The notes beneath the pieces were generated by a model that ran no database searches, was not told the DNA's origin, and saw only the letters and a program-made list of their open reading frames with translations. Source: Brachycybe producta (lineage: Eukaryota > Arthropoda > Diplopoda > Playtdesmida > Andrognathidae). From it: a stretch of DNA of 64,000 nucleotides. The position numbers were made by a program, and so were the translations under genes. Shown here in pieces: positions 1-64,000 of this stretch. The stretch spans positions 1,687,778-1,751,777 of the forward strand of contig JAUPFP010000023.1 in NCBI GenBank assembly GCA_036925085.1. Direction: 5' to 3'. How positions within the stretch are numbered: the stretch's first letter is position 1; the number at the start of each line of letters is the position of its first letter.

Positions 1-3000
1 ATTGGTGTTGCTTTCGTAATTATGACGAACATCAGGAATGGACATATTTCCAACATGGGTTCTTTGACTGTTACTGTTGGTAGTCATCAGACAATTATTA
101 CTGTCATTGTCACATTCTGCAGTATTATAGATATTTTCTTTTTTAATGACGATGATGTTCTGTGCGTTTTCATCCGTGTTTGAACTCTGAGGTTTTGGTG
201 TACGATTTTCGTTTGAATTTTCTGCATTTTCTGTTATATCTTCGTTTTTGGGAATCCTTATACTATGGCTACTAGTTCCGAAGTGGGAATTAACATCTCG
301 GTTCACTACACTGTTAGTCAGTTCCATATTATCACATTCCTTTTTCATTCCCATATTATAAAAACTTTGAGTAGGATTTACATTACGATTAGTAGTCGCG
401 GTATCTTCGTTTTTTGAATTATTTCCTAGGCCAGAACCACCTTCATTGGCTGAATTGTCGTGGTTATCAACATTAGAAACTTCAGGATTATTAACATTAT
501 CAGGATTGTTTACGTTTTCTCCATTGTTACTATCAGGATCACTTCGATTTCTCCCACCATTAGCGTTTGCTTCACCAGCAAAGTGGTCACTACTGTTTGA
601 ATTTCCAGGATTGTTAATATTCCCAACAATGTTTGAGTTTTCTGAACTTTCTTCACTGTTACTTCTATCATTAGGATTTTCAGGATTGTTTTGACTTACA
701 TTGCTTGGATTTTGATGATTTCCTGAATTGTTACGATTCCCAGAATTATTAGAATTACCATTGTCGTTTGGATTTCCACCACTGTTCGAGTTCCCAGGAT
801 TTTGATGATTTCCTCCATTAGGATTCCCAGAATTATTATTTCCACTCTTATTATTTCCTGGGTTCTGATTTCCACTATTGTTAGGGTTTCCTGTGTTATC
901 ATTTGCACCGTTGTTATTGTTCCCATTATTGTGATGGTTTTCTCCATCGTTAGGGTTTCCGTCGTTGTTAGAATTTTCAAGGTTGCGATTTTCCCCAATG
1001 TTGTTGTTTCCAGGATTGTGGTGATTCCCACCATTGTTAGGATTCCCAGGATTATGATAATTTCCTCCATTGTTAGGGTTCCCAGGATTTCCTTCATTGT
1101 TATCATTCCCAGGATAATTTGAATTCCCGCCATTGCCAGGATTTCCAGGATTATGAGGATTTCTTCCAGTATTTGGATTGTCAGGATTATGCGGATTTCC
1201 TCCATTGCCAGGATTGTGTGGATTTCCTCCGTTGCCAGGATTATGTGGATTTTGTCCATTGCCACGATTGTGTGGATTTCCTCCATTGTTTGGGTTGCCA
1301 GGATTGTGTGGATTTCCTCCATTGTTTGGGTTGCCAGGATTGTGTGGATTTCCTCCATTGTTCGGGTTGCTAGGATTGTGTGGATTTCCTCCACTGCCTG
1401 GGTTCCCAAGATATTGCAGACTTCCTCCACTGCCAGGATTGGGTGGATTTCTTCCATTGCCTGGGTTGTACAAAATACCTCCATTGTTTGGGTTCCGGAG
1501 ATTATGTTGAGTTTCTTCATTGCCTGGGTTCCCAGGATTGTGTGGATTCCCTCCATTGCCAGGATTGTGTGGATTTCCCCCATTGCCAGGATTGTGTGTA
1601 TTTCCCCCATTGCCAGGATTGTGTGTATTTCCCCCATTGTCATGATTGTGTGTATTTCCCCCATTGTCAGGATTGTGTGGATTTCCCCCATTGCCAGGAT
1701 TGTGTGGATTTCCTCCATTGCCAGGATTGTGTGTATTTCCCCTATTATCAGGATTGTGTGGATTTCCTCCATTGCCAGGATTGTGTGGATTTCTTCCATT
1801 GCCAGGATTGTGTGCATTTCCCCTATTATCAGGATTGTGTGGATTTTCTCCATTGCCGGGATTGTGTGTATTTCCTCCATTGCCGGGATTGTGTGTATTT
1901 CCTCCATTGCCGGGATTGTGTGGATTTCCTCCATTGCCGGGATTGTGTGGATTTCCTCCATTGCCGGGATTGTGTGGATTTCCTCCATTGCCGGGATTGT
2001 GTGGATTTCCTCCATTGCCGGGATTGTGTAGATTTCCTCCATTGCCGAGATTGTGTGGATTTCCTCCATTGCCGAGATTGTGTGGATTTCCTCCATTGCC
2101 GGGATTGTGTGGATTTCCTCCATTGCCGGGATTGTGTGGATTTCCTCCAGTGCCGGGATTGTGTGGATTTCCTCCATTGCCGGGATTGTGTGGATTTCCT
2201 CTATTGCCGGGATTGTGTGGATTTCCTCCATTGCCGGGATTGTGTGGATTTCCTCCATTGCCGGGATTGTGTGGATTTCCTCCATTGCCGGGATTGTGTG
2301 GATTTCCTCCGTTGCCGGGATTGTGTGGATTTTCTCCATTGCCGGGATTGTGTGGAGTTCCTCCATTGCCGGGATTGTGTGGAGCTCCCCCATTGCCGGG
2401 ATTGTGTGGAGTTCCCCCATTGCCGGGATTGTGTGGATTTCTTCCATTTCCCAGGTTGTGTGGATTTCCTCCATTACCAGGATTATGTGGAATTTCTTTA
2501 TTGCCTGAATTGTGTGTATTTCCTCCATTGCCAGGAGTATGTGGATTTCCTGTATTACCGGGATTGTGTGGATTTCTTACATTGCCAGGATTGTGTGGGT
2601 TTCCTCCATTGCCAAGATTGTGTGTATTTCCTCCGTTACCAGGATTATGTGGATTTTCTACATTGCCTGGATTGTGTGGATTTCCTCCATTGCCTGGAGT
2701 GCGTGGATTTCCACCATTGCCATTGTTATGTGGATTTGCTCCAATGTCAGGATTGTGTGGATTTCCCCCATTGCCAGGATTGTGTGGATTTCCCCCATTG
2801 CCAGGATTGTGTGGATTTCCCCCATTGCCAGGATTGTGTGGATTTCCCACATTGCCAGGATTGTGTGGATTTCCCACATTGCCAGGATTGTGTGGATTCC
2901 CCCCATTGCCAGGATTGTGTGGATTTCCTCCATTACCAGGATTATGTGAATTTTCTAGATTGTCTGGATTTCCTCCATTGCCAGGATTGCGTGGATTCCC

Positions 3001-5180
3001 CCCATTGCCAGGGTTGTGTGGATTCCCACCATTGCCAGAATTGTGTGGATTCCCCCCATTGCCAGGATTGTGTGGATTTTCTGCATTGCCTGGATTTCCA
3101 CCATTTCCAGGATTGTGTGAATTTCCTCCAATGCTAGGATTGTGTGGACTTCCTCCATTGCCAGAATTGTGTGGATTTCCTCCATTGCCAGAATTGTGTG
3201 GATTTCCTCCATTGCCAGGATTGTGTGGATTTCCTCCACTGCCAGGATTGTGTGGATTTCCTCCATTGCCAGGATTGTGTGGATTTCCTCCATTGCCAGG
3301 ATTGTGTGGATTTCCTCCATTGCCAGGATTGTGTGGATTTCCTCCATTGCCAGGATTGTGTGGATTTCCTCCAGTGCCAGGATTGTTTGGATTTCCTCCA
3401 GTGCCAGGATTGTGTGGATTTCCTCCATTGCCAGGATAGTGTGGATTTCCTCCATTGCCAGGATTGTGTTGGTTTCTACCATTGCCACTATTGTGTGGAT
3501 TTCCTCCATTGCCAGTATTGTGTCGATTCCCTCTATTGCCAGGATTGTGTGGATTTCCACCACTACCTGGGTTCACCAGGTATTGCAGACTTTCTCTATT
3601 GCCAGGATTGTTTGTGTTTCCAGCATTGCTTAGATTCCCTGAATTGTGAAAACTGCCTGCAAAGTTAAAATTCCCAGGACTGCGAGAATTTCCTCCATTA
3701 TTTGGGTTATGAGGATTTTCTCCAGTATTTCTAATCCCAAGATTGTGAAGATTTCCGTCACTGCCAGCATTTGCAGAATCATGAGGATTTCCTCCATTAT
3801 CAGGTAAATTTCCACTATTGTTAGCATTATTCGCATTTTCTTCATTGCTATGGTTACCAGGATTGTGAGTATTTCCGCCATTATTAGAATTGCCAGGATT
3901 GGGTTGCTGTTGTCCAATATTGGGATTTCCAGGATTATATTGATGTCCTCCAATGTTAGGATTTCCACCACTGTTTGGGTTCCCAAGATTATACTGATTT
4001 TCGCCATGATTGGGATTTGTTAGAATTTGATTTCCCTCATTGTTTAGACCACCGATATTGTGATAGCCACCACTATTTCCAGGATTATTATCTCCACTGT
4101 TGGTATTTCCAGCATTGTTATGAGGACTACTAGAATTGCCTGGATTACCAGGGTTTCCAACATACTGTAGATTTCCTCCATTTCCAGGATGAGTGTTGCC
4201 AAAATTATGTGGATTTCCTCCAATGTTTGGATTATTAAATAAATGAGAATGACTTCCATTGTTGGGATTTAAAGGGTGTCGTACAATTCCTGAATTGTGA
4301 AGAAGTCGCGGATTGTGAACATTTGTTTGATACATAGGGTTGTTGATGTTTGGTACATTAGCATTGCCAGGAATATATTGACTCCCTCCACTGTTGAGTG
4401 TACTCTGATTAGAAAACCCAGGCATTCTAGGATGACTTAAGTTTCCAGAAAAATGAACATTGCCAAGATTTCTTCCAATTGTAGGATTTCCGGGATTATT
4501 TGGTAGTCCCCCATGATGTTGCTGAATATCCTGAATATTTCCTCCAAAATGTGGACTTCCAAGAATGTGTGAATTATTATCTCCTTGGTGAACATGGCCA
4601 GGATTTGTGTGACTTCCAAGAGAGTATGCATTTCCAGAATTATGTGGATTTCTTCCATGTTGAAGGTTACTTCCATTTGGACTACTAGTTAATGGATTTC
4701 CAGGATGAAGTGGACTCCTATTGTACGGATTACCACCAGTAGGTGTCAGAGGAGTGCAAGGACTCCCTTCTCCTTGATGACTTTCCTCTATAGAATGTCT
4801 GCCACCTCCAGTCTGATCTACTACTGCTCTATCAGCAATGTCAAGAATACGTTCCACATTCAAATCTCCCACTTCCTGGATGTTTAAATGTGTTTGCGAA
4901 CTCTGTCGTCCCAAACTGTGACTCGAAGATGATGGACTTGCTTCAGTAGCAAGCATACGAGAGCTATCACCAGATGACGAATCTTGAAATGATGATGCAC
5001 TAAAGCGTGGACTGCTTGGAAGACTATGTTGGTGTGTACCAAAACCGCGACCCATTGAATCCATGCCACTGTGCATTGTCATCAAAGAAGGCGAACTGTT
5101 CATTTCGACATGACTCCCCGTTGATGTACTTGGTGATGGACTTTGCATTTTAATGCCCAGGGGTGTCTGCCTACCAATTT
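1..5180 (-). other. KMT2 exon 49: giant Gly/Asn-rich exon with 27-bp coding minisatellite
   Basis: After a TTTCAG acceptor at 5181-5186 the frame starting IGRQTPLGIKMQSPSPS contains no stop in any codon I read, through to position 1 (more than 1,725 codons). The frame was confirmed at both ends. The first ~450 nt encode an ordinary Ser-rich KMT2-like stretch (LNIQEVGDLNVERILDIADR). From about 4300 the protein becomes Gly/Asn/Pro/His-rich, and between about 3630 and 1150 it is a near-continuous tandem array of the nonapeptide PGNGGNPHN (DNA unit 27 bp). Below ~1150 it decays into Asn-rich non-repetitive sequence (NNPGNSNSSDHFAGEANANG). Because 27 is a multiple of 3, all six frames stay open; only this minus-strand frame joins the upstream exons. 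Confidence 0.85.
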
Positions 5181-8100
5181 CTGAAAACCATTTCATACCG
5201 ATTCAAAATTAAGATGCTTTATCAACAGCTGATTTTCGAACTCTGGTTATCCCGCCTTTCAGAAGAACAATATTAAATGATAAATTAAAAGTGCATTAGA
5301 AACTAGAATGGTAGCTGATACACTTAATAGTATTTTCATGTAAATTTTGAAAAATAAACTAAATTTATTGACAAAAATTTAAAAAAATATTGCCTTCTTT
5401 TTTGTTAGTTGTGTCATTTTCAAACTCACGTACACAGCTTATTTTAAAAGATAGCAACATAAAATACTCCAAAGTAATTGAGCTACTATTCTAGTTTCTA
5501 GCACACTTTCAAATTTCTTTAAATTTTACTTCCGAAATACAAAATAAGCAGAATTCGAGAGGCGTTTACACTTGAAAACCTGCTTAACGCTTATAAATTT
5601 AACACAAGCCATTACGGGACTTTACAAACATGCAATTGTTTATAACCAAAACAAATTCTCGTTTAATTGTCAATTTTAACGTTAAACGATTTCCAAAACA
5701 AGATTTTTCTTTTTATTGCAAATTTGCTATGCATTTAAACGTAAAATTCAAAGTAAGTTCAAGTTATAATTCATTAAAATGAAAAAAATTAATTACTTTT
5801 TAAAAAAAATTAACATACTTTTAAACTAATACTCGCACTAAAATAATGCTTTTGAAACTATACAACATCGAAATCATCCAAAGAAAGAAGTAACGACTCA
5901 CCAGAATGGCTGCAATTAGGCGATTGTTGCGAATATTGAGATGGTGACTGGCTGACACGTTGCTGCATCTGGCTCACTAGAGACACACCACTTCCAGAAC
6001 ACTGTTGTTGTTCAACTGACAGTTGCTTTCCAGAAAATCCTGAACAAAACCAAATAAATTAGAGTGAGATTCATATTTAAAATGAAATCAATTACTGTAT
6101 TAAGATGTTTTATGAACAGCTGATTTTTCTCTCTCTCTCTCCAGTCATTCTGCATTTTCAGGAGCAAATAGTCAAGAAAGATTAAAGTGTGTTAAAAACT
6201 AGAATGCCAAACTGAATCACTTTAATAGTATTTTCATGTTGATATCTTTCAAAACATACATTTTATGACAAAAATTAAAAAAATATCATCCACTTAAAGT
6301 TGGGTATTTTTCAAACTGACAGAAAACCCTTAAGAAGAAACTGCAAGTGTTTTAGAACTAGAAGATGAAATTTTCTTTTTTCACTTCAAGTTAAACATAA
6401 AAAGTTTATTTTTAAAAATATCAACATAAAATTACTCTTCAGTGATTGAGCCACTCTTTTAGTTTCTAAAACACTTTTAAAGTTTCTCTTAATTTTGCCA
6501 CTGAAAGACAGAATAACCAGAGTTCAAGAAGTGTTAACACTTAAAATAATTTAAAAATGTACCAGCAAAATGTTGTTGCTGAAGTTCTGAAGCATTCGGA
6601 TCAGCAAATCTCTGTCCAACACCTTGAACAAATGCTCGAGATAGAGGTTTAGAGCTCTGATCAGATGTCTTTCCACAAATTGGTCTAGGCCAACCTTGAC
6701 CTTGAGGAAATCGGTCTTCACGATAATTAAACTGTTGCTGAACACCACTGTTGTCTTGGTCTTCAAAATCTTGAATAAATTCAAAACTTATGTGATAAAA
6801 CAGAAAAACGAACAGCATACATTCAAATACAATAATTACCATCTTGGGTTCCAGGCTCATGTCCAGTTTGTTGAAAATGACGTCCGACTTGCTGAACACG
6901 CAACTCTCTATGTTGAAAGCTTTCGCTAAAAGGATTATTATCCTCCTGTAAAATGAATAAATAAAATTCTACATGTAGCAATCGCAAAAAACAATGTTAT
7001 CAGAAACCAGTTTCGTACCTGAGATACTTGCAAACCAGATGAACGAAGCATTTGCTGCTCTAGATTTGGATTCGGCATTCTAGGAGAAGCCTGTTGAAAT
7101 ATAGGCTGAGCGTGAGGAGAGTGTTGCATTAAAGGAGACGGAACTGGCCCCAAAGGCGAATGTTGCATCATCGGAGAAGGTGACTGTTGTCTCAATGGAG
7201 ATGGTGAAGGACCCAATGGTGATGGTGAAGGTCCCATATGAGACGGAGACATTAAAGGAGAAATTGGTGTTCCAGGTGCCTAAACAGAAAACAAAACAAA
7301 CAAAAAAAATTGTAGCATGACATTAACAATAAATCGACTATCAAAAAACATACACTCATCATCGGTGACTGTGAAGGCCCCATATTCGGCTGCGAAATTG
7401 ACATTTGTTGTGTGTTAGCTAAAATTTGCTGCTGCCTCTTCTGTTGTTTCATATGATATTCTTGAAAAAGCATGGAATGTTGCCGACTTTGTTTTCGAAC
7501 CTAACCAAAGAGGTTGAGTTACTTCCTTTCTACTCTATTTATAAGAACAGTGGAAACCGCTTTAACACAAAATTAAAGAAAATGGAATATTTTTTCTTGT
7601 TAATCGAATTTCATGATAAAAAATATTTTAAAAACGTATTTTATACATATTAATAGTAAAAACAAATTCTCCGAATATTTTTTTAACATTTAAAACTTGC
7701 ATCTTGGCTCCGCCTACTTTTTTTTTAAATTGGTAATTTTGGATTGCACATTTCACATGTATTATGTAGTGTTTATGTAGTTTTTATGTGTGTAATAATA
7801 TGTACTTAAGTAGGATGAAGAAAGAAATCGAATTCTAAAAATCAGGCCACTTGACTTCAAGAACAAAAAAGAGCTTTACAAGAAATACTAATCTCAAAGC
7901 GAATTTGGAAAATGAGGTCTTAAATATTTTTTTGTGTTCATGGTACTGAAATATTCCTGTGTTAACCGATACTTTCATGTTATCCGTTTCGTCTTAAACA
8001 AATTAAGATATATTGCAAACCATATTATGAGGAAAACGACTTAAAATAGATATCATGTCGTCCAGTTTTTCGTGTTATTCGATTTCGTGTTAAATGGTTT

Positions 8101-11100
8101 CCACTGTAATAAAAAATCACTAATTATTAACCTGTTCAAGTTGCTTTTGAAGTCCGGTTTGATCTCTCGTTATTCTCTCCAACTCTCTTGCATCTGGTTC
8201 TGACAACTGCTGCCCGTTCTTACGTAAATTGCGCTGCTTTGTGTTAAGCGACTTTCGTGTCTTGCGTAATTTTCCAACTTCAGCCTCAAAGAATTTTTGT
8301 TGATTAGAAAGAACATGCTGTTGCTGAAATAACCAATGCTCATAGAGTTGTTGCTGCTGACGCTCAGCGTCTGTTACTGGATCTGCTGGAGGAGTAGGTG
8401 GAGGAGGAAGACTTGTGATGGGAAACGGTGGACGAGGAGACTGCAAAAGAGCTGAAAGACAAAAAATATCAATATCAATAAATATAATTCATAAAATTCA
8501 CATGTGTAACTCGTTATTTAACTCAAACCTGGATGCATTCCGGAATCTTGAGGAGTAACAAGTCTTTGTGACCCAAACATCAACTGATTCAAATTTGATT
8601 GTGGTGACAGACCCGGTCGTACAGAAAATCCAACACCAGTCGACGAATCAGGATGGCCAATTGACATCGGCAAACCAGAGTTATTTAAAAGACTTTGCGC
8701 CGGTGATGATGCTGCCCTAATCGACTGTGAACCCTGAATTGGAGGTTGCAAAGGAAGCATTCCTTGCACAGGCACATTAGAAGCAGGTGGAGACATGCTT
8801 ACAGGAGGACCTGCCGTTCCTAGAACGTCTGCCTTAAGCTTCTCAAAGTCGATATCACTAAGAAGACTATCGTCGCCTTGTGACTGGCCCAGTATTCCAT
8901 GCTGTTGCTGTTGTCGTCGCTGTTCTTGCTTCTCCTGTTCCAACAGGTCCGCTAGAAGATGCCTTTGTTCAGGTACATTGATAGGTCTGTTCGGTGGAAT
9001 ATTGGAACCGATCGTATGAGGAGGTCTATGACCAGACATGGACATCATGGGTTTTCCAGCATAAACTCTAGAATGCATCGGAACACGCACAACGCCTGAA
9101 ACTGCTTGATAAGGCGGTGGAGGTCTAACTCCCATATTTGGATACGGAGGAGGTTTAACCATTCTCTGTGGATTCGCACCCATTGCTATTTGCTGACGAA
9201 GATCTGCCGGCATCGAAACCGGAGGTTGTCCAAACTGTCCCATGACCATCGGACGTTGAGGATTACCCATTTGCAGCACTTTTGGCGATGGCATAGGTTC
9301 CTGCATTGCAAACGGCTGCATCGGACCCATTGATGACACGATGGGAATGTTCTCGATAGGAATCGCTCCCGTTGAGGACATTACATCGATACTAGCTACA
9401 CCTCCAGTATTCTGTCCAATATTACTTAAGGGTTTCACGTCCTTTTCTTCTGTTTTGACCACAATATTAGATTCAAGGCTGTCATCCTCAAATATATCAC
9501 TATTTTTAAGTTCTTCAGCCTTCTCCAGGTCCCTCCTTTGACTAAATTCCAGGAATTTTGCCTACAGTAAAAAATTAAATTTCAAAATAAAACTTTGTTA
9601 ATATTTTTTAAAAAATTTAAGTACTAAAATAAATAAAAGTATTAAATTATCAAAAAAATCTTCAGACAATAACATAATAAATTAAGAAGCAAACCTGAAA
9701 ATCAGTCGTTCCGAGACCAATTGAATTTCCAGATTGTTGTTTTACACTGGGTGAAGAATTTCTCTTTCCAGACTGCTCCGCTTGAGAATTATCTACAAGC
9801 TCTGTCTTAACGTCCGTCATTTTGTCCGGACTACCAATCTTGCCGCCTTTTTCATTATCATCATCTATATCTTCATCCTTATCATCAAGATCTAAATTTT
9901 CATCCAAAATGTTGGTCTTTTTGCCATCGCCAACAATGTCGTGATCAAGCTCTGGATCGGCATATTCCAGAATATTAAAATCATTTCCAAGTCCTGAAAA
10001 ATGGATAAAAACGTTAGCATCAATAAACAAAAAGAAAATTAAAACGCAATTAAACATACCGAGAAGTTCGTCATCATCCAAATCGTCTTCCGGTCCTCCA
10101 ACTTTATCCATATGCGATTCTTTCTCCAACTTTTCCAACTCCTCGGCAACTGTACCAGCAGAATTTGCATCGTCACCTTCGAGAGACACATCAGGCAGTT
10201 CAGTTCCCTGCTGTGAAGACTCTCCACCAATATCACTATCCAATTCGGAAGGCAAAAGCTGATCTTGTTCGACACCCTGCCGTGGTGATTGACTTTCTAA
10301 AAGTTGCTGTTGTTGATGGCTCATAACAGCTGTGAAATTAAACAAAACAAATATTGAAGATCCCTGTAAACTAAATAGGCTAGAGAGAGTTATTTAGGGG
10401 CGCATAAACACGCAAACGTATTTTTCAGAGAAAACATTATGATAAACTTCTGATCGTTTGCGAAACTAGAACAGTATAAGATTATACCAAACGATTTTTA
10501 ATGGCAATATATTAAAAGGTTAATATTTTATAGCAGTTTTAAAAAGATTCTATTTCACGTTTTTGGCACAAAAACCAACAAAAATTTCACAAAAATTAAT
10601 TTTGCCTTTTTCAAAATTTGTTTTTAGATATAATAACGAAAAAAAACTTTTATTTTATTAATGTTTGCATAAAAAACAGTAGCAAAGTAAGCATCTTGCG
10701 TCACCAAAACGCAACATGATTTTGAAGCCCCCTATAAAAATCTAGCGCGTGAAACTTACCCATTATGTAAACAATATGATAGAACACTACCAAACTTCAC
10801 TACTATAATATTATATATTTTGTTTAACAATTAATAAAATCTAGATTTCTTTTGGGTTTTTTATGGCGCTGCAATACAGAGGCTCCAAAGACGCGGTTCT
10901 TACGCCAGTGCGGTGAAAACCCTACATATTTGTGGAACCGCAGTAGTGCATTCAATTATCCAGCCACCTTAACTATGATCAATCTACAAAAACATGCCAC
11001 AAACCTAGATGTGCTTGTTGCTGTTGTTGACCCATGTTTGGCATGATTCTTGTTTGCCCCATTCCCATGGGCCTCACCAGCGCAGTCGGACTCGGAGGCT

Positions 11101-14100
11101 CATTACTAGGCATGTGACTCAAACGAGGTTGACCAAACAGTCCCAATTGATCTAAGGGAACCTCAGATTGTTGTTGTTGCATAGTTCCGTGAGGTTGATT
11201 CTGCAACGTCATAATTCCAATTTGGTGACCTGGTTGCTGCTGTTGTTGTTGTTGTGAATGATGAACCAAGTGGTCATAAGGATCGATTGGATTATTATTG
11301 TTGCCTTGCCCTGGATGAAAGTTAGCAGGACTACGAGGACTAACAAGCCTCAACTGCCCAGCTTGAATCATCCGCTGCTGAATAATAGCCATTCGAATCT
11401 GTGGATCCTACAATGAAAAGAAAAAACAAACAAACAAAAAAAAAAGAAATAAAATAAAATTGAATATAATCTTACACAAAAAATGTTACCGTTACCTGCA
11501 TCCGTAGGTCCATTGTTTGTCCTGGATGACGAAATTGACCAATTAAAGCCTGAGGCTGGCCATGTAATTGCTGCACAATTTGATGCTGACCTGGAGGAGG
11601 ACCACCACCTCCCACTGACATACCGATTCGTGGTCGTAAGTTTGGAGGGTATGGCTGACGAAATCCTCCCTCAGCACTCATTGGCCTCGGTCCCATAACT
11701 GGAATGACTGAAATAAGAAGCAATATATAGGACACAAGAATAAAAAAAATAAAAAAACAGATGTTCGCACTTTGTCGCTGAGCTTCGGTCGGAGATTTTG
11801 CATTCGGAGGTAATCCTGTACGTATTGCTTCGTGAGAACCATCGGGAGAATGCGGTGATCCAAGTTGACAAACATCCATGCCTTCAACTTTTTGTTCTGC
11901 AACAAACAAAATTGAAACGTTGAATATTAAAATGCATAAACAAGTAACTTTCAGATAAATATATCACCAATTGGCCAATGTCTTAGTGGCATTTGACCTT
12001 GCTGTTCCCTCAAATGTTGCTCAATCTGCTTTTTCATTTGCTGCTTTTGTAAAAGATCTCTCAGCTGCTGTCGTGCCATCATTTGTGCACGATCTGTTTC
12101 AACTCCGGAACCTGGTGAAGTTATGCCTTTGGCTCTCATCAGTTGTTCTTGAAGAGAGGCTTCACCTTCCAAACCAGCACCCAACTGAAACGAATCTGGA
12201 GGTCTGTTACTTTGTCCTTGAACTTGAGGTCCCACGTTCATCATTTGTGGCCGGGGAGTAGACGGCATCTGCGCATAAGGATCACCCAAGAGAGCAGGGT
12301 TTGTACGTGGGTGAACGAAATGTTCATTGCCCTGCGATTGTTGCTGTTGTTGTTTTTGATGATGTGGCGAAAGCAACGGAGAAGAACTCACTGGCGAAGG
12401 TAAAGGAGACGGCGAAGATGGTGGAAAATGGTCTAATTTTGAACGTGGCCTTGAACCACCGATAGGAGACGGGAATGACTCTTGAGGCATATGTGGCGTC
12501 ATGGGTTGCTGAGCATACGGATCTTGTCTTTGCAACGCTCCAACGTGTTGAAAATTGTCTGGAGATGGGAAAGATCTTGAAGGATGCACATCCTGTTGCT
12601 GAATGTGAGAAGAGGCAATAGGCGATTTTCCGACCGATTCGACCGAATGTGGTGTGTGAGGAGGTGAAAATGGACTCTGAGCTAATCTGGGGTCCACCAT
12701 CGTCGGAGAAAAGGGTTCCGCAGAAACGGGTGTCCTTGGCTGAACATAAGCATCAGGAGTGGGAGTCTGTGGATGAGGTGTAGAAGGTGGAGTACCAAAG
12801 GCATCAGACGGTCGCTTGCTGCCCGGATTCATATTTTCATGCAACTGTGATGGACGAGGTGTCATCGGTTGTTTAGCATAAATGTCTCCTCCAACCTGCG
12901 GCGGTTTCACAAGCATTCCTTGCTGAGACTGTCCAGCAAACTGATCTGGGGATAGTGGTGGCGGTTGAGACACATACGGAGCCCTTGTATATGGATCCTG
13001 AAGCCGCAAAGAAGGACGCGATATGCGAGGACTCATAGGACGATGTTGCAACTGAGGACGAACGAAAATGTCTTTTCCTGGATTTCCCGACATCGGACGG
13101 GGAGTACCAGGCATCTGCGCGTATGGATCCACAGAAACATGCATTCTGGCAAATGGCTGCATCTGAACTGCATCGATAGGAGCTCTGACACGCGACACCT
13201 GAATTGGAGGTGTGAACGAAGCTCCAACTTTAGGTGTGGATGGAGCTTGAGGAGGATGAGGTGATAAAACTGGACCAGCAGCCAGCGACTAAAAGAAAAA
13301 ATCATTTTAATTTGCTTTAAGTTTTCGTCTTATAAAAATTTTTGATCAAATTTTGCCGCATTTCACCTGAGAAGTGACAATTTGCAAATGCCCAGGTCCA
13401 GAAGGTCGTGGCTGACCAGCAGCTGCCTCGTGAATTAAATTTGGATGTAGCGGCGCCTGTTGTATAAAAGGATCTGCTGCCATCTGTGATGTCGAAGGCA
13501 TGGGCGTGTGGGGCATACAAGCATAGGGATCCCCTGGACTCGATGGTAATGCAGAATTGCTGTTACCAGAACCACACAAATGCTCGCCTCCTATCATTTG
13601 TTGCTGCACTCGAACCATGGCTGGAAGCGTGGGAAGAGGATGTGTTTGAGATGGCACAACTACAGAGACGAATACATATACACGAGAAAATGTAGGAAAC
13701 GAGACAAAAAAGGAGAAAACTTTCGAAAGAATAAGCAGTAAGGGATATAAACTAAAAAAATTACTGATAATTAAATAAAGTATAAATTCTAATGCAAACT
13801 CAGCAAAAAAAGACGCACACCAGAGACAAATATTTGAAGCAAAGTGACTTTAAAATGAAACTATGACAGGAAATTTGTTAATGAATCAGTGCGCAATGTT
13901 AAGAAACGTGCATTTTATAGAAAAAAACCTCACCTTGTGTCCTCTGCTCATGAAGAATCTGTTGCTGTTGCTGAGCCTGTTGGTGCCTCATTGCTTGCAG
14001 TTGTTTCCATTGCCGTTCTTGCTCCTGTTCCCGATGAGATTTCTGTTCACGTATAATTCGTTCCTGTTCCTTTTCATGAACAGGAGGGCAGCGAGGTGAA

Positions 14101-17100
14101 ATGGGAGTAGCTAGCATTTCGCTCTCAGAAACAGGGAGTGGGACAGGTGGGACTGGACATAGATTCTGCGTTGGCGGCGCAGGAGCGGGGGATGTAGTGC
14201 CCTGTTTGGGGCGCTTCCCCAATTTAGGTGCTGTGGTTGTGGCGGCAGCGGCGGCAGAGTTTCCGCTCTCCTTCATCTGAACACAAGGATGGGACGAGAA
14301 AGAATTCAGGAAACGTGGCACGTATTTTATGAACAAACCACAGAAAAAATAATTCCCCCAAAATATATATTCCCCTTTAGTAAAAAAACAAAGAACAATG
14401 GGTAACATACACAGTGCAAAACGAACAAATTCAACCAAAACACATATATGCATTCAAAATAAAAATTCACAAAAACCTGAAACCCAAGCAATATTCAAGA
14501 AAGTCAAGCTGCATGCAATTACAAGAAAACAATTACAATAATTGTATACGATGTCAGTTAAGAGTCTAGACACTTCAGTTTTACATGCCAGAGACATTTT
14601 GCCGTTCCAAAGTTACTTAAATTGCTCTAATAACCTAACAGCAATTTAAACCTTCATTAAATTATTCCGTTTCTTGAAGAAAACATTAAGGAACACACAA
14701 ATTTCTAAAACTGAAAGATGGTCCTGAAGAACGAAAGGAAGTTAGCAAAATAGACCTTTTCGAAGTCAGCGACTTTTAACATGGGTCAAGCAAATCAGCA
14801 TAATTCCAAAGGTTTTAAAATAAAACCTCAGTTGAATATTGCAATCAGTTGACGTTAAAACATGGCCACAACATTCAAGTAGCGATTGCAACTTAAATTA
14901 TTGTTCAATACAGTTTAAAGAACACTACGGCGTATAACGCAGCCAGTGCGCGCGGGAGTGTCTAGGCTCCTAAGGCGATGTTGTGCAATCAGCTGAATGC
15001 TGCTTAACCTTATCAAATAACGTTTCAGAGGTTAGGCAACAAAATAGCACATCCATATTTTAGCATCATCTCTACACGATGCCAACATTTCGAAAAAATG
15101 AAAATACGACACCACATAACCGGAAAAAAAACTGTCCCAAAACCGTATAGCAGTTCCGGGAGGTGCAGTTACCCTGCCGTTCGCTCATTCAAAATAATAA
15201 TAAACACCAACCACAACCAACAAAAACGGATATTTCAAAATGCACATGCCAAAAGTAACAACAGAAACTGAAGAAATTAAAAAAAATCCTTCTTCCGAGG
15301 GTAAAATAAACGCTTCAAAATAAATTAGAAGTTGAAAAAACTTCGGAAAATCGAGAATCTTTTCGGTAGAATACCGGGGTCAATTATCCATAAATCACCA
15401 ACAAGTGCAACCCAACAAAACCAGTCGGCATTCAAAAGGAGTGGAAGAAAACAGGATGCAATGATAAGATGAAGCTTTAATTACCTGTTGTGCCTTCTGC
15501 ATACGAGAAGCCGCTCTATTCTCACGAGCTTTTTGCTGAAACGACAAATGACGAAAACATGAAAGGGAAATCAAAAAAAAAGGGGGAAAAACCTGCATTC
15601 GAATACAAACCACATATTGAGTTCTTTTCTCTGACGGTAAACCACGCCATATCTTTGCAATCTGCTTTGCTCTGTCCGCCCAAACTACAAAAATGGCATT
15701 AATCCAAATGAAAATACATCAAAGACCCTTTAAGTTATACAATGACCACGTACGTGGATGATCATTTTTCAATTCAGGATGATTCATATTTGCATAAAGA
15801 ACAGCAGATATCGTAGCACAAGGCCCTAACGTTTCATCGCTCTCCCATTTCATGACACTTCTTTGATTGTAAGACGGTGACTCCTGTTCGGGTTCGGGCG
15901 GCAACCAAGGACTCGGCGGTGGCTCCGAGAAACCGGGACTAAACTGAGGACTGCTGATCGTTGAATTAAATGAACTATCGTAAATATTATTACTTAATTA
16001 AAAATAGAATGAAGGGAAACCACTAACCTGCTGTATTCTGATGGATATGGAGAAGGAGGTGGAACGCTAAAGGGCGAAGACATGGGAATACTAGGAGGAA
16101 TCGCAGCGCGTTGAATGGGAGCAGGAAGACCAGATGGCGGCATAGGAGAAGCTTGTATAATTCCAGCAGAACCTATACAAAAGTTCTGATCGGGAACTGA
16201 CGTCGAAAACAAAAAAAAAACATTGGAAGCAATGAATAATATTTAATTTCAAGTTTCTTAAGTGTACCAGTTTCGGTCAAGTCGTTTGTTAAAACGCCTT
16301 TGAAAAGATCTTCTACTTCTTTACCATCCATTTGCGGAAGCCCTAAACAGGTAGACATAACGTGTTAAAAACAATGGCCATAATACTAGTTGAATAATGT
16401 AAATAACAGAAAGGGGGCAGTATTTTTACCAGTATCCGAAACCATTGTGTCCAAATTGAAGTGTGAACTTAGAATGTCAGTCAATGGATCGTCCTTGTTC
16501 AAAGAATCGTCTTTAATATGGCTCGAATCACAAGGATGGCACATATCTTCGTTCGTAAGTGCACTGTCAGTGATGTCATCCAGACCTAATCAAACAAAAG
16601 AACAACAGTTGTACTCCATAATGGCAAATGCGAGTAAAAAAAAAAAAAAGAGCAACCATTACTAACATTCACTTTTCGTTAGGTCGTCGCTTTCTGTCAT
16701 AAGCATGTTAACCAGTTCATCATCTTGAGGAAGGTCTTGCGGAAGGGGAAGTATGTCCTTCAACGCATCGGCATCTCCGAGATCTTCATCATCCGTCACC
16801 TTAAAACGAGAAAAGGTAGCTTTAAACACAAGCTAATCGATTAATATATAGTTTAGTATTAGCAGTGCATACTTTAGGTGAAGTCGGCAGGTCCTTCTGC
16901 AAGACTGCCGGTTGTAAAGAGGTTGACGCTTCTCCAACCAATTCTTCGGCAAAGGCACTGGCCTTATCGTTTAATTGCATCAGAGGAGATGTAGGTGATT
17001 TTACGTCATCGTCAGAGGCAACGGTCTCTAATTTTACATCATGATCCTTGCTGGTATCCAAGAGCGACTTCCCGAAAAAAGCTTCCTAAAAATTGAATAA

Positions 17101-19120
17101 ACATGTAAATGGATGAATAAAAATCGATAGTCCAAGATCATTCAAAACAAGAAAAACGAACGGAAAACCTGTAAATAAGAAGGAAAACTGTCTTCGAGGG
17201 TACGTTTCTTCTTTATCTTTCTTTTACGCTTTGGTTTATCTGGAAGAATGGACGGATTGATATCCAGGCCACCAAAAAACGATTGATATTCAGTTTTCAT
17301 TTGCACTTCAGCTTGTCCTTCAGAGTTGATAAGAAACTTATTAAGACTAGAAAATGATTTAACAATCGGAACTTACCATATACTGAATCTCCTTTTTCCA
17401 AATCTTTCGAAAATCTTCCTCTAGCCTTCGCAGCAAATCCACCGACACCTGAACATTCACAATTAACATACAAACAAAATTACTTTCATGAACGCCATCA
17501 CTTCTGGAGAGAAAAAAAATATTCACCTAGTTTCTGTAGGTTTCGTTGTCTTTTCTTCCTCTCAACGGGAACATCTTTCAAGAGATCATCATCACCAATT
17601 TCCATCTTTTCACCTTCGCCTGATTGATCCAAAGAAGAATCTACAAAACAAACAAATTTAAATACTTCAGATGTAAAAAACCACAGATTCCTACAATGAG
17701 AAATTGCTAACCAAGAATCGGTTTGTCGTCTAGATCGTCCAAATCGAGACTCGGTAGCTTCAATGGAATCGGAAGTTGCTTCGGTTTTCGTGTCCTCGTC
17801 TTCTTCGGCTGCTCGATGGTGAGACTTTTGATCTGATCCATTCCCATTTCGGACAAGTAAACACCGTCAACAAAAAATTGAGGTTTCGGCTTCACCTGAG
17901 GTGGATCTGAACAAAGAAACATAAAAGTTCTTATACAATGTAACAAACAATACAAGTGATAACGCTTACCTGGAACTACGGCTTTAGCTGAAGATGCAGG
18001 AGAAGGAACAGCTGGAAGAGGCAGTGGAGTGACAGAAGGAGGAGGAGGTGGTTCGGGTTCCTTTAGTTGCTCTATCGGTTTTGGCAATTCCACAATTTTT
18101 GGAGACAAAGGTGGTGGTGGAGGCGGGGGTGGAGGAGGAAGCAAATGTGGAGGTGGCACATCTTTAGGACGACAGAGGAGGCAACTATAGCCATGATCTG
18201 CACAAATCTCCGCATCTTCTTCGTTAACCATTTGATCACAAAGTGCATGGAGCCACCTAAAAGAAATATAAAAAAAAATTAACAACTAAGAACAAGATAA
18301 AGAAAAAAATGACTTATAATGTCAGATTGTTACCTGTCACAATCAATACACTGAATGATGAGATCATCGTCTTTGTACTCTACTTGGCAGACAGGACACA
18401 TTGACTTGCTGCTGCATGGTCCACAACGAGTGTAGTTATGTTGCCACTGAGAATTGTGACCGGGTGTCGTCGTACCACAATGAAGACACACTACACACCT
18501 AACATAAAGATAACATACAAAAAAAGTTACAAAAAAACACTAATGGTATAAAACATTTTTGAATTTTATTTGCATAACAATTTTGGCTTTGGTTATTAAC
18601 TTATTATCATCAGTTTGCAATTTTAAAACTTTAGAAGTTTTAAAATATTGACTGCATTTCTTTAACATTGTTAAAAAAAATAACTGAAAAAGATCACCAT
18701 TTGCACTTCCAATTCCCCTGTGGCACTTTCTCGAGAGGAGGATCCAAACAATAAATATGGTAACTGATGTCGCAGTCATCACAAAGTAAAAGACGACCTT
18801 CGTCGTGAGGTTGTCCACATCCTTCGCAAACGGTGCAATCAAGACAACGCCAACCTTTATTAAGCAACACTTTGGTAACCTAAAAAATTGTTATCGCAAC
18901 AACACAATTAAGTAAAATTCAACAAAAACATCGCGAAATTAACAAGGCAAAAGATTACTTTAATGCTGACACAGTAAGGATGGTAACACTGTCCACATTG
19001 TGAACAAGAAACGAGTCGACCTTCCTCACCCTTTCCAAAACTTCCACACATGATGCACATATCCTGCAGCAATAAATTAGTATTAAACCAACAAAACTAG
19101 TAAAAACACCTTATCATGAT

Positions 19121-19153
<33 letters not shown>

Positions 19154-22100
19154 AACAAAAATAGTTGTAGTTGTACCCTTGACAAAACAAAATCGTCTTT
19201 TGCCGAACAAAGAACAATCTTGTTTTCCAATCCTGGTTCGTCGTCCAATTTTCCTTGTGACGTTTCCATCTGAGAAGTCTTAAAATGTCAATATCGTTGC
19301 TACTACAAAACTTAACAAATTACTACCTGAAAAACTGGACTTGAACCAACGAGTTGTTTTAATTTTGGCTTTGGCCCTCGTCGCTTCCCATAATCTCCCA
19401 CTTTGACCCTTCGTTTCAGCCCAACAAATTTAGTACCTCCCTAAAAATATACTTGAAACATGAGCCTAGACCTCCTTAAAATCTCACATAAGAAGAAATA
19501 AATCTCATACTCTCGGCCTTCCCATGGCAATCTTTTTCTTAGCCGCTATCTTTCCCGAATTAGGAACCGGTTGTGCTGTTGATATACAAAAGGATTTCCC
19601 TGCGATTGGCGACAAATCTTCAAAGTTAAAATTAGATGTTCCTGATAACTGCTGTAGTTGTTGAGTGCTCTGCAATTTATAACGTAACGATTAAAAATTT
19701 ACCATATACAATATAGTAATAAATTTAACTAAGCATTACTCGTTCGAAAGCTTGAAGATCGATATCCCACACTACAAACGGAGTCATCATTAAGAGCTAA
19801 TAGTGACTCGTGAGGAGTTACAAGAGGGCTACACTCTGATATACTGCACTCATCTCTGCCAATAGATGATGAACCTGCAGAGAAAAATAAAACACACCAT
19901 TTTAACTCTCTTCTTTTATTTTCCAAAAAAAAACCCTTCTCAAACAATTACTTTTTCCAACTGGTGAAGGCCATAAGAGATCTTTAGAGTCAGGAGTCCG
20001 TGCTAACACATACCGAGGACCATTCTTGCCACCAGACGCATGGCAAGGTGGACACATATAATCAACGTTTGAATCTCCTTCCCGTTGTTGCTTAAGAGAT
20101 TCATCGCACTTTTCATGCACAAATCTAAACATTGTGAATGAAGAAATTTATATTCTTTGATTCAAATAACTAAAAACAAAACAAAAACACTTACTTTTTG
20201 CACACGGAGCATTGAACCAATTTCCTTCTGAGCAAAATGTCGATAAGCTCGGGCCACATAACGGACAAGCGAGACCCTTGTTCCTCTGCTGATAACAACT
20301 ATCGCAAACGCTGTAGTTCATATGCCACCTGGAACTTATTCCACTTCCAGGTGTTCTTGAGCCACAGTCACCACAAATGCGACAGTTCTGTAAACAGCAA
20401 AAAAAAGAAGGCGGCTTGAAATAAATCAAAGTAATAAAAACAAATTTCATCTTTCCAAACCTTGCATTTCCAACCATTCTTTGGAATAGATGTCATGACT
20501 GGCTTTAGGCAATACGTATGATATCCTTTATCACAAGTGTCACAAACTAGCATCTTATTGTCATCTCCAGGTTGCCTAACCGAATTACAACACCAACATT
20601 CACAAGAATGTAGAGGAAAAAATAAAATAAAATTAGACAAACACCGTTTAAAAAAAACAGGTTCACAGTTTAATATACCGTGTAACAAACCTGCAGGTCT
20701 GGCATATCTTGCAGTCGGGACACTGCCAACCGGCTCGAACAACTGGATTCACACCGACTATTGGATCTAAGCAACAGCCGTGATAATGATGACCGCAACT
20801 CGTACAAAATAGAAGCTCGGAAATATTTCCCGGAGTGTCACAAACTATGCAATTTGCTTCACTTTCCGCTAGAGAAAAATATAGAACAAATGCATCAAAT
20901 AATAAAATAAAGATTGTGCATGAAAGACAAACAATTATTATGCATTGTATTGTGTTTAAATGCATTCAATTAAAATCAACAACATGAATGATAATGAAAT
21001 GAAATTGAGAGTGTGACTGCGGAGACTTGCAAAAAAAAAAAAACAATAATTTGAAAAATGCAGACAAACAAATATAAAAGCAAAGCAAATTAAAAGCACG
21101 TTTTTTTAAATATCAAAAACAAGCAAAGATGAAAAGAAAAACAAATCAACAAGAGTATTAAATACGACACAAGTGATGTATTCGTGAACGGAACCTAAAA
21201 AAGGTGCCGTGATTAATATATAATTAACGAAGTTTGTTTAAGAAAAATTTAATGTCTACCATATCTAGCATCAAAGATGCGACTCTGCGACGTTCGAAGT
21301 TGGTCGATCTTTCGTACCTCGTCTATAAAGTGGACGCAAACAGCTTACTTTAACTGACTCACGTAAAACTTAAATGATGACCCATAACACTAAAAGTTCT
21401 ATAACGCAATACAAGATGTAAGCAAAGAAATATAACTTTAAAGCAAAATTTCTTCATTGATACGTTGCTATTTCTATCGTTATATTTAGACGTTCCAGTG
21501 AATCCGTTAGTGTTAGGTTTGTGCTTTTGCACGTATATACTACGTGCTGAAATGGCAACGGTTTTCTCACAAATCAGCTTTAAATATTCTGTGGCACTTA
21601 CCAATTGGCTCAATTGTGTGTTTTACTTGAAAATGGTCTCTAACATAACAATGTAAAGGCACAAAAGCCATACTTAAGTTCCCTCAATGAAAACAAACGC
21701 CAAAAAGAAGCTGTTTGGCAGCTTGAACAGCATTGAGCGCAAACTTTCAGCTTTCAGCCAAAAAATTAAGCAACGTAACATAAACATTAAGGCCAAAAGT
21801 TTCCATAAAACACAAACACGGTACCAACACGTTTTGAGTGCACTATGATAACATATGAATGCCACATTAGCAATAACAATCAGTATAACCAAAATGCACA
21901 AATTGCATACGCTATAAAAATGTGCATAAACTTGCATAATTTCAGAAAGAAATTTTAGAAATTATTTCTAAAACGAAATAGTTTTGATTTTACATTCTAC
22001 CGTATTGCTGTTGACGTCTGTAACTAGTAATTGCTCCAGACTTTTAATTAACTGTGATTTTAATTCACAATTTGCTTACATACTTTTGCATTTATGCATA

Positions 22101-24568
22101 AACGTTTTGGCCTTAATGGTTATTAAAGAAAGTTGAATGGATGTAAGTACTAGGATCATCGTTTGTTTGCAAAACAAGATTAACAAAGGTAATTACCAAT
22201 TGACGGTGCTAAATGATGATGTTGAGGACAAAGCAAAGACATCGTTTTAATGTCCTGAAATTACAATTAACATTCACAAAATAAATATTAAGAATAAAAG
22301 ACATAACTATAACTAATCGTGAATTCAAAGAAGAAGAAAAACTTCGACTCACTTGAAATGCACCCGAACTAGCAGCACAAGGATAATGATACACCTTATT
22401 GCACTTTGGTCCGCGGCATTGAATCGTGGCACCAAACCGCCGACAGTAACTGCATTTCTAGAGAGAGAGGGAAAATTCTATAAAAAACGCCAAAAGAAAA
22501 CAAAGCAGTCGTAAGATGCAAGTTACTTGTGACATTCCATTAACTACGGCCTTATCAACACTTATAAGAACATAATCTTCTGTCTGACAAACACCGTCCG
22601 ACCAGGCTGCACAACAATGATGCGCATTTAAATGCCCTGTGACAAAAAAAAACGATTAAAGTTGACATGATAAAAACAATTTGTATATTCTCGATATAAC
22701 ACACCGGTACTCTCGAATAAAATTCCAACATCTGGCTCTTCGGCATATCCGACAATACTCAGCTCGTCGATAGGTTGCGAGTTAGAATCATCATCAGATC
22801 GACGTGGAGATTTGCTCCGTTCCCTTCAAATAAAAGTGCGGTCATAAACAGAAAGCACAAATTTTAAGAAGTATGCTAAACGTTGATATAGAACCTGGAA
22901 CGACCCTTGTGACGTCGAAAGGAGAGAACCTTCGGACTTTTTTCGAGTTGACCCTCCTTCTCGTTTTCACTAGAACCACGTCTTGCCTTGGGACTTTTAC
23001 GAAACGGATTAAAACCAGGCGTGGGATCAAACCTAGTCATTTCTCCTTGACCAAGTAAGCTTTTCTCGCCCAGGTTACAAAAGGCGCAAGTCTTAACTGC
23101 CCTGAAAATAAAACGAAAATGTAAAAAAAGAGCACCAGATAAGAAAAGACGCAAAACTGAAATGATGTCAAACCAGAGTTCGGGGATTGTTTCGTCAGAG
23201 GCAGATCTTTCAAAAGACATCGCACTCGAAATACTATTATCGGAATCCATAGCTGAAAGAAGATCAAAATAAGTTATATTCGAAGCATGTTATTGCTTCT
23301 TTCCTAGAAAATAATAATAACCCAAATCAACTGCGTCACTCTTCTCTTGATTGTCTGGTAATTGAGAGATAAGCGCAACAGCCGGTTCACCAATCTTTGG
23401 TATATCACTCATTTGCATAGATAAACCGGGAAATTGAATGTGTTGACGGTGATGAGGATGAATACGATCACCGGGAAAATGCCGTCTTCGACCACGAGGT
23501 CGTCCTGTACTACGTAGAAAGGGGCTACTGGCACTGAAGAAAAAATAAACAAACAAAAAAATACAATTACAATCACATTTTTGTGACTTTGCTGTGAATT
23601 TAGTAAATTCTGCGGATAAAACAATCAATTTGGGTTTTCACCTAACATACGAGAATTAAAATGCAATACAATTAAATTAACAAACATATATTTAAAAAAG
23701 TAATTTTTCTCTTGGCACAAATTGAAAGCCTTTTTAGAAACTAGAATGGTTGATGCAACCATTCTAGTTTCTAAAAAGGCTTTCAATTTGTCTTAAGAAA
23801 CTAGTCATGTTCATTTATTCAAAATAATCGCCAAATCTGTACTTGTAAAGGCCAACTTTAAAAATAATTCAAAAGAAAAATAATTAGAAACCTACAAAAC
23901 TGGTCTTTTCCGTTGTATCGGGACACTACCATCCTTTCTAGGACGTCCAGGACCCCTCTTCTGCACAATCGGACCCTGAGATGACGTAAAAGCAGACAAG
24001 TTGGAACACAAAGAAGCAGAATCTAAAATGATGGGCAAAGACGACGAAGAAAGCGAAACGGGAGCCTCAAAGCAAACGGCTTGCAAAGAAGAACAAGAGT
24101 TCGAAGCAACACTCGCTTCACTCTGTTCAGTCAGCGACGATGACGAAGAAGATGAAGACGAACAAGAAACGGAAGATCGCAAAGCTTCAGAACGCGGCGA
24201 AGGAGCTAGAACATCAAACAAATATGATTAAATACTTTCCAAAAACTGAGTTTTATATCGATTTTTTTTCGAAATTCACCTGCTGTAGACGCAAAATCGA
24301 CACCTCCTGCAACTCCGATTGGACTACAGACGACAGATTCTGAATGAATCAAACCACGTCTAAAGTTCGAAGAACTTGAAGTGGCACCTGTGTCTTTTAG
24401 AAACTCTTCCTGCTGTTCTATCGTCAGTTTAGACAGTATAAAATGTTGTTCTTCTGTCCTTTGATCTCCTTCGTCCTTTTCTCCTCCGGTGTCAGCAAAA
24501 ATATCGACAATTTCGTCGCCAATTTTGGTAGTTTGCATAGAACAACCTTGCGACTCTACTTTGTCCAT
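1..24568 (-). CDS. KMT2C/D-like: KMT2C/D (MLL3/4) homologue, N-terminal ~5,200 codons, 3' end outside window
   Basis: Histone H3K4 methyltransferase of the MLL3/4 (COMPASS-like) class, a nuclear enhancer co-activator. I could join 49 coding exons, start ATG at 24568: 24280-24568, 23896-24205, 23322-23533, 23174-23252, 22895-23101, 22705-22823, 22527-22636, 22353-22457, 22197-22254, 20691-20868, 20461-20575, 20195-20387, 19952-20124, 19740-19874, 19511-19669, 19327-19440, 19177-19278, 18959-19063, 18698-18879, 18334-18498, 17970-18256, 17712-17906, 17527-17640, 17377-17448, 17169-17317, 16873-17085, 16673-16799, 16430-16585, 16268-16342, 16028-16196, 15754-15953, 15611-15684, 15485-15535, 13934-14276, 13367-13659, 11968-13288, 11771-11896, 11496-11707, 11005-11407, 10060-10329, 9695-9993, 8529-9561, 8132-8451, 7354-7500, 7019-7279, 6840-6945, 6563-6769, 5902-6039, 1-5180. 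Phases agree at every junction except around exons 12 and 14, where single extra bases must be assumed. Order (extended PHD, PHD clusters, HMG box, Pro/Gln-rich part, coiled coil) is diagnostic of the family. FYRN, FYRC and SET are not in view, so catalysis is inferred. Confidence 0.9.
1150..3630 (-). repeat. 27-bp coding minisatellite, roughly 85-90 units
   Basis: Plus-strand unit ATTGTGTGGATTTCCTCCAT followed by TGCCAGG (27 bp), repeated head-to-tail across about 2.4 kb; the unit number is estimated from span divided by 27, not counted. Subfamilies are visible: units with GCCGGG dominate about 1850-2410, units with GCCAGG dominate on both sides (about 1560-1830 and 2580-3560). Homogeneous blocks of this type indicate local amplification by unequal exchange or slippage. 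Minus-strand translation is PGNGGNPHN. Confidence 0.95.
5211..5588. mobile_element. Palindromic MITE, family B, in KMT2 intron 48
   Basis: Long terminal inverted repeats. The left arm includes AACAGCTGATTTTCGAACTC and GAAACTAGAATGGTAGCTGA; the right arm includes TTGAGCTACTATTCTAGTTT and AGAATTCGAGAGGCGTT. The family consensus starts TTAAGATG and the two halves are near-complements around an AT-rich centre with GTCATTTTCAAACT. No ORF; non-autonomous. Confidence 0.8.
6101..6556. mobile_element. Palindromic MITE, family B, in KMT2 intron 47
   Basis: Same family as 5211-5588. It starts TAAGATGTTTTATGAACAGC, has GTTAAAAACTAGAATGCCAA in the left arm, and the complementary CTCTTTTAGTTTCTAAAACA and CAGAGTTCAAGAAGTGTTAA in the right arm. 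It fills most of the intron; its right end lies within about ten bases of the exon 47 donor. Confidence 0.8.
7547..8107. mobile_element. MITE with CAGTGGAAAC termini (family C), KMT2 intron 43
   Basis: The left end ACAGTGGAAACCGCTTTAAC is answered at the right end by GTGTTAAATGGTTTCCACTG, an inverted repeat of about 25 bp with few mismatches. Interior is AT-rich without coding potential. The CAGTGG start is typical of mariner/pogo-like elements; the superfamily assignment is inference. Related copies at 39622-40520 and 42725-42865. Confidence 0.7.
8529..14276 (-). other. KMT2 exons 34-42: Pro/Gln-rich region with DPYAQ..TPRP repeats
   Basis: Low-complexity coding sequence rich in Pro, Gln, Met and Ser. 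Exons 35-36 repeat DPYA(Q/C)MP.TPRP-like units (DPYAQMPGTPRPMSG, DPYAQQPMTPHMP, DPYAQMPSTPRPQM), a hallmark of this segment in vertebrate KMT2C/D. Exon 36 is 1,321 nt and ends in a Gln/Arg-rich helix (RQQLRDLLQKQQMKKQIEQH). Exon 39 has two short polyQ runs. Exons 40-41 are strongly acidic (DLDDDELLG, DLDDKDEDIDDDNEKG). Exon 42 starts AKFLEFSQRRDLEKAEELK, a conserved family motif. Such regions bind co-activators in relatives; no catalytic motif is visible here. Confidence 0.82.
10330..11004. other. 675-bp KMT2 intron 39, no gene
   Basis: AT-rich with two GC-richer patches (around 10390-10425 and 10865-10945). I see no ORF of interest and no clear terminal repeats, although the patches contain CACGC/GCGTG-like words that may be the edges of an old element. 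Confidence 0.4.
14277..15484. other. 1.2-kb KMT2 intron 33, no gene
   Basis: Lies between the 51-nt exon that closes the HMG box and exon 34. Mostly AT-rich; one GC-richer patch at 14925-15000. No coding or RNA signal recognised. Confidence 0.5.
15485..17906 (-). other. KMT2 exons 22-33: linker and HMG box
   Basis: Exons 22-25 include the conserved patch FVDGVYLSEMGMDQIKSL, a lysine-rich KPKRKRKIKKKRTLEDSFP and the GVGGF motif. Exons 26-29 are acidic and Ser-rich. Exons 31-33 encode the HMG box (about residues 1610-1664): HPLWADRAKQIAKIWRGLP, then EKRTQYVQKARENRAASR, ending MQKAQQ. In KMT2C/D this HMG box sits after the second PHD cluster and contributes to DNA/chromatin contact. Exon 33 is only 51 nt (17 codons), in phase on both sides. 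Confidence 0.85.
17970..19669 (-). other. KMT2 exons 15-21: second PHD cluster
   Basis: Exons 15-17 are basic linkers with AT-hook-like MGRPR and GKRRGPKPKLK. Exon 18 (DMCIMCGSFGKGEEGRL, then YHPYCVSIK) is a PHD finger nearly identical in pattern to vertebrate KMT2C PHD4. Exon 19 carries the next finger (CTVCEGCGQPHDEGRLLLC, DDCDISYHIYCL). Exons 20-21 carry the last (CVVCLHCGTTTPG, CPVCQ, CIDCDRWLHALC), all near residues 885-1060. In vertebrate MLL4 this cluster reads histone H4 tails; that role is inferred here. Exon 21 continues into a Pro-run linker. The intron between exons 17 and 18 contains a 32-bp homopolymeric G tract on the plus strand. Confidence 0.88.
19121..19152. repeat. Homopolymer tract of 32 G
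   Basis: Uninterrupted G run on the plus strand (C on the coding strand) in the intron between KMT2 exons 17 and 18. The length is probably unstable or imprecise in the assembly. Confidence 0.95.
19740..20868 (-). other. KMT2 exons 10-14: first PHD cluster, with apparent frameshifts
   Basis: Exon 10 encodes a PHD finger starting CIVCDTPGNISELLFC and including HHYHGCCL. Exon 11 continues into a second finger (QPGDDNKMLVCDTCDKGYH). Exon 12 starts the third (CRICGDCGSRTPGSG, then CPLCG). Within exon 12 the family pattern then continues in a second frame (AYRHFAQKE) and afterwards in a third (LVQCSVCKK), which joins in phase to exon 13 (FVHEKCDES..CPPC). This fits one extra C near 20251-20253 and one extra A near 20222-20227. 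Exon 14 likewise opens in one frame (SSSIGRDECS) but must finish in another (DIDLQAFER) to join exon 15, which fits one extra G in a GGG run near 19763. All three are +1 changes in homopolymers. Sequencing consensus error is the simplest reading; a true pseudogene is unlikely because the other 47 exons are clean. Confidence 0.75.
20869..22196. other. 1.3-kb KMT2 intron 9, no gene
   Basis: Separates the extended PHD from the first PHD cluster. It contains short ORFs on both strands without codon or domain support. No transposon termini recognised. Confidence 0.5.
22197..24568 (-). other. KMT2 exons 1-9: acidic N-terminus, AT-hook, extended PHD finger 1
   Basis: Exon 1 begins MDKVESQGCSMQTTKIGDE and is acidic. 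Exon 2 is Ser-rich and ends with an AT-hook-like KRGPGRPRKDG; exon 3 carries a second basic GRPRGRRRHFPGD patch, both suited to minor-groove DNA contact. Exons 5-9 (about residues 300-495) form the extended PHD: a pre-PHD zinc knuckle beginning CAFCNLGEKSLLGQGE, then LNAHHCCAAWSDGV, then the PHD proper KCSYCRRFGATIQC..KCNKVYHYPCA. This C2HC plus PHD order matches the first extended PHD of vertebrate KMT2C/D. Intron 2 holds a perfect 35-bp hairpin at 23718-23790. The 1.3-kb intron after exon 9 contains no gene I can see. Confidence 0.85.
23718..23790. repeat. Perfect 35-bp inverted repeat with 3-nt loop
   Basis: The left arm CAAATTGAAAGCC..GGTTG is followed by ATG and then by its exact complement ending GGCTTTCAATTTG. 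The arm contains the family B core AGAAACTAGAATGGT, so this is a minimal fold-back derivative of that MITE. It lies in KMT2 intron 2. Confidence 0.95.
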
Positions 24569-25860
24569 GATTTCTTGACGTTTCTAATACTATAATGAAC
24601 GTTTCGGGCACATTTTGTAAGCTCTGAAATGAATAAAACGATTTCAAACTGATCAATTTTCTGTGTCAGATTACAATCAAAATGACCTTGTAAACATGTA
24701 TGAAACTAACGAAAACATGCTTTATTTATTTACTTCTACATTAAAAAATAACAAAAACATAATAAAATTACAGAAAAGCTAACAATAAACGCATAAAAAC
24801 GACAAAAATTGAATAAAAAGCATTAATATTGTAGGTACCGCTTCCATTTCATTGATTTAAAAGCGAAGATACAAGTTACGCGACAGGACATCACACTTAC
24901 GAAGCCAAGCAAGGGTGATCTAACATGGCGGTAATACTCAACGACATATCGACAAAAAAGACGCCATGATGGATCACCATATAATGTCAACATGTGTCCT
25001 AAACCACGCCCCTATACTTCAATAACTTATTTAAAGAGGATTGTAAATGTACATACAAAACTGCGCCAAAAAATGTCCGATTTCAATACGAACCTTAATC
25101 GAGAATTGTTTGGAAAACATAACATTCTTTTGTAATATAAAATGTAACGATGCTGCGGTTTAACTGCCGCTATGTTGTTTCTTCGAAGGAATGATTTGTG
25201 ATGTGAAAGACAGACGTAGAAAATTAAAATCCATTTCGTTCAACTGCTGAAAAGAGACGAGAACAAAACGACGCCATCTTGAAACCCCACATCCGACGGC
25301 CTCTATAAATGTATCCATTCGCAATAATAAAATAGTTCCAATCGAAACACAACGCCATTAATGATGACAAAACTTTAATTTTATTTTAATATACATAATT
25401 CACACAAATAGTAACTATACTTCGTATAACTAACAAAAAAATTTCGAATAAGGATGTTTTTAATTTGTATATTTTCACTACGCATCTTCTGTTTGGATAC
25501 TAAGTGAAGCGGTTAATGAACAAGATGGAGATAACGGGATTTCTAAATGTTCATCCGCGTTCCCATAGACAAACCATAGCCACCTTACATACGGTATATA
25601 AGGTGGCTATGGACAAACATTATCTATTGAAAAATCATGTAGATTTTACGAAATAATAACAAAATTTTATATTTATTTTTGCGAATTTAATATAAAAAAA
25701 TTAAAATAAAATAATCTTAGGATAAAATAAAACCACACGGTTTCCATGTCATTTATTCATGAAACCAATGAATATATTTAATAAACACACAAATAACATC
25801 ATTTTTTATTTGAATAAAACAATTTTGTTGTTTCCTTCATTTTTTGTAGAATTTGCATGT
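24569..25860 (-). promoter_or_regulatory. Spacer between KMT2 start and SEC61G 3' end; likely KMT2 promoter and 5' UTR
   Basis: No coding signal. Upstream of the ATG (minus strand) a TATAG acceptor-like site at about 24585 suggests a leader intron. A YY1-like CAAGATGGCGTC lies on the minus strand at 25281-25270, and ATGGCG motifs occur in an imperfect inverted repeat with arms at 24913-24931 and 24961-24980. No TATA box stands out, as expected for a broadly expressed gene. Promoter status is inferred from position. Confidence 0.4.
25574..25612. repeat. Inverted repeat CCATAGCCACCTTA / TAAGGTGGCTATGG
   Basis: Arms of about 18 bp (one mismatch) around a short centre. The arm contains GCCACCTTA, the terminal word of the TTAA-flanked MITE family A, but in inside-out order, as if two ends abut. 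Confidence 0.8.
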
Positions 25861-26212
25861 TTAGGACCCTCTGAAACGATAAACAAGTTTTTAATTAAAA
25901 AATTGAGAGACACAAGAACAGAAAACACGAGAAAGAAACTTACACAATGATGTTATTGATGGGAATGTGAATAAGTTTGACAAAGAAACCGATAAAACCC
26001 ATAATAGCAAATCCGATAGCTGTTGCCTTTGCAATCTGTTGAAATTCTATAAAGAGAACGACAAAAAATATGACAAACGAAGGGTTTAAAGGGTTAGAAA
26101 GTGTCTTAAAAAAAGAACCTTTCATGTCCGGTTTTGTACATCTTTTCACCAAACGAAGCGAATCCTTGGCGAATTTCACACCTGGTTCAACGAATGTGGT
26201 CACTTGATCCAT
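25861..26212 (-). CDS. SEC61G: Protein transport protein Sec61 subunit gamma, 68 aa
   Basis: Small tail-anchored subunit of the Sec61 translocon in the ER membrane, which clamps the channel and is needed for co-translational import. Exons 26119-26212, 25944-26046 and 25861-25870; the last coding exon is 10 nt and supplies GGGTCCTAA. The protein starts [20 protein letters not shown], has the conserved cytosolic helix LVKRCTKPD and a C-terminal membrane helix ([20 protein letters not shown]) ending [10 protein letters not shown]. Length equals the animal norm of 68. The usual KPDRKEF motif reads KPDMKEF because exon 1 ends ..GACATGAAAG. A 5' UTR intron is likely: donor CAG|GTATGT at about 26274, acceptor TTAG just before the ATG. 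A tttatt near 25751 would give AATAAA on the coding strand. Confidence 0.95.
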
Positions 26213-26859
26213 TTCTAACAGTAATAAACAATTATTTTATGCAAAAATACAAACAAAAATTCAATAAAACATACCTGAAATTAAAAGATAGACGTGGCAG
26301 AGCAGAAGAAACCTTTAGAAAGAAAAATGCGCACGGACGTGACTGACAGCGAAAGTGGCGCCACAAAACAGTAGTTAACAGCATTAAAATAACGGAAGTA
26401 CGTCATATGAATAATAAAAACGCGGGAAATTAAAACTAAAAAAATTTCCTAGATTGAGAGAATTAGAAGCCAAGAGGAATAAGTAAAACTTTTATTTAAA
26501 AAACAAATGCAGAAAAGTTGTAAATTTTGTCAATAAATAATAAAAAAAAATGTGTTGAACAAGAAAAATAAATGAAAACGTTTGCTCATTGCTGGTATAT
26601 AGCGTCAAAACATAGAATAATAATATTGATCTAAGGGAGGTTTCTTTCTTTGAACTCAATTTAGTTGGAAACATTACTTTTGTCACTTAGTCCACTTGGC
26701 TTCTAAGTCTCTCATTTAACCTGATATTACCTATTGAAACTAATATGTAAAACAATAAAAACATAAATTGGAAATTGTTTATAATTTAATGCCTTTTCAA
26801 TTCAATATATTTACTACTAGATTTTACATGGGTGTAAAAGCATTTCGAGCTCTTATTCT

Positions 26860-26950
26860 GCTTTTCAGAAACCAAATTAAGAGAAACTTGAAAGTGTTTT
26901 AGAAACTAGAAGGGTAGTTCAAATAATTTGCAACGAATTATATTCAAAAT
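26860..26950. mobile_element. Partial family B MITE arm
   Basis: One arm only: TTGAAAGTGTTTTAGAAACT followed by AGAAGGGTAG, preceded by CTGCTTTTCAG as in full copies. The mate arm is missing. Lies between SEC61G and the trypsin-like gene. Confidence 0.65.
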
Positions 26951-27039
26951 GTACAAAAAATAAGTTAAAAAAACAACTGCTAAAAGTATATATAAAATAA
27001 GACAATATTATTATTTCAATCTGAAAAATATCTTAATAA

Positions 27040-29439
<2,400 letters not shown>

Positions 29440-29508
29440 TTTTAAAATTCAATTTGTTCAAAGTGTAAATATTTAATAAACTTTTGAATAACTTGAAGGA
29501 ATATTTCT

Positions 29509-29517
29509 CCTTTTATA
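29509..29517 (-). promoter_or_regulatory. TATA box of the trypsin-like gene
   Basis: TATAAAAGG on the minus strand, about 70 nt upstream of the ATG at 29439, a normal distance for a short leader. It suggests a focused, tissue-specific promoter. Confidence 0.65.
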
Positions 29518-29519
29518 CA

Positions 29520-30388
29520 ATTTTAAACTTTTATTGTGCTACTTAATTAATCTCAATCTTTTTCTTAGATGTCATGAAAAGAATCGATTGAGTCTAATCA
29601 TAGTTGAAGACGTTTGGATGTAAAAATGGGGAATCTATTAAAATAAACATTGATTATAAAAGTTATAACAACCTGGTTCAATTGCACAAAATTTAGATTA
29701 TTTTATTGATATAAATTTCTTGACGTATCATCAAATATAAGGTCAGTTATTTAAAAAATAGTCTAAAATAATTAATTTCAACGAATAAAAATAGTTTTTG
29801 GTGGTAATGGTAATAGTTAGGCATCAAATTGATCTATATCAGCTTATCAGAGGTTCTTAAACTGGGGTTGCCATAAAAATGTTTGTAACGATCGACTTAA
29901 GCGAGGAGCAAAATATATTTCGTTTCTATTCCAATTTATTTAAATGTAAATTTCATATAGTTTCAATTTCATTTTCGATTTCAACTTCAATTACACTTTG
30001 ACTAAATTTCAATTTGTTTAAATTTCAATTCAATGCATTTTCAAACATTCCACAAACAAGCCAAATATTGCGGTTCTCACTTCAATAAAAAACACCGATC
30101 TTTCATATAGTAAGAATTCATTGTGAAGCAATGAAAAACTTTTTGTAAGCTAATAATAATAAGTTTTACCCATTATTTGTAAAGAAATTTTTCCCGGAAA
30201 ATCTTTTCGATGAAAAGGAGAGGGGAGTAGTCAGACTGCTAAAGTTTAAGAACCTCTGATCTATATTGATTCTTCATTATTTTGTGGAATTAATTATTGT
30301 AGAATATTTTCTAAAAAATGAAATTATAATTCTTTTTTTTATTAATAGTCGCTTTTCATTATTCTAAAATGGTTCAATCAATCAGATT
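29520..30388. other. Spacer between the two proteases
   Basis: AT-rich and without genes. A related word pair (CAGAGGTTCTTAAACTGGGG at about 29848 and AAAGTTTAAGAACCTCTGAT at about 30241) forms a terminal inverted repeat of about 15 bp around a 400-bp segment, characteristic of a hAT-like MITE with CAGAGGTTCTTAAAC ends (about 29848-30260). Confidence 0.5.
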
Positions 30389-33267
30389 TTAAGTTTCAGT
30401 CTTATGATCATTAATCCAATTTATAAAGTAGGATACTTCCATCAGAACAGAAGGATGTGGATCAGAACAACCACCACCCCAGGATACAATACCAGAAATA
30501 TAATAGCTATCACTTTCAGAGTCAAATGAGATCATTGGTCCTCCAGAATCACCCTTATAATTATTAATAATAATAAAAAAAATGAATTTATTTAAACCAA
30601 TATCAAAAACCTGGCTGAATTTTAAATTACCTGGCATGGACCACTATAACCAGTTGCGCTTGCATCTCCAGCACATATCATGGAATCAATTATTTTGCCT
30701 GGATAAGTCCGATCACAATCATCATCAGAAATGACTGGAAGATCAATTTCTTGTAGAGCAGTAGAAAATTCACCACCTAGTATTGTTTTTGAAATTTAAA
30801 ATTATATATAAAAACTGATTTTAATTGAAATTCAATTTTGTTAAGGTGGTTGATTCGATATTAATTTTGTTTGTGTCCCCTCGAATGGCGCCACTGCAGT
30901 GGCTAATGTTCTTATAGGAGGTATCTTCCCCCCACCGGCAGTTTTGAGAAAATTTAATATTTTTCAAGTGTACGGTTTTCAGGAAAGAGATAACGAAAAA
31001 ATATTAAAGTGTTTTAGAAACTAGAATAGTTATTGATAATGCTAAAAGTATTTTCATGATGATATATTTTAAAATAAACTTTTTAGAACCTTTTGAAAAA
31101 AGGGGGTCATTTTAACAAACTGCCATAAAATGTTTATTTTTTAAGATATTGGCTTGAAAAAACTTTTAACATAATCATTTACCATTTTATTTCTGAAAAC
31201 AATTTGGATTTCTTCATAATGTTTTTTTTTTCTAACAAAAATGTTTGCTATACGTTTAAGCAATTTTTACAAAAATGTCTATAGAGCTTAACATTAGCCA
31301 CTGCAATGACACCATCCGAGAGGACAAAAACAAAATAAATATCTATTCGGCCACCTTAATAAATCCATGAGTTAAAAAACCTTCTTGAACTGCACCCCAT
31401 CCAGTTATAGTAGCAGTTCCAGTTGTTTCTTGTGTAGATTCTGGCAGACAAACTGGTTCCACGTATTGTCCAAAAGTGAAAGCACTCGCTAATTTAACGA
31501 GAGCCACATCATTCCGTCCTGTACTCCTGTAAACACAAATGTTTTAAAAAGAAATTACATCATATAAATGTAACCTGGTATGTATAGCGAACTCTGGTTA
31601 GACTGTCTTTCAGGTGAAAAATTTGAAAGTTTTTTTAGAAACTAGAAGGGGTAATTTCATGTTAATATATTTTAAAATACGTGAGTTTGAAATTGACCCA
31701 ACTTTAAGCAGACTATGCTTAAGAGGCTATCTGCATGGATAAGTTGAAGAAAATAAGCAGTAGATGGCGCCAGTATCTCTATTAATATATTTTCCTATAG
31801 TCTAAATAAAAAAAAATCAGATTATGATGATGCAATATCTGGTAATGCCGTTTAACACGGTGTTAAAATCTCTCTTTTCACACAATTATTTTTGAAACGT
31901 AATTTAAAGTACAATAAGCACTCAAATATTCTGTTAATCCACAGATAATTTTGCAAAACCTAGTTATGGTTTTTTAACTTTTTTTCTATTTTTAAAATAA
32001 TTCTGAAAATAGCATACATACTAATTTCCATAGACAATTAGAAGCGAACTGTTCGTCTATGGAAATTAACGTGTTTGCTATTTTCAAACTTTCTTTAACA
32101 ATAGAAGGAATCATAACTAGGTTTTGCAAAAGTATCAGTGGATTCAGAGAATATTTGAGTGTTTATTGCACTTTAAATTACGATTCAAATTCATCATACT
32201 GATTTTTTTTCATGCCGATGATATTTAGTTTCTAACATACCTTACTTTAAATTTCCCTTTAGTGTTGCTTCTCAAATGTAGAATAACCAGAGTTCGAAAA
32301 TCAGTTGTTCATAAAACATATTCACCTACTTTTTATCAGAAGAAACCTTTAAAAAAAACTCAAAAGCTTGTTTTATAAACTAAAATATTTTTCATGAGAA
32401 TATATTTTTAAGAATAACAAAGTTTGAAGATTCTCAGATTCCCATATATAATAGTTTCTTTTAACGATATTATTACAACAAAAAAACACGTAGCATATTC
32501 AACTTTTATACTTTTTTCAAACATACTTTGAATTTTTTTCTTCTAGTTCCTTTTGTAAAAAAAAAATGCGTTTACGTTTGTTACCAAAAATGCTTATGCA
32601 AATCAGAAAATCAACCAATAATAAGTAAATTTGTAATTTACTCATTAAAATCTTCATGCAGTATGTATTCACTAGCTGTAATTCTTTGCTCAGTTTCACC
32701 ACTTTGAGTTAAGTCGATAATTCCACCCACAACTTGAAATTCACCATTTCTCAATGAAGCGCTTAAATACAGAAATAAATTCTAAGAATTATTTTTCATT
32801 TATGGATTAATTTCAAAATATTTATACCCACTTTGATAATGATTTATAATGATCAGGAGTAAAACAATGTGCTGCAGTTAACACCCAATATTCATCAATG
32901 ATTGTACCACCGCAAAAATGATTGTAACCATTATCATTGCTATATTGAAGGGAAACCTATGCGAATAATGCAAATTATACATTTTTGCTTAAATTGTATT
33001 GTAGGTACATAATACTTTTGAATAATACCTGCCACGGAAATTCGCCTAATTGTGCATCGTGACCACCAACTATATAAAGATGTGGAAAGGTATCATGCTT
33101 TTTACCACATTCTTGACCATAACATCCTAATTACATAAATTTAACATGTTAATAACATATAATTTTAAATTAAACCATATTCAAATAAAATAACGAAAAG
33201 TAGACCAACCAATGCTAACCAATAAAATGAAACTAAAAAAATGGATTAACATTATCCGATTAAACAT
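30389..33267 (-). CDS. Secreted S1 serine protease with non-trypsin pocket, 285 aa
   Basis: Seven exons: 33210-33267, 33029-33126, 32832-32956, 32642-32761, 31381-31526, 30631-30776, 30389-30553 (858 nt, phases close). A hydrophobic signal ([15 protein letters not shown]) precedes a short Cys-containing propeptide and [15 protein letters not shown] at Ile38. Triad: His82 in LTAAHC, Asp140 in RNDVALV, Ser234 in GDSGGP. The residue at chymotrypsin position 189 is Gly228 (GPCQGDSGGP), so an elastase- or chymotrypsin-like preference is more likely than trypsin-like. The residue before IVGG is Tyr (PHLY|IVGG), not Arg/Lys, which is unusual for zymogen activation. It is a tandem paralogue of the upstream-coordinate protease (same exon phases at the GDSGGP exon). 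Introns are swollen by nested MITEs. Digestive or secretory role is inferred. Confidence 0.85.
30841..31359. mobile_element. TTAA-flanked MITE, family A
   Basis: Starts TTAAGGTGGTTGATTCGATA and ends CTATTCGGCCACCTTAA, with TTAA on both sides. Subterminal parts match inverted (TTTTGTTTGTGTCCCCTCG versus CGAGAGGACAAAAACAAAAT). The interior contains the family B core GTGTTTTAGAAACTAGAAT. TTAA target duplication suggests the piggyBac superfamily. Lies in the intron 5 of the second protease, about 20 nt from the exon donor. Confidence 0.8.
31585..32325. mobile_element. Family B MITE split by a nested fold-back element
   Basis: The left arm (CTCTGGTTAGACTGTCTTTC, then GAAACTAGAAGGGG) lies at 31585-31735 and the right arm (TTAGTGTTGCTTCTCAAATG, AGAATAACCAGAGTTCGAAA) at about 32220-32325. 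Between them sits an unrelated ~300-bp palindrome (31889-32188). Confidence 0.7.
31889..32188. repeat. ~300-bp near-palindromic fold-back
   Basis: The left half runs TTTGAAACGTAATTTAAAGT .. AAAACCTAGTTATGG .. AATTTCCATAGAC and is mirrored by GTCTATGGAAATT .. CATAACTAGGTTTTGCA .. ACTTTAAATTACGATTCAAA around a short centre near 32045. Arms of about 140 bp with scattered mismatches. No ORF. Confidence 0.85.
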
Positions 33268-34656
33268 TGTTTGAAAACCGTTGCTTTGATTTTGAAAACA
33301 AATAATAAAACTCTTTAAGAAAACAATTGTGACAAGACAATATAGGATACACAATTATTTATACATTTGTAAAAAGTAATTTTAAGATTTTTTTTCTTAT
33401 CAATAATCAAATTTGATAAAAGCTTTTCTTCTTAATCAATGATACAATGGGAAAAGGCGCAAGGCGCTCATGACGCCATCGGGATAAAAACTAGTAAATA
33501 CATAAATAGATAACATGACTAGAATAGTTTATCAGTAATCATTTTTATATTACTTATTAAACATTTAAAAGACAGATATAAAAAACAATCAAAAATTAAA
33601 AAAAAACTATTCAGTAACAGTAAACAATTTAAACCAACAACATATTTATAATCAAAATTTTAAAATGCAATTTAACAGTTAAAATTTTAGTAATGTTTTG
33701 CAATAAATGCACTCATCAAATTAATCAAATGATGTTTAATATTTCATTTGTTTAAAACAGAAGATTAATTATCAAAACTGCTGATATGCATGTATAAAAT
33801 GTCAATATTTTATATGGAATTTAATGCTAGTTTAAATCAAAATAAGATAAAATAAAAACTAGAAATGCAACTTAATCAGAAAGACTACTTTAGAAGGCCT
33901 ACTTTAATTTTTGAAATTATATATTTTATAAAAAAGATTATTTTATTCACATCGTTTATTTTATTACTCTTAAATAAATTGTTTTATATAATCTGTTTGT
34001 TTATTAATTTTAATTGTTGTCTACTGAAATAATAATTCTGAAATAATATTTATATTATTTATCAATGTATCATACTATCCCTAACATTTAATTTCACGGC
34101 TTCCGTAGTTGTCAGCAATCAAGGGAAGCGTTGGCGCCAAAGTTTGAATTTTTCTTTTAAAGTCAATTTGGTTGCACACATGACACTTCTTCAAGAGTAA
34201 AACTACTAAAAACGATGTCATTACACATATTTCACCCAAGGACGGATTTATAATATAAATAATATAAATATTGATATAAAAATATAAAATAAAATTATTA
34301 AAATGCTGTTGTTAGTCACTAAAAAAATGCGCCGAAAAGTTTCAAATTATCAGCGGCGGCTTTTATTTTTACCTTTGTGAATTGCAAGCATCATGATGTC
34401 ATATTCTTGAAGAAGAATATTCATGTTGAAGACGTACCAATATGGCGCAGAAAATATATCTGATTGTAGTAAAATCGCCATATTGGGTAATCCCTTCCAG
34501 TTATCATTTTAAAAGGTAAATGTTTCAACTTATGGCTACAAATACATTCATGAATGCCTCTTCTATGAAGTTCTTCCTTGTTATTTGTTCTCTATTGAAC
34601 ATTTGTTGTTGTTACCGATAGAAATGTACGAACTTTGATGTTTTTATCTGATTACA
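33268..34656. other. 1.4-kb divergent spacer
   Basis: Separates the minus-strand protease from the plus-strand membrane-protein gene. TATAAATA on the minus strand at 33363-33356, about 90 nt upstream of the protease ATG, is a probable TATA box. An inverted repeat (ACCAATATGGCG at about 34436 and CGCCATATTGGGT at about 34476) lies 170-220 nt upstream of the plus-strand ATG. Otherwise AT-rich and featureless. Confidence 0.5.
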
Positions 34657-37153
34657 ATGTTGTTGTACTTGACTTCAACCCTTCTAATTATCGGTAAGTC
34701 TCTGTTTCACTGCTAGACAACAATTTAACGAATAAAACTGATTAATACGAAACCGTTTCAACTGGTTTTTAAGTCAATTTCGAGTCAGTTTTATGTCGAT
34801 TTCGCAATCCACTTTCGACGTTTTATATCTGTAATGACCTTGTAAGGGGGGTTCTAAGGCACAAATTCAAGAACGAAACTTGGCAGTCGAACTCTTTTAG
34901 CAGGGTTTCAACACAGAAAAACTCTATTCAAAGACACTCAATAAAACAAGGTTTTCCTATGTTGAAACTGTGATCGGAGGGTTCAAGGCGAATTTCAAAA
35001 TGCTGAGTTTCTTTCTTGAATTTGGTCCTATGTCCGGTTTCAATTGTTTCTCTTTTATCTTCCTCAAGGAATAACTGACGTTTGGTGCCATAACACAGAG
35101 AATTCTATGAAAGATGCTTGTGATTCTTGGGGTAAAATGCGTCAGATGGTCGAAAAAGACGAACGATTTGTCAAAATGCTTTGTACGGTTAATAACAACT
35201 GTATTGGAATGAGTTGTACGGGAAAGAATGGCGTAAGTGTTAGAACTATAAGAAGTTGATCGTTGACTTTAAAAAATAAACTTTTATTTTTCCAGAATAT
35301 GATCGGTACGGTCGAAACTTACGTACAACACTGCACGAAACCAGTTAGCCTCGTAGTCATCGCAAGCATTCCTCAGTTAAATTACAATTTGACTCACACA
35401 TTGTTCGATGGTGACAGCGTTCCCGTGTTTCAACGTGGCGTTGGTACGAGCACCGATGATGTTCGAATGCGGATTAGCTTACAGATAAAAGACGATTCGA
35501 CGTTACTCGTCAGTTTTTCTATCGTCAAGAACGGACAAAGCATTGTAGATGATATACATAATCAAATAATAAAGTTACCTCCATGTAGTGAACTCGACAA
35601 GATCTTAGTCGGTGAACGACCGTTAGCAAGTGGGCCGTTAATCGAAGCTCTGAAGCGAAAAGCCGATACAGGTTCTCGAGATATTTCTTTAATCAACCTA
35701 TTAAGATGTAACCAGAGGAAATTTTAGACGCAAATTCATAGAGATTAAGGTCATTATTGCTTTTTAGAAGCAACTTTTAAACAAAATTCAAAGTTTAATT
35801 AAAATTATAAGTGTTAATAAATTCAATAATAATATTTTCATGATGATATCACTGAAAAAAAGTTTTGAAAAGGCAATTATCCAGTTTTTTCACTTTCAGT
35901 TAGAGAAAAATGTAGATCAAGAGCCTTGGTTCTAAGCAGTTCATTTTCACAGCCCTTCTGAAACGGCGGCACTGAACAAGCGCCAAATGGAACAAATGTT
36001 AAATTTATTAAGCGTCAAACCGCCATATTAACCTTAACTAAAACTAGCAAAAATAGTTATCATTTAGCTTTAGCCTCCAAGTTTTAACCTGCAGAGTGTT
36101 ATATAGGGGTAGGATAAGGAATAAGATGAAAGGTAGTACATAGAGGCTAACATGAACCAAAATCTTTTCAAAAATAATGTGATGCCTCAATCTATAAAAC
36201 TGAATAAGTGCCAAGCTTATTCAGTGTTTGTCAGTCATCACATACGGGACGGCATTCATGTAAAAAAGGCTATTTTTATATCAATAATACAATATTTGAG
36301 CAATCGTATAATTTTGAAAATGAACGTGGCAAGTTCCTCAAGTGAAACTTCAAAAGCGTTTAGAAGACGTGCCCAGTAGCTACGTTGCCATGTTCGAAGG
36401 AAGATTTTCTCCGGTTACATCTTACTAACATTAAAATCGGCTCGTAATAGTCTTTTTTTACCATAAAAAACAGTCAAAATTGATCAGGAAGACGAATCTA
36501 AAGTTGTTCTCGGAACAGTGACCACCGGTAAATGTTAAAAAAAAAAAAACATCGAAAAGCTCGGAAGTCATTACATAACTTCACCTCTGCTCTCTCTTTT
36601 ATAGATGGTAAAGAGTGTAATACGGAAGAGTTAGAAGGTTGTGGGTTCGGAGAAACTTGCGAGCAAACGGACCCAAAGAGTTCTAGAGGAATTTGCAAAT
36701 GTATGGCGAATTATCATCGCGATACGATGGGTAACTGTGAATTAAATCCAAATGTGCCTTCGACAACCGGTTTGTATTAGTTTCATCTCGAGTTCAAACT
36801 GAACTAAACTACAAACTCTTAACAATTCTTTTACTTTTGAAGCTGATCCAAATGCTGCAGCACATCGCAGCGACGATGGTAAAAATTGAATTGAAAAAGA
36901 AAGAACCATATTTTGTTTGTTAACTTAAAATATTGTTTTTGTTTCAGATTCTGGAGATGAATTGGAAATAATCATTCCAATCGTCATCTTGATCGTTTGC
37001 ATAGTTTCTCTGGCCTTTTTTGCTTACAGGTATCGTTGGGTTCCTCGATTGCGATCTCGATTTCAACAAACGAGAACGTACGAAGAGATGGTCATCAACG
37101 GAGAAGATATTGCCGAAAACCATGGACATTCCCTCACGAATCCAACCGCATGA
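34657..37153 (+). CDS. Unidentified type I membrane protein with one EGF-like module, 376 aa
   Basis: I do not recognise this family. Probable exons: 34657-34693, 35069-35232, 35296-35707, 36343-36413, 36488-36527, 36605-36769, 36843-36878, 36948-37153 (phases close; the ends of exons 3 and 4 are the least certain, with an alternative exon 3 donor at 35672). Exon 1 is a signal peptide (MLLYLTSTLLIIG). The mature protein has a Cys-rich start (CHNTENSMKDACDSWGKM, LCTVNNNCIGMSCTG), then a beta-rich stretch (PVSLVVIASIPQLNYNLTHT) with an N-glycosylation site. Exon 6 is an EGF-like module: six Cys from ECNTEELEGCGFGETC to CKCMANYHRDTMGNC. Exon 8 has a membrane helix (IIIPIVILIVCIVSLAFF) and a short cytoplasmic tail with RYRWVPRLRSRF and a Tyr motif TYEEMVI, possibly for sorting. 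The domain order suggests a surface or endo-lysosomal receptor; no function is claimed. Confidence 0.75.
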
Positions 37154-37167
37154 GTTTTTAATTGTTT

Positions 37168-37173
37168 AATAAA
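37168..37173 (+). terminator. Polyadenylation signal AATAAA
   Basis: AATAAA 15 nt after the stop codon of the membrane-protein gene, implying a very short 3' UTR. Not tested against transcript ends. Confidence 0.6.
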
Positions 37174-37479
37174 AGCGGGAATAATTGTTTAAAATGAAAA
37201 TCAATGAAACACACATTTTTAAATCTTAATTCAGAAGTTGCTAAGAACGTTTCTTTTACTTTTTTTTTATAACTGGAAATATCGATAATACTTTGCTCAA
37301 AAAAACGAGTTTTAGTATTAACTACACACGTTTCAGTTTTTCCTTTCTTTTTTTGTTAATATAGTAAATAATTAATATATGATGTATATTTTTGGTGAAA
37401 GATGTTTTTCAAGTTGAAATCAAGTTATTTTTATGTTTTTAAATGGAATTTATCGATTAAGAGCGTTCATATGTAGACA

Positions 37480-37900
37480 AGATACATTTAGTGGTCCAGT
37501 TAGACTGCAAAAAATAAGTCTTAAAACGACTACCGACAGCTGTGCTGCGGTGGAAAATGTCCCAACCTATACACAAGAGCGGCTACTCAGCCACTAACGT
37601 ACTGCAGTCGTCAGACTTTGGTCGGTTTCCGCCACTGATGACATTGTAACATCTCTACGATGAAAACAACAAAATTGTTTGCTCGTCGGTCGTATTTTTT
37701 CCGAATGGCAGCCGAGACCGTTCCTGCCACCTGTTACGACCACTTTATGCAGTTCACTCAACTACACTAAGACTGCTTCTCAACCAATAGCACTCGACTC
37801 GAGTGGTTGGTTTCGGCCACGCGCCAACCACTTTTTGCAATCCAACTCGACCACTAAAAGTCGCTCGTTTGTGACCTGAAGAGTCGTTGAAAGTCGTATC
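37480..37900. mobile_element. Old repeat related to the pogo-like element at 51125-51726
   Basis: Shares blocks with the later element in the same order: CCGAATGGC, GACCGTTCCTGCC, ACGACCACTTTATGCAGTTC, CAACTACAC and CAACTCGACCACT. The termini are decayed. GC content is higher than in the surroundings. Confidence 0.55.
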
Positions 37901-38377
37901 ATAATTGACTAAAATGATAAATGAATCTCAAAGTAAAAGCAACAGATTGTGAAATTTAGTTACTGCGTTTGGTTATAACAATGTATTCTAACTTAAAAGT
38001 TCACTTTGGGGCAAATAATGTCGCGTTTATAGTCACAAATAGCCTTACAAATTGGTATTATAATTAAGTACCCAGATCAGAGAGGACGTAATGGAAAATT
38101 CTAATCTGTAAAAGCCACAATAATGCTAGATTATAACGGATTTGTGTGCCCAATAGAAACAAAAATTTGGGATTAAATAGTCACTAAATTGTAACTATGA
38201 ACGTGGTATAAATGTATTGTTTACAGTCATATTAATGATTGTTGATTTTAAAATAGTCTGTGCTAGTTTGAAACTCATCAACTTTTACGAGAAATTTCCT
38301 ATCAGAAGTTCATGAGTTTTGCGTTAGCTTAGACTATCACAATTAGCAAGCATTAAGAATAAAACCCTTTGTGTTTA

Positions 38378-38735
38378 AGGTGGTTTTAAAATGTAACCTC
38401 CTCTCAAACTCTGATCATTCTACCTTTCAGGTGCAAAATTAAGAGAAAATAGGAAGTGTTTTAGAAACTAAAAGGGTAGCTCAAATATGGTATTTTCACC
38501 TTCATATCTTTCAAAATAAACTTATGTCAGTTTGAAAATGACCCAACTTTAAGCAGACAATATTTTTCGTTTATAAAAAGTGAATTTTGAACGATATCAA
38601 CATGACAATAACAATGAAGTTACTGAGCGACCCTTATAGTTTACACTTTCTAGTTTCTCTTATTTTTGCTCCCGAAAGACAGAATAATCAGAGTTTGAAA
38701 AGCAGCTAGCTGTTCATAAACCATCTTAAGAAGCC
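38378..38735. mobile_element. Palindromic MITE, family B
   Basis: Starts TTTAAGGTGGTTTTAAAATG, then CAAACTCTGATCATTC and GTGTTTTAGAAACTAAAAGG; the right arm has TTTACACTTTCTAGTTTCTC and AGAATAATCAGAGTTTGAAA. Intergenic, between the membrane-protein gene and the PPIP5K 3' end. Confidence 0.75.
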
Positions 38736-39404
38736 TTTGAACTTTGTTCAGCACAAATTCAAGTACTCCATTGGCTACTTTCTACTATAATACATAATGT
38801 AATATTTTACTTTTTTTTATAAATTTGTCATTTGTGACGAGACTGTTAAAAATATACAGCAGCACAATTTTATAAGTAAAATCGATGCAATTTAAGATAT
38901 ATTAATGCACCGCATTGATGATTGAAAATTATGATGTAGTAGAAGAAAAAAAGAGAAAACTTTTACATATTTTAACGCACAGAAAAGAAAAATTAGGTTG
39001 TGATTCACTATTTTTAATATTGACCACTTATTAGTGCGGATGCATTTTTTGTTTTGCAAGTTAGAAAGACATTAGCATAATATCTTAATTATAATTCATG
39101 CAAACGGTTTTTTTTCTTCTTTCTAGCTCTCTTTCTCTTAAGATATGACGGACTTGCTAGTGATCTATCCTAGATCAAGATTGTAATATTGTAAATAATT
39201 AAAAAAAAAATGAATAAAAACTCGTTTGCTAAAAACCTGACAATTTTAATTGACTTTGCCTTTTACAAACAACTAAAAATATTGCTTTAATGACTATGTT
39301 TACGTTTTCTAATGACTTACAAACATAAATAAATACCACGAGTATAATATTATGTTGTACTATTTTTTTAAAGCTAAATTGTGTGTATGACTATGAAAGA
39401 CCTT
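38736..39404. other. Spacer downstream of PPIP5K
   Basis: AT-rich, no coding signal. Presumably contains the PPIP5K 3' UTR, which runs leftwards from 39404; no unambiguous AATAAA was found on the minus strand close to the stop. Confidence 0.4.
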
Positions 39405-42400
39405 TTACCGACTTTCGGATTGACTATTGTTGCTTGATGTAAATGATGGCAAGAAATCTGCATTAATTTCAAAGCTTTCTGACAATTGTCTTACCCTTGC
39501 CATAAAGTCCATTGTGCTACTATTTGGCGAAGAAGGTCCGCTGCTCGAAACATAAGAAAGGCTACCAGCGCCACCCCATGCTGTACCTACGAAATAAAAT
39601 CACAGTTTATGTTACGATAAACATACACACGTAACCCGTTTAACACGAAAACGAGTAACAGGAAAAATCAAATAACATTTTTGCATATACAGTAACTCCT
39701 CAAATTACGCGATTAATTTGTTCTGGAGGTTTTCACGTAAGTTGAATCATATTGAATCTTGTGTATTTTAATTGCGTTTACAGAGCGAATCAAAACGTCG
39801 CACTGCTAATGTAAGAGGAAGTACCGGAATCGTGTATCTATGAAAATGTGTAGTGCAGGAGTTACTGTTACTAAAACATTGGTTAACACAAAAAAACCTG
39901 TTTGGTCCCAAGAATACAATTCCACCCAAAATCCTTCTCATAACACAAAGTATATCGTAATAAGGTCTGATTTTCTAAATTTGTTTTAAGATACGCGCTC
40001 GTAAGTATCTTTGTAAACAACATTTTCATGAAAAACATAAGTGGTCGGGTTTCTGGAATTGCTTTCATGAACATTTAATTTATAATGAATATTGTCTATC
40101 TTTTTTAAATTAAGTGAAGTAAAAATGTTAGTTTTAACGAATAATACTGTAAATATTTTTTGCATTTATATATGTTTTGGGTCTTTCTTGCCGTTTTTAC
40201 CCTTAATTATCACTTATAAAATATAAAATTATAGATTCTTCACTATACTTTAGTAATAATCATTTTTAGATAGTCTAAAAAAATTCGTAAAATTAATTTT
40301 GAATAACTAAAGTCATTAAAAACCTACTTTCAACAAGAATTTTAATACGAGCAATATATTCATATTAAAATTCTTAGTTGAAATTCTAGTTTTAAATGGT
40401 TTTTTTATTTCATCAAAATTTATAAAATATTAATATTATAAATACTTTTATAAAAAAAATTTTCACACGAAGAAATATTCTGGTCCTTTCCATTTCGTGT
40501 TAAACGGTTTCAGGTGTATATCGATATTTCAACACAGGTCTACGATATTTAATGGCTTTCTAATGGCAATCACTTTCACACAAACGGAAGCAAAACTAAA
40601 ATCTCCACAAAGAAAATGTAGACATTGAACTTAGAAACGAAAAAAATATTTTAAATAATGCAATATAACTTATTTTAAAATGCATGCTAAGCAGCTTTTT
40701 TTAAAAAAAATTGACACAATTAAATTTAAATTTACCATTCCAAAAATAATATTAAGCAAAATAATAATCAACTAAGACAACATATACTCAAGAATAAAAG
40801 TACGATTCATTTGATTTTGTGTTGATAAAAACTCACTGCTGTTGGGGGAAGTGATCGCCAAGAGTGATGGGGGCTTTATAAGAAGGGCCGTACCCTGAGT
40901 CGGGGTGGAGGGCATCTTTGGAGGTGAGGATAAAGGAGTACGGTATACAACATTAGACATTTTCTCCAAAAAATTGTCCAATTGCCGTAGACTAAGAGCA
41001 TTGTGAAGAGTTTCCAACGGTCCGATCGGAGTTACTCCTCCACAACCGTGAAATCCTAAAACGAGAAATATAAAAATTCTGTAAATATGACCACAATAAT
41101 TTCAGTTAAATCTAACCGCCAGCAGAACTATTTGTTGGAATTTCAATGATGTTGGTCAGGTTTAATTCTGGAGCACTGGAAGATCCACTTATAACTGCCG
41201 TACTGAATAAACTACTCGAAGCTCCAAGAAGAAGCAACGTTTTTCCTAAATAAAAACATAAAAAACAACAAAATAAAACATATTTAAGGATATTTATAAA
41301 TTTGAGTACATTTATCATAAAGGAATAAAATTTGACATTCTTGACTATGCTGTATTAATAATAATAAATTATTTTAGATAAGTCTAAAAAAAATTGTTAA
41401 AATAAAACGTGAAGTATTAAAAAGGAATTAAAAACTATAGTTTCAACGGGAATTGCGAACAAGATGGCTGACATTTTGATTACAATCTAATTTAACCTTA
41501 GCTGGAACTATCAGACCACGGGTATAAAAATTTAGGATGTAACTGGCGTTTGGGTTAACAGTTCCAGTTATGAATTATTGTATAATTTTTAAATTCAATA
41601 TTAAAATGGGCTCTGAAGATGGTCACAATTGTGATCGAAATGTAAGCCATCCTGTTCACATTAAAATTTTTCTTGAAATTAGTTTTTACCGCCATTTTAA
41701 TTCTTAAAAATTTATTTTAAGAATTTTTTTGGATTACTAAAAATAAAGCATAGTTACAAAGAACCATGCAATCTGTTCACTTTAGAAACAAACCAACAAT
41801 AAGGGTTCAAACTCAGAAATGAACAGATTATGAGCCAGATTCAAAATTACAATAAGCTGACACTGACAATTCAACATATCTGGAAGAAGAAGAAGAAGCT
41901 GTTATGTGTTAACAAAAAGAAGGATGTAAGTTAGTAAACATGCACGCAAATAAAGAGTGTGATAACACTGATAAATGTTCTGAAAGAAAAGTAGAAAAGA
42001 CTGTTAAAACACATAAGAGGATTTCTGTTGATATCATGCATTTCAATAATCATTTTTGTTGATGAATTTTTACCTTGAAAGTAATGGGTTAGTTGTATGT
42101 TGTTTAAAAATACACGTAAATATAATTGTCATTGTAAAAATATATTATAAGCAAAATAAATCACAGAATCCAACAATAGATTATACAAAATGAATTCGCA
42201 AAAATTAGTACTTAATTATTATCGATAAATAAGTTACAAATAGTAAAAACCGTCAACAACAAAAAAGCAAAAATAACAAACATACGCGAGGTACTAATAA
42301 AACATAGTGTGAATAATAAATTAAATTGAACAAAAATTCTTGTTAATGCAAAACAACTGCCAAAATGATTTTAATATTAAATATACGCATTCCACTTTTG

Positions 42401-45400
42401 CTTATAGTTGAAAACATGCAATTTAATCCAGTTCACTTAAAATCTAAAAAAATAACATCTATATATTAAAATGCTGCTTAAAATAAAGTTAAGCTTAAAA
42501 CGCGAACTTGTCAACATTTTCATATTCTAATGGAAGATTTTTAAACTTAGCTTTAAGGGTAATATTCTTAATGAATACTAAGTCAAAGCTAGTGCTAAAC
42601 TCATCTACTTTTCACTTAAGACTTAACAACATTAACAATACGACCATAAGTTTCACTTATTTTGAGCAACGTTTTACAGCTTCCTTGTAAAACTTAAGTT
42701 TTTATTTCATTGATTTTTTGCAAACACAGTGAGAAAAACTTTTTAACACGAAATATTTCAGTTTGACCCTTAAGAATAGAATAAAAAACCTTTTAAAAAG
42801 AAATTCGTCTAACACGAAAAAATATTCTAGTCCCTTCCATTTCGTGTTAAACGTTTTCCTTTGTATCTTACTCTAATTATCCTTATATGAAAAAGACTAT
42901 GTGCACATTTTCAAGTACAAACGTATACAAAAAGTTAAAATTTAGTTTCTTTGATATATTGCTTGTAATCAACCATTCAATATAGAAAAGTAAAAAACAA
43001 CAGAAACATGCTTTAGGTTAAACTTAAAACCCATTAAAGCAAAAGGCTAAATGCGAACAAATCAGTTAATTAAAAGTGCAGACACTGCTGATTGACGATG
43101 TTGATTTCCAAATTTAAAAAAAAAAAATGCATGCGACCCTCACTTTTTTCATCTTCTTACCCTTACTGTCCGACGTAAAACGCAAATTCATATAGGAAAA
43201 CATCTGCCCTGGAACCGAATGACGATGACGACGAATTGTGTCTACACAATCCAATAACGAAAAAGTCTATGCAGGTTACAAAAAAAAAAATCGGGGGGAA
43301 AACGAACAAAAACGAAAAAAAAACCAGCCCTAGCCAAACTATATAGAGTAAAATAATTGCAAACTGAAAAGCAAATAATTAAAAATGATAAAAACAGAAA
43401 ATAAACAACATCCACTCACACCATGCACTTCAAGTATTCACAAACATATGCTTTAAAAAAGAACATAAATATTCAGCCATTTCTTCTTGCATGCAAATAA
43501 TTGCCAAAATTACGTTTTAATGTGGCTTTATAAATATTTATTTTGTTTTCGTCCCTCCCAGATAGCGCGCCTACGTGGCTATTATTTTCTATAGGATGTC
43601 TCTTCCCTCCACCCGCGATTTTGAGACAATTTGTAATTTTCAAGCACACATTTTTCAGAATAAACATTATGAAAAAATTCAAAGTGTGACTAGAATAGTT
43701 GTTGATACTGGCGAAAATAATTTTCTATGAAATTTCAATACAAAATCCTCAAAACGAGTCATTTTCAAACTTATATAAAATATTTATTTTTTACCATTCT
43801 AGTATTGAAAATAATTTGAATTTTTTCATAATGCTGTTTTTTTTTTAAAAAAAATTCGCTCGACGTTTTTGCGTCCAAATTTTTTAAAAAAACCTCTAGA
43901 GAGCAGAGCATGGAGGAAAAAAAGCAAAATAAATATCTATAAAGCCACCTTAAGAACACCTGACTTTTGAACACTGGTTATTCTAAGTTTCAAAACCAAC
44001 ACAAACGACAAATTGAAAGTGTGTTAGAAACTAGAACAGTAGTTGAATCACTTAATAATATTTTCATGTTGATATGTTTCAAAGTAAACCTTTTATAGAC
44101 ACAAATTTAAAAAAAAATATCAATTGCTTAAAAGTCGAGTCATTTTTAAACTTACATAAAAAGCTTATTAAAAAAATAGTAACATTAAAACTCCTTGAAG
44201 TAATTGAGCTTCCCGCCTCTAAAATATTTTTAAGTTTTTCTGAATTTTGCTACAGAAAGACAGAATGACCAGTGTTCAAGAGACGTTCACATTTAAAAAA
44301 AAAGCTCAAAATTAAGTCCGTTAGTTTAAACGTCAGAAGTTTTTGATTGAATGCTAATAACTAACAAGTTTCACTGAATGCCATATACCATAAAGATACC
44401 TTACAGTATCTTACAGTATAAAAAAAAGCAAATTCTGCTATAATTACGAACAATGTATGATGAACTATTTCTGAACTATTTGTGTCATTACACAACATAA
44501 AAAACGATTCCGACCTTTAGAAATATTTTCTTCAAATTTTACGTTTTTTCTCTCTCTTTCGAATTCATGTGAATTTTTTCAATCTAATTTCAAATAATAT
44601 TCTTGCAATTTAACCAGTAGCAAAACTTCCTAATTAATTGTTTTATTTTGATACATTCCTGAAGAATCCTATGTCACAGCTGCCGTAAATGTTACAGTTG
44701 CCTTTACAATACAGAAAACAGGGCTTCCAATTTACTGCATGCATAAAACACGCATGTTATGTTAAGTTTAAAATTTCTGATGTTTTATGAACAGGTGATT
44801 TTCGAAATCTGGTTATTCTGCGTTTCAGAAGAGCAACATTAAGAAAAATTCAAAGTGTGTTAGAAACCATAACGGTAGCTGAATCTCACATAATATGTTC
44901 ATGTTAATATCTTTCAAAATAAACGTTTTACTGACAAAAATTAAAAAATAGCGGTTGCTTAAAGTTGAGTCATTTTCATTCACATAAAAAAGCTTATTTT
45001 TAGAAGATATCCACATGAAAATACCCATCTAGTTTCTAAAACACCTTCAATATTACCTTTATTTTTGCTACTAAAAGACAAAAACATTGTCCGAGATTCG
45101 TTTACACTTCAAAATCATCTTACATCCTTGTTAAAATTAAAAATATTGTTCAAATTGATACTAAAATGAAATATGATAAAGTTAAAAGTACAAATTGATC
45201 TTAATAATATTTCATTTCACTCTCATATTATGTAATTATTGCAAAACTAACTTGTAATTTGCAAGAGGAACAATAGTTACTTTCGAAAACACCGCAGCTG
45301 CTATTCAAATTATTAAGATAAGATAAAATGCAGACATACGTTTTCTTTTGTTGCAACCACAACCCAAAAATATATTACCAATATGTAAAAATGTACAAAA

Positions 45401-48400
45401 AAAATATCTTCATGTATTTATAAAAAAAAAATAAAATATAAGAAAATTTAAAATAATTCAAAATAATAATAGAAATAATAAAAATACTGACACATACTTA
45501 AAAATTAAAGCTAAATAAGTAGGAAAAGAAGGCAGAAAAAACAGGAATAAAGACGTCACACGGTGCAGAAAAAAAACAAAAACGAAAACATTGTCAACAA
45601 TTAGAAATGTGAGTCGTCGGTGAGTGTGCAAAAATGGAATGGGCCACAAAAGACACAAGTCACGCTATATCCTCAAACGTACACAGAAATAATTACGAAC
45701 AACACAATAATTCAAAAGTATTACCACAAAATAGACATTAACTACCTTTATCGAGTTGCGAGTTCCTAGACACTTTCTCGGTTTCGACACTGTGTGGCCG
45801 ACCGCAATACGAAAGACTCCGCTGATAGTTACTCGGAATCGGAATTCCGGGAATAAGTAAAACTTCGTCACCGGCATCTAAATTATTACCAGATGAACAG
45901 GATTGGAAAAAATTCACCATTTATTTTAAATACAGTATCAAAATATCTGATTTTTTTATATACAGGCAAACTCTGTTATAGCGTCATTTAAAGAACCAAG
46001 AATTTTGTGACGTTAGATCCGAGTGACGTTGAAACCAAGGTTACTTACATTGGAATTCTTCATATAGCCGTCGTTTTGACATTATAGCAGAGTTGTCGTT
46101 ATTATTACAGTGACTGAATAGATAATTATTTATTTTGCTTTTGTTCCACAGGACGGCGCCACTGCAGTGGCTAATGCTATGCTGCATAGTAGTTTTTGTA
46201 AAATTTAGATGCAAAAACGGCTAGCAAACGTTTTTTTTTAAGAAACAATATTAAGAAAAAAATTCAAATTTTCAAAACTAGAATGGTAAAAGGCAATATC
46301 TTAAAAAATAAACATTTTATAGCAGTTTGAAAATAACCCGTTTTTAGATTTTTCCATGAAAAGGTTTACGTTTTTTCATGAAAAACCATTTTCGCTCTTT
46401 TCAAACTGTCACAAAACGTTTATTTTGAAAGATATCATCATGAAAAAAAACTTTTAACATTATCAATTTATCACCAATTATTCTAGTTTCTAAAACACTT
46501 TCATTTTTTTTCAAAATATTTCTCCTGAAAAACGTTCGCTTGAAAAACATCAATTTTCTTAAAACCGTGGGTGGGGCGAAGTCATATTTTATAGAACATA
46601 ACGACCACTTAGGTGCGCCGCCTGGAGAGACGAAAACAAAATATATATATATTCAACCACCTTAATCTCGCTATAACCAAATATCGTAATATTTTGTTAT
46701 TTGCAATTTTTAATGTTTTAATTGGAATTTCACTTTTTATTTTATCTGTTTTGCAATTTTGTAGTCTTTAATTCGATTAAATGGTCCTATTTATGTTTAA
46801 TAAAGTTCGGATAAGTTCCGTAAAAGAGAATATTCAGTGAAAATATGTCCATTTTCACTTTTAGAAACAAGGTTGGAACAAAAAACTTACATCTCGGCTT
46901 GTATTTTGGTTGTTCTTCGCTCCAAGATTTGACAACTGAAGGTGAAATAGGAATCGGTTCGGACACTTTGATGCTTCCTGATCTCGTTGCTTGAGAGACC
47001 GTCTCGTAAGCGGGTGTTAACCATAATGCAGTGGTACCACTTCCACTTGCATCGTTTGCTGCGAACCCATTCGGTCCAATCAAAGGGATTATACCGAATG
47101 ATTTATTCGGATCAAATTCTGAAGTCGGCGTCTCGATAGGAGATGGCTCCTTATGTGTAATTATAAATAAGAAAACAGGTAACAAAAAATTAATGTTCAT
47201 TTTGTGTCTAAAAAATAAACAATAGTACAGTTGAAGTAGCAAGACTACGAGGTGTGCTCCCATCTTCGGTTTTCACATCGTCCTCTTCATCAATGCGACC
47301 CCCGGTTTTGCTGCCAATCGAAGTCGTGCTAGAGACCATCTGCCCGCTTTCGGAACCGACGGCACTATCTGAACTGTCTCGCTTCTCTTTCTAAAATCAA
47401 ATACAAAATTAATCTAAATCACATCATAAATTCTATACATCTCGTAGTTGAAAGTTTAAGCTAACGCACAGACTCGTTCCGAGACTGCGGACGAAATCCA
47501 GGACCTGGTGGTAAACTCCGATGAACACAACAGACGACACCGGGACTAAAATGCAATTCAACGTGAAATCGTTCATCTGATGTAGGATCCTAAAATTATT
47601 GAAACATAGAATAGATAATAGTGTCAATAGAAGTCTGAAAATCTTGAAAGTTATTTAAAAACTAGAATAGTAGCTGAATCATGCAAGACTTTTTAAATAA
47701 GCGTTTTATGTTAATTTGAAAATAACACAATTTTCAGTTTTTGGCCATTATAGTAGACCAACTTTTTTTCAAACTTTATGGTCCATAAAGGGCCAGTCCA
47801 CACTGATGCAACAACTGAAAGATATTTTCAACATATGAACCTAGGTTTTTCTACAACAAAGTCTCAAAATAGCTGACACCCCACTACCCCCTCTTTGTTG
47901 CACGTTTCCATTTTGAATTCTTCCTTCAAATGTAGTTTTTTAAAAAAAAAAGTTGAGCTACGTTAATATATAAACGTACTTTAGTCGGATCTTCATAAAG
48001 CATTACGACAACTTGTGTCATGTAATTTAACTCCGAAACAGCACTGACGTAATCCATCGCACGACGCCACTGTTCATCTTTAGCCTCCTGAAACGATCCC
48101 ATTGTATTAATTTTAAATTGAAAACTTTCAGAACAGCAATTTTTAGAGCTTTCTTACGTCGACCAATCCACCATAACGCAAAACGGTGAGCAACGAATGG
48201 ATGTGACTTTCGCTCGTAAAGTAAAGACGAGTTCTAACGTGACGACCAGGTGACGAAACACCATGAGAGTAACTAAAATAAAGTTAACAAATCAAAACAA
48301 ATAGCAAAAAAAAATGACTGATCAACGAAATTACCTTGGATTAAGTCTATTAACCGACTCTTCATCATCCTCCTGTTCGATGTTTCTCTGTAGATCGGAA

Positions 48401-51400
48401 CGAATCTTTTTCAACAGCGGAGTGCAAATACCCTGAGCAATAGTAAGCTTCTCTTGTCGAGTAATACCATATTCCTGTCAAGCCGCAAAACAACAAATAA
48501 ATCAACTGGTTACATTTCGTTACAAACCCCTTAACAATGAACCTGAGGAACAACAATGTCCGCTAAAGCTTTAGCATAAGTATACAATTCGATTGCATGT
48601 TCGTACTGCAACTTATGCTGATTATGTTGCAAATCATATTTGATGCAGTCATAAATATCAGGAACTTTGCTAATGTCAAAGTTGCCAGTTTTTAGTTTAA
48701 AATCCTTTTCTAATTTTCCCCATCGTCTCTGCATTAAGTCCCATGTTTCGCCATGATAAAGAACAGCACCTGTTTATGACAATAATGGTACAAACTTAGT
48801 ATAACTAAGGTGGGTTTAAAGTGTAAACAGCCCTCGAACTCTGATGCTTCTGTCTTTCGGAAGCAAATACAAATCTTGAAAGTGTTTAACTTAAGAGTAT
48901 TTTCATGTTTATCTTTTAAAATAAGCTTTTTATTTAAGTTTGAGAATCGGTTAAAATTTAAACTATTTTCTTTATTTTTGCCTACAAAAATTTACTTTGA
49001 AAGAGACCAACATCAAAATACTAGTAACTCAGCTACCGTTCTAGTCTCTAATACACTTTCAACTTCTCCTTTAGTGTTGCTCCTGAAGCGAAGAATAATC
49101 AAGAGTTCAGAAATCCGCTATTTATGAAAGACCTTTAAAAATGTACCTTGGGTTCGCCGATCTTCTTGTTTTTTCTTTATCAACTCCATAAGGTTTTGCA
49201 TCAACCCGTGAATGTGTTGATAAGCCTTAAAAGGATTCTTTATGAAATTTAGAGCATTTTGTATGGATGTTGCACCAGTCGGATTGAGAGCATCGTGATC
49301 TTCACTGGTAAAGTTCTGATCTCGTTGCATGGCATCGTGAAGACGAACTTTAACCCTTAAACGAAAACGATCACAAAAATAATTTTGAATGTTGTGAATA
49401 CAAATAAAACTGAATAATCATTAAATATATGTTGTACATGTTTTGGTATTTGCTCGAGTCGTGATCATTGTCTAACAGTCCATTTGTATTGGCAGACTTC
49501 ACCATTTGAACTAAAATTGGAGTCAGTTCGCCTTCTAATGCAAGTAAACCCTTGATAAAAAAAAGTATAAAGATTTTTTACAACAGTAACAGATGAGACC
49601 TACATAAAGTCTAAGGGCTGATGCGGCTATTGTATGAAAAAAGCCCGTGGGCTTCATGCGTTTTCAGGGCTTTGTGGGCCTGGTCGGCTTCTTAAAAAGC
49701 CCACTGATATAGGCCACGGTACACTTGTCCCCTTTGGAAAGCCAAATTTCTTATTTTAATATGATCATTTTTAAAAGAAAATAATGCGTGTTTGAGCCAC
49801 TGTTCTACATGCTATTAGTTAAAGGCTGTTCTTTTTGGTGACTCGTTACACTCGCTGGTATTTAAAAGAGATTTGGGTGTATTCAAGACTGTTTTCATAT
49901 TTAACCTTCATCACTTTCTCTCCTCATATGAAACAGTACTGTGGACACCCATGCATATGCTTGATAAATCTCATAGAACTGGTGCATTTTCTGGGGCTAG
50001 TAGGCTTTGTGTGTCTGATCACTGGTGGGCCTCGTAAGCTTTCTGGGCCTTCTGACCTTGGTGGGCTGGTATAACGTTTTGTGAACTGGGCTGGGCCTCA
50101 ATTATTTTACAAAATGTAGGTCTCTAGATGAGAGAATTGTGAAAAATGAAAAGAAAATGCTATTCGAGATAATATAAGTACTTTGGCAAAGGCAGCTGCA
50201 GTCATCTGAACACGACCTTCATCCGAAGCATATATTTTTAAGTCATGACGAAAAGTACTGTGTAACCTTAATAGCCCCAAACCCTGAGTTCCAGCATATT
50301 CACCTATTTTTCAGTCGGTTTAAAAAGACCAGAAGAAAAGAGAAAAGACAAAAGAAAAAAAAATGAAGGCCATAAATTACAAATGTGATCATTTCAAAGT
50401 TTGTTCTAATTGGAAATGCAAAAAATAAAATCAAACATGTTAGTTACAGAGTTCTTTAAGTGGTTCAGTGCACCTATGCCAAATATCTATAAAAACAAAC
50501 AAAAAAACAGAAAATAAAAGGCATGCAGTGTGTGTGTGTGTGAATGAAGTGAATCAGGGAAAATAGAAGAAATAATGAAGATGTACTCAAAAATTAAATT
50601 ATAGCCAACATGCAACTTACGAGCATATTACCATTTTATAAGAATTAGTTGCAATTGTGTAAATGAAGTCAAGAAGTAATTAGTAATTGCTCTTATAATT
50701 GTGTTTAATTTAATTAATAAATTCTATTAATTTGTGTGTTGAAAAGCCGTGCAAAATGTACTCGTACAAAATTCAAGATTCATTTCTTACACTTCTTCAT
50801 TTTCATCACTTGGATTAATAAGTGTTATTCGTGTTAGATATAACCCGATAAATTGAATAATAACGAATGTTTACAAAATGATCCAAAAATAATAATTTAG
50901 CGTTCCCTCACAACGGTCTCATAGCACACACAGACCAAAAAACTAAAACGACCATCGTTTTTAAACGTTTTCCACTTTTGTGATATGTATTTTTTATAAT
51001 TTTGAAAAATAATTAGATAATAAAACTTTCTGTCGTCCAATTTATATCTAATAATTTGTTTGTAAGGGTCATGTAGTGATTTTTGTTTTATGAAACTTAA
51101 ATTTTCATTCAACCAAAGAAGAGTACAGTAGAATCTCGGAATATCTGATCTAAATAACAACAATAAAGCAGTTAGGGCTTTGACTTTTAGTGAACAAATT
51201 GGACTGCACAAAGTGACAAAAAAGACTGTGTTGTGGTTGACAATGTATGACAATGTGACGGACTGCAGTTGCCGAACAGTTTTTGTTTTTCCATGGACCA
51301 CTTGTGAATCCCCAGTTGTGTCTCTACGACAGAGCAACAATAACAAAAAGTGTTTCCTCTTCATTGTTCATTTTGTCCGAATGGCTACTGAGTAACTGAG

Positions 51401-54400
51401 GCCGTTCCTGTCGTCTAAAACGACCACTTATTGCAGTTCATTCAACTACACAAGGACAAATTTCCAACTACAATAGAATCCGGTTAATTTGGCCAATTTT
51501 TAATTGTGCCAAATCATGAAGAATAATATGTTTGCTTTTTAGTTACTTCACATTGGGGCAGCTGCACATTTGGGAAAAATTACCCTCGGCCTTCGGGTGC
51601 GTTTTTGCAGTCCATCTCGACCACTCGAGAACGCTCTTACTCAGTAGCAAGCTGGGTCGTGAAGATTTTGGATAAAAAAAAATGTCGACTAACCAAAAGT
51701 CTGATAAATAATCGAGAGTCTACTGTATTGTTTGTGTTTAAAATAATAACGATATGAAAAAGCGCAGAAAATAAATTAAGTAAATTAAAAATGCTTGCGA
51801 ATAATGCAAAAAAAAAGACTTTTAGAAGATTGTGAGAAAAACAACAGGAGAAGCTAATGCGGAAAAAAAGATACTACTAAAAATAATAACTATTGTATAA
51901 GCTCAGTAAGAAATAAAAAAAATACACAACAAAACTAAAATGAAAAAAAAAAAAACATCATGAAAACCGCTAAATCAGTTAATTTAATAATGTGTGCTGC
52001 GAGACATGCGGAGAGGGTTACGCCTACCTTGTCCCCCTGGGTACATACATCGGAACACACGGCCCAACTCTTCGGCCTGAATTCGACCGGCGGGAGTCAA
52101 TTCTCCGCCCCATTTTAATATCAGGACTAAAGAAGGTTCACGAGGAGAATCTGATGGAATTAAATCGTTACCTGTTATGCATGACGTTAATATAGTAATA
52201 CACGCAAGTGAGTTTTTCTTTCGACTAACCATCGTCGCTGCTAGATCGTCGAGGCCTGCCTTTTGGCTGATACTTTAGCTGCACTTTCCTGTTGATCCCG
52301 GAGAAATGACCGTACCTGAAAATCACAATTGAATTAGAAATACAGAATATAAAGCATCGAATAAGATGATGAGGGTGCAGCAAAGCATTTTAAGAATTGT
52401 AATGGAAATATGTCCTAAACAGCAAATAAACCACTAACTACAGTATACATTTAAAAAAGAAACATTTTTTGTTGGTATAACTCAATTGTATATACTTTTA
52501 AGAAAAAACAGGCCCCAAGAAAACATGATCGCAACGTCAATTGTGCATAAAGTGAGACCCATAATATATATGCAAAAAAAAAAGCGCGAAATGATAAAAA
52601 AGGTTAATTTTTTTAAGACATATAAGATTACTTTTGCAAGCAGAAAATGGGATGTGAGCATTCTATTTTGAATTCCAATTATGACATGAGTAAGCCGTTT
52701 GTAAATGAGATGACGAAAAAAGTTTAGTTACGAAATGTTTAGACAACCCAAAAGAATGTACACCGGATATTCGTATTCCGAATCAAATTAACTTTACAAA
52801 GAAAGCAGATTAGTATTGTTTTTTGTTGTTGTTTTAATGAGAACAAATAGAATTTTTTTTTAAAAGGAAGCAATGATGTGTTACCTACATCAGAGTAATG
52901 AAGAAAACACACACAAGTTATGATGCAGTACTTACATGTCCTGCAAAAGGCCACTAAAGAATGAAAAAAAAGAAAAAAAAAAAAGAAAACAAGAACTAAC
53001 TTAGTGCAAAAGGGGGAGGGGGGTCGGAGGATCAACGATGAATTGTGCATTAAATTACATTAAAAGAAGAGTTTGAAGTAGACTAGGGGTCAACCGATAC
53101 AGTGGCAAACAGATTATATCGACTCCAATAGTTAAAGGTTTTTTAATATATACAGGCGAACCCCAACTTACGAACATTACGTGTTCTTTGAAATGTCTTC
53201 GTGAGATGATTTTTTTTCATGCATTTTTAATCCTTGTCGCAGAATCGTAAAATGTTTGTAAGCGTGGGGCATTGTGTTCGTTAAATGAATTGAGTTGTAA
53301 TTTATTAGTCCCTGAAAATGTTTGTAAATATTAATTGTTCCTTTCTTGGATGTTCATAAGTTGAGGTACGTTTGTATCCGCATTTTGAATGCAGATACTT
53401 TCATTAGTGCAACAAAAATAGAGGATATAGAGGATTAAGACGATAAAACCATAAAACAACTTAGAAATCCATTAGAAATGTGTAAGGCAAAAAAAAAACT
53501 GTGCATTTCTTCAACGAAAGAAACAAGAGGCTGCAATCCAGAAAAACTATGAGTTAATTGAAGGCCAATTAATCTGGACTTCCCCTACGTAAATTTTAAA
53601 ATGAAATATGGATTACTATATCTGTTCAATTAAAGAAACTTGTTACGTTTTTTTAATTGAACAGATAGAATAATCCATATTTCATTTTACATTTTTCTAC
53701 TATTCTTTCATTTTTCGAATTAATAATGAAAGCAAATTGAGGCAAAAGGTATTGAAATGCACTTTTGTATTTATGTTATTAAATAGCACTTTTTGACAAA
53801 AAAAATTAAAAGCATCGACATTATATCCGCATCAGCCAATTATTTTTCACGAACAATCGGTAAAATAATCATTATCGATATATTGGCAAAAAATTATAGC
53901 ATCGGTCGAACCCTAAAGTAGACCAGCAGCTATCAAAGTGAGATCCACAGCATTTATAAAACAAGAGAGATTTCACGTAAAAATAATTCCAAATAAGTTA
54001 AAACTGTGGCGTCAAATCTCTTACTCTGAGCACTCTGAGTCAAGTCTTTTATTTATAAGACTTAACTACACGTCACAAGTGAGTAAAACATTAATTATAT
54101 GTATTTGACAAATGCCCTGAGATGCTTAACTGTTGATAACTACTGATTAACTAATGTCACAGTTATGGTCAAGTATATTAAGAATCAATATTTGAAAAAA
54201 AAATTCAAGTAGGTGGATTTATATTTTGTCAATAAAGAGGGTAAAATATATGCAATAGGGCCTAAAAAGCTTTTATGGAATGATAGAAAAACCAGCAATA
54301 ATTTCTATGCTTCAATTTAAAAATCCAACAGGGATTTAAAACCACAGCTGTAATCTTTAAAAGTTGCATTAATTAAAACTTACAAGCACCGTCCGCCACT

Positions 54401-57400
54401 AGACACACGTGATTTCAACCTAAAGACCACTAGTAGAACTCGATCTTCTTATTCTGCATTTCAGAGAAGCAACACTAACAAGAACTAAAAAGTGTTAGAA
54501 ACTAGAATGGTAGCTTAATCACTTAATACAATTATCTATCAAACTAAACTTTTATAGACAAAAAAACTTTTGCTTAAAGTTGGATCATTTTCAAACTGCC
54601 ATAAAAAGCTTATTTTAAAAGTTATAAATATGAAAAAATATCGTTGAGTGATTGGGCTAAAATTCTAGTTTCTTAAACACTTTCAAGTTACTTTTAATGT
54701 TGCTCCTGAAAGACAAAAATAACAAAGAGTTCACAAGGCGTTAACACTTTAAAACCGCTTTAAGAAAAAAAAATTGAAAGTGTTTTAGAAAGTAGAAGAG
54801 TAACTGAAACATATAAATATTTTCATCTTGGTATATTTTAAACATAAACTTTTAGTTTTTGGACATGAGTCACACTACTTTTATTTTTTTACTTTTAACA
54901 TAACTTGTAGTGAAAAACTAAAAACTAGAATTTGAGTATATATTATTGTAAATACACTCCTATCAACATTCAAACACCCTCAAGCGACTCATTTCCACTT
55001 CTAGTTTCTAAAACTCTTATCAATTTATATCTTAATGTTGCTTTTCAAATGCAGAATAACACAAGACTTCTTCTACTCCATTGCTGTTTTTCATTTTTCA
55101 ATGCCTCCATAATCCATTATACCATATATACCACCATTATACCTAATATTTAATTGTAGCGCAACAAGAAAATAACTAAAGTTAACTAACAAACAAATAG
55201 CAGAAACATTCTGCTAACATATTGGGGTTAAATTCAAGTAACGACTTTAATATTTTAAATTCTCAATAATAAACTAATAAGCCCATAAAAAGACAAAATG
55301 TCAAAATTTACAGAAAAGAAAAAAAAAAATCCAAACCATTCACCAACAAGAAATAAATGTGAATGAAATTGGAGTTGACTTCATAAAAAGAGAATAGAAA
55401 ATGCAACATTCACATTTCCATTTCCTGCTTGCCACTAAATTAATTAGTGCCAAAATAAATATTGTTAAAAAGCTACAAAAGCATCACAACAGAATTGAAA
55501 TAAAATACAAAAAAAAAACATCACATCGAACAAAAACGAAATTCTTATTAGTATTTACATTTCTACGCATACTCACATCTCAAGAACAGCCTTTAGTTGC
55601 TCTAGTTTCGACTTCTTTTCTTCAATTTCAGGATCTGGTTTCTGTTCAATTTCACTCAACAAATACCTTGAAATATCAAGGATCTCCTAGGGTTTTAAAA
55701 ATAAAACAGTCCCAATAAGAAAAATACTTAGTACAGTCGCCGAACTGTAACTTGAATCTTGTGTCGTCAGAATTGATCAGAAATCTAGAATTGTGTCATT
55801 TTGTCTGATAGAAAAATCATCATAACAAATGTTCTCAACAGTTTAAAACAAAAAAATTCCTGAATTACTTTCCTATTATTAAGACCATAACGTTTATGCA
55901 AATTAAAAATTCAAAAAAGTGCAAATTATTTTCAGAAAGTGTGCGTTTAATTGCAAATAGAAAATAAAATAAAAAATGCAAAATAAAGTTAAAAATTGCT
56001 TGTTTTATGCAAATCATATACTGTATTTGTAATATCTATAATAATATTGTTGAAAACAGAAACAAATAATGCATAATCATTCGGTTGTAGAAATCCTTTG
56101 CAGAGTTGTTTTTCAGACAAATTATGCAATTGTATGCTAATTTCCAAAAAATTATGCAATTTGTGCATTTTTATTTTTGATTAAGGTGGCTGAATAGATA
56201 TTTTATTTTCATCCCCTCGGACTCATGAAACGTCAATGGAAAAACCAAAAAAACAGGTCATTTTCAAAATGTTATAAAATGTTTATTTTTTAAGATACTG
56301 CCATGAAAAAACTTCTAATATAATCTTTTACCATTCCAGTTTTGAAAACAATCACAATTTTTTCATATTTTCAAATTTTACAAAAACGTCTAAGAAGCCA
56401 CAGCAATGGTACCGTCCAAAAAGACAAAAGCAAAATAAGTAATCTATTCAGCCACCTTAAACTGTTTATTATTGCATGTATAGCCGTTATCTGTCATTGT
56501 AGTATACTAAAAAGGAGCTGGAACCTAGATTATTGGTTTTGATCTTAGGTTTTGTCCCTTTTATGAGGTAAAATGACAATTCTAATTTTTTGACGTCACA
56601 AGCTTTAATTACAGTGCGGCGATCTGCAACAAACTAAAATTCAACTAACTTACTTGTAACTGTTTCGGTTTTTTTAATTTAACATGGCTATCCTTAAAAC
56701 CGTCATATTTCTCAAATATTTCAAAAAACCTTCAAATGCAGAAAGAAGAAAACAATCTTTGTAGACCTTTTCATAAAATAAAATCGTAACAATAAAATTC
56801 GTACTTTGGATGTTTCACTTCCATTTTCATCTTCTGCTTTGGTGTTCTATCACCGTGTCTAATGACAGCAACAACACAACGTAATTCCATCCTACTTGTG
56901 CAGAAAAAATTCCGTACAAATTTCCGAAAAAAAAAGTTATAATTCACATTGTACCGAAAACCTCACATTTTTCCAAAAGTAGTTGGAACAATCGGTGGGT
57001 CGTCAAGCTGAAAGGGCATCGACCAAGGAATATGAAGTTGTGGGGCTAATTCTCTCAAAATCATATTCCTAAAACAAATGTGATGTTAAACTTATACACT
57101 ATTAATTTTAAAAACAAACGATTTCAAAACTAACCCAAGTATTTTAGCACAATCATCATAATACTTCATAGAATTTTTAACAAAACTAAAGCCATTCACA
57201 TCACAAACGTAAGATTTTCCATTTGCGCGCAAAAGGTCAAAGCCACAAACGGTTTGCTAAGAAATGAAAAAGGTTAATTAGCCCCAAAACGATCGAGCGT
57301 TCATCAAATCGAATAATACCTTAAAAGCAAGGCACACTTGACGAGCAATAAGTTTCTCGGCATTATTTAAAATGACCGGATAACGTATCTCTTTACCCTC

Positions 57401-60400
57401 ACTATCCCTTTCTACTTTACCGTCTAGTGCCGGAGACTTACGAGCTTCGGCGTGAGCATAATCGGGACCAACCGTATAAACCTAAAGACAAATCCAAGCA
57501 ATTAAAATTCCTACGATGCTCACAAGAAAATTAAAGCGTGATTTTCGAATTCTGGTTATTCTTCGTTTTAGAAATTTAAAAAACTAGAATGGCGTTGTAA
57601 CCCAATTAAAACCAATCGAAGAAAAATACCCGGCTAAATAATTTAGGCGGCATGAACACACGTTCGGTCTTTTTAGCCCACTCAACCAACTTTGTTATCA
57701 TTAGGAGTTTTTTCATAGTTATTTTAAATCATTTTCAGTTTTTTTTTTCGAATAACAAAAACGCAACCGTTTTATATGTTAATTTCTATAGACACAAATA
57801 TGTAAAAATTAAATTAGGCCGAAATCATTAATGCCAAGGTTTAAAATTCCATAATCACTTCTATTAATTAGCTATTTTCCATATCTAGTTGCTTATTTTT
57901 TATGTTGATGTCTTTAAAAAATAAACTTTCTTAAGAAAATTTACGAAAAACACAGTTTTTAATTATACTTTTTACAATAATAAAAAAGCTCATTTTAATA
58001 GCTATCAATATGGAAATATCCTTAAATAATTGAGCTACTCTTGTAGTTTCGAAAACGCTTTCAAGATACTCTTAATTTTGCTCTTAAAAGCCAGAATAAC
58101 CATAGTTCAAAAAAACGTTTCCATTTTAAACGCATCTCCTCTTTTCTCAAAAACCATAATATTAAAAAAAAAAAAAAAACTAAATACTTTGACGTCTGTT
58201 CCGTCAGTTGGCATAAAATCTTCATAAATATAGGAACCTGTTTTACGTATACGACTTTCGGGAGAATAGACGCTGCTACGACTTCCGATCTGTCGATTTT
58301 TAAAGGATAAATTCGAATTAAAGTCGACTCGTAATTTTTCTTGTGAGTAAACCAGATAAACCTTTCGAAACAGACGCTGGCTACCACCGCCCGCAGACGT
58401 CGGATAGTAAATATAAATATTATGATCTTCTGCCGACACGGGTTTTTCAACAAACGGTTTATTAAACACTTCTCCTTTGACTTCGACGTGATCGTCACCT
58501 TCAACGAGATCGTCGTTACCTTAAAAAATGACGATAAAGTAAGTTCCAAAAAAAGACTGAAGAAAACCATCGTTTTACCTCTCGTTTCGGACGTATCACG
58601 ATCGAGGATAGCGAACCTCGGAAGTTCGATACCCTCTTGCTTCAATATAGAGTAGACTCTACGTCTGTCTTGTATGTCATACTGCATATGAAGGTCATTA
58701 ATTATGAAAGGTCGAACGAGATTTGAATAAGCAACGGCTTTGTCGAGAGGAAACCCTTTCGAGTGAAAAGATATTAGACAGTCACAGATTGGCCAATTTT
58801 CAACTGGTTCCTGCAATAATTTAATTAAGCAATTTTTAGAACCATTTTAATAAAAAAAGACGTCCAGAGAAACGATAAAACGTACCTTTAGGATGACATC
58901 TTCCGAAAACACGATAGCATGAATGTATTCGAACTCTTCAAGTCTCGTGAGAATCTCTCGCATCGGCTTCGATCGTGATTTTTTCTCCATTGCACAGATG
59001 CCAACGATAACTTGTTTCGTTCCCAAATCATTATTTCCGCAAGGATCATACTCTCCACCCTGTTATAAGGAATGTGCAAAATTCAAACAGCTGTACACAT
59101 TTCAAACGATTACATCTCATATGACGATGAGAGTTTTGAGATGAAGAGGCTAGCTATTAGGATATTACAATAGACTACCGACTGTGTCGCAGAGACCAAA
59201 TTAACATCCTCCACCGTAAGTTTACTAAACAAATGACTAATAGTAGAATTAAATTCAATTTTCTCTCATACAGTGGAGGAAGGCCGACGAGGGCCGAGTG
59301 TTTCAGTGTTTTGTGTCCTAAAAACCAAATTAATATCCGCAACCGAAATCATACTCCAACGACATTATCTAGAAACATTGCTAGCCTCCACCATCAAAGC
59401 TCGTCATTGTTTGTGATAGAACCGTTTGATATGGAATCGTTTCTGAACACACCATTCAAACAGCAACTTCTGCTTGTCAATTTAAATAAAAACAAATTAT
59501 TGATTCCAAGGTAACAAAATATATATATATATACGAAACTGTGAGAAACATCTTCGATTGAGTTAATTTGTTAGCGCTAAACTGAATAAATGCTAATTTG
59601 TATTATTTAAAAAACAAATCAAATTGGTATGGGGAAAAAAACTTAAATTATCGAAAATTTTGTTAGAAAGTAGAATAATAAATGGTTATGTAAAAAGTAT
59701 TTTCATGATATCTTTAAAAAAACTTTTTATAGTATTTTGAAAATATTTACGTTGTAATTTGTAGGTAAAAACGAACATTTAATTGTTTTTCACAACATCA
59801 CCATCATTCCATTGACCACACCCCGTCCCCAGCGGGGTCGGTCAAGGATGACAATGACGAGATGTGCTTTATGACCGGCTGCCCAGGCCTGCCTGACGTC
59901 TACTCCCCGCAATAACGGAAAAATAATGAAAGACAAACAAAACCATCATGACTCAACCGGGATTCGAACCCGGTAGCCCCAGCATCAACAGCAGAAGCTG
60001 ACTCCCCTGCGCCACAACCTACCGAGGCGTTGGTGTTGTTGGTTTTCACAACAAATTATATAAATATTGATAATTTTCAAGATGTCATAAAAAGTTTATT
60101 GTTATATTATTTTTTTCATAATTAAAAAAATGCTTTCAGTATATTTATATACTAATCTACTTCCTAACAAACTTTAAATTTATTTTACAAATTATACAAT
60201 ACGCCTTATTAGCCCTTATTCGGTTTAGCCCTTATTAACCATGCAACAAGATGCTAAATATTATCAATTAATTACATTTAAAAAAAATGATACAATAAAT
60301 TCTTATCATAGCGCCATATACATTAGAAAAACAATTAAAACAATAATACCATTTGTGTCTCTGTATAATCTTCATCTGGTTCTATGATTTCGGGCATCGA

Positions 60401-60424
60401 AAGAGACACATTTTGATCAGCCAT
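39405..60424 (-). CDS. PPIP5K: Inositol hexakisphosphate and diphosphoinositol-pentakisphosphate kinase, 1,288 aa isoform
   Basis: Bifunctional cytosolic enzyme: the N-terminal ATP-grasp kinase makes 1-diphospho inositol pyrophosphates (1-InsP7, InsP8), the histidine-phosphatase domain removes the 1-beta phosphate. 27 exons: 60350-60424, 58886-59059, 58579-58810, 58362-58519, 58188-58289, 57320-57481, 57135-57256, 56967-57068, 56805-56891, 56654-56729, 55577-55686, 52230-52315, 52028-52171, 50182-50303, 49438-49550, 49147-49355, 48543-48769, 48335-48474, 48158-48272, 47980-48087, 47470-47589, 47229-47390, 46891-47149, 45746-45877, 41117-41245, 40837-41055, 39405-39586 (3,867 nt, all phases close). 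Start ATG at 60424 ([20 protein letters not shown]). Similarity to vertebrate PPIP5K1/2 is high in both domains and persists in the C-terminal [14 protein letters not shown] and [18 protein letters not shown] motifs. Identification is secure. Confidence 0.95.
39622..40520. mobile_element. Family C MITE with nested element, PPIP5K intron 26
   Basis: The left end ACCCGTTTAACACGAAAACG is answered at the right by ATTTCGTGTTAAACGGTTTC, matching the ends of 7547-8107. A different element (39688-39870) is inserted near the left end. Confidence 0.65.
39688..39870. mobile_element. TA-flanked MITE with CAGTAACTCCT termini, nested
   Basis: TACAGTAACTCCTCAAATTA at the left, GCAGGAGTTACTGTTA at the right. 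About 12 bp of perfect terminal inverted repeat flanked by TA. Tc1/mariner-like by termini. Confidence 0.7.
42725..42865. mobile_element. Short family C MITE
   Basis: Left GAGAAAAACTTTTTAACACG, right CATTTCGTGTTAAACGTTTT; inverted repeat of about 25 bp in a 140-bp unit. Confidence 0.65.
43517..43953. mobile_element. TTAA-flanked MITE, family A
   Basis: TTAATGTGGCTTTATAAATA at the left, ATCTATAAAGCCACCTTAA at the right, TTAA on both sides. Subterminal ATTTTGTTTTCGTCCCTCC and the inverted GGAGGAAAAAAAGCAAAATA. Confidence 0.78.
43965..44300. mobile_element. Palindromic MITE, family B
   Basis: Contains GAACACTGGTTATTCTAAG and GTGTGTTAGAAACTAGAACA at the left and AATGACCAGTGTTCAAGAGA at the right. 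Immediately follows the family A copy. Confidence 0.75.
44778..45121. mobile_element. Palindromic MITE, family B
   Basis: CTGATGTTTTATGAACAGGT and TCTGGTTATTCTGCGTTTCA at the left; CATCTAGTTTCTAAAACACC and TCCGAGATTCGTTTACACTT at the right. Confidence 0.78.
45961..46102. mobile_element. Short TA-type MITE
   Basis: TACAGGCAAACTCTGTTATA at the left, with inverted match TTATAGCAGAGTTGTC at the right. CAGG start after TA suggests a mariner-like origin. Lies upstream of PPIP5K exon 24 (in intron 23). Confidence 0.6.
46107..46665. mobile_element. MITE, family A, with degenerate left end
   Basis: GTGACTGAATAGATAATTAT and CGGCGCCACTGCAGTGGCTA at the left match the 30841 copy; ATATTCAACCACCTTAA ends the right side. 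The interior carries a long hairpin (GTTTACGTTTTTTCATG and its near-complement). Confidence 0.7.
48808..49140. mobile_element. Family B MITE beside PPIP5K exon 16
   Basis: CTAAGGTGGGTTTAAAGTGT and CTCGAACTCTGATGCTTCTG at the left; GCTACCGTTCTAGTCTCTAA and AAGAGTTCAGAAATCCGCTA at the right. Its right end abuts the GTACATTTTTAAA donor of exon 16. Confidence 0.72.
49600..50115. repeat. Unclassified GGGC-rich dispersed repeat in PPIP5K intron 14
   Basis: Recurring words GGGCTTTGTGGGCCTGG, AAAGCCCACTGAT, GGTGGGCCTCGTAAGC and GGTGGGCTGG in a GC-richer block, unlike its surroundings. No clear termini. Possibly a decayed transposon. Confidence 0.4.
50304..51124. other. Left part of PPIP5K intron 13, no gene
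   Basis: AT-rich; includes a (GT)n microsatellite near 50530. No element termini recognised. Confidence 0.4.
51125..51726. mobile_element. pogo/Tigger-like MITE, 600 bp
   Basis: TACAGTAGAATCTCGGAATA at the left and ATAATCGAGAGTCTACTGTA at the right, with TA outside the CAGTAGA termini as in pogo-type transposons. A second terminus-like word (ACAATAGAATCCGGTTAATT) lies inside at 51474, suggesting a nested or composite copy. No transposase ORF. Confidence 0.75.
53151..53376. mobile_element. Short TA-type MITE
   Basis: TACAGGCGAACCCCAACTTA at the left and its inverted partner TAAGTTGAGGTACGTTTGTA at the right; about 25 bp of imperfect terminal inverted repeat, 226 bp overall. Confidence 0.68.
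53599..53688. repeat. Strong hairpin, ~36-bp arms
   Basis: AAAATGAAATATGGATTACT..CTGTTCAATTAAA at the left, TTAATTGAACAGAT..AATCCATATTTCATTTTA at the right, with one or two mismatches and a ~17-nt loop. Confidence 0.88.
54435..55075. mobile_element. Two adjacent family B MITEs
   Basis: First copy about 54435-54765 (AACTCGATCTTCTTATTCTG, GTGTTAGAAACTAGAATGGT; right AACAAAGAGTTCACAAGGCG). Second about 54765-55075 (GTGTTTTAGAAAGTAGAAGA; right CACTTCTAGTTTCTAAAACT). The second is less complete. Confidence 0.7.
56181..56460. mobile_element. TTAA-flanked MITE, family A, best-preserved termini
   Basis: TTAAGGTGGCTGAATAGATA at the left and TCTATTCAGCCACCTTAA at the right: 16 bp of perfect terminal inverted repeat flanked by TTAA; 280 bp overall. 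Located between PPIP5K exons 10 and 11. Confidence 0.85.
57135..59059 (-). other. PPIP5K ATP-grasp kinase domain (exons 2-7)
   Basis: Starts with [18 protein letters not shown] (about residue 40) and runs to about residue 340. Conserved blocks include [53 protein letters not shown] with the nucleotide-binding lysines, [52 protein letters not shown], and the Mg/ATP-binding [20 protein letters not shown]. All hallmark residues of the active kinase that I know are present. Confidence 0.93.
57530..58125. mobile_element. Expanded or interrupted family B MITE in PPIP5K intron 5
   Basis: Left-arm words GATTTTCGAATTCTGGTTAT and AAAAAACTAGAATGGCG at 57540-57595; right-arm words TTGTAGTTTCGAAAACGCTT and AGAATAACCATAGTTCAAAA at 58040-58110. 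The 400 bp between are longer than usual for the family. Confidence 0.6.
59655..60175. mobile_element. Family B/A-type MITE interrupted by a SINE
   Basis: Left half TTTTGTTAGAAAGTAGAATA and AAAGTATTTTCATGATATCT; right half TTTTCAAGATGTCATAAAAA and the AGTATATTTATATACTAATC palindrome, then CCTAACAAACTTTAAA. The halves are separated by the SINE at 59798-60042. Confidence 0.65.
59798..60042 (-). mobile_element. tRNA-derived SINE, ~245 bp
   Basis: Reading the minus strand, the head carries an RNA polymerase III box A (TGGCGCAGGGG, 60014-60004) and a perfect box B (GGTTCGAATCC, 59970-59960) inside a T-arm stem CCGGG/CCCGG. The acceptor stem does not pair, so this is not a functional tRNA. A GC-rich tRNA-unrelated body follows to about 59798. 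Flanking direct repeats TTTTCACAACA (59787-59797 and 60043-60053) are a target-site duplication, indicating LINE-mediated insertion. Confidence 0.85.
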
Positions 60425-60981
60425 AATTAAAGTAATACAATAACAACAAAAACCTGAAATTAAACCAACAAAAAAAAAAGAAAAAACAAACAAAAACAAA
60501 AAAAAAATTTGCAATAAAATAAAATAAATACTTTTTTAAAGTTAAATTTCAAACTGATATGCAAACCACATTCAAAATTAAAATCAATGCTTTGAAATAA
60601 GATAAAACGTCGGTATTTAAAGTAAATTTACGTAAGGAACACAAAAAGAGAAATGAAAAGAAAGAAAGAATGAAAGAAAAAGATAAGGTAACCTATATCC
60701 TTAAGGTACAAATTGATAATGTTCATATTTTCACCTGGAAGCCTTGGAACAATTTCTTTTTTTTTTTAGAACTCAATTTCAACATTTAACTGGAGGCGAT
60801 TTGAAAATAATCATGCAAAAAAAAATGCAAACGCTGTTCTCCGAAAATAAAAGTGCAAATTTACCAACTTTTAACAATGAGTCCGGTTCCGCAAAGTAAA
60901 AAAAAAATTACTGTCAACAGAAAGTAACTGTCAGTTAAGTTCCTTTTAGTTACGTTACTACGATCGAATTACTTTAAAGAT

Positions 60982-61273
60982 CCGCTTCACAAGGAACACT
61001 TTGTGTCGCCACAAGAACTATTCGTTTTTAGCAGAAAATTGATCACTATGTGGAATCTTATGGATGTTCACATAAAACACCGCCACCGTTATTATCTGCA
61101 CCACCGCGGCGAGGAGTGTTCGAGTACAGCCACAAGTGACGAACTCCGACTGTTTGTTTATAAAGATCAACGTAATTTCATTGTTTACAACGGTGGCCCG
61201 TGTGAAGCACGCCATGTCTACCGCTGCATGGTGACACAAAAGTGGCGACACACGGGTGTATTGTGTTAAGCGG
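60982..61273. mobile_element. 292-bp MITE with ~31-bp terminal inverted repeats
   Basis: CCGCTTCACAAGGAACACTT..GTGTCGCCAC at the left and GTGGCGACACACGGGTGT..GTGTTAAGCGG at the right. The GC-richer interior is open in one frame on each strand (88 and 77 codons), probably by chance. It sits between the two alternative PPIP5K first exons and is directly followed by a family B copy. Confidence 0.72.
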
Positions 61274-61274
61274 C

Positions 61275-61650
61275 TCTAAGATGTTTTATTAACAGCTGAT
61301 TGTCGAACTCTGGTTATTCTGCATTTCAGGAGAAACATTAATGAGAAATTGCAAGTGTTTTATAAACTAGAACGGCAGCTGAATCACTTCATTGTATTCT
61401 CATATTGATAATATCTTTCAAAATAAACTTTATACAAGCAAAAGTTTAAAATATCGTCTGTTTAAAGTTGGGTCATTTTCAAACTGACATAAAAAGCTTA
61501 TTTTGCAAGACACAATATATGTAATTCCCTTAAGTGATTGAGCTACCCTTCTAGTTTCTAAAACACTTTCAATGTTACCACTCAATGTTTTGCTCATGAA
61601 AAACAAAATAAGTAGAATTTTCGAATGGCGTTATTTATACTTTAGCACTG
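61275..61650. mobile_element. Palindromic MITE, family B
   Basis: TAAGATGTTTTATTAACAGC, GAACTCTGGTTATTCTGCAT and GTGTTTTATAAACTAGAACG at the left; CTACCCTTCTAGTTTCTAAA and AGTAGAATTTTCGAATGGCG at the right. Confidence 0.8.
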
Positions 61651-62986
61651 TCAGCAAAGTTATTTCAGGCAAAGAAATTGGCAGCAAGATTTCTTTAACT
61701 AAATTTAACAGAGAGCTGTGTAAGGAAAATTATTATTTTTGATGAAAATAGTACCTACATCGCAGTTTTAATCAAATTAATATAATAACTAATCTATATA
61801 ACAATTGCTTTCAGATAAAAGTAATTGGAACATATAGCTCAAAAGCGACCATAAACGACTTACTTTGCGTCACCGTAACCAGAAATGAAGACACTGTTGT
61901 CTTGCAAAGTTCACTTTTCAACAAAATGCACTCCAAATATTCTTCGCATCTTTATCATATTGCATAAATTATATAAAATTAACCAGTGGTCACCGGAAAT
62001 GAAAACAATAAACGTACTTACACAAAAAAGTGTAATTTTTACTCAAATCACCACAAAACTGAAACAGGCTTCAGTGTAACTCCACCTTTATTAGTTTTAT
62101 CAGATAATTTAACCAGAAACTAAATTACTTTGATTACTATTCAATTTACTGAAAAGTATTTACAATTTTTTTTTTCTCTACTAAACATTACGAGCGTAAA
62201 ATTGCTCTTTTAAGCTCAAAGTAACTTACTGACGGAAATGTGTTGCTAACGTTAGCCTCTCATAAGATAGGAAATAAGTTCAAATAACTGAATTACCACT
62301 TCCACTTAAAGTTCATTTTACAATATTTATGCTAAAAGTATAGATATTTACTTGGTGATGTGTTTGACTTTTGTGCAATTAACTAACTGACAACCGCCAG
62401 GAAACAAGTTCAACAACCAGTACAAGTTGCCAATTTATGTACAAGTGTGGGCTGCATCTAAGTGTTGCTAAATTACGTTAGCATCAGCAAGTGACAAATA
62501 TTTGCCAGATACAACACTCGTAAAAGTTCATAACATAAAAAGCATAATAACGCATTAATCAGAAAAATTTTCTTTCCATTTCATTCTATTAAAAAAAACT
62601 TAAAAACAATGCCAACTGATGTCTACAACTTCAACTAAAGTCAGTTTTTTTTTTCATTTTTCTTCGTTCGTGTGATCACGAACATAAAATTACGACTCAC
62701 AGTTTCGAACATAACTAGAGATTAATGTAGAATTAAATACAAGAGTACTTGAGAAATTAAAGAAAAACAGACAGACATAATTATGATCGTCACTCATTCA
62801 CCCTTCAATAAGATAAAAAAGGACTTAAACCCAAGGTCGAAATATAATTATTTGTTTTCTTTTACAATATAATAACGAGCAAATGCAAGACACATTTTTA
62901 CAATGTTAAAAACAGACATCAAATAAGATTTCATGCATAAATATACACAATACGACGCATAAATTATATTTATATTCAATACTTAC
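61651..62986. other. Intron between alternative PPIP5K first exons, no gene
   Basis: AT-rich. Short ORFs only, with no domain or codon support. Confidence 0.5.
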
Positions 62987-63094
62987 GACTTGAAAATAAG
63001 GTGAAAACGACGAGGAATCGTCAATGTTGTCAAAAAACGAAGGTCTTCTCGCTTTCATTGTACGATAACCATGCTCTAGTTCGGTGTACGACAT
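62987..63094 (-). CDS. PPIP5K: Alternative first coding exon of PPIP5K (36 codons)
   Basis: ATG at 63094 opens MSYTELEHGYRTMKARRPSF and runs 36 codons to a strong GTAAGT donor, ending in phase 0 (..SPYFQV|). Exon 2 of PPIP5K also begins in phase 0, so this exon can replace the MADQNVSLS exon to give a 1,299-aa isoform. A TTTCAG acceptor at 63138-63143 means the 5' UTR starts in a further upstream exon, so this would be the distal promoter. I recall MSYTELEHGY-type N-termini from other invertebrate PPIP5K proteins but cannot verify this here. Confidence 0.7.
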
Positions 63095-63137
63095 TCTAAC
63101 GTATCGTAAAACAAACCTATCATCGATAGAAATTCCT

Positions 63138-64000
63138 GAAATGGACCAAAAAACAAATTATTTTGTCAAAATGTAAATGCTTTCAATATAATACATGAAG
63201 TAGTTTTCTTTCAAATATCCCGCCATCAACCATTTTGCGATTAGATCGCCATCTATTGACAATACAGTAAACGTAAACAAATATTTAATAGACGGCGCCA
63301 TGTGTTAAGCTATAAAACAGCCAATAGGGCATGACACTCGTTAAACGAACATAACAAATAATTTATACGGTCATCCAACATGGCAATTAACAAAATAACT
63401 ATATAAGCAAACGCCATACTAGGTCACCCTTTCGTAAAGCTATTTAGCTATTAAGACGCCGCCCCATGCTTCAAAACAACACCAACAGATGTCTCGTCAT
63501 GTCATCTTCTCTTTCTGTATGTTCGCAGTTGCAATACACAAAAATTAAAATTTCGGCCTTTTCCTCAATAAATCTTATTGTATTCATTTCAAAAACACGA
63601 AATTACGATTACAGTACTAAAATATCTTAGAAGCGCGTAATAAATACCTTTTGCGCAGCATAATCATAACCAAAATCGATAAAATACGCTAATACCGAAA
63701 CCGCACATTGAAACCTGACGGAAAAAATCCTCTGTATATCGTATCAATCAATCTATATATCTTAACATACCGATATATCGATATATTAACGAATTTTCCT
63801 TTTTCAACAAATGTTAACGTTTCAGACCTCACTGAGTCTAAAGCAGCAATAAAAAAATCTTTTTTTTTATGAGGTAGAGGCCTAAAATTACAAAAAAAAC
63901 TAGTAATTAACAATTGAACGGATTGAAATACATTGGAAATGACTTACTTCATTTCTATATATCGAAAGTTATTATCAATGTAAAAAATCGTCGAGGCTAT
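63138..64000 (-). promoter_or_regulatory. Upstream region of the distal PPIP5K first exon
   Basis: Presumed leader intron and distal 5' UTR/promoter of PPIP5K. An acceptor (TTTCAG) at 63138-63143 precedes the MSYTELEHGY exon, so a non-coding exon should lie here or beyond 64000. A GCCATCTATTG..GACGGCGCCAT pair near 63250-63300 is weakly palindromic. No gene recognised. Confidence 0.35.

Follow-up and report, generated by a model that had tools for sequence, protein, structure and literature searches.

The window analysed here, a stretch of 64,000 nucleotides from the millipede Brachycybe producta (C23:1687778-1751777, in a genome of 295 Mb and 442 contigs), contains a long tandem array of nonapeptides in the open frame of a KMT2C/D gene. 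Judged from their sequences, the PHD fingers and the SET domain appear to belong to one continuous gene, which would extend over window positions 1-24583 and the downstream loci L009 and L010. Its features, from the N-terminal to the C-terminal end, are as follows.

22353 to 22457, minus strand: part of an extended PHD (zf-HC5HC2H, PF13771, 4.7e-09; ORF 22209-22457, residues 1-35)
20711 to 20851, minus strand: PHD finger (PF00628, 5.9e-08; ORF 20663-20965)
20461 to 20598, minus strand: PHD finger (PF00628, 2e-09; ORF 20368-20748)
5902 to 6039, minus strand: exon preceding the array exon, 138 bp, ending in phase 1
1 to 5180, minus strand: in-window part of the array exon, phase 1 in and phase 0 out, running on to L009:8156
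3565 to 4761, minus strand: N-terminal diverged N/G-rich flank with a weak three-residue period
1018 to 3573, minus strand: nonapeptide array NPG-NGG-NPH, 90 units, in the open frame of KMT2C/D
1863 to 2430, minus strand: homogenised sub-block in which the first Pro codon is CCC (GCCGGG on the plus strand); unit starts 2430-1863, with one more at 2565
402 to 1179, minus strand: C-terminal diverged N/G-rich flank
L009:1645-2010, downstream: extended PHD preceding FYR-SET (KMT2D chain, 9.1e-35; zf-HC5HC2H_2)
L010:9389-9649, downstream: FYRC, preceding SET (PF05965, 6.1e-12), matched also at C23:1677169-1677312
L010:8535-8867 and 8354-8629, downstream: SET, two exons (KMT2C 5.4e-14, KMT2D 4.4e-24; Pfam SET)

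Gene identity and surroundings

An earlier note on this DNA had assigned the gene to KMT2C/D, and the extended PHD, FYRC and SET exons outside the window bear this out: their best matches among solved structures are KMT2C/2D, with the SET exons matching KMT2C and KMT2D ahead of KMT2A (2.7e-20). Both the gene identity and the coding array are held as firm. The PHD cluster of the N-terminal half (20461-22457) is represented by two fingers and a partial extended PHD in an incomplete survey, and a candidate HMG-box ORF at 15395-15718 matched no Pfam family. KMT2C/D is split into Lpt and Trr in Drosophila, whereas here it seems unsplit. A run of 32 G at 19121-19152 lies inside the gene and is probably intronic.

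Elsewhere on the minus strand of the window are exons of a trypsin-type serine protease (27040-30643, two with Pfam Trypsin matches) and of a branch 2 histidine phosphatase (48531-52274, one of two just under the cut-off), which we take to be perhaps of PPIP5K type. As for the assembly at large, COX1 of the mitochondrial contig, C442, fits the invertebrate mitochondrial code best (judged by eye at conserved places). Further COX1-like stretches on the large contigs C1 (12697416-12698753) and C17 (4027703-4029047) are probably nuclear copies of mitochondrial DNA. Among the 14 contig ends that were read, one carries a TTAGG array, at the start of C3. This repeat and the mitochondrial code both point to an arthropod.

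A single long exon encodes the array

The array exon is 7,025 bp long (acceptor 5181/5180, donor L009:8156) with phases that fit both neighbours, in agreement with the earlier description of a single exon of more than 5.1 kb that stays open to the window edge. Read from 5202, its frame stays open across the edge into L009, for 2,360 codons in all, and the join was confirmed by a locus spanning the edge. Splicing 6039-5902 to the array exon and to 150 bases of the next exon (from L009:8080) gave 2,437 codons free of stops; when the array exon was omitted from the spliced frame, stops appeared. Long stretches of the array are also open in four other frames, so openness alone is weak evidence. 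Within the exon there is one donor-like site scoring at least 8/9, at 699, downstream of the array, and none upstream of it; three acceptor-like sites with at least 13/17 pyrimidines lie further down in L009. A further intron from 699 into L009 is possible, and the array would stay in place.

Strictly repetitive DNA occupies 1177-3562, which TRF reads as a 54-bp repeat, along with a 27-bp array at 1532-3562 (75.9 copies, 88% matches). Compared with NPGNGGNPH, the open frame contains 31 nonamers at 9/9, 63 at 8/9 or better and 80 at 7/9 or better; in 200 residue shuffles, matches of at least 7/9 averaged 0.14, with a maximum of 2. Ninety units match at 5/9 or better in the core register, with no stop in frame, and the claim of about 90 units of a 27-bp PGNGGNPHN repeat therefore stands. 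The same note had predicted some 800 additional Asn/Gly-rich residues; the core comprises 795, including 250 Asn, 226 Gly, 147 Pro and 80 His, with 3 Tyr, 4 Gln and 30 Lys, Arg, Asp or Glu. Among the matches listed in a literature search, nothing was to the point on such an array.

Triplet architecture, flanks and homogenisation

Three features go beyond the earlier note: a three-residue architecture, older N/G-rich flanks and, as described below, a similar nonapeptide in HCF. Asn is the first residue in 244 of 265 core triplets, while 146 of 147 Pro occupy the second place and 79 of 80 His the third. When units were defined on DNA, 77 of the 90 gaps between them were zero, ten were of 9 bp, two of 18 bp and one of 42 bp, such that 12 of the 13 nonzero gaps measure 9 or 18 bp. 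Taken together, the placing of Asn, Pro and His and these gaps indicate that the array is built in steps of one three-residue triplet, three of which form the unit NPG-NGG-NPH.

Both flanks show a weak three-residue period with register shifts, and their counts of NPG, PGN and GNP exceed those of all 2,000 shuffles. NPH is also in excess in the N-terminal flank (its count was reached in 13 of 2,000 shuffles); in the C-terminal flank it is not (583 of 2,000). This triplet excess in diverged sequence suggests that the array peptide predates its present homogenised DNA. Used as a query, the N-terminal flank matched only itself. Within the array, similarity is highest between neighbouring units (0.867 at lag 1, 0.824 at lag 40), 64 of the 90 units are distinct, and CCC units are clustered, with none of 5,000 shuffles producing so few runs, as expected from the block homogenisation of unit subfamilies previously proposed.

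A second array in HCF

Searching the genome with the array, as DNA and as protein, led to C14:2966032-2967000, within a gene that its predicted domains identify as HCF.

C14, upstream of the array: Kelch_HCF exons (PF13854, four exons over the cut-off with neighbours)
L013:5725-4454 (G000 C14:2966032-2967000): HCF array exon, 1,272 bp, phase 1 at both ends, much of it filled by the array
L013:3307-3585, downstream of the array: C-terminal fn3 (PF00041, 26.1 bits, cut-off 25)

All Kelch_HCF matches over the cut-off are on C14; a single weak match on C46 falls under it. The array comprises 25 units at 6/9 or better to NPGNPGNPH. Its exon is open when joined to its neighbours, and a stop lies inside the following stretch, where the end of the next exon is unset. 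With phase 1 at both ends, this exon could be left out and the frame would be kept.

The pattern NPGNxGNP occurs 53 times in the 295-Mb genome, 38 times in KMT2C/D and 15 times in HCF, and nowhere else; its reversed control gave no matches. The looser NPGNxxNP gave 78 matches, 74 in these two genes and 4 elsewhere, equal to the 4 of its reversed control. The protein search listed 23 places, with both arrays (on both strands) among them. Five further loci read in frame (L019, L020, L024, L026 and L027) all proved to be other repeats, and the places left unread (on C31, C20, C39 and C7, and second places on C52, C1 and C3) contain no NPGNxGNP. L019 (C44) is a long array of SFTPSSGV-type repeats in a protein that probably has a signal peptide, and L020 (C22) is a perfect short-unit array with several frames open. 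A prokaryotic or viral source was considered and rejected, NPGNxGNPHNP being found in one stretch of genome_contigs (Rhizobium nepotum) and in none of viral_contigs.

The HCF and KMT2C/D units share the 27-bp period, eight of nine residues and the position of the NPH triplet, and DNA alignments between the arrays reach 66-73% identity. Consensus third positions agree at two of the eight common residues (three if the tied HCF Pro codon is taken as CCA), where three are expected under equal codon use. In-register codon agreement was 0.439, which ranks 4 of 24 when codons are permuted within like residues, the permutations averaging 0.400. As this is no better than chance, recent DNA copying between the arrays is unlikely, which leaves convergence or a common origin long ago. 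The simplicity of the triplet makes chance convergence easier, but the placing of NPH must coincide too. The same peptide in different codons hints at selection on the peptide itself.

Synonymous bias

Differences between units favour synonymous sites in both arrays. For KMT2C/D, the ratio of nonsynonymous to synonymous differences over expectation, a measure that compares units of common ancestry, was 0.38 for 86 units chosen at 6/9 and 0.44 for 91 chosen at 4/9, both sets being picked by peptide match; with 91 units selected purely by their DNA it was again 0.44, and with the 65 distinct units 0.50. Four other frames gave 1.1-2.0. The antisense frame with a common wobble position was also low (0.51-0.67). 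In the 25 HCF units the ratio was 0.16; the frame corresponding to that antisense frame gave 0.40, yet its consensus has a stop in each unit. Protein-level constraint on the array is thus likely.

Composition and predicted structure

The suggestion in the earlier note that the added sequence is condensate-prone, unlike its account of identity, exon, residue count and homogenisation, finds no support in composition: the 795 core residues include 3 Tyr, 4 Gln and 30 that are charged, a make-up closer to spacer than to sticker. Amyloid should also be discouraged, since almost every triplet contains Pro or Gly. AlphaFold2, run on a single sequence of 189 core residues, predicted no structure (pLDDT 42.9), a result compatible with disorder though no proof of it. 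Neither the start of the array exon (E up to 1) nor 101 repeat residues (E up to 0.01) matched a solved structure.

The array shares a three-residue period with the Gly-X-Y of collagen, and the HCF array exceeds the Pfam Collagen cut-off (42.3 versus 27.2 bits); the KMT2C/D array frame has no Pfam match. However, the fixed residue here is Asn, and Gly is missing from the third place in one third of the triplets of both consensus units, where His replaces it once per nonapeptide. Since His interrupts the register of Gly in each of the two units, we rejected a collagen-like triple helix. NANP-type repeats, which are short-unit Asn/Pro coding minisatellites, resemble the array in having a short tandem Asn/Pro unit, but the unit differs and the protein here is a nuclear chromatin protein.

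With its low-complexity, probably disordered region the protein resembles vertebrate KMT2D (MLL4), whose condensation is described as needing its disordered region (PMC10423695). Human KMT2D is described as having polyQ tracts with prion-like prediction (PMC8386614), whereas Gln tracts are absent from the core here and the array is an Asn/Gly/Pro/His repeat of period nine. The PRO repeats of HCF-1, which one study presents as vertebrate only and coded by a single large exon (PMC4840301), are likewise lineage-limited HCF repeats in one large exon, but unrelated to the nonapeptide. From that account, repeats seem to have arisen in HCF on more than one occasion.

Discussion

We consider it probable, at roughly 0.6, that the KMT2C/D array is translated and selected at the peptide level as a long disordered linker, with a composition that is functional in the chromatin machinery of this lineage. 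Unequal exchange and slippage in 9-bp steps would have driven the growth and turnover of a 27-bp coding minisatellite, while selection preserved the peptide and its NPG-NGG-NPH register of three residues. The resulting disordered linker would be about 800 residues long, or about 1,400 when the older flanks are counted, and would connect the N-terminal half, which bears the PHD fingers, with the catalytic ePHD-FYRC-SET end. Its plainest role would be that of a long soluble leash, perhaps with weak like-with-like contacts. Because the same peptide recurs in independent codons in HCF, a cofactor of H3K4 methylation, the composition probably has a job in chromatin machinery. Of these elements, the frame, the gene identity, the synonymous bias and the confinement of the motif to two genes are observed, whereas selection as opposed to drift, disorder, and the leash and contact roles are deduced.

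Counting against this reading are the lack of NPH enrichment in the C-terminal flank, the low ratio of the antisense frame, and the fact that the products of both genes are large and of a repeat-tolerant type. The arrays might be low-complexity expansions grown by slippage and limited by frame and solubility, the match between units being coincidental. The unit consists of simple triplets of 9 bp, the genome is rich in tandem-repeat arrays (the five others read among them), and the pathway link between KMT2C/D and HCF was spotted after the search rather than predicted. Nevertheless, mere tolerance accounts poorly for a synonymous bias in both arrays, for a motif limited to two genes of related function, and for an odd NPH triplet that is placed alike in both and enriched in the older N-terminal KMT2C/D flank, and we regard it as possible but unlikely. 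The common period, residues and DNA alignments could instead reflect ectopic exchange that copied one array into the other gene; the chance-level codon agreement makes such a transfer improbable, although an ancient one with later codon turnover is conceivable. That the array is missing from the mature protein, being spliced out or an assembly artefact, is a very slight prospect. The basis of this work is one assembly, in which long arrays may be mis-sized, and the donor-like site at 699 with its acceptor-like partners in L009 would permit an intron, though one that leaves the array in. Frame, phases and codon bias speak against absence, as does the want of an upstream donor-like site in the exon, and the proportion of distinct units argues against wholesale duplication by assembly.

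The selected linker might have a further function, which we hold as a minority view and consider rather doubtful: a shared repeat "address", by which the KMT2C/D and HCF arrays would make like-with-like contacts and so join otherwise separate complexes. MLL4 is described as binding the PR-DUB complex via ASXL proteins, with HCF1 named as a PR-DUB subunit (PMC11161652). HCF1 is assigned to the SET1 and MLL1/2 complexes (PMC3953348, PMC5870349), which are said to explain its genomic sites almost fully (PMC6173865); that PMC3953348 and PMC6173865 list it with SET1 and MLL1/2, and not MLL3/4, counts against a direct partnership. If true, the shared address would be a lineage-specific, length-tunable connector, in which the protein is kept while its DNA turns over, and it is testable.

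Enhancer regulators have disordered regions that are difficult to test, since such regions align poorly. The present pair of functionally related proteins, with one nonapeptide that is absent elsewhere by motif search and written in different codons, constitutes a natural replicate. If selection made the arrays match, the function of the peptide could be deleted, swapped and measured, and copy number would give an enhancer methyltransferase a natural dial for its length.
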